Below are positions 1 through 64,000 of a stretch of 64,000 nucleotides of DNA, one piece after another; within the stretch, counting starts at the first letter, position 1, and each line of letters opens with the position of its first letter. A model generated the notes under the pieces. It had not been told where the DNA came from. It ran no database searches and saw only the letters and a program-made list of their open reading frames with translations. Origin of the DNA: Artemia franciscana (taxonomy: Eukaryota; Arthropoda; Branchiopoda; Anostraca; Artemiidae); assembly GCF_032884065.1 (NCBI RefSeq), contig NC_088880.1, forward strand, positions 32,205,298-32,269,297, in the 5' to 3' direction. Made by a program: the position numbers and the translations under genes.

Positions 1-67
1 AGCCAGTGAGTAACCCTGCTCGCCAGAAAACTTGAACAAGAAAATCAATTACTTAGGAAACCTTCAT

Positions 68-73
68 TTTATT
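68..73 (-). promoter_or_regulatory. eIF3m polyadenylation signal
   Basis: A canonical AATAAA on the minus strand lies 10 bases past the eIF3m stop codon. Cleavage would be expected within the next 10-30 bases, so the 3' UTR is very short. No other hexamer was noted between it and the window edge. Confidence 0.75.
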
Positions 74-83
74 AGGTTAAAAC

Positions 84-275
84 CTACAACACCATAGGGG
101 GAGCAAGAGACCCCTCTAGCCCAGCTTTATTCATGATATCAGCCTGCAGCTTCACAACAGCGGTAAGTCCATTACTAAGGTTCTTGAGATGTGTCTCCCA
201 AGAGCCAAGGGTCCCTCTAAGGTGAGCCCACTGCATTTTCCCGAATGTTCGATGCATAGTCGCAGACACGAGAAT
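84..275 (-). CDS. eIF3m: eIF3m terminal coding exon 7 (residues 338-400)
   Basis: The exon starts after TATTTCTTTCAG and ends in a TAG stop at 86-84. It encodes [20 protein letters not shown], a helical segment with [12 protein letters not shown], and a tail not seen in vertebrates that ends in LAPPMVL. MHRTFGK-QW is a hallmark of eIF3m C-termini. Confidence 0.96.
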   Translation of the reverse strand: MLVSATMHRTFGKMQWAHLRGTLGSWETHLKNLSNGLTAVVKLQADIMNKAGLEGSLAPPMVL

Positions 276-3200
276 CTGAAAGAAATATAAATTTAAACAG
301 AAATTTTTTCTTCAAAAGAAAGATATAATTTTTTTTTTCACATAGATCGGAAGTCAAAGCGAAGCGAATTTTTGCTCACATGAAGACATGTTTTTAGTCG
401 AGCTACGTGAATCCAGCCTCCAGCAGCAAAATGGTTTTCAAGTTAGAACGTAACATTATCGCCACTTCTAACAGCTCACTATAGCACCAAGCCGCCTGAG
501 CCCAACACAGCTGTGCCCACTACTCCTCCATCCTAATTCATTTACAGCTTCCCTCTTTACACCCTCCCAAGAAGTTCTGATTTCCTTTAAATCCTTACTA
601 ACTCTTTTCACCCCGTCCGGACGATCTTCTTCTTGTTTGCCTCTAGACGGATGGCCGAAAAGTACAGTCTTTGGCAACCTGTCATCCTTCAAACGTATCC
701 TTCAAACGTAAGACGTTCTTAACCGTAGAAGTTCTCAAACGTCTCGACCGTTCTCTCATTATAGCCCTAGGAAGCCAAATAGAGCCAAATTTTTCACACA
801 GATCAGTCAAATATTGTCATCGTACAAATATTATCAGTCAAACGAATGCCCGTAACAATACGTAGATAACTCCTCTGGAAGACATCTAGCCAAATGCCTC
901 CCAAAACGCCCACTTTCAGAACCATATTTGACCACTGTCATCCCAGTAGCTTCGAATATTCTCATATTGGTTCACAGACTTATCTTCCCATTCTTCTAAA
1001 GTTTTTTCAACTGTAAAAAAACCACCCTGGACCTTGGCCATGTGATACCACCTCTAAATCTGAACATTGCTCTTAGTGAAAGATCTAGCCTAGACTTGCT
1101 TAAAAAATTTCATTTAAAAAAGAAGAAGAAAAAAAAGACTTTAGAAATACAATTTAGTAGATAGATAAGGCTGAATACCAGCTATCGAATGATAGCAAAA
1201 TTGTCGTCTTACGATGAAAATCTAAAGCTGTGGATCCGCAGAAAAATAAACAAAAACTCATGCTGCAACATAAACATTAAAAATGAGCAGACAATAATTG
1301 TATAAATTATAGATTTTGTTTGCAAATTTTTTCTCGAAAACAGCACTCTAATTTTTCCTGAAAATTGACCTTTTATTATTATCCGGTATGAAAAAAATAA
1401 CATTTAGATAGAAAATGACCGGGGGAATTTCGTTTAGGGCCTTTATTTTGGGAAAAAAACTTTTCATATGAATGACGTCACGAATACTGGGAATTGGAAT
1501 AATAAATTTTGCTGAGGATGTGTGAGCTAAATATTTTAAAAAGCGTATTAGAATATAATTTGATTGTCGATAATGTAAGAATAAATTGTCGTTATAGGTA
1601 TTCGAAAAAATTTACCGAATAAAACGCAACCAAAGCTGTTTTGTAAAAAAAGATAAAAAAGTCTTTTTCTAACGAGCATATTATTGAATAATTAAAAGAA
1701 AGCTATTAATGTTTATGTTACCAGTGAAAAATGAAATTTTACGACAAGTCAACAGCTTTAACTTGCACCAAAACGACAAGACACTTGTATAATTGGATTC
1801 TTTGGTTTCACGTACTCAATTCCCGAGCCAGAATCATGATATTACAACTCTTTAGAGAATGATTCACTAGAGAAACTATTCCTTAGAAAATGATCTAAAC
1901 TTGCATTAAAAACGGTAAAAATCGAGATTTTTCAATTGCAACTAATTTTCCAATTGTAAAAGCGGAGTACATTTCAGAAATATAACTTAATGGACAGATA
2001 AAGCTGGATCTGAACTATCAAGCGACAAAGTAGAGAAATTACACCCAAAGCCTCACAGGAGGGTAAACCAAAGACTCACATAACTATAGAAACACTAAAC
2101 ACTCGATTGTCATTGCGATTTACACGTGATATTCAAGTATAAGCCACTTTAGGTAAGTAGAAGCTAAAAACTTGAATTATTACTACATATTTTTCAATCT
2201 AAAATAAACATAGTGTGAATTGGGAAATGTGCAAATTTCTGCTTTATCATCCTCTTTGGTATAGGAATCAGTCGATATTGAAATGTCTGTTCTGTCAAGT
2301 ATTACTGAGAAGATGACCGATCAACACTATAGGCTGTCATAAACGGTATATCGGCGCTTTTCGCCACATCATAGTTTGATTTTTTGTGTGTTTGATTTTT
2401 TTTCTCTTGTTCATGCTCTTTTCTTCCGTTCTTAAAATGTTACTTTGCTATTTGTCTTTTTGCTGTTTGTTGGTGATTAACAAATATTACTTTTCATAAT
2501 TAATCTACACGTTATATAATTAGTGCTCTACGTTCTCATATTACTCATGGCATATTAAAAGCAAATTTAACAGCTCAACATTTAGGATGTACCTCACCCC
2601 CAAATAACTTCTTGGGAATAGGTCAAAACTCATCCAAGTTTACTATTGAAATACCAAGGTCATCAAAATAAAACAGTTTTGCTCCCTTGCCAACAATTTA
2701 GTCCTTTCTCATGCCCAAATTCACCGCTTAAAGCACGGATGCCTTCAAGCCGTGGCTAGTTACAAATATATTTGCAACTAGCCAATATAATTGCAAATTT
2801 GCTCCCCCAGCGTGAATTAGCCGGTTAGAACCTCAACAGGTTGACTCTAGTTCGGTATTGTGGAGTCACATGCATTTCACTTATAAGAGAAAATTTTCAC
2901 TTATATCTGGATATCTTCACTTATAAGTGAAAAATTTCTCTTATAAATGAAGAACGCCAGGGTAAAACCTTAACAGGTTGACTCTAGTTCAACATTGTGG
3001 AGTGACATGAATGAGAGGAAAGTTTTCAAGTAAACTACCATCAACCAGCGTATGTTCCTTAGAAACACCAATGGTTCAACCTGATTCAAACCTGAATCTT
3101 AGATTCAAACCTGAAAACTCAAATTTTCTAAGATTGTGAAGTTTTAAGAGCAGTATCACATTTTTGTCAGTGTCGTCACATTGAACCATGCAAATAAATA

Positions 3201-6200
3201 AGCAAAATTGATTAGTTAAGCATTGATAGCAATTTTCGTGCGTCAAAATTCAAAAGTTAATAAGTTGATTAATAGTTATAGCAATAGTAATAAGTAATAA
3301 TAAAAAGTATTAAGTAATAGTAATAGAAATAAGTTAATAAGTGAGATAAGTAGTAATGTGTTGATTTCCAAGAACTACACCTTCAAAGGAAAGCCACACC
3401 TTCTTAAGCTGTTTAGTTCCACATGTTTTTAGTCTATTTTTGCTGATTATTTTTGTCTATCCATTTCATTTTTTAAATTTTAGTCCACCCATTTCATTTT
3501 CTTTTCAGTCTGCCCATTTTTTCTTTTATTCAATGACCATTACTACCAAAAACTGAGTAGCTACTATTTTATTATTATTTTTTTTCATCAAAAATTGAAT
3601 TCCTAATCTTTTATGGTATATATGGTTTATATATAAAAGCTGTTTATTTCCGCATGTTTTTAGTCTATTTTTGCTGATATTTTTTTGTCTATCCATTAAA
3701 TTTTAGTCTTTTTAGTCTACCCATTTCTTTTGTTTCAGTCTGCCCAATTTTTTTTTATTCAATGACTACTACTACCAAAAAATACGTAGTTTTTTCATTA
3801 CTTTTTTTTCATCAAAAATTGAATTCCTAATCTTTTAAGATATATATGATTTATATATAAAAACTGTTTCGTTCCGCATGTTTTAGTCTATTTTTGCTGA
3901 TATTTCTTTGTCTGTCCATTTCGTTTTTTAAATTTTAGTCTTTTGTTTAGTCTACCCATTTAATTTTTTTTCAGTCTACCCATTTATTTTTTAATTCAAC
4001 GATCACTACTACCAAAACCTGCGTAGCTACTACCAAAACCTGCGTATAACTGCGTTGCTGTTTTTTTTGTCTATCCATTTCATTTTTTAATTTTAGTCTT
4101 TTTTTTAGTCTAACAATTTCATTTTTTTTTCAGTCTGCCCATTTTTTTTTTTTAATTCAATGACCACTACTACCAAAAACTGCGTAGCTACAGTTTTTTC
4201 ATTAATTTTTTTCATTAAAAATGGAATTCCTAATCTTTTAAGATATGGATGGTCTATAGATAAAATCTGTTTATTTCCGCATGTTTTTAGTCTATTTTTG
4301 CTGATATTTGTTTGTCTATCCATTTCACTTTTTAAATTTCAGTCTTTTTTTTAGTCTACCCATTTCATTTTTTTTCAGTCTGCCCATTTATTTTTTTTAA
4401 TTCAATGACCACTACTACCAAAAACTGCGTAGCTACAGTTTTTTCATTAATTTTTTTCATTGAAAATTGAATTCCTAATCTATTAAGATATATATGGTTG
4501 TGTCAGTTTCCACTTAACCAATTCACCCAAAAAAGTTGCTACGCCCTTTAGCAACAAATGCAGTTATGTCGGTTTCTCGGCTCCTTCGAAACAAAAGTAA
4601 GAGAAATATTTAAAATATCTGTTAACTTTTGATTGTATTTATTTATCATTATTTTTATTTTTGAAAAATATTAGTATTATTTATTTATTAACTAAAACAT
4701 TGTTTATTTGTTTACTGATAAAAAGCCCAGCGGAAAGACATGGTGACTTGCATTGAATCGGAGAGAAAATAATAAAAATGCCTAGATTTTCGCAAAAACG
4801 CGGCGGTGTGTGATATATAAAATCGCTACAAAATTGGAAAAAAATTCACATTGAAAATATTTAGAAATTCCAAGTTAAAACTTAGCCTAGAGCTAAAAAA
4901 AAAATATTGAAGCTGATTTAACTATTAAATATATTTTGACGAGCCTCGATAACATCATTCAACACGCCTCTGTTTTGAAATTTAATTTGATGCACATGTA
5001 AAGTATGTCTAGTACCGTCTGCCAAGTTGGCACAAAATCCTAAAATTAAATTTCTTTCCAGAAACTAATCTGGTGTACGCCGAACTAAGCTCAGATCACG
5101 TTATTAGTAATTAGGGTTTATTAGTCGAACAGACGTAATTTAGTTGCTATATCAAAGTGGATCCTATCATGCTTTCTGTCAATTTGCACTATGAGAAAGG
5201 ATCACTCCATTATTCCTAAAGTAACATACTGTTTTGGCCAACCGTCTGGGGCTACACGGAAAGCAGGTCGTCCTTGTCTGGGTTTAAGATTTAAAGGAAA
5301 TGGGAACTTCCTGGGAGGGTGTAAAGAGGGAGGCTTTAAATAGATTAGGTTGGAGGAGGAGCGTACGTAGCTGTGTTGGCCTCAGGCGGCTTGGTGCTGC
5401 AGTGAGTTGTTAGTAGTAGTCTGCTCATTTGAGAATTAAGACCCATTTATCAATGTAAGTATATTAATAGTTAGCTCTTCCCTCACCGTTGCTCCAACGA
5501 AACCGTTTCATCCCTTATCTGATAATATGAAAAAAACTTCGTTTTCTTAAAGAGTTAAAGAGGCTGCGTCCCAAAGTCGAACCTTAAAACGTACAAGAAT
5601 TAGAAGAGGCAGTTGGGGGGCTGCCGCCCCCCAAACCCCCAGCTTTTAAAGACTCTTTTGTACAGGTTTTTTGTTTTTTTGCTAACCCCCAGCTCTCGGC
5701 TTCGGAAAGGCCCTCTTTTAATTAACAAAAAATTGAAATGAATGAATAATGGAATAACTTCGAAAAATGTTAAACACAAGAGGACAGGAGAACCATTGCG
5801 CCGAAACTAGTAATTAGTAACAATGAAGTCCCCCCCCCAAAAAAAAAACCTGTACAAAAGAGTCTTTAAAAGCTGGGGGTTTGGGGGGGCGGCAGCCCCC
5901 CAACTGCCTCTTCTAATTCTTGTACGTTTTAAGGTTCGACTTTGGGACGCAGCCTCTTTAACTCTTTAAGAAAACGAAGTTTTTTACATATTATTTCTGT
6001 ACGTTTTTCTACAATCCATGGTGGATGTAATTTAATAATTCCTGTACTCCTCGTACAGGAATTAGGAGAGGAACTTGGGTGGCTGCCGCCCCCCCCCGCT
6101 TTTAAATCATTGTATAAAATAGAAAAAAAATAGATAGAATGACCGAAATGTTTCTTTTGCTCATAAGAAGCTAATATTCTGTTATCTCTCAAATGATAAG

Positions 6201-9200
6201 CTGTACAGGTGTTATCAAAATTTTTTTGATGTTGTGAAAAAAAAACCGCCCGTAAGGGACTTGAACCCTTAACCCAAGGATTAAAAGCCTCACGCTCTAC
6301 CAACTGAGCTAATAACTTGGATGTGTGGAAATATAACTTCTCAATAGCTTTTAAAAATTTCAAATTAACATGGGCTCTTATGGAGAGAAATCCGGTAATT
6401 AAATAGCTAATGGGTGGTTTCTGGAAAACAGGGAAGGAGTTATCGGATCGAGCTGAAATTTCGCGGATAAGCTCCTGGGCCGTAGGGGACCTTAACTTGT
6501 GAATTTCAGCCCGATCGGACAACGTTAAAAGGGGTGGGGGGGTTGGAGGGTCGAAACTTTCGGGGGGTAAAGATTTTCCTACGAAACTTTCATGGGCACT
6601 TACTCGGAGAATTCCGCATCGAATGAGTCTTCGTACACCCAGATCCGATGTCGGATGTGACCTGTAGGCGTCTAGGAAAAAAAAGTAAATGAATTTTAAG
6701 TGGCTATGCGTGGTTTCTGGAAAACAGGGAAGGAGTTATCGGATCAAGCTGAAATTTCGCGGATAAGCTCCTGGGCCCTAGGGGACCTTAACTTGTGAAT
6801 TTCAGCCCGATCGGACAACGTTAAAGGGGGGCTTGGGTTGACAGGTCGAAACTTTCGGCCAGATTTTCCCCATGAAGAAAAAGTTGGAGGGGGATGAAAT
6901 TTTGCAGGTTTCTTAGTTGGAGCTCGGGCTACGAAATGCATCCCTCCCCATCCGTCTGCGACCACTGGAACCGTTAAGATCGCTTAACATTGTCGTGTGT
7001 CGCCTCTTTATAGAGGCACGAGTGTGCCTCCTTGATTACCTATCGCTAGACAGAGGATTGGAGAGTCAAGATCTATTGGGTCTTATTGCTCTCAAAGCTA
7101 TTTAAGCTTTTTCACTTAAGAACTAACTTCAATTGCGCGCAGAAGAGAGAGGCTATCTCTCGTCAAACCATCCATTTCAGCCTCAAATTAAGAGGCTAAT
7201 AATTCTGCTATGTTCAACTGGTCAATATACCCCCATCTTTCAACGAACTGATGCAATAAGAGACATAATGAATCAAGAATTTTAAAGCTTATACCAAAAC
7301 TGGGAGATCTCGCATTGTCTAAATCCATGCAAACGACGATTGAAATAGATGCCACCTTTCTTTTCTTTATTAATCTCCTTGTTAGAAGGTATAAGACAAA
7401 TAGAACAAACCAAGTATCGCTTCAATAGATAAATGAATAATAAATATAGGGCGAATAAGAATGAATAGAGCAGAATGAAACGAATAGAAAAATGAATAAG
7501 AAAAAAGGAAATGAATAAGAGAAATAGAACCTACTTTTGGGATGACATAGCATGTAATCCGTTTCTTTACCAGATAAACGTTCTTTCTCCTTTCATATAA
7601 ATTCACTTTCCGTTGCTCTTAAACGAATTGATTTTTAAAACTTTAAATTTGCTGAAAACACATTGCTTCATTATATTATATATTAATATTTTCTTTGAAC
7701 ATTTCTTAAGTATGAGTCACCATGCTAGATGTCTTAATTTTATCCCATTGCTCTTACTCCCCTTATGACGACAAATTCAGTTCCAAGAAACTCATAGAAG
7801 CTACTTGTCCCTGATTGGTCAGATTTTTGTCGTGATCTTTTGGCCCCATAATTAAAAGTGAGTTTTTAAAATATATTCTATAGAGATTAGTCCTTAAACC
7901 AATCTAGGTTGGAGAAAAAGGACAAAGCTGGGGGTACCAGCTTGGTTGGGGATATTTTTCAAGTTTGAGGGGGAACACCGTAGCAGCGGTTTTCTTTTAC
8001 CGATGTATGGCAGGATAAATATAAGCTAAAGACATTAGCCTAAAAGAAGAGGGAGATTTTTAGGCGAGCTCTTAATTACCATATTAAGCGGAGATTCCTT
8101 CATTAGGCCGTAATAGCTAGGTATGGTGATATATGTTGTAGTGTGATACACATAATTATCAATATTAGTAGTTAGTGGCAGTTACATCTTCAATACTGCT
8201 ATTCGCCTTATCCACGCTATTATATGGTCCTTATTTCCGTCATTACCCGATGAAGTCATACCAGAACACCATTAAGACGGAACTTAAAGGTTCTAAAAAG
8301 AGTTGTTTTGTATATATGAAGAAGGTTAAAGGTCCCTCTTTTAGAATATAGAGAAAAGCTAACCACTGGGTAAAAGTTCTGAAAAAAATACTTTAAGGAA
8401 ATAAATATTTCGAATTTCCCTGAGTCTTTTGGACTGATCTTGGCGGAGGAAGGGGATTCCCCAACGTCCTCTCCGTCTAGACCTGTTTATGCCAAGGGGC
8501 GTGACCAGAGGGTAGGTGACTCAAGCCTTTTCCTGAATCAAGCCGATTTATAATATGGTTTACTGCTCTGACAGCAGACAAAGTAAAAAGCCGATTCTTT
8601 GTTGCCCCCCTTTGCTCGCTCGGATATCACGTTTTAAGAAAACCCTAAAGGGTTTTTTTTTTTTACATTAGGGATAATCCGTTGATGTTTGAATGGGCTT
8701 AGCGGGCAATAGAACATTTTTACTGCCAAAAAAAAACAACAACAAATTATTAGAAAAATCGTAAACAGAAAATATTATAAAAGCTCTAAAAATATGAAGA
8801 GCCAATATAAATATTTTTCTGCTTCATTTACGCTTTCACTGACTTGATTTTTAGCATATCACTAATAATCTGATGGAAGTCATTGTCTGAAATTGGGAGC
8901 TGGTCTTCCACTTTGTCAAATGCCAACAAAATAAAAACCTTTTCCTGCTTGTCACTTGTACGAGCTTTGACCAACTAGCTTTTCAGCATATCAACGACAA
9001 ATTGATGGAAATCATTCTCAGAGAGCTGATCTTACAGTTCGTTAAGTATCAATAAAACTATATCGATAAAATGCCAAATACAGATAAAATGAAAACCCCT
9101 TTGTGCTTGTCATTTACGCGAGCTTTGACCAACTTGGTTTTTAGCATATCAACGACAAATTGATGGAAATCATTCTCAGAGAGCTAATATTACAGATCAC

Positions 9201-12200
9201 TAAGTATCAATAAAACTATGTCGATAAAATGTCAAATACAGATAAAATGAAAACCTTTTTCTGCTTGTCATTTACACGAGCCTTGACCAATTTGGTTTTA
9301 AGCACATCAATGATAAATTGATGGACGTCCTTCTCAGAGATTTGGAGCTGATCCTGCACTTCATCAAATGTCAACTCCTCCTTTGCCTCAGCCATTTGCA
9401 TAAAGGTTAACAATCTCATTTTTCGCACATTTTCTTCATGGCTCAGACCTATAAAAATACACATTAACAAATGTTACGAATTCTATTAGCCATATACAAT
9501 TTTCAAAACAATAGAAAAGCATTTCAATTATTTATTACTTATTTTCGTCCCCTGGGATGAACACCTCTAGGGAAGGTTGGAGCGCGTTGGTCATGATTTG
9601 ATTTTGTTGTGCGTGTGTGCAAGGGCGTGTGCGTATTTATAAACTTTTGGTCACATTTGCAACAAATGAGCACATTTGGCACGATTTGATTTTCTTTTTC
9701 GGCATTTGTTCATTTTTAGATCGATTTTTTCTTGAGTACCTTCGTTTTCACCTTATTTCCATGTTTTCTTTTGTACATAGGCATGACATATAAATACAAT
9801 TTTTTTTCATTCTTTACCATAGGCTATTTATCCTTCCTTACAATTATTATTCCTTATATTATTTATGGCTTCCTTATAAGGTTAAAATTACGGAGTTTTT
9901 AAGGCAATGCCAGATTTTTGTCACTAGTGCCATGTTGGGTGGTAAAAATAGATAAGCAAAAAACATTGTTTAAGCTTAACAAGGCATTAAGATTAACAAT
10001 TAATTAATACTGGACAATCTAAATGACAATATTACTTGACATTATAATTTAATACTTGACGATTCATGTTTGTAAAACTCACACACAGAAAACTTAATAA
10101 TACCCTGGCAGGCAAGCACCCCACGGAGGGTGGGGGGGGGGGGTAAAGAGATTGTAGCCCTCCTTTTTCCAAGAAAAAAACAATGCTCAAGCACAGCTAA
10201 AATACCGTTTTTGCTAAGTAATTTTTAGAGTTTTCTGTTGGTTGGCCTAGGGAACTCCGGCCACTCACCCCATAAGCATTTTCTGAGTGCGCCACTGTAC
10301 CCAGAAACAACATTAACTTCAACTAAAATCTATACCTTCTTAAGCATTTGGTGAAACATGTTCTTTTTCTACTTTTTTCTTCACCGACCTTTTTACTTAA
10401 ATTTGGCACCGACTATAACAAAAGCTACATAAGGGCATGTGGAAGTCATTTCAACTGAATTCCTGACTTTTACTATTTTCTCAGTTGTATACGGTTCTGT
10501 AGGTTTTAACCCCCCCCCCCACTAATCCAAACAACTAGTTATTTTTTCACTGTCCTTAGTATTTCAGGTAAATGTTCATCATATGATTTTTGGAATAGTT
10601 GTAGAAGCCCGGAGCATTCCACTTGTGGCTCACCTTTTCTGTACTTAATTTAGAATAAACACCCGACGAGTCAGAACATGAGCGCAGCTCTATCAGCCTT
10701 AAGCAGCTCTGTGTTGCAATGAGAAGAGTTGCTTTTGTATCATCCTTAGGCAGCTCTATGTTGCGATGAGAGTAGTTAATGTTACATCAGCCTTAGGCAG
10801 CTCTGTGTTGCGATGAAAGGAATTGCTGTTATATAAGCCTTAGGAAGCTCTGTGTTGCGACGAGAAGAGTTCTGTTGTATCAGCCTAATGCAAGCAGCTG
10901 TGTTGCTAGGAGAGCAGATGCTGTTGTAACAGCCTTAGGTAGCTTTTGTGTTGCGACAAGAAGAGTTGCTGTTGTATCATCCTTAGGTAGCTCTATGTTG
11001 CAATGAGAGTAGTTGCTGTTATATCAACCTTAGGCAGCTCTGTGTTGCGATGAAAGGAATTGCTGTTATATAAGCCTTAGGCAGCTCTGTGCTGCGACGA
11101 GAAGAGTTCTGTTGTATCAGCCTAAGGCAAGCAACTGTGTTGCTAGGAGAGCAGATGCTGTTGTAACAGCCTTAGGTAGCTTTTGTGTTGCGACAAGAAG
11201 AGTTGCTGTTGCATCATCCTTAGGCAGCTCTATGTTGCAATGAGAGTAGTTGCTGTTATATCAACCTTAGGCAGCTCCGTGTTGCGACGTGAAGAGTTCT
11301 GTTGTATCAGCCTAAGGCAAGCACCTATGTTGCCATGAGAGCAGATGCTGTTGTAACAGCTTTAGGCAGCTTTTATGTTGCGATGAGAAGGGTTGCTGCA
11401 GCCTCAATTTTAGGCAGTTCTGCATTACGATAAGAAGGGTTGCTGTTGCATAGAAGTATAACTAGCGGTTTTCCAAGTTCCATTTAATAGCAATTGTATG
11501 TTTAGAAAAAGTATTTAAACTCACTAGGAGCAACAGAGAACCTCGGTGTCAACGAGAAAAATTAAAAGTTATAAGGATCGCGGTGTGCCTTTTTAGAAGA
11601 ATTCTTTAAGATAGCCTTAATCTAACAAATGGAAAACGTGTAGTCCATCTGTGCAGTATTTTATTTATCATTTACCACTGATTTAACTGTTTGACATTTT
11701 CCACATATCTGATTGTGTTGACCTTCAAAGGTTAACGAAAGCGTTCATTTACATGAGAACAGTTTAAGAGTGGCTACGTCTACGGCACATAACGAATCGG
11801 ACGACCAACAGAAATAAGAAATTCCTTCTCTGAAGGTCAAAATGATCCAGGACAAAAGACAAAGTGCTGCTGAAATGAGAGCTGAAAAAATGGATGCAAG
11901 TTAAAATTCAGTTACAATTCAGGTACAAATTCAGGTACAATTACAAGTGAAATTGCACACCACTAGTGAATTTAACGATACAATATATTAAATGTTTTTC
12001 TGAAGTTCTATGAAGAAACAACGCATTGTAATGAGATATAGCTAACACGAACAACCTTTAATTGTTATTTCGCTACTTTTAACATTGTGTTTTCGTTGTT
12101 TCTGTATACAGTAGCTCTTCACATTATTTCATCTTTCTCTAACGTTACCTTAAAGATACTGTAGTGAATAACATATCCTGTGGCAAAGAGCATTGAGGTT

Positions 12201-15200
12201 GTATATTGTAAATAAATACAACAACGATTACTCCAAAACAAAACTAATAGCTATAACAGCAACAATATAAATTCACATACCAATAAATCGCATGTACACG
12301 GTCAGTGCATCCACACAACATCCTGTTTTATGTACATATTTGTTGTCGTACATAATTACAACACAATCCCGAACTGCACCGACAACTACAACACAACAAC
12401 TCAAATACATATACTTACAACTTGCATGCATATGATTATTGTATGCACGAAATTTTTAGTTGTATGCAAGTATTTAATGTAGAACATAGCTACACCACAA
12501 CACTGCACGACACTAATAACTACAACACAACCGCACAAGCCAGTGTACTTGTAACTTGTATGCACAAGTTTGCTACACACACACACTATTTTAGTAGCAT
12601 ATAAGCGTTTATTGTATTGCATAGCTACACCGCCACACTCCACCACACTAATAACTACACCACAACCACACAAACACGTGTATGCACATGTTTGCTGCAT
12701 GAACACAATGTTGTAGTAGCATAGAAGGGTTTATTGTAGTGAATAGCGAGATACGTGTACTTATAACTTGTAAACACACAATATTCAGTTATATACAAGT
12801 GTTTACTGTGGTGCATAGCTTCACCAAATGGTGCACCACATTAACAACTACATCGCAACCGGACAAATTCTTGTACTTATAATTTGCATGCACACGTTTG
12901 CTGTATGAACAAACACAATATTTAGATGTATCCGCATGCTTGTTACCGTACGTAACTACAACTAATCACCACTGATAATTTAAACCCAAACAGACATGTT
13001 ACTAACTTGTATGCATGTGTTCCTTATATGAACACAACATTTAGCTGAGTACATATTTTTGTGTAGTGCCTACCTATAACACAGAACTACACTTCGCTAC
13101 AACTCCTTCACTACAACAGCTCAGATAAACATACTAGTAACTTGTAAGCAGGCTTTTACTTTATGTAGATGGACTTTAGTCAGTGACATTCGGCTCAGCA
13201 GAATCTACAATTTCTAATCTATCAAACATTTGATTTTATATTGGATATGTATAATCAATAAATTATATATTGCCCTTTCCAGAATTTCATATGAATGAAT
13301 TTTCAGTATATCAAAAATTTCTAAGAGAAATATTTTTCATATTTGTATAGAATATATGATAATTTTCCCTAAATCGATTTATTGTAGAAAAGAAACAGAC
13401 ATAAAAATCAGGAACAAACACTACAGAATTTAATTACATTTGTCTTTAAATAATTTCAAGAAATTGAAAAATCAAAACCCAAAACTACCTGATTAGCATT
13501 TTTGCGTAAAATTTTAAGCCGACAAAAAGAACAAAAAAAAAACTATGAAGAAACAAAACTTGCAATTTTTCTGAATATCTTCAGAAAATTGTTTAAGTAG
13601 TTTTCTATATTAGTAAATATAGAAGAGGCTATGCCTAATAAGAAGACTAAAAAGGTGAGGAAGGCGTGGTCTCCTCTCATCGTCTTATGCATGAATTAAG
13701 ACAGAATAGAATCTCTTCTTCGCAATTTTTCATAAGATACAGTATCCTTGTGGCCCTTAGTCAAACAATTAAGACAGGACTATACAAAGTATTTGCAAAG
13801 AAATATAAATATTTTTTGTTATAGCAGACCAGGGCTCCACAGATTTAGAAGGGAATTGATAATATAGCATGAACTAGATTGTGTTAATAAACATTTTTTT
13901 TTGTCCATTGTGAATATAGCCTGTAAAAGTTTTCTTTTTTCATATTCAATTACTAAGATATTAATTTGATAATGTTAGTGGATTATTAAGCCAAGGCAAA
14001 TCTTTACCTAAAGAATCCACAAATTCCTTGTTCTCATTATAAAAAGTTAGGTAAGTTGGTAGAGGATCTGTAACAAAGATTGTGAGAAGCTCATGGATTG
14101 GGGCTCCCTCAAGGACCTTTACAGGTGGTAAAGCCAGCAAGGGGTCCAACAGAAAAGTATTTGGGTCTGCCAGTGCTGATACAATACACCTTTGAGCATC
14201 TTCCTTTGCTTGAGAGGCGTTTTCTGGTGTATATGTACCTAAAAGTTCCATAATGACTTTTGCAGCTTTTTCACTAAAAAGAAGACTAATTAGCAAAAAC
14301 GACAAATAACATAACTAATAATAATTTAAAAACATAACATAATAATTAGCAAAAACGTAAAAACATAATTAGTAAATAATCAGTAAAAACAAATAAAAAT
14401 GTTTTCATTAAGACAAGAAAGAGGGCAAATACAGATCTGTTCATCGGGGTAGAAAGAGGAAATCCTCTAATCTAATTCAGGCTAGATGGGATAAAAAACT
14501 CCCAACCGGTAGAACTAGGCAGACCTCCCGCTAGATTTTTTGAAAAAATATGAACTTTTGAAAACAAAAGAATAAACTTTATGAACTTTTCATTGCCCTC
14601 TTAACGAATCAATTATGACCCTAAATTTACGATATGTGCACCCCAGAAACTGTCCGTGAACGCAAAAAGCGGCAGTTGGCGTTTTCATCACTTGTGCACA
14701 TATTCTGCTTGTTTTTTCTTGTTGTTTTTTCATGAGTTCAGTTAAATGCTTTTAATCTGTGTTAAAGTACATAACACAACAGTACAAAATACACCAGCAC
14801 AAAAAAAAAACTCCAATCTACTTGTTCATTTTGGCAAAATATGACGAAATTAAGAACGACTTTCGTGTGTCTGCCTACAGTGACTTTCGTGCTCTGTGAC
14901 TTTCAACAGTGACTTTCGTGCTCTGTATAAGATCAACCTCTCTGGATGCCTTATCTTCTTCGCGCATCACCCGGCTCAAAGCCTCAATCATACTTTGTGC
15001 GAGGCTTATTTCTACAAAACCTTTGGGATCTATGACTTTTTTCAGCTTCTCATTAGCTTCTTGAAGAAGCCTTTCTGCTACCTGTTTCTTCTCCTTTTCA
15101 ACGGACTTCTTCTCAATGAAATCTTTTCCTGGGTGTTCAATGGTCTTCTTCTCAGATAACATCCGCTTTTTTCCTCTTCTTTTCTTCTCCGTCTTTCCTT

Positions 15201-18200
15201 TGGACTCCTCTTCAGCCTATCTAGATCACTCAGCTTCCAGGTACAGTTTATAGCTCTGGCACGTATTTCGCCCGAGACTCAACAGCTCTCTGGTAATAGG
15301 GGCTAACTCGGGCCTGTTCTCAAACTTCTTTAAAGCGTCAGAAACTATCAGTCTAACATTGAGCATTTTCACTTTACATCGATGATTTTTCCTCGGTCAT
15401 GATCCGTCCTGACCAGGAAAAATCACGTTCAATGTCAGCAGTTCCCATACAGCATGCAGAGCTGCTTTTAATATCTTTGAAACAAGGGGATATTTGAAAC
15501 AAGAAAGATGTGACAAACCGGATTAACGGTTTGGTTGTGGTATACTCGATTTTTCGGTATCCGCTGGACTTTTCTTAAGGATGAATTTCAGGAAATACTC
15601 ATCAAGAACATTCCATTGCTCATCAAGTCTTTCAGCTGAAACAATGAGGGTTAGCCATCGACTTCGCATATGTTTCAGAGAACGATGTGGAGGAAGCTCC
15701 ACATGTTCACAAAACCTGCGGTGTTACAGTTTGAAACGTTTTATATAAAACTCTTGCATATTTGTTTCGCTTGTCCTTTATAAGGAAAAAGACAGCAACC
15801 GCAAGTGCTTTCCAGCTGATGGCAAGAAAAATATGAACTTTATGAACCTCTTTTCTAAATAATGAACCATTTCTGAACCGAGGTTAAAAATATGAACTTT
15901 GTTTCGTAATTATGAGCCCATTGGGAGGGCTGAACTAGGACACTTGTTCGACTTTCTGACCAAGTTTGATTAATATCTAAAAGCATATCCTTGTAGATGT
16001 AATGATAACAACAATTAGGAACTCCTTAGTTTGGCTGATATCTGATAACCATTCTTCTAGATAACCAGATGACAAGAATTTAGAACCTCTTTCCCCCGAA
16101 AAGATCAGATTGGATCTTGATCCCCAAAAGCCATAACTACCAAACTAAGTCTTACTTTTTACTAAGTTTCGTTAAGAAACGAGGACCTCTTCTGGTAAAT
16201 ATCCTGATGACAAAAATCATGGGAACCCATCCAAGGCCGTATCCAGTGGGGTGGAATTATGGGGTTTGTGCCCCCGCCACCACCGTGCCCGAAATGTTTG
16301 TCTCCCCCCCTCGAACATAAATCCTGGATACGTCCTTTCCCTCCACCCACATAACTCAGATCAGGTGCAAAATCCCAAACCACAATAACATTCACTCTTT
16401 ACACCAAGTTCATTGTCAAAAAAAATATTAAAAATATTTTTTTTTCGTTCGAGCTTCTGTTTGCTAATTTTTCACCCTGTTTCTCTTTTTTAAATTTGGC
16501 GACTGCTAGTACCAAATACTACATGCATACTGAGAATTGTCCTTTACCCTAAAATTGAATTCCTGATGTTTACTAGTTTTTAAAACATATACGGCTGCGT
16601 AAATTATTACTTAACTAATCAAGCAATCAGACTGATTTACACACTGTTATTTCTCATGTGTCTCTAGTTACTATCCATAACACTACAATTCAAGGATTCC
16701 AGTCAGTTCTGCTCATGGAAGGAGGGTTATCAGAATTATCTTGTTTTAACTTATGCTTATTTAATAGCCTGGATTACCCCTAGTTAATTTGCAACAGCCT
16801 CACTATCGTTCTACGAAAGTTCTGAGAAGTACAAACTGTGGTAAAGAAACAACATATTCAAAAAAAGCAAAAAATAACAAACAAAAAACAACGATTGCAA
16901 CATTGAAAAAAAAAGTCTAAAAATACTTCGTAAATAGGGATATTCTGGTTTTACGCTTGAGATTGGCGTTTTGGAGCATTTCAAAGAATGCTGAGAAAAA
17001 ATTACTTGGCTTCAAGATTAATTGCCTCCGTAAAACTTTGCAGTATATTGGACTGATAGAGTAACGAATGCCCGGATAAGGGCTGATGGACCGAACAACC
17101 GCTGGTGACCAACGAGATCAGAATGAGAAGATGCAAGTACTGGGGGCTATATAATCCGCATGAGCGAAGGACGCCTCCCACACGATGTATGGTGTTGGAC
17201 GCCACCCGGCATTCGAAGGAGTGGAAGACAACACAGCACCCATGGTCGATCCTGGAGAAACAGACTAGGAGTCTCCGAACCACTCTGAACGAACTTTGGT
17301 CTTTGGCACAAGATCGGCCAAGCTGGAGGTTAACCGTCACTGCCCTATGCGCCCCCAGGCGTAGGAGGATCTAAGTTAGTAAGTAAGGCTTAATCTACAG
17401 TTTTAATTTCATTGGGGTACTTTTACTTTAATCTGACGCCGTTTTCTGTAGATATTTTGGACAATTTTTGAAATCGACATAAATTTGTTTTCAAAATTAC
17501 ATTTTATAATTTAGGTTACCATTCCTGAATCAGCTTGGAATGGCAATCTTTTCTCACTTGCCAATTGTATTTCGTTTATTTTTAAACGCTTTTTTTTGTA
17601 ATTTTTGTTACTATGAGCCGATGTTAGTCTTTTACTAGTTTTGCAGATGCCGCTGAAGTCACAAAATCAAGCTTCGTAAAAAAAAAACTCACTATTGCAT
17701 TTGGAAATTAGCGATAAATTACTGAATTAAATATAACTGATTATCTCAATTTATTTTTATTTTATGTATCTATTTTCTTTTATTTAATTTGATGTATTAT
17801 AATTATTTTATTTTAATTTATATGAAAAAACTGTAGGACTGTAGACAATTTGACTATTTCTGCTCATTTTTGGTTTATTGAGCTATTTACTTTTCTTTGA
17901 AAAATTTGTTTTGTGGAAAAAGTTTATTAAATTAATTACGTAAAAGATCCTTTCAAGAGATACTATTTTTCCTTTATTTTTATTTAAGCGGTATCTGATT
18001 ACAGGTTTAATCTAGAATACAAGCTTCACTACCTTTGCAAAAAGATAAAAAATTACACAAATTTATATGCTAAAAGACTACTTTTTAAGGCACATGAAAA
18101 GGTGTAATTGAATTGACCAGCAAAACCAAAAACCATAGTTTCTCTCCCTGTCTATAGACCATCAGTAACAGACACAGAGAGCAGCATCTTTGCCTACGGG

Positions 18201-21200
18201 CCCCTAAAATATCGTAATTTCATTTTACAATTCTCTACAAATTCCAACAATACGCGGTTCATCAATTCTCTTAATAGACATGCCCCCTTAGGGGCAGATC
18301 TACAGCAAGATCTTGGGGGAGACTCAAAGTGACAAGGGAACCAATAAGCAGAACCTTGGGGGTGGCCAGTGTGACAAAGGTGCCAATAACTGACCAAATT
18401 GACAAATTTATTCTAGAAAAACTTTAATTTTTGTAATCACGGATTCTGAGAACATTAAGTATATTGAATAAATATAAATATACTTATTCTACATATTACG
18501 AAAATTCTATATAGTTTCTTTCCGATTTGCGCCTGTTTTTTAATAATCAAGATTTGCAAGGTATAAGAGTTCTGTATTTTCGTTATTGCAAATATCTATT
18601 GTGTCTGCCGCGTTCTTATAGAAATCAGAAGATTATTAGAAAGTTCTGTGCCACTGATATTATTTTTGTTCATGAAAAAACTCTATGCTAGATTAGGTGC
18701 TGAGGCCTGTCAACGCTTGGGTCCTTACCACCCTTTGATTAGACTGTATTGGTTGTATTGTTCGTGTTATTTTGTTTTTCTTTCCTTAACGTTTTTACTC
18801 CGCTTAAATTGTCAAAACAAGCGGGTAACAAATAAATTATTATTATTATTATTATTGGTTTTTGATAGCCAAGTTACAAAATATCAATATTGTCCGTCCA
18901 ACGCTTCGGCATTGCTCAATAGAATCCATTTTGTTTGTTCGACAAATTTGCACACTGAAATCCCGTAGATACATATATGCATGGTAACCCTTCCATCTTT
19001 AAACCTTCTAAGTATCAACTCTAGACTTTTATCATCTACTGTTGCTTTTTTCCAAAAAATTCCAACCCTCCTTCAGAAATAGATCCAAGAATACACGATG
19101 AACATGGAGTTTCTTTAGGTAATCAGGTAAGCTAAGACAGTAATTAACTGATATCTATTGAGGGTACGTGCCCAAACAAATGAGACATGTGTCAATGCTT
19201 ATGATTGAAAGGGAATAGAAAATAAAGAACGAAATAGCCTATTGATTTGATTTTTCTTAAACTAAAATTTATATTTATTTTTATTTATTTATTATTACGA
19301 ATAGCGGTAAGCATCAATGCTTGTCGCAAAAACACAAAATCATAATACTAATCTAAAGTAAATTGGCAACGACAAACTAAACAGCAAAAACTTCTAAATA
19401 ACACGACACTACACAACAAAAGCGTCTAAATAAAAAGGCGTATTTACTAATGCACTCTTAAAAATTCGAACACTCTCTGCCTCGACAACCTCCAAAGGCA
19501 AACCATTCCATGGTCTGGTAACTCTACTAACGAAAGATAATTGACCAATTTTTTTCAGTGGTTTTGGGGGATATAATTTATAATCATGCTGACGAGTAGA
19601 GTGATAATGGCTAAATTTAAAAAATAAATTTGGATCAACATCATCCACTCCTTTAATTATACGAGACACATTTACAAGGTCATTGCGACGTCTACGAAAC
19701 TTCAACGACGGGAGTTGAAGCCTAGAAAATCTCTGCGGATAGGAAAGGCGCTGAAGATATGGGAACAATCTAGTGGCCCTTCTCTGAACCTTTTCTATCC
19801 TATGCTCATCCGTTAGACTTAATGGAAACCAAACAGAAGTATTATACTCAAGAAGAGGGCGGACCATTGATTTGTATAGTAGTAAGAAATTACGAAGGTT
19901 AAACCTACTAAAGCTTCTCCTTATAGACGATAAACGATAATTTGCATTCTTTACAATTTCCGAAACATGCTTATCAAATTTCGATTGGGTATCAAAGTAA
20001 ACCCCAAGGTCACGCACTATTTCGTTAGAAGGGATTCGTATGCCAGACTAAAAATTATATATATAATTTTCAGATTGATTGATCATTCACTGCACTTGTA
20101 AATACTTTGGTATAGCGCTATCAAACTTTAGCGAAAAGAGCGGAGCAGCAGATGGGGATGGGGCAGCCACACTCATATGCGGAATAATTTCTGTTCATTT
20201 TTTAAGTGTTAACTTTATATTCATTGAAAAAACTTTTTTTTCTTATTTACGAACCAAGAAGAAAGCAAGATACATTAACCACCTTTTTTGCACTTTTTTG
20301 TCTATAAAATAAAAAGCAAGGACCATGGTAATTAAACTATGTATAAGACATAAGGTTAATAGTTCTAGTAAACATTGCAAAAAGGTCCAATTGAAGGCAG
20401 GCCAACCATGAGTTGAGAACAAAACTGCTCTACGGAAGGCGTGGCATACGTCATTCATTGGAGGCAGGACTGGGGATTTTTGAGCCACGAATGAAAAAAA
20501 AAAACTCAGAGGATGACGTAGCATACGTCATTCATTGGAGGCAGGACTGGTGATTTTTGAGCCACGAGTGAAAAAAAACTAAGAGGATGACGTAGCATAC
20601 GTCATTCATTGGAGGCAGGACTGGTGATTTTTGAGCCACGAGTAAAAAAAAACTCAGAGGATGACGTAGCATACGTCATTCATTGGAGGCAGGACTGGTG
20701 ATTTTTGAGCCATGAGTGAAAAAAAACTCAGAGGATGACGTAGCATACGTAATTCATTGGAGGCAGGGCATGTATTATTCAGCCATAAGTTAACTGAATT
20801 ACCATAGCTAAGGTGAGCTTAAACGACCCTTTCCTTATATTGGATAATCGGGCAACCATTAGATGGTATTATTCAAGAAAAGTTACGAGGAGGGGCAAGG
20901 GCCATAACTAAATCAGATTTTAGACTAGCTCTACTTTTTTTGGCCACAAGACTCCAAGACAGCTTACCTTTCTTTACATTTCAGCAACGCTTCATGAATA
21001 AGCCTATAAAGATGTTGCAACTTGTCAATAGTTACCCGTGGGAAAGATTTCTTGAGCGTAGGGGTGTCTGTAAACACTGACATGATCTGCCCTGTTCTAC
21101 CAGCCAAAGGGATTAATTCACAATATACTTCGTAGCGTGGTGTACTCTGAGTCTGCAGTCCCTGGTACAATAGGTATAATCTAAAACAAAAGACTTATAA

Positions 21201-22220
21201 CATGAGGAGTGTGTAACCCAGGTTACATGATTAGAGCTAGATTTTTATTTGAGTAGTATTTTGCTGCTTGAAGATGCAACATACGGCACTCGACTAAAGT
21301 ATTTCTTGAAGTGGGTGAATATTTCATTCACTTGTATTTCAGAGGAAACCTAAGAAAATATTTTCTTCAGCCAAAAAGATTGTGTTTTAACAAGTGAAAC
21401 CTTTTGTTAGTTCTCTTGGAAGAATTTCTCAAGTAAACGATGTCTATAAGACAACACATGAATAGTTAAGCTCTGATTGGAGTAGTATTTATTGCTACAA
21501 CCTGAATTTCACCTAACTCGACGGAGGAAAAATGTCTTTGCTTGTGTGAATATTCGTTCGGTTTCAGTTTCGGTTTGAAGCTAAGAATTTCGTTTTTTTC
21601 CGAGAAAATTATGTTTAAAATGAAACATAAATCTTTTGCTGCTGCAATCTGAATTTCAGTTCACCTGACCAAAAATATGTCTTCATGCGGGCGAAAATTC
21701 GAAAGGCTTCGATAAAGGATTAAAGATTAAAAATTTATTTTAATAAATAAGTTTTTGTTTAATCTATTTGTAAGAAAAGGTTAAATGACTGGAGCTAGGT
21801 TCTAACTGGAGTAGTATTTCGCTACTCTAGCCTGGATTGCACGTCCCTGATGAAAAAAAGTCTGTTTGTGGGGGAGAATTCAGTTACCTTCGATTTCAGG
21901 CCAAAGTTGAAAAATTCCTTTCTCGAGCCGTGAAATTATATTTTAAGTAAGTCTAACTTTTCATTTAATCAGTAGAAATAATCCGATATTTGCTTCCTCT
22001 TGTAGATAGGCGGTCACAAAATGAGTATTTTAATAAGCACTCAATAATAAGAACCAAATTATATTGTTTTAATTAATATTAAAACACTTAAAATTAAATA
22101 TTAAAATTAATAACTTTAATAGAAATAATAATAAATTAATAAAAATAATATTAATAATAATAATAAAAATAATAATAATAATAAAATAAATAGTAATAAT
22201 AATAAAAATAATAATAATAA

Positions 22221-22287
<67 letters not shown>

Positions 22288-25200
22288 TAATAATGCCAGC
22301 TCATTCTGAGAGCTCCAAAAAAAATTTACATTTCAAGATGAAATACGAACCCAAATTCCATTGCAACGTCGTTAAGAAATTTTCACTTAGCAAAATTTGC
22401 CAAGTTGTGTCAGAAATTGGGTATTAAAAAAAAAAAAACAAAAAAAAAAACCTCTCAACAGAAATACTGTGTAGAGGTGAAAATAGAGATATGAACTGGC
22501 ATCTGGCAAGTCGTTTAGCCATCACTATGACAGCCGATTTTAATCAAAACACGAGTGACAATTTGGAACTACCCTCAATGTTCAAAAAATGAACATTGTC
22601 AGTCTTTATTATTTTTATTTAGTTTATATATATATATAGTTGGTGAGTCTGCTAAGGATTTTAAGGTATTTGTTCCCAAGGTTTTTCAATTATTATACGT
22701 TTATAGCAGACAACCTTCTACATACCTTACAGCAATATTTTCATACCCTACGTCCATGACTCACAGCGCTGACCATAGCCATGGGCGCAACCAGGAGTTT
22801 CCGGGGTAGGGAGGGGGCAAGCACTATTAGAAACCTTTTTTTATAACAAGATTTAGAGAATAAAACAATCGTTTCCCTATTTAAACTCTTTTTTAATCTT
22901 TTAAAAAGGTTAAATCACTTAATCCTTTAAAGAATAAATAACTGAAGATTGGGTGATTTTATTGATTGAAAAGATAGTGTGTAAATGATTTTAAAGATTA
23001 AATGATGAAACAATAATACAAAAAACTTTACAAAATACATAAAAAAGCGTTTATTAATATTATAGCTTTAAGCAAATATGAACAAGTCAATATTAAAAAA
23101 TCTAACCAAAAATCTGGTCTAAAATAAAATAAATTTAATCCAAGAACCTAATTTTTCGAATAAATTCAACCTTGTAGTCAAAACCTACGATGTACTTAAG
23201 TAAATTTCAGTAGAAGTGATCAAGCTTTCATGAGTGAATAATACATGTATAAATGAATCTTATCTTCTGTTTAAATCAATGGTTTCCAACTGATCTTAGG
23301 CCATTCCCCACCTAGGCATTTCTAAAATCCTGATGTCTCGTGATATTAATATTTTGCCATTCAAAATTTTACGTTTTTCGCCTGAAGGAAGCTTATGAGG
23401 TCATCAACTTATTAACTTTTTTGGGGTCGTCCTCTAGGCATGTTTTAAACTATATATCTTTTTTTGCTCTTTAAATGCATTTGAATGTAAGGTCGTTCAA
23501 ATGTCTTTTTTTTAAATTAAGACTAAATTATAGTCATCCGAAGAGTGCACGTGCTACCCATGACCCACAAAAATATTGCCATGCCCCATCGACGGTCCCT
23601 GCGCCCCACATTGGGAATCACGGGTTGAAACATTATACATTTTTTCGACTGCAGAAAGGATGAAACTTGCCCCATTCTAGGTAGTTGTATGCATAATATC
23701 CAATATTGTTGCGGTTGGTTGTTCCTACATTGGGAAGGAGGGACAAACCAAAAATTAGGAGCGAGGTTATCGAAACAAAAATCATCAATCGACAAAGCCA
23801 TGAAGCTACGCCAAAGACCAGAGATATTTTTGATTCCACCTTTGGTCAACAACTCTATAAGAATGCTCACCATATATGATAATACATCAATTATTAATCC
23901 ATTATAGGTGTTATAGTGGTGTACATGAAAGTAGTTTAAGTCAAAAATCATATGCATATAAAAGTCGCACTTAATGCAGATACCAGAGAAACTTTTCTAT
24001 ACCCCATTTATAAGTTAATTAAAGATGCCGTTGCTATTACTTAGCCCTGTTCCTGGGATTAGTTGCTACTAATCTTGACCGTACTAAAATTGGGACAATT
24101 CGCTATTGCGATTATGACAGCGACTACTTGAGACAGAGAATGCAACAACTGATTCTTACAAGTTAAAATAACTGAGTTTTTCAAGGCATTTCAAAATCAA
24201 CCTGATTTCATGTCTCATGCCCGATTCACACACATGGTATTTCCCAATAGAAAACTAAAAGAGAAAGCCCAAGACTTGTTCACACGGTAATTTTTGCATT
24301 TACCCGTGTTAAATATCATTGGTATAAATCTGTTATTAGTTCAAAAACTATATTTTCCTTGGTTCTATATATTTATCTTAGTTCAAAAACAGTATAATTA
24401 TGTGCATTCTTCCTTAAAAGAATGCAGGTAATTCCTATGCAGACCTGAGGAAAACCAAAAACTTCCGGTTTTTCCAAAGTCAAGCCAAAAGTCCCATCGT
24501 ATCTTGCGAAAATTCAGCTAAAAGAAATAGTTTAACAGACGAAATCACGAATTTGCGATTGCTATATGTCACTTGGTTAATACCAAGTGCCATAAAAACC
24601 CAACGGAAAACCAATGGTTTTTGGCAAAAACCATTGATTTTTACCATTCATGTGAATTAGGCATCAGGCCTCGAGTCAAGGCTTTTACAATAAGTTGAAA
24701 ACACATATAGTACTCTTTTAAATTACAAAATATTTTTAAGTTTCATAGTTTCAATTAAATTAAATTCGAAATTGTAATAATATTGCCTTCTTCTCGAAAA
24801 TTCAGCTAAATGAAATAGTTTAACAGCGGAAACCACAAATAATCTATTCCATAGTTCAGCAAGGCCATTTTGTAATTTGTAATGTGTGGCGAGGCGTACC
24901 CAACTGGAACGAGTCACAGGCCTTAAAGGCCCATTGCCCCCATAACCCAGGTGGTTAAGCTCAAGACCACCCTGATTGGAACCCGAAATCACGACTTGGT
25001 CTTAGCAAAACCAGAATTTGAATTTGCATCACAAAGAACATAGGATCGTGAGTCCAGTGTGTCATCCACTCGGCTAGAGAGGCTCCAGCATTGCAATATA
25101 ACGTAATTGGTCAAATTATAAATTCAGCAATCCCCATGTTCTAAATTATGCTTAAAACAGAATTTGCTTTTTACCTTAAATTCTCGAAATTTCAAATTAC

Positions 25201-28200
25201 ATTGTAAATTTTATCAGAGATTGAAAATACACCTAGTATTACTTTGCACTACAAAATCCTTTTAAATTTTACAATATATAGTTGTTTTAAATTGCAACAA
25301 TATTAACTTCTTCTCGAAATTCTGGCTAAAATGAGGATAGGATATTAGTCAAAATCGGAAGCAACGTATCCCACAATTCAGTAGTATTGCCATATAACAT
25401 AATTGAACAAATTACGAATTCAGCATTTTTCTCAATCTATCTATCCACATGTTAAAAATTAAATTTAAGATAAAAACTGATTTTTTTTTAATTTCAGGAA
25501 AAGGTGGAAATTGTGCTAAATAAGAATTTTATGCAAAAACCTCGATTTGTTATGGAAATCAACAGTATTCTTACGACAACCAGAGAAAAAATTAAATAGT
25601 TATAAATTTCAGACGATCTAAATAGTTTAAACGTTCATATTTTGTATCAATATTTATAAGCACTACTTACACTTTAAGGCATGAAATTTCCAATTTCTTA
25701 GACTGTTCTCGAGTCAGCTTTTTGCAAAATTTTTTGACTAAACTTTCACCTCTATTCATATCCATCTGTAAAATAAAATAATTTAAAGAGACGAAGTAAC
25801 AAAACCCTATGATTTTCTTTCAATTCAATCAATTTAATGCCTTCATTTACTTAAACATATATCACACTACAATGTGTTTATATATGATAATGTAAATGTT
25901 TTAAAACCACCTCTTTAATACTAATATTATTATTGTTTGATTAATCTGTAATATAATAATACAAATACTTTGTAATAATAATAATAACGAAATCAAAGTC
26001 TAGATTTATAGAAGGATAAAAAGTAAGAGAGATGCCACATAAAAAAGTTTTTTCCCCTTTTATTTAAGGGGAGGGGGTGTCTTGCACTCAGCAATTCATA
26101 CATCACACTGGATTGTGTGGATATTTAATAATGTGGATTTTTCGAACCCAACACTTTACAATTTTTTTTCTTTTATTAGAGGAACGGGGGAGGGGGTATC
26201 CTGCATTCAGCCATGCATGCTTCACACTGCATTGTATGGATATTTCATATTATAGATATACATACCTTTCGCAATTCTCACTGACTTTCCCCTCGAATGC
26301 GCAGGAAAGGTTATCTGATTTTGGCAGGAACCTTTCCCTGGCTAGATCCCCGAATAATGATCCAGACAGCCATTCGAACCCCTCCCCCGCCCTAAAACTT
26401 CCTCTAGTCTTACCCTCATTTGTGACACCACAGTCTCGCCCGTTCACTCTTCAGACATCCCCCAATTATTCCCCTAGAGCCCCGAAAACAAAAAATAAAA
26501 CAGTTTCTTCTTCTTTTGGTTCATGATACCATTTTCCAAATTTCTTGCTCTTGTAATACAGAGAGTCTCGACTTCAAGAAAATAACAGAACTGGCTATTA
26601 CCGCGAATATTACAAATTCCCACCTTGTTGCCCCAACTGAAGTCCAGGCGCAACACCCTGACTCCCTGAAAGCTTCAGGCTACACAATCTTTTTGAAACT
26701 GAGGCTAACCAATCACCTGCTTGGTAAGCGTGGTGGAGGACTTCTCTTGCTGTGCCGTGAGGAACTTAGTCCAAAACTGATCACAATCCCCGGCATTGAT
26801 GATTATGATGAAATCATGTGGATAAGTAATAAACCAAAAGTACTCCCTCGTCCACTGTCTAATATCCTAGTATGTCTCCAGGTCAGCATGCGGAGATTTG
26901 ACGAAAGTACGTTGAAAAACTTCAAGCCAGGGTCGATTTTGCTCTCTCAAAATTCCCAAACGCTGGGATTTTACTCCTTGGTGAAGCCAATGAACTTAAA
27001 CTCGAATACCTATGCAAGGGTCTACACCTAAAGCAAGTGGTAAATATACCCACAACCAAGGGAGGCTCCTCTTTAAATGTCATCTGTACTAACTTGCACA
27101 AGTTCTACAGTCAACCAGAAACCTTACCACCGTTAGCAGGGAGCTACCATTATATTCTCAGAATGCAACCACTGGATCAAATCAAGGTTGAATACAAAGT
27201 CACTGAAACACTACATCGCCCACTAACCGACAAAGGTATTCTCAGTTTTGGTTCCTGAATTTCTGAAGAGCACTGGTCTGAGGTCCTAGCTACTCCTGAT
27301 ATCAATTCTAAAGTTTGAATCTTTCAAAGGAAGCTATCTGATAATTATGGAAAATCTTTTCCCAAAAAGAACACTAAAAAGTGTTCAAATGATAAACCCT
27401 ACATTAATGAACCTGTAAAAGCCAAGACCAAAGAAAAAATTCGTTTACTTCGTAATGGTAAAAAAGATGAAGCCAACCATAAAATGATTAAAAAAAAAGT
27501 CGAAAAGCAGCTGCCACATACTATAAAAAATACTATGAAGGATATTTTTAATTATAACTCCAAGAAGTGGTATGATCTAGTTAAAAAACTTCCTGGCAAG
27601 CAAATTAGTAATATTGATTTCCAGCTTGATGAGCCTAGTATTAAAACTGTTAATGATCTCAACAAATACCTCACCAAGATTGTCCAGGCATTACCTCCAC
27701 TCATGATGAGACTCATGAGTCTATTCCCCATAGTCAGGATGGAGACCTTCCCCATATATCACTAAAGGATATCGAAAAGAAAATAAATAACCTAAAAACG
27801 ACAAATACATGCCCATCAGATATTCCGATCGTACTTGTCAAAGCCTTCGCTGACAAGCTGCCCTTACCACTGGTAAAGTGGTGGATGCTACACTGACACC
27901 TGGAAGCATTGATTCGTGACGCCGATTCAGAAGGAGGGCGCTGAGGAGGGTTTCAATGGGGTTCGACCAATTATGCTCATCTCAGTATTTTCGAAATTAT
28001 ATGAAAGCTTTCTGACTGATTGGCTCAAATCAAAAATTGAAGAATTTATTGACCAAAAGCAATTTGGTAATCAATATGGCCTTTCTACTACCCATTATCT
28101 TGTAAGCTTACTGGATACAATTTATAACAAGAGCTAAGAGCTCATATGGCACGTGTGACTAGGTCATAAGAGCCAAGAGCTCATATAGCATGAGCTCTAG

Positions 28201-31200
28201 CAAAATTCTAAGAATTAATAGATTGATTTAAAAGGAAAATCAGAGGCTTAATCCCGGTCAGAATTTAAAATAAGAGTTCTGAGACACAAGGTCCTTCTAA
28301 ATATCAAATTTCATTAAGGTCTGATTACCCGTTCCTAAGTTACAAATACCTCATTTTTTCTAATTTTCCAAATCAACCGTCCTCCCCCCCCCCTCCCCCA
28401 TATGGTCGAATCAGGAAAACGACTATTTCTCATTTAATCTGGTCTGGTACCTGATGCGCCTGCCAAATTTCATTGTCCTAGCTTATCTAGAAGTGCCTAA
28501 ACTAGCAAAACAAGGACAGACAGACAGACCAAACAACAGAATTCGCGATTGCTATATGTCATTTGGTTAATACAAAGTGCCATAAAAATTTGGAAAACCC
28601 CGATGTTTGGCTAAATCTACTTCTAATAGACCCCCAAGAAGCTTTCGATCTGATTAACCACAATGTTTACATTGAAAAACTCCTAAAAGAGTTTCATGTT
28701 AACCCACAACTTGTTAGAATAATAGCGTCTTTCCTTTTCATTAGAACTCAATGTGTAAAGTATAAAAATGTCTACTCAGATCTCCTTCCAGTTTACTGTG
28801 GTGCGCCCCAGGGTACCCTCCTTGGCCTGCTCCTGATTATGATAAATGGACTTGCTACTGAACACCCTGACTGCTGGAAATTTGTTGAGGACATGTCCTT
28901 ACTGGAAGTGCCAGAAAATTTGAAGAGCTCAGCCATGGAAATCATGGAGGATATTTCCAGTGATGCTGCACAGGTTGACATGACTGTGAATGCCAAAAAG
29001 TCAAAAATCATGACAATCAGTTTCTTGAAGAGTACACCTTCGTTCAAGCAACCAATCCCTCTGGAGATGTCTGTCCAGCAGTGCAAACTCCTCAGTATCA
29101 CTATCTCAAGCGATCTGAAGTGGGAGGTCTACATTACTAACATCACGAAGCAAGCTAATTTGGCACTTTCTATGCTTAAATTTTTCTTCAAGTTTTCTTG
29201 CCCTGCATTCCACCTTTTAAGGATTTATACAAGTTTTATTTGCCCTGTTCTTGAATATTCTTGTCCGGTTTGGTATTTTTGCTTAACTACTTCCCAATCT
29301 TATTCAATAGAGTCAGTTCAGAAGCAAGCATTAAGAATTATCTGTGGTCAAGGCAAACTCCCATATCGCTTCCTTCTTAAGCTTTTCCAGCTCACTGCCC
29401 AATCAGAGAGAAGAAACCTCCTGTGCACGGTTTGGCAAAAAAGCAATGACAAACCCCCGTTTCCAAGATCTATTCCCCCCCCCACCCTTTCAACCTTTAA
29501 GATCCCAACCTCAAAGACCCAACTCCTAGAAAGTCCCCATCCTTCAACCTCTCCCACCAATCCACAAGAGACACAGGAAGAGTTTCATTCTTGCATTTTT
29601 AAACATTATTAATCAGTGAATTTGTTGTATTGAATCATTTTTTTAGTTAGTGATTGGTTTTTTAATCTGACAAGTGTCTATCTGACACTGTGTCTCTGTG
29701 TTTTTCTCTATTTTTTATTTGACAATTTTTATCTGACTGTAATACCTGACGCAAAGCGCTGATTCGGCACCACGCGCTGTGAAAGTCGTTTTTAAAATAA
29801 AAGTCTCTCTCTCTCTCTCTCATTTGTTTTTAGTAATAATAATATTAAAAAAAATGAAATTACAAACAATGTTTTATTTCCCATTTATTTGAGAGGGGAG
29901 GATTTATACTCCATTTAGTTATGTGGACTAAAAATTTCTGATAGTGCAGAATTGAACAGCGGAAATAAAACCTTTGAGACAACCCAGGAAAGTTGGGAAA
30001 GCTTCATACAAGGCGTGTTTTCAATTAAGGTCCATATGATCATAAGTACACAACAAATGATTATTTAAAAAAAGTAACTTTATTTTCTAAAAGTACATAT
30101 TTCACTCTATTTAAGAGCATAGTTGCCAAGTTTTTTGTAATGCTTACCATACCTCTCAACTAATTTTAAAGTAACCTCTGTATAAAAACTTGCCGCCTGT
30201 CCCTCTAACCAGGAATCACTTCTGTTTTTACGCCATCACCATTTTCTTCTTCCGGAAGGAGCTGCGATTTAGCTGGGTCTTTTGAGGCTTTTATAGATAT
30301 TCATCCCACCCCCATTGCTAGTCCAAGCTTTTATTTCTTTTTATTCTGCAGCAGTCCATGCAAAACTAATCATGAACAGAACAGTGATCCATAAGGTTTA
30401 ATGGAGCACATGTCTACTGAACTGAAAAGTTCAAACAAACTGAATAGTTTGTAACTGAACATACTAGAATAGGATGTAGATTTGACATTCTTAAATGGAA
30501 AACAAGTTTATTGAACTGAACAGTTCAAGCAAACTTAAAAGTTTGCAACTGAACATACTAGAATAGCATGTAGATTTGACAAGGTTTAATGGATGACAGG
30601 TTTACTGAATTGAACAGTTTAAGAAAACTGGACAGTTTACAACTGACATGCAAAGAAAAAAATTAGAGTAGCATGCAGATTTGATATGGTTTAATGGATC
30701 AAAAGTCTGAAGAAATGCATGTCTGTATATGAAGTTGAGGTGAAGGAGGGAGGTCCCCTTAAAAAAAATGATACAATCCTATGATAATTTGACTCAAAGA
30801 TCAGGATATGATCAGCCAACATACCCCCCCCCCCTCAAAGCTGATACCCCAACTTTAAATTTAAATTATAACTGGATAATGTAAGAGTCGGAAAGGAGCT
30901 TATACAAACAAGCTTTTACTGAGCAGAATTCTGAAGAGATGAAACTAGTCTAAATGGAATTTAGGAAAGAAGGGTAGGATCCCCAGTCACAGTATAAGGC
31001 ATTACAACTATATTTAAGAGAAATTATACAGAATAAACAATCCTTTGATTCATATACATGAAATAGTTTCCTCTGTTTCTGTACATGAAATAGAAAGCGA
31101 TATAGACCACCTACCAATTTCCTTCATGCTTGGTATTTCTCTGTCGCAAGATTATTCTAATAGACGTAGGAATCGTAGATGGGTTACCAGACGAAATTGG

Positions 31201-34200
31201 AATAAGGCTAATTGGGCTCTTTATATTTCTACCCTTACAGCTTTTCTGTCTAGGATAAAAGTTCCTTTTCAGCTACTTCAGGTTGGATCTAAATTTGTAA
31301 ATGATAAGAATTTTCTGAATAAATATTATTTTGATGTTATATCATGCATGAAGGAAGCTGAGAGGGTGGCTGTTCCCGAAGAACGTGTTAAATTTAATAC
31401 GCGGAAGCCTGAATGGTCTTGGGATCCGGGTCTAAAATCAGTGAAAAATAAAGCCAAATTTTGGCTACGTATTTGGGTTTCTTGCGAACGACCACGTAGC
31501 GGTGTAGTATTTCAGCTTGAACAGAAAACTAAATTAGAGTATAAAAAGTATTTACGGTTTGCAAAATCTAAAATTTGCATATTCCCATCAAGTAATTTCG
31601 ATTGGAAAAATGTGGTAAATTCAAATAAAATCGATGACTCTTCATCAACAAGTAGCCCAATTAGTCCTGCTGCTTGGTGCAAATATTACGACCAGATTTT
31701 CAACACTATAAACCATTTTGTTCATGCTACTTTTATGAGGTTTCTTATTTCTGCGCTTCCCATATCACTCCGCCAGAACCAGATCCTCCCAGTTAATTTA
31801 GTTTCGGTGGCACAAGCTATAAAAAAGCTTAAGTCTAGCTCTATTGATTGTGATGGTATAAGTGTCAAACACATAAATGTTGATTGTCCAGCTCTAGTCC
31901 AACATTTACAACTTCTGTTTCAAATGTGCTTATGCACCTCAGCTGTGCCTGAAAGTTTTTTGTGTGGAACAGTTACTCCGATCCTGAAAAGAGGAAAGAT
32001 TCCGACTGAGTGTGCATCTTACAGGCCAACAACGGTTTCCTGCAATATAAGCAAAATTTTTGAGTATCTTCTCCTCTCATCAGTTAATTCTTCGGCATAT
32101 TTTGGTGAAAATCAGATTGGGTTTTCAGCTGGGGTAGGTTGCCAGCAGGCTCATCGAGTTTTGGCTACTGTTCTTACTGAGGCTACTAAAAAGGGATTCG
32201 AGTTACATTTATGTGCTTTGGATCTCTCCAAAGACTTTGACACTGTTACGCCTTCCCAGGCTATCTTTTCCCTTTTTGGCCATGGTATCAACATATCGGT
32301 AATTTTTCTTCTTAGATATTGGTATTCAAATCCATTTTTGAGGATTAAAATGGATATGAGGGTTTCAGATAGTAAAATTCCAATACGACGTGGGGTCCGG
32401 CAAGATGCTGTCCTCTCCCCCTCTATTTTCAAACTTTGTATATCATCTGTCCTTTCCTCTATCCCACCTACTTGCATCCTTAATTCTGTAAATATTTCTT
32501 ATCTCGCCTATGCAGATGATATTCTTTTGATCAGTAGGACTAAAAAAGGGCTCTCTTTGTCTGTTTCAACAGTAGCATCTAAACTTCATGCGATTAGACT
32601 TTCTCTTAATCTTTCAAAGTGTGAATATCTTTCATTTAATAGCAATATCACTACTCCTCTAATCTGTGGATCTTTTTCTATCCCGTCGGTTTCTTCATTT
32701 TGGTGGCTGGGAATTAACGTTAGTAAAACTCTAAAATCCTTACGGACTCTCACTGTTGCTGATTGCAAGAAGAAAATCCAATTAAGTTACTCTAAAATTG
32801 GTGCTAACCGAGGAAGATACAATAGAAAGTCTCTTGCTAAATTATATTCGGTTTTTACAGATCATTTGGTTTTGTTTCTTCTGGTATTTACCCTATTTTT
32901 CATAAAAAAGATATCAGTTCAATTCGTTCTTATTATTTCCGGTTTTCCCGTTTTCTATTGTATCTGCCTCCATGGTATAGGAATAGGAGCCTCATATTCT
33001 ATTTATAGTTTCCTGGATATTGGGTCGAAGCTCACAGAGCTTGCTGGCAAAATACCCCAGTCTACTTATAAGTATCTGCCCGCCCACGGAGGCCTTACTC
33101 GTTTGCTTTAGTTTCTTGTTTTTTCTGTTTTGTGTAGTATTTGTTTTGTTTCTTTTATTGATACTCCGATTTGATTTTTGTAGCAGGTCAAAAATAAATT
33201 ATTATTATTATTATTATATGTATGATTGAACTACACTGGCTACATGACCCAAAGCTTCTCCTCCCAATATTGACACCCATGCTTTAAATTTTTATAGTAA
33301 TTGGATATTAGACCACTAAGAAGAAAACTTACCAGTATTGGCTGAAAAACATAGGAAAACTTACCCAATTGAACCTAAAATCTAAAAAACTAAAAGAAAC
33401 CTTACACAAACAAGCAGAGATGTGATACTATTTAATGCAGCTTCCATTTCCAATTCTTTATTTTCTTGAAAGCAGAAATGGCAAGATTCTATGATATGTG
33501 TCAGGTCATCATCTAGAACTCCAGAAGAATCAGGAATGTCTGCTCCAAGAGACTGCATGTAGTCACACAGTTCTTTACACTAAAAGAAAAAAAAAGAAAT
33601 AACAACATTGTAGCACAGAGCTGCATCAGTTTCTTTGTTATATTTACCCCAAGGGTTGGCATCTTGAGAACCTTGTAACAAAGAGGTTTAAATCTTAGTC
33701 AAAATAAATAGTAAAGAAATTAGTTAAGGCCAATTATTATGCTCAAGCTTGGCAGCCTATATTAGCCTAGATGTTGCCCCTCCCTCCTGTACATGGGCAT
33801 GTAAATACACTAAAAGATGATTAAGGATTGAACAACATTTTGAAATAGAAAACAAAGATGTATTGGGATACCTAAAGAGTAATGGTCTAAAAAGTTTATG
33901 TGTCTGTTCCCAATTTTAGAGTTTTTTTTGTTGCATTTTTATTTTGTCAAACAGCTGAGAAAAGGAGGGTTCAAAGGATTATGAACTACCTATGTAAAAG
34001 GCAAGTACACAAATACACAAAATCAAAGGTGAAAACTATGTATTAAAAAATGCAGCAGAGATTCAGAACATGTTGTTTTTGGATTAATTTAAGTTTTTGT
34101 AGAAACACACTTCATCAGATTTTTTTTTGTAAGTCAATTTTTAGGTAAATAGCCTGCTGAAAAATAAGTTTTAGTAGAAAAAGACTTCCTGGCTGAAAAA

Positions 34201-37200
34201 CTGAAACTATTTAAAAAAAAGATATTTGCTGTTAAAAAAGGTAGGTCAACTCATATTTAAAATTGAAAATTCTAAAAAAAAGATTTCTAACAACAAGTAC
34301 ATTGCTACACTTTGCAACAACATTTTCACAGAAAACAAGAAGTTATCATACGCCTGGGGATAGGGGATTGTTGATGGCATGGTAAAAAAAAAACATTGAC
34401 AAATGGTCCCCTATCTATATTATCACTGACCTTCAATTATGAGACCACCTTCCACAATCTACATCTTTTTCTTATCCCTCTGCTCAATTTACTCCCTTTT
34501 TACAGTCCTATTAACCCCAGGTGAATTTTGTACAGCAACAAAAAAATATCCAACACAATCTCTTCACAACCATTATGGACTTGGTTTTACAAAAAATCCA
34601 GATTTTTTATCCCTAACAAAAAGTAGAAAGGGCTTTGTTACCTCTCATTGTTGTATCACAAAACATTTGCCTAGTACCCTGAGCCTTGTTGAAGCAAGCC
34701 CTCAAGGAGCCTAGACTCCCTCAAGGGTTTTATGAAGCAGAGGCCTAGAGCCTTGTTGTCTTTCTCTACCCAAATTTCTACACCATATATGGTTCCAATT
34801 TGACTGCCCTCATTCTGGATAAGTTTTCAATATTCATCTTTCTATCAAATGGAAGTGTGCAACAGAATTGCCTTCCCATATGTGCATATTATTTAAAAAT
34901 ACTTCTCAGCACATGGGCATATGGAGGGGGGCAGCTGTCCCTCCTAAAACTTAAAATTTACACTAGATATAGCTGAAATGGCAGAACAAAAGTCAAACAA
35001 GAAGCAATTGTCCATAATGTCTTGGAAAGATTTGGTTCTAATCCAAGAAGATTAATGCTGAAGTTTATTGATGATTTTTGGTGATTACTTATCAATAAAG
35101 TTTTCATAGGTATGATAGAAAATGAGGGCAATGTAAGGTTTTGTGAACTGCCAATATGACTTCAGCCCTTCACCACAAAATTTACTGCCCCCCCCCCAAC
35201 CTAGACAAGAAGCTATGCAAGCCCAAGCCTCCTCAAGCTTCTTAATCCTAAACGTCCTTCTAGAGAAACATTTCAATTGAACTCTATGTAGTCAAAGTCA
35301 AGTCAAACTCAACCAAAGTCAAGCTCCAATCAAAAAGTCCCCAATCCTTTTTGAGAAGTCATAGACCACTGGATTCAACTGTCAGTGCTCCCTCCATCTA
35401 GTCCTTCAACAACCAACTTGACAAGGAGTGGGAGAAGAAGCAGTAGAGATTTGACTGGCAATCATCAACTCAAGAGCACTACAGGCCTGGTAGCTTTCAG
35501 GTGGATTAAGGTGTGGAGATGTATAGGAGAGATACTTTTAATCAGGATATCTGCCCAAGACTAGGCACTGGCTGGGTACTTGGGTTCTTACCCTATGGTT
35601 AAAATATTCAAGCCATTCATATACTTATTAACAAATTTAAACAAATCTAATGGTTGAACAATTAGGAAAGGCTATTATTAAAGATTATATGGGACTATTG
35701 AGAAAGAAAGATGTTACTTATTACCCCCCCCCCCCAAAAAAAAGTTCTTAAAAATATGCAGAGTGATTGCAGCTAACACATTTTGATACTAGGGCTAGAT
35801 TTAAAGCTTTGATGCTTCTATGCCCATTTTTTTTTGCTACTTGTATTATGAGATATTTTGCAGAAAATCCCTCAAAGTTCAGGGATAGTGGAAGAACTGA
35901 ACAGAAAGCAGCTGATGAGCCAAAAGTAATGAAAGAGAGATCCCATTCTTGGGAGACATATAACAGTTTAGAAGTTACTACAGCATTCCTGTGTTGATGT
36001 AAAAACACTTTTCTGTGAATAAATGGAGAGCATGGCAGCAAAACACACCTGGCACTTTGATAATAAATCACAGAAGTCCAATTTTTCAAAAAAAAAAGCT
36101 AAGAGCTCATATGGCACTTGTGATAAGATAGGAAGAGCCAGAAGCTCATATGGCATAAGCTCTAGCAAAATTCTATGAATCAATAGATTGATTTAAAAGG
36201 AAAATCAAAGGCTTATTGCTAGTTGGGATTTAAAACAAGAGCTCTGAGACACAAGGTCCTTCTAAATACCAAAATTAATTAAGATCTGATCAACCACTCA
36301 TAAGTTAAAAATACCTCATTTTTTCTGATTTTTCCTCTCCCTTCAGCCCCCCAGATAGTCGAATTGGGAAAAATACACTTTATCAAGTCAATTTGTGCAG
36401 GTCCCTGACATGCCTACCAATTTTCATTGTCCTAGCATGTCCAGAAGCACCAAACTTGCCAAAGCACTAGACACCCCTAACTCCTGCAAAGAGAGTGGAT
36501 CCAGTCTGGTTATGTCAATCATGTATCTGTGACATTTGCTTATTCTACCCACCATGTTTCATACCAATCTCTCCACTCTAAGTGTTTTCCAAGATTTCCA
36601 GTTTCACTGCTCTAACTGTCCCCAATGATCTGGTCAGGATTTAAAACAAGAGCTCTGAGACATTAGTTTTTTCTAATATCAAATTTTATTAAGACCTGGT
36701 CACCTGTTCTTAAGTTAAAAATACCTCAATTTTCTATTTTTCTGAATTAACACAACTCCCCCAAAGAGAGCAGATCTGTTCCAATTATGTCAATCATTTA
36801 TCTAGAACTTGTGCTTATTCTACCCATCATGTTTCATCCTGATCTCTCTACTCTAAGCATTTTCCAAGATTTCTGCCCCCCCTCCAACCCCCCATGTCCC
36901 TGGATCCAATTTGAATTGAAAATGGAGCATCTGAGACATAAAATATTTCTATTTATCAATTTTCATCAACAGCTGATCATCCATTCATAAGATAAAGATA
37001 CCTCAATTTTCACATTTTCTAAAATTTCCAGTTTTCCACTCTAACTCCCCCCATTGTCTCCAGATCTGGTTGGGATTTAAAATAAGAGCATTGAAGCACA
37101 AGATCCTTCTAAATACCAAATTTCATTAAGATCTGATCACCTATTCATAAGTTACAAACACCTTATTTTTTTAAATTTTACCCCCCCCCCCCTTTGCTCC

Positions 37201-38654
37201 CCCAAAGAGAGCAGATCCAGCCCAGCTATGTCAGTCATGTATCATGAACTTGTGCTTATCCTTCTTACCATGTTTCATCCTGATCTCTCTACTCTAAGTC
37301 TTTTACAAGATTTCCAGCCCCCCCCCCTCAACAGAATTGGATCCAGTCAGGATTTGAAAAAAGAGATCTGAGTTACAAGGTCTTTCTAAATATGAAATTT
37401 CATTAAGATCTAATCACTCCTTTGTAAGTTAAAAATGACTCATTTTTTAGGATTATTCCCCCCCAAGGGAGCAGATCCATTCTAGTTATGTCAATCATGT
37501 ATCTAGGTCTTGTGCTTATTTTTCCCACCAAGTTTCATCCTGATCCCTCTACTCTAAGCATTTTCCAAGATTTTTGGTTTCTTTCTCCAACTCCCCCTAA
37601 TGTCACCAGATCTGGTTGGGATTTATAATAAGAACTCTGAGACATGATATCCTTCTAAATATCTAATTTAATTAGGATCTAATTGTCTATTTATAAGTTA
37701 AAAACATCTCATTTTTTCTAATTTTTCTGAATTAACCATCCTTCTACTCCCCCCAGATGGTTGAATTGGAAAAATGACAGTAAAATTCTAGTTAATTGAC
37801 TTCTTACTATCTCAGAAAGGGTTAAGGTTAGGAAAATGAAGCTTTCAGGGATGAATCTACCAACTAAAGTATGTCCCAGGAAGGTGTTTTGAAGCAACAA
37901 CCTACAACCCTTCTTCCTCTAGAGGGCCCTGACCTTTGATGACCTTTAGAAATATGTGTCTTATAAAAGGGAAATAGATCTTCTGCTTAATTGAAGTACA
38001 ACAAAATACCTTCCAGGACACACTTTAGCCTGTAGACCCATCCCTGAAAGTTTCATTTTCCAAACCCAAACAAATTAAAAGTTAAGGTAAAGGTAAAAAG
38101 TTAAGGTAAAATTTTGTTTTGTCAAAATTTCAATAGGTCTGTCATGTAGGCAAATTTCAGGGCCCTTGAGAGGGAGAAAGAGTGGAGGCAGGTACTTTAA
38201 AATACCTTCCTGGACATACTTTAGCCTGTAGACCCATCCCTGAAAGTTTCATTTTCTAAACCCAAACAAACTGAAAGTTAAGGTAAAATGTTGTTTTGTC
38301 AAAATTTCAATAGGTATAGACCTGTCATGTAGGCAACTTTCAGGGCCCTCTAAAGGGAGAAGGAGTGGAGGTGGGTACTTTAAAATACCTTCCTGGGACA
38401 TACTTTAGCATGTAGACACATCCCTGAAAGTTTCATTTTCCTAACCTAAACCGTTTCTGAGATAGCAAGAAGTCAATTAACAAGAATTTTACCGGAAAGA
38501 GGATTAGGTCCTATATCATATGTAGGACACAATAGTAGGCTAGCCTAACACATATTTTCCTAGCCAACAGACAAACATAACCTACCTGATTTTCCAGAGA
38601 AATATCAAGGTAAGCATAGAAACATGGATCTTCTAGTTCTCTTTCATCTTCCAT
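84..38654 (-). CDS. eIF3m: Eukaryotic translation initiation factor 3 subunit M, complete, 7 coding exons
   Basis: The gene encodes a 400-residue PCI-domain subunit of the cytoplasmic eIF3 complex, which helps recruit mRNA and assemble the 43S pre-initiation complex. Coding exons on the minus strand are 38586-38654, 33406-33579, 25671-25765, 20968-21180, 14008-14273, 9255-9448 and 84-275, 1203 coding bases including the stop. Every junction has AG/GT borders and phases agree (0, 0, 2, 2, 1, 0). The translation follows known animal eIF3m along its length: an N-terminal DIS-ENQ segment, an ELxxY block, the [10 protein letters not shown] block, a [10 protein letters not shown] helix, the HELLTIF and DSLG blocks, the KMRLLTFM winged-helix start and the MHRTFGK C-terminal motif. 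Length is slightly above the usual 370-390, through a C-terminal extension. The whole span is over 38 kb because the introns are full of repeats. I recognise the family from conserved motifs; no search was run. Confidence 0.96.
380..695 (-). mobile_element. LINE fragment, C-terminal end of reverse transcriptase ORF
   Basis: The minus strand encodes a C-terminal LINE peptide, [13 protein letters not shown], then [16 protein letters not shown] and [17 protein letters not shown], ending at a stop at 468-470. The [22 protein letters not shown] motif also occurs at 5300-5413, and a core RT piece with a similar style is at 41739, suggesting one dispersed family. The copy is 5' truncated near 695 and the 3' UTR probably continues to about 380. 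Confidence 0.75.
2828..3012. repeat. Direct repeat pair enclosing a hairpin-rich segment
   Basis: A segment of about 42 bp containing ACAGGTTGACTCTAGTTC occurs at about 2833 and again at about 2969. Between them, blocks of CACTTATAAG/CTTATAAGTG type can fold on each other. This may be the end region of an unidentified short element. Confidence 0.5.
3405..4497. repeat. Tandem array, about 225-bp units, roughly 5 copies
   Basis: Units begin near 3411, 3640, 3864 and 4266, and each runs from CTGTTTRTTCCGCATG through TTTTAGTC and CAGTCTGCCCATT motifs to ATTGAATTCCTAATCTTTTA and a TATATATGG end. One unit between 3864 and 4266 is internally shortened. Related single copies appear near 10340-10500 and 16430-16620, so the array looks like local amplification of a dispersed element. 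Confidence 0.75.
5222..5460 (+). mobile_element. LINE fragment, C-terminal end of reverse transcriptase ORF
   Basis: The plus strand encodes [20 protein letters not shown] followed by [20 protein letters not shown] and a cysteine, with a TAG stop at 5411-5413. It is the same family as the minus-strand copy at 468-692 but in the opposite orientation. The upstream part is frame-shifted and only the last 60 or so codons are recognisable. Confidence 0.75.
5535..5985. mobile_element. Foldback MITE with about 135-bp near-perfect inverted arms
   Basis: The left arm (about 5535-5668) and right arm (about 5848-5985) are near-perfect reverse complements. They include the blocks AAAGTCGAACCTTAAAACGT, a GC-rich GGGGGGCTGCCGCCCCCC palindrome and TCTTTAAAAGCTGGGGG. 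The spacer is about 180 bp with no coding potential. Related arm sequence continues at 5985-6120, perhaps a second decayed copy. This pattern fits a non-autonomous DNA transposon; the superfamily is unknown. Confidence 0.8.
6246..6320 (-). repeat. tRNA-Lys(UUU)-like SINE head or tRNA pseudogene
   Basis: The minus strand carries a good A box (TAGCTCAGTTGG), a CTTTTAA anticodon loop (UUU) and a perfect B box (GGTTCAAGTCC) with a paired T stem. The 3' acceptor strand ACGGGCG has no partner at the 5' side, and the anticodon stem pairs badly. It is therefore not a working tRNA gene but a tRNA-derived element with an internal Pol III promoter. Confidence 0.7.
6395..6860. repeat. Direct repeat pair of about 140 bp, period about 305 bp
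   Basis: Nearly identical blocks at about 6408-6540 and 6710-6845 share GGTTTCTGGAAAACAGGGAA, ATTTCGCGGATAAGCTCCTG and CAGCCCGATCGGACAACGTT. The sequence between includes an unrelated spacer of about 170 bp. It is probably a tandemly duplicated part of a transposon; the GC content is higher than the surroundings. Long open frames crossing it are not conserved between the two copies. Confidence 0.7.
8810..9254 (-). pseudogene. Tandem decayed copies of eIF3m exon 6
   Basis: Downstream of exon 6 there are three further partial copies of its 3' half plus the first bases of the intron, at about 9054-9210, 8925-9053 and 8810-8924. The first two are spaced about 157 bp apart. The copy at about 9100-9190 still reads [20 protein letters not shown]; the next reads the same block but has a stop after MLKS; the last has [15 protein letters not shown] and a stop. 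All are shortened or broken upstream, so they are not likely to be used as exons, though splicing was not tested. Confidence 0.85.
9255..9448 (-). CDS. eIF3m: eIF3m coding exon 6, PCI winged helix (residues 273-337)
   Basis: The acceptor is TTTTTATAG. The exon encodes [20 protein letters not shown], then [20 protein letters not shown], then [20 protein letters not shown], the winged-helix half of the PCI domain. The 3' border is placed at AAAAAG|GTTTTC because joining there gives a gap-free [14 protein letters not shown] match to other eIF3m proteins. This donor fits consensus poorly compared with the other five in the gene. The 3' half of the exon is repeated in decayed form directly downstream (8810-9254). 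Confidence 0.95.
10670..11465. repeat. Minisatellite, about 47-bp units with a higher-order repeat
   Basis: The unit is of the form CTTAGGCAGCTCTGTGTTGC followed by GATGAGAAGAGTTGCTGTTG and TATCAGC. Variant units come in a repeating order of about five (including a CTAAGGCAAGC variant and a TAGCTTTTGTGTTGCGACAAG variant), giving a second period of about 235-260 bp seen roughly three times. Confidence 0.85.
12240..13160. repeat. Tandem array, about 150-170-bp units, 5-6 copies
   Basis: Units share ACTACAACACAACC, a CTTGTAACTTGTATGCA block, TTTGCTGCATGAACACAA and a TTTATTGTAGTGCATAGC block. The copies diverge by point changes and small indels. Open frames through it are repeat artefacts. Confidence 0.75.
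14008..14273 (-). CDS. eIF3m: eIF3m coding exon 5 (residues 184-273)
   Basis: The exon runs from a TTTTTAG acceptor to a TTAG|GTAAAG donor (phase 2 in, phase 1 out). It encodes [40 protein letters not shown], a [14 protein letters not shown] segment and EFVDSLG. This is the start of the PCI domain and the most conserved stretch of the protein. The junction codons rebuild KES-EKAAKV upstream and DSLG-LSHE downstream. Confidence 0.97.
14840..15740 (-). mobile_element. Degenerate hAT-like transposase remnant
   Basis: Minus-strand pieces in shifting frames look like a hAT-type transposase. At 15540-15720 there is [20 protein letters not shown] followed by [15 protein letters not shown], resembling the RW-L--ERLLEQW block. 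At 15230-15400 there is [20 protein letters not shown]. At 14875-15160 lies a lysine- and glutamate-rich helical segment. Several stops and frameshifts break it and no terminal repeats were identified. The superfamily assignment rests on motif style only. Confidence 0.45.
17100..17390 (+). mobile_element. LINE 3' end, reverse transcriptase C-terminus
   Basis: The plus strand encodes [20 protein letters not shown] followed by [13 protein letters not shown] and a stop at about 17372. W-LAQDRP-WR---ALC is the familiar C-terminus of RTE/CR1-like LINE polyproteins. A TAAGTTAGTAAGTAAG tail follows, typical of a non-LTR 3' end. The region upstream is frame-shifted. Confidence 0.75.
18640..18862 (+). 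mobile_element. LINE 3' end with (ATT)n tail
   Basis: A T-rich 3' UTR-like stretch ends in AACAAATAAATTATTATTATT. The same kind of ending (AAAATAAATTATTATTATT) closes the longer LINE at 31035-33222. It is likely a severely 5'-truncated copy of a related element. Confidence 0.5.
19270..20045 (-). mobile_element. 5'-truncated LINE, RT C-terminal region
   Basis: An uninterrupted minus-strand frame of just over 200 codons encodes the post-catalytic part of a Jockey/CR1-style reverse transcriptase: [18 protein letters not shown], then [16 protein letters not shown], then [11 protein letters not shown] and a C-terminal [20 protein letters not shown] block, stop near 19409. The 3' UTR ends in an AATAAATAAAAATAAAT tail near 19270. 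The 5' truncation is at about 20045. The frame is clean, so insertion looks fairly recent. Confidence 0.85.
20425..20790. repeat. Tandem array, 73-74-bp units, 5 copies, each with a GACGTA palindrome
   Basis: Five units run CTCAGAGGATGACGTAGCAT, ACGTCATTCATTGGAGGCAG and GACTGGTGATTTTTGAGCC with a short A run. Each contains GACGTAGCATACGTC, a 6-bp inverted repeat with a 3-bp centre. The inner copies are almost identical; the outer ones have diverged. Confidence 0.9.
20968..21180 (-). CDS. eIF3m: eIF3m coding exon 4 (residues 113-184)
   Basis: The acceptor is TTTTGTTTTAG and the donor AAAG|GTAAGC (phase 2). It encodes [20 protein letters not shown] and ends in [14 protein letters not shown]-type helices; the [10 protein letters not shown] block is a strong eIF3m signature. 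It is part of the helical repeat domain that packs against neighbouring eIF3 subunits. Confidence 0.95.
21225..21990. repeat. Degenerate tandem repeat, about 250-bp units
   Basis: Three or so diverged units share GAGTAGTATTTYGCTRC, a CTGAATTTCA block and AAAATGTCTTTGC-type segments, as at about 21250, 21480, 21630 and 21805. It may be the decayed product of local duplication. Confidence 0.5.
22105..22285. repeat. (TAA)n microsatellite
   Basis: There are about 180 bp of TAA/AAT repeats, interrupted at the left and nearly pure at 22215-22285. The polyisoleucine/leucine open frame across it is an artefact. It may be the tail of a minus-strand LINE of the (ATT)n-tailed type, but no LINE coding sequence lies beside it. 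Confidence 0.9.
24545..24602 (+). mobile_element. 3' tip of the hairpin-ended element
   Basis: The sequence GAATTTGCGATTGCTATATG, followed by the hairpin CACTTGGTTAATACCAAGTG and CCATAAAAA, matches the last 55 or so bases of the 455-bp element at 28132-28586. The 7-bp hairpin stem is perfect here, whereas the 28.5-kb copy has two substitutions. No 5' part is present. Confidence 0.75.
24890..25086 (-). mobile_element. tRNA-Leu-like SINE
   Basis: On the minus strand the head GGAGCCTCTCTAGCCGAGTG starts at 25086 and contains an A box (TAGCCGAGTGG). It is followed by CTGGACTCACGATCC, like the anticodon arm of tRNA-Leu, and by B-box-like matches (AATTCAAATTC; further on GGGTTCCAATC). The 3' boundary is uncertain, and the body continues at least to 24890. 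Pol III transcription is inferred from the boxes. Confidence 0.65.
25671..25765 (-). CDS. eIF3m: eIF3m coding exon 3 (residues 82-113)
   Basis: This 95-bp exon starts after TTTTACAG and ends at AAAGT|GTAAGT, phase 2. It encodes [20 protein letters not shown] and a following lysine-rich helix, equivalent to the ESLCEKL helix of vertebrate eIF3m. It is short and easily missed, but frame, both splice sites and position between exons 2 and 4 all agree. Confidence 0.92.
26070..29825 (+). mobile_element. Degenerate Jockey/CR1-type LINE with interrupted endonuclease-RT ORF
   Basis: Pieces appear in order on the plus strand. At 26516-27031 there is an endonuclease-like segment with [20 protein letters not shown] and [15 protein letters not shown]. 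At 27916-28137 there is the start of the [21 protein letters not shown]. At 28587-29612 the RT continues with [22 protein letters not shown], a catalytic box changed to FVEDMSLLE, and a C-terminal thumb with [13 protein letters not shown]. Stops and frameshifts occur throughout and the YxDD aspartate pair is lost, so it is dead. The 3' UTR ends at 29822 in a CT-repeat tail. A proline-rich frame at 26077-26526 may be ORF1-like but is unproven. Confidence 0.85.
28132..28586 (+). mobile_element. 455-bp non-autonomous element with short terminal inverted match and hairpins
   Basis: The element interrupts the LINE RT between an AAG codon (28129-28131) and an AAT codon (28587-28589). Removing it restores one continuous RT frame (TIYNK-NLENPD). 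Near its 5' end an ATATGGCAC block is inverted relative to the 3' end; the 36.1-kb copy reads TATGGCACTTG there, matching the reverse complement of the 3' tip. A palindrome of GAGCTCAT/ATGAGCTC type lies near the 5' end, and a hairpin of the CACTTGG/CCAAGTG type lies before the terminal CCATAAAAA. No target duplication longer than about 2 bp is visible. Short asymmetric termini, a 3' hairpin and no clear duplication recall Helitron/Helentron-derived elements; that class is an inference. Confidence 0.8.
30390..30700. repeat. Tandem repeat, about 105-bp units, 3 copies
   Basis: Units share GGTTTAATGGA, a TTTACTGAACTGAACAGTTC block and ACATACTAGAATAGCATGTA followed by GATTTGACA. The first two are most alike and the third carries an insertion. 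Confidence 0.8.
31035..33222 (+). mobile_element. 5'-truncated LINE with long, nearly intact reverse transcriptase ORF
   Basis: A 688-codon open frame (31045-33111) begins in the last part of an endonuclease (DIDHLPI, the usual SDHxPI box) and continues through a full RT palm: [19 protein letters not shown] near residue 325, the catalytic [12 protein letters not shown] near 390, [12 protein letters not shown] near 449 and the YADD box near 489. Two conserved positions are changed (LSKAFD to LSKDFD, and RQG to RQD). The last 80 or so codons seem to slip frame, since a neighbouring frame reads [20 protein letters not shown]. The 3' end is AAAATAAATTATTATTATT near 33219. It is probably a dead copy of an I/Jockey-like element, but young enough to keep its frame. 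Confidence 0.88.
33406..33579 (-). CDS. eIF3m: eIF3m coding exon 2 (residues 24-81)
   Basis: The exon has 58 whole codons between a TTCTTTTAG acceptor and a TGT|GTAAGG donor. It encodes [17 protein letters not shown], then an acidic [15 protein letters not shown] helix and an [11 protein letters not shown] helix, the N-terminal helical repeat region of eIF3m. It joins exon 1 in phase 0 to give [11 protein letters not shown], which lines up without gaps with other animal eIF3m proteins. Confidence 0.94.
36084..37780 (+). mobile_element. Hairpin-ended element with tandemly expanded core, 3' end missing
   Basis: The first 390 or so bases match the element at 28132-28586 from AGCTAAGAGCTCATATGGCA onward through TGAGACACAAGGTCCTTCTA and CATTGTCCTAGC. 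From about 36480 a core unit is repeated about five times with 240-290-bp spacing (and one larger gap): GAGAGCAGATCC, TATGTCAATCATGTATCTA, TTTCATCCTGATCTCTCTAC, TCTAAGCATTTTCCAAGATT, a pyrimidine run, GGGATTTAAAATAAGAGCTC and ATTAAGATCTGATCACC. The 455-bp copy has only one such unit. The terminal hairpin is absent, and the sequence is cut by the element that starts at 37781. Confidence 0.8.
37781..38494. mobile_element. Inverted-repeat element, about 110-bp arms, internal tandem repeat
   Basis: The left arm (about 37781-37890) starts GTAAAATTCTAGTTAATTGA and is the reverse complement, with few changes, of the right arm (about 38380-38494), which ends TCAATTAACAAGAATTTTAC. Between the arms, a unit of about 190 bp with TTTAGCCTGTAGACCCATCC, CTGAAAGTTTCATTTTC and TGTCATGTAGGCAA is repeated about two and a half times. 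It has inserted into the expanded element on its left, at the position equivalent to the AAACGAC block near 28420 in the short copy. It is a non-autonomous DNA transposon; the superfamily is not clear. Confidence 0.8.
38586..38654 (-). CDS. eIF3m: eIF3m coding exon 1 (residues 1-23)
   Basis: This exon holds the start codon at 38654-38652, with G at -3 and G at +4, a favourable Kozak context. An in-frame TAG lies upstream at 38681-38679, which supports this start. The 23 residues are acidic ([10 protein letters not shown]...) and end in DISLENQ, matching the conserved DIS-acidic-Q segment of eIF3m. The donor is CAG|GTAGGT, phase 0. Confidence 0.93.
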
Positions 38655-40329
38655 TGCTGATATTGATGACTTTGCTATCTATTTAACTAAAATAAATCTT
38701 GCACCGTCTATACTATGGGATGAACCAAAGCTAAACAGCCGCTATTCTGCTTCTTCTTAAAAAATTATTTTTTTTAGGTAGCGCTAACTTATAAAAGTGG
38801 TAAGTAACGCAAGTGTCAACTATAAAAATCACCAGCGTTCTCTAGCACTTGTCAATTCTTGTAATTTTAAAGCTCACTTATTTTGCATATGTCAGACACT
38901 TTTACAACAGTAATTTTGCCAGTTACACTTAATTACACTAATTTTATTTTATCAATAAACTGAAAAATATCAAGAAACAGCAAGTGTTAGAAGTCAATTA
39001 TGTTTTTTTGGTAACACTAGCCCCAGTTCCTTCTTTTATAACTTACCCATACTCTTCGGGTAGTGCTGCGCATAGTTTATGCTTCACTAATCATAGAAAG
39101 AAAATTACAAATTTGAGACTCGAAATGAGCCAAATTCGAAATTGCTTTTGTACGACAAATTGACCTAAAACTAAAAGAAAGAAGATGAAATCTACATATT
39201 TATTCTATTGAGTGTTATCTTTCTAAATTAGTATAAAATAATTCTTTACTGATGACCTGCTAAATTTGAATAGGTTTGTCAATCAACTCTCGAGTGACTC
39301 TGAGATGCTGTATAAGCAATATATTAAAGAAGGTTTGTTATTTAACGTGTGAAAATATGCCGTCCCGTTTTTCAAGGCGGGGCACTGCGAAGAAGAGATC
39401 CTTTTGGATGATTCAGTTGTAAGACCATATGAGAGTATTACTTATTACTAGAAAATCCTCATTGTTTACCTTTCAATTATTGGTAGCAAACAAAGGCCGC
39501 AAATTCCTTGCGTCGCTATATATTCCATTGCCCTTCCACATTTACCGTATATTGTACCTTTTGGGAAACACCAGTCTTCCACTCGATGCTCAAAAGGAAA
39601 ACATCCACAATGGAAAAGGAATTTTTTTATCACGCGTAATTGTCGTGTATTCAAACAAAAGCCTGTGCTAACTTTGTCACCAGCAATTTTCTGAAAAACG
39701 CTAATGGAAAAGCAAACCCTTGGCTAGCTCTTTTCTGCCAATAATTCTACTAATGTATATAATGTGTGAATACTTCTAGTGATGATCCATAGTGTAACTT
39801 TTCTTTTTTCTTCATTTGTTATACTCTGTTCTAATTTCACATCAATTTTTGGTCAATAGAATTACTTAGTTACTTACTTACCTATTCTTATGATCTGTAA
39901 CTTTGACTCATTCTAATATCTTTATACCTTTTGATGCGCGTTTTTAATTGATGAATTATTTTTAATTTAACAATCTTATGCGATTTTACATATTCCATAA
40001 ATTAAATAAGTAACGTTAGTGGCAACATGAAGTCAGTTTTACTCATCATCCATTAGTATATTGAGTTTAAGACCAAGTGCATCTTGTTCATGGAATATTA
40101 ATTTGCCTGTGCACAAATGGTGGAGGAAAGGGTTTCCCTTACCTGGAATTAGCTGAATTCTTGATTGACTGGAACTCTTGCTCATCTATAGCTACCTGCT
40201 TTCACTACCGGCTACTGTTTGCTGCATCGAACTAGCCAAAATGGCTGTATGCAATCTAACTCCTCTCCAATTTATTCCACAATTTTCTGAGAAAGATATC
40301 TACTACCTATTTTGTATTGTATCAGATTA

Positions 40330-40450
40330 ACGACGCTTCTTGACTACTAAGGTCCCTGCGTTGGCCCTGCAGTGCATTCCTGCAGCATGATTCGATCTCT
40401 GGGTCCCGTATTACCAAGCAAAGGTCAAACCCACTGCGCCACCACAGGAC
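40330..40450 (-). mobile_element. tRNA-derived SINE with A and B boxes
   Basis: On the minus strand the head reads TCCTGTGGTGGCGCAGTGGG, with an A box TGGCGCAGTGG at 40441-40431 and a B-box-like GATCGAATCAT at 40397-40387, the right spacing for an internal Pol III promoter. The segment continues with CTGCAGGAATGCACTGCAGG, itself partly palindromic. The parent tRNA is not clear. Confidence 0.65.
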
Positions 40451-40997
40451 TACTACCTATTTTTGCTTTTTCAACATCAGTGTTTGAAAACCGGCCATCA
40501 AATTTCTACCACTTTACAATTCTTAAATCAATTCAAATCATTTATTGAAAAACAAAATACAGGCTTTAATAGGCATGGCCAAAAAATAGTATGTTTAAGG
40601 AAAGAAAAATAAGTCAATACTAAAATTTTGGGTCAAAACTTTAAATGATACTATAATGTTTAAAATTGGTTAACATATGAGAAATAATCAAAATCTACGA
40701 ATTATTAAAAACGTGAAAAAACTCATCACAAAGGTTCGCAAATAGTACCTGGGATAAACCAGCGTCGATTTTGAACTTTTACAGTCCCTTCTCTGAGGAG
40801 TCAGTACCCAGAAGGGACAAAAGAAGGCACGGGGAAGTTCTCGTAAATGGGCCAGACGAAAAGCGCTGAGCCAAATTTTGTGTGTAGTTTCTCAAAACGG
40901 GTATAAAGAGATCGAGTCTAGATGCCAAACCGTTCAATTTCTTCCCTTTAGTCTTTTCAAACACTTCGTGGTAACGAACTGTTACCAACTGTTACCC

Positions 40998-41098
40998 TCC
41001 GCAATCCCTCGCTCTTTACGCTAAAGTTTGACTCTTCGCCACAATTCTACTTTTTAAAACAATTAAAAGCTTTAGCGTAAAGAGCGAGGGATTGCGGA
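40998..41098. repeat. Perfect 28-bp inverted repeat with 45-bp loop
   Basis: The 28 bases at 40998-41025 (starting CCGCAATCCCTCGCTC) are exactly reverse-complementary to 41071-41098 (starting CTTTAGCGTAAAGAGCGAGG). The right arm leads into a dispersed repeat (AATTTCTGTTCGTTTTAAG, TCGCTCCTTACTTTCAG) found again near 20115-20250 and 43865-44000, so this is probably the junction of two inverted copies of that repeat. Confidence 0.85.
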
Positions 41099-41709
41099 GC
41101 GGACAACCCATTTCGTATACGGAGTAATTTCTGTTCGTTTTAAGGTTTAATGTCGCTCCTTACTTTCAGCTAAAAAAATTAGTTTTTTTTATTTAATTCT
41201 AGGCAAAAATGACAAACAGGAAATGCATGTTATAAAACTGGGTGGATAATACGCAGAAAATTAGTTTTAGTGTATCCTTTGACACGCTGAATTTCTTTGG
41301 GGTTTTCAAAATTTGGATCGCCCCGTTTGCCTCTTTTACAATCAATCTAGCATTTTATTGCTAATAAGGTCAGAAGAGATCATTACCCCTACTAGGGTAA
41401 TGATGTTTCTGAGGAGATTTGAGTCTATAGGTGGTTCCAATTCAGGGTGGCTTTTCGAAGGAATAACGAAGTCATTACCGGGCATTTATCTTTATTTACC
41501 ACCATGCTGGAACAAGTTACATAGGAACAAGTAGTATAAACAGTATTTAAAGTGCCAAACAGGCATAAAAATGAAAACAAAACTTATCTGTACTAATCTC
41601 TTAAATGAAGTACTTTACAAGTTCTTCTTCATACTTTTTTAATTTTTGCTCAAAATATATCAACAGGCTTTCAACATTCAAACAAACGCTTGTAAAATTT
41701 TGTCAGTTA

Positions 41710-41960
41710 TATGAGTCTGCCCTTATATATGGATCATTTTGATGGACTTTGTCATAAGGAGCACAGGAAAGGCAATGGGAGACCACGGAATCAAATGGGG
41801 AGGAAAAACTTTCCTGAACTTAGATTATGCTGATGATTTAAGCATCCTAGATGAAAGTGTGAGCAAAATAAATGAGCTTCTAGAGGTTTCGCAAGCTCAA
41901 GGTGCTAGAATAGGTTTAAAAATTAATTCAGCTCTTCAGACAAGAAACAAAAACAAGCAT
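41710..41960 (+). mobile_element. LINE fragment with reverse transcriptase catalytic box
   Basis: A frame beginning at 41739 encodes MMDFVIRSTGKAMGDHGIKW followed by LDYADDLSILDESVSKINEL and GARIGLKIN, the palm region with the YADD box of a craniate/arthropod-type LINE RT. Homology ends abruptly near 41935. It is likely the same family as the C-terminal fragments at 468-692 and 5300-5413. Confidence 0.85.
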
Positions 41961-42276
41961 AAATCAGTTAAGCTACTAGCTTGTAATTTATTTTTGAATT
42001 TTATATGAAACGGTATTTTCTATGATTTGCAGTATTCCATGAGCATAGTGCGCTGCAGTCAAATATGAATTTTAGTTTGAAACGAAATAGTAATGTTGGT
42101 CGAGCCAAGTACTTGAAAATTTCGAAGATTGGACAGATTATAGTAAATAATGGTAATGTAAAGTAAAAGCATTTGAAGGATGGACTTAACTTTCCAAGCT
42201 GCGGGAATTTCTGCCAATGCCATAGGGATATTCTCGTTTTTTATTAAAAATGTGATCTTTTGTCAGAAACGAACAA

Positions 42277-42282
42277 TTTATT
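42277..42282 (-). promoter_or_regulatory. Possible polyadenylation signal of the membrane-protein gene
   Basis: An AATAAA on the minus strand lies about 170 bases past the stop codon; a second one is at 42240-42245. In AT-rich sequence such hexamers occur by chance, so this is a weak call. Confidence 0.4.
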
Positions 42283-42453
42283 TAACCCATAAAGATGTAG
42301 TAATTTTAGTAGCATACCGAGATTTTAAAAAACAAAACATGTATTGGCATTACATCATAAACAGAAGTTATAGCTTCATAAAAGTATCTAAATCAAGCTT
42401 GCTAGTAATAAATTATAATTTATGAATTAAGTACAAAAGTAACTACTACACAA

Positions 42454-42567
42454 CTAAAGAAGATCTTCTTCTTCATCCATATAATCCACGTCAGTGGCGT
42501 TTGAAAATGTAGCAGTCGTGATTGTCGTACAATTTGTAACATTTGAAGTTACACTGTCTGTCATTGC
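42454..42567 (-). CDS. Membrane-protein gene, last exon: cytoplasmic tail end with acidic dileucine
   Basis: The acceptor is ATTTTTTTACAG and the stop TAG is at 42456-42454. It encodes AMTDSVTSNVTNCTTITTAT, a threonine-rich stretch, and ends DYMDEEEDLL. The ending fits the [DE]xxxL[LI] sorting signal. Phase 0 matches the preceding exon. Confidence 0.82.
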   Translation of the reverse strand, partial: AMTDSVTSNVTNCTTITTATFSNATDVDYMDEEEDLL

Positions 42568-45500
42568 CTGTAAAAAAATATATATAGACATACATATAGC
42601 CAAAATTATGACTTGTTATAATTCATGCATTTATTTATGAAATATAATTTCTAACAAAGAAATACATACAAATGTAAAACATCTCTACACTTCCTGTTCT
42701 AACTGATTAGCGGTTTTGTGGTCACTTTTGTTTTGACCTGCCGTACTTTGTAGTATCGTCGCTGTTGCTTTTATTAAACTTCTGAGATAATTAAAAAAAG
42801 CCCCTTGCTAAGCTTGTCTCGGAGTTAAGACCAGCAGAACAATATAAATCAGGAGCGCCAAAGTGTGATCAAGAATTTGTTTTTCTCCTAATTTTCCCTC
42901 TTGGGATGACCGTGCAAACAGCGTGCGGCATTATCTCAGGAGTCTGAAAGTGTCTGATATGACCATTGGATGTGGCGGTGAAGGTGCGGCAGTTACTCTC
43001 AGCTAAATAATCTATTAGGAGACTGATTTGTTCAGCAGATGGTCGTCAACCTATGCATACAAGAAGCAAATTTTTGAAGAATACCTAACCATGGTTGAAC
43101 CATGGTTGCCTCACGTGCAACCTAGTAAAGAACGAAACCTAGTCCTTATAACGGAAAAGCTACAAAGAAGGTTTACAAAGCCTGTCAAGTGATGGAAAAT
43201 CACCATTTGAAGCTGACTCAGCAGCAATGATAACTGTTATTTTGATTAATTATAATGATAAAAAGTTTGCTTCGAAAACAAATTTTTCAGAATTTCTATA
43301 CATAGCATGAAATCCCACAGAATGGTGTCGCATTAAAATTAAACCTGTATCGTTGGAGTCATAACCGAAAACTGCATTTAGAAGAATCACAGTCCGCCAT
43401 CTTGGGCAACCATGAAAACCACTATTTCAGGTGGCATACCGGGACGTGTCTCCATTTTTTCTTTTTATTTTTCTTCTGTCGCCTCTAGTGGGGTGCTGAA
43501 ACATCATTGAGCAATTTTTAAGGGTAAATTTAAAAGGAAATTTACACCATTTGGCAAACACCTTATCTTCATATACAAGGTGACATAACACACGAATCTT
43601 TTGACAAGAAATTACACACGTATTTTTTTAAAGTTGCTTCTCTGTGGCATAAAATAATAAAGACAAGTTTTTTCAACTGAAATTAAAGAGCAACATCAAA
43701 ACTTAAAACGAATAGAAAGTATTCCATATATAAAGTGGAGCTATCCCCTTCTCAATTCCTCATTCTTTGCGAAAAAGGTTTTTTTGCACCTTAAAAAGCT
43801 TCGAATTATAATTAAACGGCCCTTGTGTTTCAGGAGTCGTTCTTAAGGAATTGGACAAAAAGTAATGCTTTAGCGTAAAATGTGAGGTACTGAGGAGGGG
43901 GGCAACCCTTTGTACATGGAAGCATTCCTTTTAGTTTTAAGTTTTATGGTCGCTCCTTACTTTCTGTTGAGAAAACTTGCTGTTCTTGTTCAATTTATGA
44001 TCGTTTCTCAAACAATACCAGGAAATCCACCACCCAGTCCTTAGAAAATTTCCCTCCCACGAAGAATTCCTCCATGGAAAGTTCCTCCTGAAATATACCC
44101 GGAAAATTCCTCTGGAAAATTACGTCCTCGCGGAGAATTCTCCTGGAAAATTTCTTGCGGACGGTTCCACCTGAAAAATTCTTCTTAGCCTGCTTTCATT
44201 AAAAAAAAGACTTTTTTTTTTTATTTAATTTCTCATCGTTTTACAAATCATGCTAGAATCTCCCCTTCAATGGGAAATTTTCCCCGGAAATACCCATCGC
44301 CCCCCCCCAAATGGAAATATTCTCCATGGAAAATCTCCTCCAACAAGTACTATGTAAAAATAATGGGCGAATTTCATGGCCTACATCCCTTTCCCTCGAG
44401 GTTCTGGGGTTCATGTTTTCCCAAAGGCATAGCTATTTGATTTTTCAAATATGCTGAACAAAATAGATATCACAAAATATTGATTGGATGACTTTGGGGA
44501 GAAAAGGCATGGGAGGGGAACTTTAGCGTATTGGGCTAGGGTTGGGGAAGGGGAAGTTCCTTCCTTTACAGAATAATTATGTTCGTTTAAAGTTTAATTT
44601 AGCTCCTTTCTTTAAGTTTAGAAAACTTTTTTTTATATTTAATTCTTTACTAGATCCAATAATTGAAAGCCGAGGATTTTTCTAATCTTAAAATAGGTTT
44701 ATTATCAAAAGGCTAAGTTATTATTATAAAGCGCAATTAAAGAGGTGTTTTTTTTTTATCCCAGCGCTACTTTAACGCTGGGATAATGCAAGAAAAATGA
44801 GAATTAGTGAAGACTTAGGTAAAAAGTTACCCTAAAGTAATGACCAGCTGATGAATTGTATTCAAACTGCCACAAGCACAATCACAGACTCGAACACAAA
44901 TATCAAACACATAAACTTAATTGTATTCATCTTACCTCCATAGGAATACGTTCATATGAAATCCCTGGATTCATATAATCTAAAGCCCAGGCTATGAGAG
45001 CAGGTTCTGTTCCAAAGTTAGATCCAGGAACTTGGGTTGCATTATGTACGTCAAAATCATAATAATCCAACTCAAAATCATTATCTGTTCCACACCTTGA
45101 AATTTCAGCTTGAGAAACAGTTTTATTGTCCTCAGCAAGTGTTTTATTTTCATCTTTATTTTCCTGTGGCGTTTCGTAAAGCGGATTTTCGTGAAACGTA
45201 CATGAACTTTGGCTTGAATCTGGCTTATTCAATGGGAGATAATCAGTTCTTCTAAAAGTTTTCGGCGAGTAAGTGCAAGATTTTTTCAACGACCCAAGAA
45301 AAGCCTGCCCAAAAGATGGCAAATTTGGCAACGAGTTTTGCTTTGGTGTTAATGGCACAGGCACATAAACGTTTGAATTTGAATTAGGTATATCATGTGA
45401 AACCGTTGAAAACAATGTTGAGCTCTCACAAACGCTAGTTTTATCGTTTTCTGATCTTTTTACCCCAAAACAGCCGTATATAGTGAATAAAATGCAAATA

Positions 45501-48500
45501 CCAGTAAAAATGAAGACAAATGTTGCCATCACAAATATTTCAGGTAAAGATATAGCAATTGGTAATGAGGTATCTATTCTTCTGGAGAAATTTTCGAGAT
45601 TAATATCTGAAAAAAATTATTTTAACTTTAATTTTTGAGCCATACAAACAACAAAAACGAGCAACAGGTTGTAATAAAAAAGCTGAAAATCCTGCTGATT
45701 TTTTTTTCATTTTTTACTGCCTTGATTTTCGTCTTGAGATCAAGATCTTGATATTAGGGTCGACACAGCAGCGTTGACTAAGATAAGTCAGTTACCCAGT
45801 CCAGGGCTGTCACTGCCATGTATAAATCCATGGAAACACAAATTTTTCAAGCTATGTTATAGATTTTTAAAATGCCTTGGCTTTTCATCCTTAGTCATGG
45901 ATTTACAAAGGAGAAAAGGATATCTTCCATCTAAAGAGCAAAAAATTATTGGGTTTGTTCCAGCTCAGTCAAAAAGTAAAGTTTAGTCTTTATTGGCAGA
46001 ACCTGGAACATGACATCTAGATATGTCAATGAATGCTAGAATTAAGAGAAAAAACTTTTCGTAAAGCTGGTGAAATTTTTAGTGAACCTTGGGCTTCATC
46101 TCCAGAATTTCTGGATTATGGGTTTTCTGTATAATGAAGCTGGTCCCCAAAACAGCTATGTCAGATGCTTTTGTCACTATCACTTTTCAGAGCTCCAATT
46201 TGACAGGAGTATGTTCACTTACCTTGATTATATGCCAACATTGCTTTCTAATTTTTGTGCAAATTCCAAAAATTTTCAAAGGAACTTAAAATGATTTCTT
46301 TTCAAGTAGCTTACAATTACAATTATTCAAATTTACAACATCCATATGGGAAATGTCAAATACATGAATACACTGAATCTACTCGGTAACAGGAGATTTA
46401 AAAGGTCAACTGGAGTTCAAAAAAATTCCAGAATTTGAAAGTAAAACAATCGAAGTAGCTATGATTTATGGAGGATAAACATCTGCAGTTGACTGCAGTT
46501 CAACCATAGTGGGGTAGAACGCACCTTAGAATTCGGTCAAAGATGGAACGAGCCTAAGAAGTTGAATTTTAGCTCATTTCAGAAAGCCTGTGATCGCAAA
46601 ATTTCATTTTATACAAGCACAATGAGAGAATGAAATACGGCCAATCTAACCTGCCTAGAAGATAAAAGTAGTTGGTGCTCGAGTAAAGGTATGTTTGCTT
46701 GGTCTCGGTACAGAAGTCTGAGGAATACTTTACTCAGATGTTCAGTGAATACTGTTTTGGCACTGATGAGAGTGCAGCAGTAAGTGCCCTTTCTACACGA
46801 ATGGGCTATGCTGACCCACTTTGATCAAATGATCGCACCAATAAAAAAAAAAAGATTTTTTTCCATCCCTTTTGTTGAGGTCGAACTATTCACGCCAAAG
46901 TTTCCTAGTTAGGCCACACCTACGTGTTTATAATTTGCTGTTAAAAGCCGTAATTAAAAAAGTCACCAGTCACCAGTTTTCCAAACCTTATTTTAGTTGA
47001 ATACAAAAAGAATTTTTTTTTTCATATTTGCAATATTAGTTTTCTGTCCATCTGAACATTTTTGTTTGACCCAAGTTTCTTCCTCTGAGCTATTGAAATG
47101 TCCTGTGAATAGTTCTACACCATTTCAGATTCCTGGAGTGCTTTCAACACTGACGTGTATTCAAGCTCAACAAGTTTCAATTGGTTCTTAGACACAGAAA
47201 AAGTTTTAGTTTTTAACTTTTTTTAGGCTTAATTGTGATTTTAGTTTTTAAATGTTGACTTGTTTGCAAAAAACATATTTAGTTGTCCCAGGAGTCTCAA
47301 TAATTAAATCCTTTTGATTGAATAATTATTGAATTGCTCCAATATATTACTATTAGTACAAGTTATTCAGGACAACTCATCATTAAGGTTAAGACTTAAC
47401 CTCTCAGATATTCCAGAATCAGGGCTTTCAGATTCTGAGAAACTGAGACGTGAAGTGGATACTTTTTGAAGATTCTATGGAACGCTGAGCCTGCCACGCT
47501 TCTTTTTCTCATAGGTGTGGCAGCCGTAGTTGGCGTCGTGAAATGAATGAGGTTGACTAATGCTGGATTCCTAGGTGATGCTGTGATAAAACTAGAAAGT
47601 GTTAGAGGTGCTGCGATTAGAAGAAAATTTATATAAACTAAAACTAATTTAGGTTTACTGCACACAAAGGAACAAAAAATTGATAAATATTGTAATACTT
47701 CATAAACTGATTGTTTCATATTTTGACTTTAATGCATAGTTCTTGATAATTTCAGTATACATGTATATTTGTTTGCACATAGTTATTTAAAATATTAAAA
47801 TATTAATTTAAATACTATATCCAAATTTAGAATATTTTTTTTTGTAGAGCCTATGGCATTAACGATGTTAATTCTGTAATAAAACCTAAACTCTCCTATT
47901 GTGCTGTTTTAATTTCTGATCGTTTTTTAAATAATGCTGAGAAACTCGGTGCCCCCATCATAAAAATGTCCCTTCCCCGTGAAAATATTCTCCATGAAAA
48001 GGTCCTCACATGTGACCCCCCCCCTGACCCACCCCTGACCATAAAAAATCCCTCCTGAAAACATTTGTAGGCTATACTTCCCGACAACCGATGCTATCTT
48101 AAACAATGGGCGAAATTCATAACTTGCAGCCCTTCCCCGGGACTGTGGGGGATTAAGCCATCCTGAAAGATATAGTTATTCCGACTATGTTGAACCAAAA
48201 TGATATCTAAAAATTTTGATCGGGTACCTCCGGGAAAAATATGAGTATGGGAGAAACTTGTTGCTCTCCAATTTCTAATATCTTCATTTTTTCAACATAC
48301 GTAGCTATTACCCTCGAAAACTAAAACTTTTGAAATAGGAAAAGAGCCTTTAATCACATTCTTTACCATTTGCAATCATAAAATAGTCTAATATCTTCAT
48401 TTTTTCAACATACGTAGATTACCCTCGAAAACTAAAACTTTTGAAATAGGAAAAGAGCCTTTAATCACATTCTTTACCATTAATCGATACAATCACCTCT

Positions 48501-51500
48501 GGGAAAAGAAACAAACAAATGAACACGCATCCGTGAAAATGAACACGCATCTGACAAAAAATACAAAATTCCACTTTTTTTTAGATAAGAGCTTTAAACC
48601 TCTTTAAAAGAGCTTAATTTATACGCTGAATCTGACGATGTGATTTTTGATCCAAGTTTCTATCACTTTTAGGGGGTGTTTCCCCACAGAAAAATACCGT
48701 TTTCCAGAGTTTCGGTAGCTATTGAGCCCGGTCGCTCTTTACTTACACCTCGTTACCATGAACTGTTTGATAATCAACTAGTACTAATTTTGATTTTTGT
48801 GGAACGTAATTTCAGTTATTAAAGTACTCAAAGCTAATAAAAGGCGCTAAAAAACAGCAAAAACACAGTTTAATTTTGGTTGCAGTTGAATATAAAATGA
48901 TGAAGAAAAGAGAACAAAAAACAAAAAAAAAATAATAGATTGAACAGTAGCAACAAGTGAAAATAAAAATCTTTCCCAAAATGGATGAAATCGACTATTG
49001 CTCTAACATTTAAAACAAGCTTTTTGTTTTATCAATTTAGATGATACTACACTAGTGCTTGAGGAAAAAATATGATCCAATGTGGGCCAAGAAAACTTCT
49101 ATGGAAAGTAAAAAACCTTTGGCATTAATTTTGAAAGCCCAGATGGTTGATTGTGATAGTCTTGAGATGCCCTTTGAGTGATATCAATTTTATTCAAGTA
49201 TCTTTATGCTTCATCTACAACCACATTTGAATTTGTTTTTATATCCTGAGAAGTTCTTATCCAAAAACAACGTATTATAGTGGTAGTTTATATAATTTTG
49301 GTCTTGATTTCTGCAGAGTGGCACCAGTAATTATCGTAATTATGTTGGTCCGAGTGCGATTTAAGGCAATATTAAAAGGAAGAAAAGACAGGTTACAGAT
49401 TTTTGGACGTAGAGATTACTTAAAGAAAGAAAAGATAAAGAAAAAGAAATTTTTAATATATTGAACAGTAGTAAAAAATGAAGATAAATAATTGACACAA
49501 GAATAAGATTTTGGTTGTATTTTAATTTAGATAAACCAACTAAGTTAACCCCCTGGCTTGAGACTTAGCGTCTTCAAACATGTAAGGTACTATATGGCTC
49601 ATTTTTATTTTTCTCTGTAATTTTAACTTGACTTGGAATAATCGGCTCTAACTCCCCCCATCCTCCTACAAGATTTTGGAGAAACTACTTCACTGCAATT
49701 TACTAAGTCACTCCAAGTGCAATAGAAAGTATCGAAATAAAAAAAAGGAGTAATGCGAGGAAAATTAGAATCATGTCAAACTTGAATAGAATTCAACTAA
49801 AAAATAAAATAAATAAAGCGGAAAAAAGAGGAATTACCGATAGCTTGAACAGTAGCAACAAATGAAGATGAACAATTGTCCACGTGATTATGGACGAAGG
49901 CAATAAGGGCAACCGATGAAGAGCTCTCAATTATTGAGTTGTTAAAGGATGAGTTGGTGTACTCAAACAGAAGATCTGATGTCAGGCTTGGTCCTCCCCT
50001 TACTTGCAAAATATGATTACCATCACAACAACTTGAGTTGAAGAAAGAAATATACACTTGGATCCCTTTGCCATTATCTGCCTAGAATAGTTTCCTTTTA
50101 TTCCATAGCTAATATTAAAAATGTTTGACTATAAACTCAGGCGAATCTGGGTATCCCAGTATGTTAAAAAAGCCATTGAACAGCGGTTTAAGTTCCAGAC
50201 TATATTAAATACTTGAAACCATTTAAAGTTCTGATTGACCATGAAAAAACGCTTTGTTATTCAGACTATATTATACACTTGCATTATACGCTTATATTAT
50301 ATTATATTATACATTTCTACACTTATATACACTTATACACTTATTATACACTATATTATACACTTATATTGTACGCTTACTTTATGTTATATTATACATT
50401 TGTGGTATATTTTGACAGGTATGCGAGTGGAGGTTTCCACACCAATACAGCGGAGGGCTTAATTTGTTTAAAATACTGAATCCCCACTATTCTCGCTTTT
50501 TAAATATTTTCTTATGGGAAAAATATAATCACAGCAACTCAAGCTGAACCAAGAAATATACACACGAATCCTTTAGTAAGCATCTATCTTTAAACACTTC
50601 CTTTTCGTTTCATTTTGATTCTCTTTCCCCACCCATGGTTATGTCCATTATTGAACCTAGATCTTTTCTCTCACATACTTTAGTAAGGAGAAAAACAAAT
50701 AAACCACCAGATATTTTGGTCACGTGCCAATTATGCACCTAGGCTATACTACTACACACACAAATGGGCTTGTAAGACATCACCCCTGTCTATAAAAAAA
50801 AGGTTTTATACAATGACCAGACATCGGTTGAACCAACATACAAACGAAGTGAAACACTGCCTGAGATTCGATCAGCTTAGGCCCTCTTAACTCGAGGAAG
50901 GCACAATACATTACTATCGTCAATTTTCTGTTTTGACTACAAAAATAATAATAGAAACTCCAGTAATTCATCATAAGACAATAGCTTTCGATAGTTTTTG
51001 CACTGTTTTCGTCTATTATCATACATTCTATTAAAACTGGATCAATTATTGTTACCTATGATTAGTTATAAAAAAAATTGAAGAACTTCAAAAATGCTTG
51101 ACGGTTTCCAGCCAATCCCACATGCAACACTAAATAAGCCCCCTCCCCTGCTGTTTATTATAAAACCTATTTTCGAACGACTGAAAATTTGCTTTATTTC
51201 TGACACTTGCCAAAGGGGCAGCAAGGGTCATGTTGAAAAAATGTTGGACTTAAAACTTTCAGAAGATGCCTTGGAGGGTCAAAAAGGCTAGAGAAGGTTC
51301 TTGTTTGCCCACCAGTCATTTCAAAACCTTAGAAAGGGCACCGGGAGCTTCAATTTTCAATATAATGAAACTTTAGAGGCTCGTGGAAATTCTTCAAAGT
51401 TTTTACGACCGCTCCTACCGTATAATGCGGCCAGGAAAAAAATATAATGGGTAAGATATACTTGAATAGCATACAGCTCTTTACTTTGGCTGCGCTACAA

Positions 51501-54500
51501 TGCTGCCTCTCATGGTCAAGTGGGCTAGACCATCAAGTCTAGTGGGATAATGGGCTAGACAAGCCATATATTCTGATATATGGCTTGTCATTACAGCAGT
51601 CAAATCCAATTCTAGCTTCAAATGTTTTGTCATGAAAGTATTATCAATGTTTGAACGGTGAATTTTCAACCGATTTAGGGGAGGGACGTACTGATAAAAG
51701 TAGATAGAACTTTCAAAATAGGGGCTTAATGACACATATCTTCGTTTTAACTCATACCATTAGAAAGAAGAAATGGCACAATAGACTTTAAATTATAGTT
51801 TTTATCTTTTGATTTTAGACGCCCAATCTGTTAAAGCCAATTTTGGCTTTAGATGCGTCATCACGAAAGTATTTACAAGGCTTAAACATTGAAATTTAAG
51901 CCAATGTGGGGGCGGAAGGGATATTAATATGAGCATAGACGCACTTAATTAACAAAGGATCAATGAAGCGTCTCTTCCCTTTAACTTTTATCTTTACAGA
52001 AAGTTATCATCGGTCAGTTTCGTTCTACGCTAAAGAGTGTGGAACCTCGAGTCACATATTAGACGTCGGCTAGCTACAAAAGGTCAGTGACGCTGGGATT
52101 CACCAGAAGACAGGGTAGCCACGTACGAAACAAATAATTGAAGAAAAACGGGTTTAATTTTTTTAAATAAAGCAGTGACAACAAAATAAAATAAAAACTA
52201 CACTTTAACTAACAAAAAATAAAAATACTCCGAATATTTCGGCCCCACCTCCGGGAGCCTTTCTCAACGGAAAAAAAAAAAAAAAAAAAAAAAGGGAGAA
52301 AATTACAACAATTTAAGACTACTTTTAAGACATTTTAAAAATGCCACGACAACTAAACCAAACTAAAAATATAAACAATCAAATATAAAAGAAACAAGAA
52401 CTCACATTTTTAAAACAAACACTCCCGCACTTGACTGTAACTTTAGAAAAAAAACTGCAATAATTGTTTCTATTGGCACTTTCCTCTGCCACAATCGCTG
52501 TATAAATGGGGATCTATCAAAAATGAAAAATATAAATACTTGTAACAATACGAAAAAGAGGTCACCCAACCCCCAAATCCAATCAAAATCTTACAGGTTA
52601 ATGAAACACAATTATGAATTATAAATTGAATGGATTTTTTCATTTGCTATTTTAGCTGCCGTCCGTTGACTTCTTACAGCATTGACCATGCTTTGACCTC
52701 CGTTCGCAAGGTTATTACTTGTTTCAGGACAATTATGCAAACCAATACTCATTGAAGTTTTTGACTGGTCTTTAATTAAACTATTATAAATTGAATTTAT
52801 TTTAAATTCCCCCTCATCTCTATTGATACTAATACCCCCATAGATAATCTTTTTTATTTCTATAATTTCTCTGAAACTTTGTAAAAGTCCTACAGACTTA
52901 TCAATAATTTTTGTCTGATCAAATAAAATACTATGATGAGGAAAATTATACACGTGACCAGCTATAGCGGATTCAAAAGTATCAGGTTTTTTATTTTGTC
53001 TTAGCGAGCAATCTATCGCGTATTTGTGTTGCTGTAGCCTATTTTTTAAATTCTGCTGTGTTCTACCTACATAAAATTTACCACAAGAGCATGGAATTTT
53101 GTATACCCCCTGTTGTATATTTCTTGGAACTTTATCTTTTCCGTTATTTAGCCATGATCTTATATTTTGTCCTGATTTAAAAGCTGTTTTTATATTATGT
53201 TTTTTTAATTCTTTCCTTAATTTCTGTGACAACCTTGGGATATAAGGCAAAGTTATGTAATTTGGTTTTTGATTTGATTCATTTTCTTCTAATTTTACAG
53301 GTTCCAGTAACTTTTTTTTTCCTTTTTTCAATTATTTGAGAAATCATATTTTCGGGATATCTATTTCCTACTAGAATATCCTTAATAAAAATTAATTCAC
53401 TACTAATGTATTCTGGTGAAGCTAAATTTAACACTCTATCCACTAAAGAAATAACTACCCCCCTTTTTACTTGGATCGGGTGATTTGATGTGAAAGACAA
53501 ATAGCGGTTGTTATTAGTTGGTTTACGGTAAATTGAAAACACTAGTTTATTATTATTTCTATGGATCCAAATATCCAGAAACGGTAATTTTTTCTCTGTT
53601 TCATTTTCAATTGTAAAAACCAATTCCCCTCATCATTATCTTGTAGTCATCATTATCTTGGGCACGTCCTCCGAATAGAGGAGTGAAGGATCAAAAGTGA
53701 TGGACGTCGATGGAGAGAGAGAGACTTAGTTCTAGGAAAGTGATGAAATGAACAGCAAAAGGAAAATCACATATACATTTCGACAGAATTCTGTCTGTTT
53801 GGCTAGTAGTTATCCCCCACTGATTTAAAAATCGCCAATAGCTGCTATCCTTTCTTTCTTTAATCTAGAAGAAGGTTCAACGGCGATTCTCTTAGGGGGA
53901 AAATCTTGTGTTAATTACATGATGGGGAATGTTTTCTAAAAGATTCTGGTGCAAGTTACGCCAATGGTAATGTTTTCTAAGATATGCAGGCGCATGTTAC
54001 ATAATAGGGAATGTTTTCTAAGAGACGCAGATGCATGTTGTGTCACAGGGAATTTAGTTATGCAAATATAATGTAAGAGGATGTGTTTGAGTCCACTAGT
54101 CAAGCGAGGAAATTTTGTTAAGGCATTTTTCTTCAAGACATTTTTTCAAGACGTATCAAGATATTCCAAGACCTTCTTCGTGGGGCCTCTAACCTAACTA
54201 CTGGGGGCCATAGCATCCAATTCAACCGATATCCCTAAAATCAAATTTTACCGACCCCTTAACCTAACCACCGAGGTACTAGCAACAATTTCAACCGAAT
54301 CCCTAGCATCCCATTGCATCGGGGACCCTAGGAACCAATTGCAATGGAAGCCCTAGCGAGCAACACCAATGGGGGCCCTCTAGCATCCAATTCTAATGGG
54401 ACCCTCGCATCCAATTCCATCGAGACCCCTTAAGCTAACCACTGGGTGGCCATAGCATACAATCTCACCGGGGGTGTTTTGTAACAAGTATTTTTTATTT

Positions 54501-57500
54501 TGAAAGAACAATATCTGATTTCTTGTGTTTTGTAAGAGCCGTTATGATTGTTTAAGATTTATTTTTGTTTTGTAGGAATTATTTGTGTTTCGTACCAAAA
54601 ATTTGCGATTTCTTAGGATGTAGTTTTGTTTTGTAAGAATTAGTTTGATTTTTTAAGAAGTATTTTGTAAGAAAAATTGGTGATCCTTTGGGAAGCATTT
54701 TTGTTTTGTAAGAATCTTTTGCTTCGTAAAGTGTATTTTGTAAGTTGTAAGAAGAATATTTGGTTTCTCAGGATGTAATTTTTTTTATGAGTTGTATTTT
54801 GCTTTGTAAGAAGTACTTTTTTTTTGTAACAGGTCTTTGTATTTTGTAAGAACAATCTTTTATTAATTAGGATGTATTTTTGTTTTGTAAGAATCATCTT
54901 CTGTTTTCTAAGAAGTATTTTATATTTTGTAAGAACAATTTGTGATCTCTTAGGATGTATATTTGTTTTGTAAGAATTAGTTTTTGCTTTGCAAGAAGTA
55001 TTCTTTATTTTGTAACAATTTTTTTTTATTTTGTGGAACAATATCTAATTTCATAGGATGTATTTTGTATTTTGCAAGAAGCGTTTGTGATTTTTTAGGA
55101 TGTATTTTCGTTTTGTAGGAATTATTTTTGTTTTGTAAGAAGTAATTTTGATTTTTTGGGATGTATTTATGTTTGTAAGAATAATTTTTTTTATAAGAAG
55201 CAATTTGTAAGAGGAAATGGTGATCTTTTGAGATGTATACTTGTTTTCTTTAGAATTTCTGTTTTATATGATGTATTTTGTATGATGTAAAACGAGTTTG
55301 TGATTTCTCAGGATGTATTTTTTATAAGAAATATTTTTTTCTTTGTAAGAAGTATTCTTTGTTTTGCAACAATTATTTTTTATTTAGTAAGAACAATCTC
55401 TGATTATTTAGGATGTGTTTTGTAAGAACCGAATCTGAATGTTTAGGATGTATTTTTGATTTGTAAGAATATTCTTTTGTTTTGTAAGAAGTGTTTTCTA
55501 TTCTGTAAGAGGAATTCATGATCTTTTGGGATGTATTTTTGTTTTGTTAGAACTATTTTCGCTTTGTAGGAACAATCTCTGATTTTGCTGTATTTTCAGT
55601 TTTGTAAGAATTTTGTTTTGTTTTGTAGCAAGTAGTTTTTGGTCTGCAAGAAGTATTTTTTGTTTTGTAAGAAGTATTTTTGTTCCGAAAGAATAATTTA
55701 TGATTTCTTAGGATGTTTTTTTTTGTAAGAGTTGTTTTTTTTGTTTTTAAAGAAGTACTTTGTATTTTATAAGATGAATCTGTGATCTCTTAGGATATAT
55801 TTTTGTTTTTAAAATTTTTTTTTGTTTTGCATGAAGTATTTTTTGTTTTGTAACAAGAATTTTTTATTTTATAGAAAGAGTTTTAGATTGATTAGGATGT
55901 ATTTCTGTTTTGGAAGAACCAAGTTTTGCTCTGTATGAAGTAGTTTTTGTTTTGTAAGAAGTATTTTGTATTTTGTAAAAACAATCTCTGATTTTCTTTT
56001 GTATTTTGTTTTCTAAGAGTTGTTAACGATGTATTGTTGTTTTGTAGGAATCTTTTTTTGATTTTTGAGAAACATTAGAACAAAATCAGTTTCACGAGGA
56101 GAAAATTCAATGTACAAGTTTCACGAAGAGAAAAATCAGCATGCAACAAGTTTTCTGATTTTTGTTTTTTCTTAAGTCAAAGATTTAAATCTTTTAAATT
56201 AACCTGATTTTTCTTAGCGAAACTTTTACATTGATGTTTATCCTCGTGAAACTGATTTTGTTCATATATTTCTTTCAAAAAAAAATTTTAAGACAAATAT
56301 ACATCCTTAATATTTCTTAAAAAACAAAAAGACATAAAAAATCAGAGATTTTTCTTACAAAATGCTTCTTACAAAACAAAAAATACTTCTTAACAAAATA
56401 AAAATATATCCCTAACAATCACAAACTTTTTCTACAAAATACAAAATATTTGTCACAAAACAAAAAATACTTTTGTATTTTGTTTACAAAGCAAAAAAGA
56501 ATTACTACAAAACAAAAATACATCCCAAAATATCACAAATTCTTCTTACAAAATACAAAATGCTTCTTACAAAACAAAAAAATAACTCTTAAAAAATAAA
56601 AATACATCCCAAGAAATCAAAAATTTTATTTGAAAAGCAAAAAATAATTCGTTAAAACGAAAATACATCCAAAGAAATCACAAACGGTTCTTACAAAATG
56701 CAAAATACATCATAAAAATCAGAGATTGTTCTTAAAAAAATACAAAATACTTGTTACAAAACCAAAAATACTTCTTATAATGCAAAAAATAAGTCTTAGA
56801 AAACTAAAATACATCCTAAGAAATCACAGATTGTTATTGCAAAATGTCACCTTCCTACTGCTGCCATCCAATCATTTTCACTCAAAGATGACGACAAGTT
56901 TTGATATATCTCTAGTGTTTAGAGCTAGAGACATATGAAGTGGGAATTTATGAAGATTTATATAATTACACTCTAGTTGGGTTCATTTAGGTCCAATTAG
57001 CGTGCCTCCACTATGCTAAGTAAACCTAAATAAGCCTAATTATAATACAATCATTTATGCTGTCCATTGCTTGCCATCATTTGCTAGGAGTCATCAGAAG
57101 AAATTCTAATGGAGGTTTTTTCATTAAGTTTGATGGAATTTTAATGTAAATGAATATTTTGCAGAAAAATGCACAAAAATTCCTAATGTTCAATAATGGC
57201 TGCTAGAGGGTGTTGTGTGTTAGCCATTGAGTGCCACAGACTGGGATTTGAGAGAATGGGTTTCTAGGGTACCCATGTTTCTTTAATTAAATGTTCTTTT
57301 TGCTTATATTTTATCCTTTAACAAGTTTCTTTCACGTTTCGTTTTAACTGCCTTTTCTATGTTTTAATAATGCTTCTAAATTTTTTTATTAGTAAAATTT
57401 GTCTATACAAAAATTTGTATCCTGGAAATTTGGATCCAGGATAAAACTTCAATATATTTGACTAATACCACTTAAGCATATTGTAGCCTATGCACAGAGG

Positions 57501-59636
57501 TATCCTCAGTCAAGAATGTCGGTCATATAAGTCTAAAGTTCTGTGTAGTAAAGAGGAAAAGGAAAAAACCTCTAATCATCTACGAAGGTTACCTTATTCT
57601 AATCATAATTGTGCTCTCAATTTTATTTAATATCTGATAGCAATATTATATGATAACAGTTTCTAAAGCGTTACTTAACATTCAGGTGCATACCCAGTGC
57701 TATCAATTTCTAGTAATCAATTTCCGCTCTGCGTTTCAATTAATGGAACCAAATGGGAACACGCAATCAATTTAATCACTCTAGTGCGAGCGAACAGGGA
57801 ATCTCCTTGCGTGCAATAGGTCATCACGTAGAATACATTTGTCGAATCTTAATCTTTATGTGGCCATACAATCTTTGGAACATAAAGGCTCACTGAGAAG
57901 AAAGTTTTAAAAGAAAATGAAATCTCTCAAAGTATGATGTAACATCCCATGTTTGCAGCGTCATTACGTAACATCTCACGTGTGCACTATTCTCAGTTAC
58001 AAGGGGATTCCCCACGTCCCCCTTAAGTCTAGCATGTGACGCAAGATTTTATCATCCTTGACATAATAGACATTTCCCTACTACATAACAACTAAAGAAA
58101 TCTTGAAACGTCTTGAAAACATCCTGTCGGTGAAATTGGTCACTAAGGGTCCCCCCGACGGAATTGGATGCTAGCAGTTCCCTAATGAAATTGGATTCTA
58201 AAGACCCGGTGGTTAGGTTAGGGGCCTCAATGAAATTGGATCTTAGACCCTCGATGGAATTGGATGCTAGTGTCCCACCAGTGAAATTTGATAATAGGGC
58301 CCCTGTTGGTAGGTTAGTGACCCTGATTAAATTTGATGTCAGGCCCCCGATGGAATTAGATACTGCCCCCCCCCGGTGAAACTGGATGCTATGGCCTCCT
58401 GGTGGTTAGGGGCTCCAAATGGAATTGGATGCTAGGGGGCCCCTTTGGATTTGGCTGCTAGGGGCCTCGATAGAATTGGTTCATAGGGCCCTAGTTGAAA
58501 TGGTTGCTATGGTCCCGGTGGTACGTTATGGGGCCAAGGAAATTGTATTTTATGGCCCCCAGTGGTTAGGTTAGGGGCCCCCGTAAACCGTCTTTTATTA
58601 ACCACCGAGTTGTCTTAAGACGTTTTAGAAAATGTCTTGAAGAAAATTGTCTTAATAAAATTCCTCCGCTTGACAAGTGGATTCTAACACGTCCTATTAC
58701 GTAACATTTGCAGAACTAAACTTGCCCTATGACGTAACATGCTTCTGCGTCTCTTAGAAAACATTCCCTATTATGTAACGTGCACCTGCATCTCCTAGAA
58801 AGAATTCCCTATGATGTAATTAACACCTGCTTCATGCCTTGAGGGAATCACCGTTAAAACTACTGTCTGATTAACGGAAGAAAGGAGTAGCGGCCATGGG
58901 CAATTTTAAAACCATTGATGCATCATTACTTTTGCTATACCACTTCGGTTTTAAATATTTTACCATTTAAGTGACTATGATGTTTCTAGTAATCTAACTC
59001 TGTTTGAAGTTGGGGGGCGGATCAATATGAGCGCGCATAAATTTATGTGACAAAGACTCAATAAAGGGTCTTTTCTTTTAACCTGTACCCCTAAGAGAAA
59101 GAAATCGCTAATGCAGTGTCCGAAGATAATCGGTAACGCGGTGTCCAAAGAGAACCGCTAATGCAGCGTCCGAAGAGAAATCGCTAATGCAGCGTTCGAA
59201 CAGCAATCGCTATTGTGGTGTTTGAAGAGAATGACTAACGCGGTGTCAGTCTACTAAGAGTGGATCCAAAAAGATAGAAATCCCTATATTTTATTAAGTA
59301 TTCTACTTAAGTAATAGCTGATATTTTTTGTCACCTTTATGCTACTGACCAAGTGATCCACTTCTCACGCCACATTGCTCAGATGAGAAATAGACGTATA
59401 TAATATTAGACACAAGTTATTATGTGAAAAATGCAGAGAACACACTTTACCTTCAACAGCCAGAATTGTTGGCTGTGACAGTCTTCAGACGTCCCATGAA
59501 TTATGTCAATTTTGTCAAAAGCTATGTTTATACTGCATCCACAACCACAGGTAACATTTTCTATTCTGGTGAGTTCATATCCGGAAACAGGGTAGCAAGG
59601 CGGAAGTTCACAGAGTTCAGTTTCAACTGAGCTACC
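42454..59636 (-). CDS. Single-pass membrane protein with TSP1-end, CUB-like domain and endocytic-motif tail (5' incomplete)
   Basis: Five coding exons on the minus strand, 59451-59636, 49838-50081, 47401-47580, 44936-45606 and 42454-42567, join with matching phases (0, 1, 1, 0) into 464 residues. Numbered from the first visible codon: residues 1-16 end a TSP1-like repeat (ELCELPPC); residues about 28-143 form a CUB-like domain (CGCGC, SEDCHSQQFWLLK, VYISFFNSSC, ILQVRGG, VALIAFV); residues 144-225 are a stalk with a dibasic RKRS; residues about 227-252 are the transmembrane helix; the rest is cytoplasmic, with NPLY at 344-347 and EEEDLL at the C-terminus. These two tail motifs are known PTB/clathrin-adaptor binding types, so surface receptor or sorting behaviour is inferred. 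I do not recognise the gene. The 5' exons must lie past the window edge. Confidence 0.82.
42568..44935 (-). other. Last intron of the membrane-protein gene
   Basis: The right part (about 43740-44700) belongs to a dispersed repeat with CTTTAGCGTAAA and GTCGCTCCTTACTTTC blocks, followed by runs such as TTCTCCATGGAAAATCTCCT. The latter style recurs at 47880-48290. The left part (42570-43700) shows nothing I can name. Confidence 0.6.
43740..44700. repeat. Dispersed repeat family copy
   Basis: Segments match other copies in the window: CTTTAGCGTAAA...GGGGGCAACCC and the TCGCTCCTTACTTTC block (compare 41071-41180 and 20110-20250), and the AATGGGCGAATTTCAT / TTCTCCATGGAAAATC block (compare 47935-48130). 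No terminal repeats or coding sequence are visible. It is likely a non-autonomous transposon family. Confidence 0.55.
44936..45606 (-). CDS. Membrane-protein gene, transmembrane and cytoplasmic exon
   Basis: This 671-bp exon runs from a TTTTTTTCAG acceptor (phase 1) to an ATGGAG|GTAAGA donor (phase 0). It encodes a short extracellular INLENFSRRIDTSLP segment, a hydrophobic helix IFVMATFVFIFTGICILFTI ending in a KRSEND stop-transfer, then a polar tail rich in Ser, Pro, Asn and Asp. The tail holds NPLYE (NPxY type), several tyrosines in acidic context (DYYDFD), and a hydrophobic TEPALIAWALDYMNPGISYE segment near the 3' end that looks like a conserved binding motif. Confidence 0.85.
45607..47400 (-). 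other. Intron of the membrane-protein gene
   Basis: About 1.8 kb without recognisable coding sequence or repeats. Short open frames near 45774-46294 on the plus strand have no family resemblance that I can see. Confidence 0.6.
47401..47580 (-). CDS. Membrane-protein gene, stalk exon
   Basis: A TTTTATCACAG acceptor and an AGAG|GTTAAG donor bound a 180-bp exon, phase 1 to phase 1, that links the CUB exon to the transmembrane exon in frame. It encodes SPRNPALVNLIHFTTPTTAA, then TPMRKRSVAGSAFHRIFKKY and SVSQNLKALILEYLR. The RKR-S site could be cut by a proprotein convertase, although the P4 residue is Met rather than Arg. No domain is recognised; the call rests on phases and open frame. Confidence 0.7.
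48277..48483. repeat. Direct duplication of about 93 bp
   Basis: The block CTAATATCTTCATTTTTTCA ... GCCTTTAATCACATTCTTTA occurs twice with starts about 111 bp apart. The second copy lacks four bases (CTAT) after ACGTAG, otherwise the copies are almost identical, so the duplication is recent. Confidence 0.9.
48936..49005 (-). pseudogene. Relic of CUB exon 2 (3' end)
   Basis: The minus strand reads TTTTCACTTGTTGCTACTGT and TCAATCTAT, matching the TCATTTGTTGCTACTGTTCA AGC end of the functional exon at 49838-50081. Upstream similarity fades quickly. It lacks a good donor. Confidence 0.65.
49121..49275 (-). pseudogene. Relic of CUB exon 1
   Basis: Over about 120 bp the segment aligns with the functional exon at 59451-59636 from the CCGGATATGAACTCACC region through TGTGGTTGTGGATGCAG to the CAATTCTGGCTG region. 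In the same frame it has TGA and TAA stops (TGT AGA TGA, GAA TAA). It sits between two relics of the following exon, so an ancestral exon pair was duplicated and decayed. Confidence 0.75.
49456..49540 (-). pseudogene. Relic of CUB exon 2 (3' end), second copy
   Basis: The minus strand has TTATCTTCATTTTTTACTAC followed by TGTTCAATATAT, clearly related to the last 40 or so bases of the exon at 49838-50081. It is decayed, with no open frame or donor. Confidence 0.55.
49838..50081 (-). CDS. Membrane-protein gene, CUB exon 2
   Basis: The acceptor is AACTATTCTAG (phase 0) and the donor ATCG|GTAATT (phase 1). It encodes ADNGKGIQVYISFFNSSCCD, GNHILQVRGG, LLFEYTNSSF and VALIAFVHNH, then CSSSFVATVQAI, in the order of strands and the D-x-L-x-V-x-G-G core of a CUB-like domain. 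N-glycosylation sequons are NSS, NSS, NNS and NCS. The preceding exon supplies the first half of the domain in frame. Confidence 0.82.
50264..50400. repeat. Degenerate TATACACTTA repeat
   Basis: TATACACTTA-like decamers with variants (TATACGCTTA, TATACATTTC) are repeated over about 135 bp. Tyr/Ile/His-rich open frames here are artefacts of the repeat. Confidence 0.8.
50518..50588 (-). pseudogene. Relic of CUB exon 2 (5' end)
   Basis: The plus strand reads ATCACAGCAACTCAAGCTGA then ACCAAGAAATATACACACGA ATCC, paralleling the functional exon's first 70 bases (ACCATCACAACAACTTGAGT, GAAAGAAATATACACTTGGA TCC). It lies about 450 bp upstream of the real exon on the minus strand. Confidence 0.65.
51590..51960. 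repeat. Diverged direct repeat pair
   Basis: Two segments about 240 bp apart share CAATTYTRGCTT, AAAGTATT and an AATTT-GGGGGGG-type end (51592-51725 and 51830-51960). A third relative is at about 58925-59090 with GGATCAATATGAGCGCGCAT. This is a dispersed, poorly preserved family. Confidence 0.45.
52200..53635 (-). mobile_element. Penelope-like element, 5'-truncated, with GIY-YIG endonuclease
   Basis: The frame at 53623-53279 covers the RT region after the catalytic palm: FTIENETEKKLPFLDIWIHR, SIYRKPTNNNRYLSFTSNHP and VKRGVVISLVDRV, a Penelope hallmark. After a frameshift in a homopolymer near 53300, the frame at 53331-52612 carries RLSQKLRKELKKHNI and a GIY-YIG nuclease: GVYKIPCSCGKFYVGRTQQN, with the distal REIIEIKKI and ISINRDEG blocks. 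The catalytic YADD region is missing, so the copy is dead. The 3' UTR continues to about 52200 and contains a hairpin like the Penelope-associated hammerhead motif and an internal homopolymer run at 52270-52293. Confidence 0.92.
52205..52268 (-). ncRNA. Degenerate hammerhead-ribozyme-like motif in the Penelope-like element
   Basis: On the minus strand the order is TTGAGAA, a GC-rich hairpin GGCTCC...GGGGCC, then GAAA and a short A/T hairpin around TTCGGAG. This parallels the CUGANGA, helix II, GAAA and short helix III arrangement of minimal hammerheads known in Penelope-like elements. The first core box departs from consensus at two positions, so self-cleavage is doubtful. Confidence 0.45.
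53655..53720 (+). mobile_element. Short LINE-like remnant
   Basis: The plus strand reads LGHVLRIEE, a stop, then a basic segment with GRRWRERD, reminiscent of the WLGHVLRM box near LINE C-termini. It is too short to classify. Confidence 0.3.
54180..54475. repeat. CCAATT-type minisatellite in left foldback arm
   Basis: Irregular units of about 25-35 bp resemble CCATAGCATCCAATTCAACC with GGGGCCCTAACCTAACCAC variants. The reverse-complement relatives (GAATTGGATGCTAG, GTGGTTAGGTTAGGGG) lie at 58130-58575. Confidence 0.85.
54480..56050. repeat. TTTTGTAAGAA-type tandem repeat in left foldback arm
   Basis: Units of irregular length (about 55-110 bp) combine GATTTCTTAGGATGTATTTT, TGTTTTGTAAGAA and GAAGTATTTTTTGTTTTG. 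Lys/Tyr/Leu-rich open frames on the minus strand across it are artefacts. Confidence 0.85.
56290..56850. repeat. TTCTTACAAAA-type tandem repeat in right foldback arm
   Basis: This is the reverse complement of the 54480-56050 repeat: TTCTTACAAAACAAAAAATA, AAATACATCCTAAGAAATCA. It is shorter than the left array (about 560 against 1570 bp), so the two arms have changed in length independently. Confidence 0.85.
56860..57950. other. Unmatched segment inside the right foldback arm
   Basis: About 1.1 kb with no counterpart in the left arm and no recognisable coding sequence. It could be an inserted element, or arm sequence lost from the left side. No clear terminal repeats were seen. Confidence 0.5.
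58130..58575. repeat. GAATTGGATGCTAG-type minisatellite in right foldback arm
   Basis: Units of about 30 bp alternate GAATTGGATGCTAGGG with CCGGTGGTTAGGTTAGGG. They are reverse complements of the units at 54180-54475. Confidence 0.85.
59100..59255. repeat. Minisatellite, about 31-bp units, 5 copies
   Basis: Units have the form GAGAAATCGCTAATGCAGCG TCCGAA with substitutions. The array lies about 200 bp downstream (minus-strand sense) of the donor of the exon at 59451-59636. Confidence 0.85.
59451..59636 (-). CDS. Membrane-protein gene, TSP1 end and CUB exon 1
   Basis: The acceptor is CATTTTTGTAG and the donor TTGAAG|GTAAAG; 62 whole codons, phase 0 at both ends. It begins GSSVETELCELPPCYPVSGY, where ELCELPPC resembles the final cysteines of a thrombospondin type 1 repeat. 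It continues ENVTCGCGCSINIAFDKIDI and SEDCHSQQFWLLK, the first strands of the CUB-like domain completed by the next exon. A decayed copy lies at 49121-49275. It is the most 5' exon I can find. Confidence 0.82.
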
Positions 59637-62600
59637 CTACAAAAATGAAAGGAAAGAACGAGAGCTCAGAAGAAAATAAACCTAAAATTCTTTAAAAGTG
59701 GTGAATGGGGCAAAGACTTGATATGTCTTTTGCTTAAAAATGCCATACTTTTTTGAACGTTAGAAAAAATTGCAATTGTTGATTCTTTTTCTTGTTTATT
59801 TTCGATGTTATTTGATTATTTTTGTCTTTATTTTTCTTGTTAGGATTTATTGGGCTTTTTATGATTATGCTAAATATGCAAAAACTAATTATGAAGCAAA
59901 AATTCGCATGATTTTTGAAAAAAAAACCAACACCCCCCTAAAAGTACGAGAGATCTAAACAACATTTCAAAATCACATTCAGCAAGCGTATCAAGAAATC
60001 CTAACACAGAGGCTTCAAGGCCCTTTTAACAAAAATGAAAAATTCTGCTTTTTTATAGAGAAGAATGATCACAGAGCCGTGTTTACTTTTTTTTTCCTCG
60101 AATCAACGGTAAATCAATAGTCGAATCAAACGGTTAATCTAAAAAAATCAGAAGAACGCTGATTCAAATGGGAATCAACAGTTCTACTACCGTCATTAAT
60201 ATTTCATCTGTGTCATTTTGACAGCCTGGATGAGCTTAAATTCTTTTGATTTAGTTCGAAAATAATGGTAAATGTGTATTACAAGTAGCATTTACTGTAG
60301 CAGCAATATTAGTAGTAGTAGAAGAAGTAGTAATAGTAGTGGCAGCAACAGCAGTAGTAGTACTAGCAGCAGTAGTATTATTATTAGTGTTAATAGGAGT
60401 AGTGGCTGCAGTAATCCCAAAAGGTCCAAGTTAATACCCTCAGCCGTTCCTGAGATATTGATTGACAAATCTTCATGCGTACTTAGAGTTTTGATTTTGT
60501 TCAACATGCACTTCAATATCTCCTGAAATTTTCACATTAGTACCCTTAGCCATTCCTGAGATATTGCAGATAAACGCTTCTAAGATCCACATTAGTTAAA
60601 CATTCCCTTCAGTCGTCCCTAAGATACCCTTACACGGTGTCTTTTGATTTATTCCAACATCTCCAGTATCATACTCTGAATTTTCCAAAATAACATACTT
60701 AGATCTTCTTGAGGTATTACACAAACGCCGTTTTGACAATCTGGAAGCTCATAGTACCTTTTTATTTAGTTTTACACCCCTCTCAATTTTCCCTGAAAAA
60801 TAGAACTTGGTATCCTTTTCTGTTGCGGAGACATTGTAGCTACGCCACTTTGACAGTCTGGACACGCTTAAACCTTTTTGATTTAATTGAATAGTAGTAG
60901 CAGTAATAGTGGCAGCTGTAATAGGACTAGCCATGACAGTTTCAAATAATTTCCATAGCCGTTCTCGAGATATTGCTGATACGTCTTTTTGAAAACCAGT
61001 ATACATATAGTGCCTTTTGATTTAGTTTCATAGCAACGTAGAAATTTCTCTGAAAGTTCCTAATTTATGCCCTATTCCAGCCCTAAGATAGCCTGTCTAC
61101 GCCATTTTGATATTCTGAATGCGCTTTAATTATTTTGATCTAGTTTAATAGTAGCAGTAGAAGTAGTAGGAAGTAGTAACAAAAGTGGCAGCAATATTAG
61201 CAGCACTGAAAAATTCAGCTTAATTACCTTATAGCGTAGCTGGGATATTGCTGATACATCCTTTTGATAACCCGCATGTACATATTATGTTTTAATTTAC
61301 TTTAGTATCGCCCTCAAAATGCCCTGAAAGCTTCAATTTAATACTCTTGTCCGTTCCTGAGATATTCCTAAAAAAACCTATTATGCATAAACCTAGCATG
61401 TTTTGATTTATTCCAACATGCCCCTCGACATTTCCTGAAAATATCTGCTTAATAACCTTAGCTTTAGTAGTAGTATTAGTAATAGCAGCAGCATCAGCAA
61501 TAGTCGTAGTAGTAATAGTAGTAGCTGCAGCAGCGATAGTAGTAAGAGCAGTAGTAATAGAAGCTACAGTAGTTATATGGATGTAGTATCTTTTGGTTTG
61601 TTCAACATCCTCGCCAACACGCACTGAAGGTTTCTACTTAATATTCTAAGCTGTTCATCGGGTATGCCTGATGCACTTTTTTGATAATCTGCCTCTACAT
61701 AGTGTGTTTTGATATAGTTCAACATCCCCCTCAGATTCCCTGAAAGATTTTTTTTATTACCCTAAGCTTCAGCTGGAGTAGTAGTCACATTGCTGGTAGT
61801 ATCAGGAGTAAAAGTAGAGGGAGTGTGCACATAGTGCCTTTTGGCTAGTTCAACATCACTCTCATTACGCCCTAAAAATTTCATTCTAATGCCTAAGCGG
61901 TCTCTAAGAAATTGCTGAAACGAATTTTTGACAACCTGCATGCATAGAGTGTGTTTTGATTTAGTTCCACTCCCCCCTAAATCTTCCCTGAAAGTTTCAA
62001 CTTAATACCCCTACCCTCTGTAATAGTAGCACCCATAGTAGTACTAATAGTAGCAAAAAGAGTGGTACCACGCACATAGCAGCTTCCTGTTGGTTCAGCA
62101 CCTCCCTCAACATGCACTGAAAATTTCAGTTTAATACTATAATTCTAAGTTCCCTAAGATATAACTGATACGTCTTTTTGACTCCCTGCAGGCATACGGT
62201 GTGTTTTGATTTTGTTTAATGTCCCCCTAAACATTCCCTGCAAATTTCACCTTAATACCCTTAGCCTTAGTAATAGTAGCACTTTTAGCAGAAATAGTAG
62301 TAGTAAAAGTAGTAGTAGCACTAGTAGCAGCAGCAGCAGTAGTAGTGGTGGTAGTAGTACTAGTAGAAAGAAGTAGTCGTATTAGTAGTAGTCGTAGTAG
62401 AATGCACATAGTGTCTTTACTTTAGTTCAGCATCCACCTCAACATGCCCTGAAAGTGTCAACTTAAAGCTCTAACCTGTTCCTGAGATATTGCTGATTCT
62501 CTCTTTAGAAAACCTGCATATACTAAGCGTGTTTTGATATAATTCGCCATCCTCCTCAACATTCCCCACTTCAATACCATTTGCCTTATTGGTAGCTGCA

Positions 62601-62867
62601 ATCGTACTAGTGGTAATACTAGCAGTAATAGTAGGATGCACGTTGTGTCTTTTTGTTACTTCAACATCAACCTCAACATATCCTGAAAGTTTCAAGTTAA
62701 TACTCTAAGCTGTTTCTGAGATATTGATGATATACCCGTTTGATAACCTAAATACACAGAGTATGTTTTGATTTAGTTCAATATCCCCCAAACATCCCCT
62801 AAAAGTTTCGGCTCAATATCCTTAACCTCAGTAGAAGTAGGAGTAACTGTAGTAGCACTAGTAGCAT

Positions 62868-62919
<52 letters not shown>

Positions 62920-64000
62920 CGTAGTAGTAGTAGTAGTAGTAGAAGTATGCACATAATACCTTTTAGTTTCTTTCACCCTGCCCTGAAAGTTTAAACTTAA
63001 TGCTCTAAGCAGTTTATGGGACGTGAATGAAACGTTATTTTAACAGCCAAGATACACATAGTACTTTTTGATTTAGATCGAAATACCCTCAACACTCTCT
63101 GAAATTTTCACCTCAGTACCCTTAACCTTAGCAGTAGCAGCATCAATAGTAATAGATGTAACAGCAGTAGTGGTAGTACTAGCAGTGGTAGTAGTAGTAG
63201 TATCAGTGGTAGTGGAAGTAGTAGCAGTAACATGTACATAGTGTCTTTTGGCTAATTTGACATCCCCCCAAAACATACCCTGTGAGTTTCAACTTAATCT
63301 AGTTTCAAAAGATTTACTAGAATTTAAAGGTTTCACCTTAATACTCTATGCCACTCCTAAGATACCACTGCTACATCCTTTTAACAACCTGCACAGACAT
63401 ATTATGATATATTTTAGTTCTGCTTCCTTCAGAATTCCTTGAAATATTCCCCTTAGAAGCCTTAGCCTTAAAATTGGAGTGGCCTTAGTAGCAATAGTAG
63501 GAGCAGTAATATTCGCAGCATTAGTAGTAACAGTAGTAGCGGTAATAAATGGAGTAATAGTAGTACGCAAATTGCTTTTTGGTCAGTTGAAATCCCCTCA
63601 TTATTCCCTGAAAGTTTCAATTAACGCTCTAAGTCGTTCCTAAGATATTACTGATGCATCCTTTTAACAACCTGTATACACATAGTGAATTTTGGTTCAG
63701 TTAAACCTCCCCCTCAACATTTCCTGATATTTTCACCTTAATACTTTACGCCTCAGTAGTAGTCGCAGTAGAAGTAGATGTTGTTGTGGTAGTAATAGTG
63801 GTAGTAGTAGTAGTTGTAGTAGTAGTAGTAGTAGGAGTAATAGTGTTACCGTACACATATTGCCTTGTGGTCAAGTAATCACCCTTCTCATCATTCCCTT
63901 AGAGTTCTGAGTTATTACCCTAAGTCATTCCTGAGATGCGTCCTTTTGACAACCTGACAACCTGCATAGGGCTCTAAAGTCGCTGACCGTTACCTCCTGT
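59637..64000. other. Upstream part of the membrane-protein gene, no exon recognised
   Basis: From 59637 to about 60200 there is AT-rich sequence with nothing definable. The rest to the window edge is the AGT composite satellite. Since the first exon found starts in phase 0 and within a domain, the gene must continue beyond 64000. Confidence 0.7.
60200..64000. repeat. Composite satellite of about 280-bp units containing AGT-rich tracts
   Basis: About 12 AGT/AGC-rich tracts lie near 60350, 60910, 61175, 61520, 61795, 62045, 62336, 62610, 62885, 63180, 63515 and 63795, mostly 250-345 bp apart. Between tracts each unit carries a module twice: GATTTAGTTCAACATCCCCC, TCAACATTCCCTGAAAGTTT and CACCTTAATACCCTAAGCC; one copy is followed by TTCCTGAGATATTGCTGATA and TTTTTGACAACCTGCATACA. 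Minus-strand frames give RYYVH plus polythreonine peptides, which are artefacts. The array runs off the window. Confidence 0.88.

What the first reader, a model, noticed from the sequence alone, without database searches (positions are those of the whole stretch)
53815..58915. Giant foldback element whose arms are built of two different tandem repeats
Reverse-complement arms several hundred to 2,000 bp long share the same layered order (flank, CCAATT minisatellite, TTTTGTAAGAA repeat) around a nested central palindrome. Arms of unequal length show that the tandem repeats expand or shrink independently on each side. Foldback transposons with tandem-repeat arms are known (Drosophila FB, sea urchin TU); the two-layer arm and central palindrome here may define a new family. 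No transposase is inside.
Basis: partly seen in the sequence, partly recalled or inferred. Interest (0 to 1): 0.7.

Follow-up and report, generated by a model that had tools for sequence, protein, structure and literature searches.

The report
Foldback satellite of a Maverick virus-transposon
This is a real, long hairpin-like mobile element that seems to carry no genes but has the ends and insertion footprint of Maverick virus-like transposons, so it probably hitch-hikes on their enzymes.

Summary
The foldback is real. It spans 53805-58930 (5,126 bp), slightly wider than reported, flanked by a 6-bp target duplication, TTGGCT/TTTGCT, alike at 5 of 6 bases. It belongs to a large family: a 23-bp core of its end occurs 540 times in this 1.27-Gb genome, the reversed control 0 times. 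It is not FB/TU-type. Its ends are AGT repeats, and over 8 end pairs the 6-bp flanks match at 0.85 (mispaired 0.29). (AGT)2 ends with 6-bp duplications are reported for Mavericks. A 16.3-kb element on C11 has the same ends and a decayed DNA polymerase B. Best reading: a gene-less foldback Maverick, integrated (and probably copied) by Maverick enzymes in trans. The arms hold more layers than the finder saw: end, 41-bp repeats, spacer, GGAATTGG minisatellite, a 1.3-kb non-repetitive block (right arm only), TTTTGTAAGAA array, central palindrome. Against: the inner layers were not found in the Mavericks examined, and two further Maverick ends share only part of the end. Five literature searches listed no foldback Maverick. 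Trans-mobilisation is inferred.

The parts
53799..53804 (.). left copy of 6-bp target duplication, TTGGCT
   Evidence: 5 of 6 identical to the right copy
53805..53900 (+). left terminal module E, begins AGTAGT
   Evidence: aligned with 23 other ends; inverted match to 58837-58930, 75%
53925..54053 (+). 41-bp tandem repeats (R41), left arm
   Evidence: TRF period 41, 3.1 copies; module scan
54054..54179 (+). spacer module S, left arm
   Evidence: inverted match 53948-54222 / 58541-58827, 77%
54180..54475 (+). CCAATT/GGAATTGG minisatellite (M), left arm
54476..56060 (+). TTTTGTAAGAA array (T), left arm, about 1,585 bp
   Evidence: TRF period 21; module scan
56056..56285 (.). nested central palindrome (C)
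   Evidence: arms 56056-56133 and 56208-56285, 81%; DNA fold z -10.6
56291..56845 (-). TTTTGTAAGAA array (T), right arm, about 555 bp
56846..57059 (-). module U3, right arm only
   Evidence: also in the C13 copy (L025), and a short piece in the opposite direction in C3 (L009)
57060..57850 (-). module U2, non-repetitive, right arm only in this copy
   Evidence: 54 matches in own genome, itself included, among 40 scored of 2,269 candidates; in both arms of the C3 and C15 copies
57851..58125 (-). module U1, non-repetitive, right arm only in this copy
58130..58600 (-). GGAATTGG minisatellite (M), right arm
58601..58717 (-). spacer module S, right arm
58718..58840 (-). 41-bp tandem repeats (R41), right arm
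   Evidence: TRF period 41; best matches to the C11 Maverick TIRs 77-85%
58841..58930 (-). right terminal module E (read inward AGTAATGATGC)
   Evidence: 75% and 78% match to the two TIRs of the C11 Maverick
58931..58936 (.). right copy of 6-bp target duplication, TTTGCT

Best explanation
The element is an old, non-autonomous (gene-less) member of a Maverick/Polinton lineage that has taken foldback form. Shown: Maverick-type ends (AGT repeats), 6-bp target duplications in the family, many copies, and a shared terminal repeat with a 16.3-kb element that carries a decayed DNA polymerase B. Inferred: the ends are substrates for a Maverick integrase (insertion with a 6-bp stagger) and for its protein-primed polymerase (copying as linear DNA), both supplied in trans by autonomous relatives. 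The two arms would start alike because both ends of such a linear molecule are copied from one sequence, and drift apart after insertion. The tandem arrays and the middle block change length or are lost in single arms.
For: Ends: 24 ends were aligned, the window's two and 22 picked from fetched loci. 14 of 24 begin exactly AGTAGT, 9 differ from it at one base, one (C11b right) keeps one AGT unit; 22 of 24 lie within 5 mismatches of a 21-bp core further in, among them both ends of the C11 Maverick. Target duplication: 6/6 in C10, C9, Maverick C11 and C11b, 5/6 in the window and C15, 4/6 in C3, 3/6 in C5; mean 0.85 against 0.29 mispaired, and 0.29-0.36 for each other length from 3 to 12. Empty sites: of 7 elements whose flanks were joined with one duplication copy, 2 gave junction-spanning matches in the loci held: C15 (8 alignments in L015, L020, L049 and L068, 6 without and 2 with a single-base gap beside the junction) and Maverick C11 (3 alignments within a local tandem repeat). 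Published signature: (AGT)2//(ACT)2 ends, 6-bp duplications, TIRs of 46-1,447 bp in vertebrate Mavericks (PMC8097293, passages and section 7); 6 bp for Polintons also in PMC10045372 (passages). Coding relative: TIRs at C11:31525772 and 31542099; pieces of its frames match PolB loci in order, E down to 3e-9, and one of those loci scores E 1.5e-27 with PF03175. Its polymerase region has relatives at 39 other scored places, with the next gene block downstream in at least five. Two relatives followed to their end begin AGTAGT: C12 also has R41-type repeat (E 2e-6), C15 shares 17 bases with the C9 foldback end. Own arms are sister rows in 5 of 8 elements.
Against: The inner layers S, M, U1, U2, U3, T and C were not found in the C11 Maverick (0 rows at E 1e-3), and in 29 other loci (28 around polymerases, one foldback flank) only four matches of 15-22 bp appeared at E 3e-4 to 1e-3. 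The C12 and C15 Maverick ends lack the 21-bp core (9 and 10 mismatches). Upstream stretches of 18 polymerase loci (2.6-5 kb) showed no family end, apart from one stray AGTAGT and one weak reversed E match (E 6e-4); only 2 were followed further. Integrase, capsid and protease of the C11 element have no support from Pfam, PHROGs, PDB or phage records; polymerase B alone is not peculiar to Mavericks. Most aligned ends were found by likeness to the window's end, so their core is not independent evidence. End boundaries of C11b and Maverick C11 were set by eye; without these two the 6-bp match is 29 of 36 bases. The window's own arms are only rank 3 of 29 in likeness and unresolved in the tree, and its flanks have no empty copy. 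No activity was observed.
Confidence: 0.85

Rival explanations
1. A classical foldback element (Drosophila FB-like, or P-like such as Galileo) moved by a cut-and-paste transposase.
For: Same overall look: long inverted arms of tandem repeats, no transposase seen, variable inside.
Against: The duplication is 6 bp, not about 9; ends are AGT repeats shared with a polymerase-B element. By eye no transposase among ORFs of at least 110 aa in 17 fetched loci; these were not searched by profile apart from a nested Helitron.
Confidence: 0.05
2. A 6-bp-duplication cut-and-paste superfamily such as IS3EU/GingerRoot moves it.
For: IS3EU and GingerRoot make mostly 6-bp duplications (PMC10045372, passages).
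Against: Their termini are TA..TA, occasionally TG..CA (same passages); these are AG..CT. Ends are shared with a polymerase-B element.
Confidence: 0.04
3. The window copy is simply a decayed Maverick that lost its genes after insertion and gained repeats on the spot.
For: Its ends are Maverick ends and it is old (own arms 76% identical).
Against: The same ordered modules recur in insertions on other chromosomes, so the gene-less form itself multiplied.
Confidence: 0.04
4. Assembly artefact.
For: Large inverted repeats are classic misassembly sites.
Against: The outer arms differ at about 24% of bases, whereas artefactual mirror copies would be near identical; target duplication and recurrence on many chromosomes; empty sites for two related insertions.
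Confidence: 0.01

Closest known systems
Mavericks/Polintons (polintoviruses)
   Same: AGT-repeat ends, 6-bp target duplications, terminal inverted repeats; end shared with a 16.3-kb element bearing polymerase B
   Different: No genes seen; 5.1 kb; arms lengthened into nearly the whole element by tandem arrays around a central palindrome
Drosophila FB and Tetris foldback elements (Tetris: PMC4079207, abstract and outline seen; FB recalled)
   Same: Long inverted arms with internal tandem repeats, gene-less, presumed moved in trans
   Different: Duplication length (9 bp for FB, recalled); arms here have several different layers; helper is probably a Maverick
Galileo (P superfamily; PMC3573991, listing and abstract start seen)
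   Same: Long internally repetitive TIRs
   Different: Classified by a P-type transposase; end sequences not compared here
Maverick MITEs listed in Helicoverpa (PMC9033116, two passages seen)
   Same: Gene-less elements assigned to Mavericks by 6-bp duplications
   Different: 50-800 bp with TIRs of 10-42 bp, a handful of sequences; no foldback or tandem-repeat arms in the passages seen
Tlr elements of Tetrahymena (passages of PMC5182062 and title of Wells 1994 in its reference list; tandem repeats in their inverted repeats recalled)
   Same: Maverick-type elements with long inverted repeats
   Different: Gene-bearing; in a ciliate

Membership tests
Maverick/Polinton | 6-bp target site duplication | tested here: met
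   0.85 match over 8 pairs against 0.29 control; window pair 5/6
Maverick/Polinton | (AGT)2//(ACT)2 or related end motif | tested here: met
   window left AGTAGT, right AGTAAT read inward; 14 of 24 aligned ends exact, 9 one base off; motif from PMC8097293
Maverick/Polinton | terminal inverted repeats | tested here: met
   53805-53897 / 58837-58930 and further in
Maverick/Polinton | protein-primed type DNA polymerase B inside the element | tested here: not met
   no such ORF of at least 120 aa in the window element; present, decayed, in the C11 element with the same ends. So the window element would be a satellite of the family, not a full member
Maverick/Polinton | retroviral-type integrase and capsid genes (in the C11 relative) | tested here: inconclusive
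   pieces resemble them by eye only; no support from Pfam, PHROGs, PDB or phage records
Drosophila FB-type foldback | about 9-bp target duplication (as stated in the finding) | tested here: not met
   9-bp match 0.31 against control 0.30
Drosophila FB-type foldback | long inverted arms with internal tandem repeats | tested here: met
IS3EU/GingerRoot | TA..TA or TG..CA termini with 6-bp duplication | tested here: not met
   termini AG..CT
Foldback Maverick (this proposal) | mobilisation in trans by Maverick enzymes | not testable with these tools
   inferred from shared ends and duplication length

The most novel reading that the evidence does not exclude
The family is the genomic fossil record of defective, snap-back genomes of an animal Maverick virus: palindromic linear molecules that keep only the replication and integration ends, arise when protein-primed strand-displacement copying folds back on itself (as recalled for incomplete adenovirus genomes; a search for that literature, listed nothing on point), are copied and perhaps packaged with helper proteins, and are then integrated like the parent. 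That the inner layers were not found in the Mavericks examined counts against it but does not exclude it.
Probability: 0.2. Interest if true: 0.85.

Novelty: new variant of a known kind. Interest (0 to 1): 0.62.

Why it matters
Known foldback elements are, as far as I recall, tied to cut-and-paste transposases. A large gene-less foldback family with Maverick ends would mean that the foldback form can also ride on a self-replicating, virus-like transposon, and would give Mavericks a satellite population comparable to the defective genomes of viruses. The end core is a ready probe for such copies in other genomes with Mavericks.

Tried and rejected
FB/TU kinship: rejected by duplication length. 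Individual decay of a Maverick: rejected by modules shared between copies. Inner layers as Maverick sequence: not found (one search had shown only the first six rows per locus), so a simple inverted duplication of a sampled Maverick end is not supported. Integrase, capsid and protease names for pieces of the C11 element: suggested by eye, no support from Pfam, PHROGs, PDB or phage records. A viral-contig scan with a PolB of this genome found no relative. The C5 pair (28727.4k/28734.2k) has a 3/6 duplication match and arms of 65% identity, so it may not be one element; it was kept in the counts. No empty site for the window copy; 5 of 7 joined flanks had no junction-spanning match in the loci held. 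The host species was not identified.

Full report
Setting. The host species was not identified.

Observation. The window holds an inverted structure with several nested layers. Self-comparison of 53.5-59.3 kb gives inverted pairs of up to 297 bits, against 29-45 bits in 10 locally shuffled copies. Read from outside inward, the layers are: E, the end (about 95 bp); R41, 41-bp tandem repeats; S, a spacer; M, a minisatellite with GGAATTGG; then, in the right arm only, U1/U2/U3 (about 1.3 kb, non-repetitive); T, the TTTTGTAAGAA array (about 1,585 bp left, 555 bp right); and C, a central palindrome that folds with z -10.6.

Ends and footprint. The outermost alignable bases are 53805 and 58930. Read inward, the left end begins AGTAGT and the right end AGTAATGATGC. 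The flanks are TTGGCT and TTTGCT, 5 of 6 alike. For eight end pairs (seven family pairs and the C11 Maverick) the last n bases of the left flank were compared with the first n of the right, n from 3 to 12. Only n = 6 stands out: 0.85, with 0.29 for mispaired flanks; each other n gave 0.29-0.36. Per pair: C10, C9, Maverick C11, C11b 6/6; window and C15 5/6; C3 4/6; C5 3/6. Two boundaries (C11b, where one AGT unit is taken as lost, and the left end of Maverick C11) were set by eye; without these two pairs the sum is 29 of 36. For two of seven elements tried, the boundary has a further check: the C15 flanks, joined with one duplication copy, align through the junction with diverged repeats in L015, L020, L049 and L068 (8 alignments, two with a single-base gap beside the junction), and the Maverick C11 flanks join into a local tandem repeat (3 alignments). 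The window's own flanks match only themselves.

Family. Searches with the left arm and with the right end gave 79 and 42 matches, each from 40 scored candidates of 1,384 and 1,100. A 23-bp core of the end occurs 540 times with up to 2 mismatches, the reversed control 0 times; this count can include ends of gene-bearing elements. A module scan of 23 fetched loci and the window shows the order E-R41-S-M-U1-U2 in full in C3 (L009), C9 (L013) and C1 (L017), and parts of it in most of the others. Elements with both ends range from about 1.7 kb (C10) to 9.3 kb (C9, with a nested Helitron-type helicase gene). U1 and U2 are in both arms in C3 and C15, in one arm in the window and C9; in C10 only U1 was found, in one arm. 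The two arms of one element are sister rows in the tree for C3, C9, C15, C11b and Maverick C11 (5 of 8; 3 of these forks pass both support limits); window and C10 are unresolved, C5 is not sister. This fits arms that were alike at insertion and then drifted, but the window copy does not itself show it.

Kinship. Two end hits on C11 face each other 16.3 kb apart. Between them lie decayed reading-frame pieces that match, in order, loci with DNA polymerase B (E down to 3e-9). Those loci were found with PF03175 (44 matches at E 0.001 or better; 0 of 14 control genomes); one was re-scored at E 1.5e-27. The inverted repeat of this element (179 bp, 85% between its two ends) matches the window's E at 75-78% and R41 at 77-85% in the best pieces. 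A search with its polymerase region found 113 matches in 40 scored candidates of 1,333, that is 39 other places, and the block after it lies downstream of the polymerase in at least five (C10, C12, C4343 and two on C3). Upstream stretches of 18 polymerase loci (16 of these relatives with about 2.6 kb, two others with 4.6-5 kb) showed no convincing family end. Two, chosen because sequence like that near the C11 end reached the edge of the stretch, were followed outward, and both hold AGTAGT near the predicted place: C12 has R41-type repeat next to it (E 2e-6), and C15 shares its first 17 bases with the C9 foldback end. Both lack the 21-bp core that 22 of the 24 aligned ends have within 5 mismatches. 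Vertebrate Mavericks are reported to have 6-bp duplications, (AGT)2//(ACT)2 ends and inverted repeats of 46-1,447 bp (PMC8097293, passages and section 7). So the element carries Maverick-type ends and a Maverick-type footprint.

How it works. Shown: ends, footprint, family, kinship of ends with a polymerase-B element. Inferred: integration by a Maverick integrase in trans, copying by a protein-primed polymerase in trans, likeness of the two arms at birth, and array length change afterwards. The origin of the inner layers is not known: none was found in the C11 Maverick, and in 29 other loci (28 around polymerases, one foldback flank) only four matches of 15-22 bp at E 3e-4 to 1e-3. This speaks against a simple inverted duplication of a sampled Maverick end. 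The snap-back (defective genome) idea remains possible if the layers came from another Maverick or from captured host DNA.

Known or new. Five searches of open full texts - Polinton with foldback (7 papers), Maverick with foldback and related terms (16), non-autonomous Maverick/MITE terms (26, 15 listed), Polinton with minisatellite (8), foldback/palindrome/adintovirus terms (11, 10 listed) - listed no paper whose title or abstract start describes a foldback Maverick. Passages were read in seven papers found by these searches or, and abstract and outline of one, not the whole texts. Short Maverick MITEs are listed in Helicoverpa (PMC9033116). I rate it a new variant of a known kind.

Noticed in passing
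window 52612-53331 (-): ORF of 239 aa with a GIY-YIG nuclease domain (PF01541, E 1.2e-4); looks like the end of a Penelope-like element just left of the foldback.
   Followed up: partly
window 31018-33111 (+): 697-aa open frame that looks by eye like a LINE reverse transcriptase.
   Followed up: no
window 59099-59247: 25-bp tandem repeat (about 6 copies) shortly right of the element, not one of its modules.
   Followed up: no
window 60297-63844: Several AGT/TAG-type trinucleotide tracts within 3.5 kb.
   Followed up: no
window 10691-11448 and 20440-20767: Minisatellites with 47-bp (16 copies) and 74-bp (4.4 copies, 95% match) units.
   Followed up: no
L013 3394-6842: Helitron-type genes nested inside the C9 foldback copy; the helicase part scores with Pif1 (PF05970, E 1.5e-32), the rest by eye.
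   Followed up: partly
L067 525-628 and L042 about 685-990: Mavericks here carry subterminal repeats of about 50 bp (CTTCAGGG...TTTCTAAGAT), different from the foldback layers.
   Followed up: partly
L022 3316-4272: Matches L043 45-1035 at 79%; probably a LINE present both near the C20 foldback arm and in the C11 Maverick.
   Followed up: no
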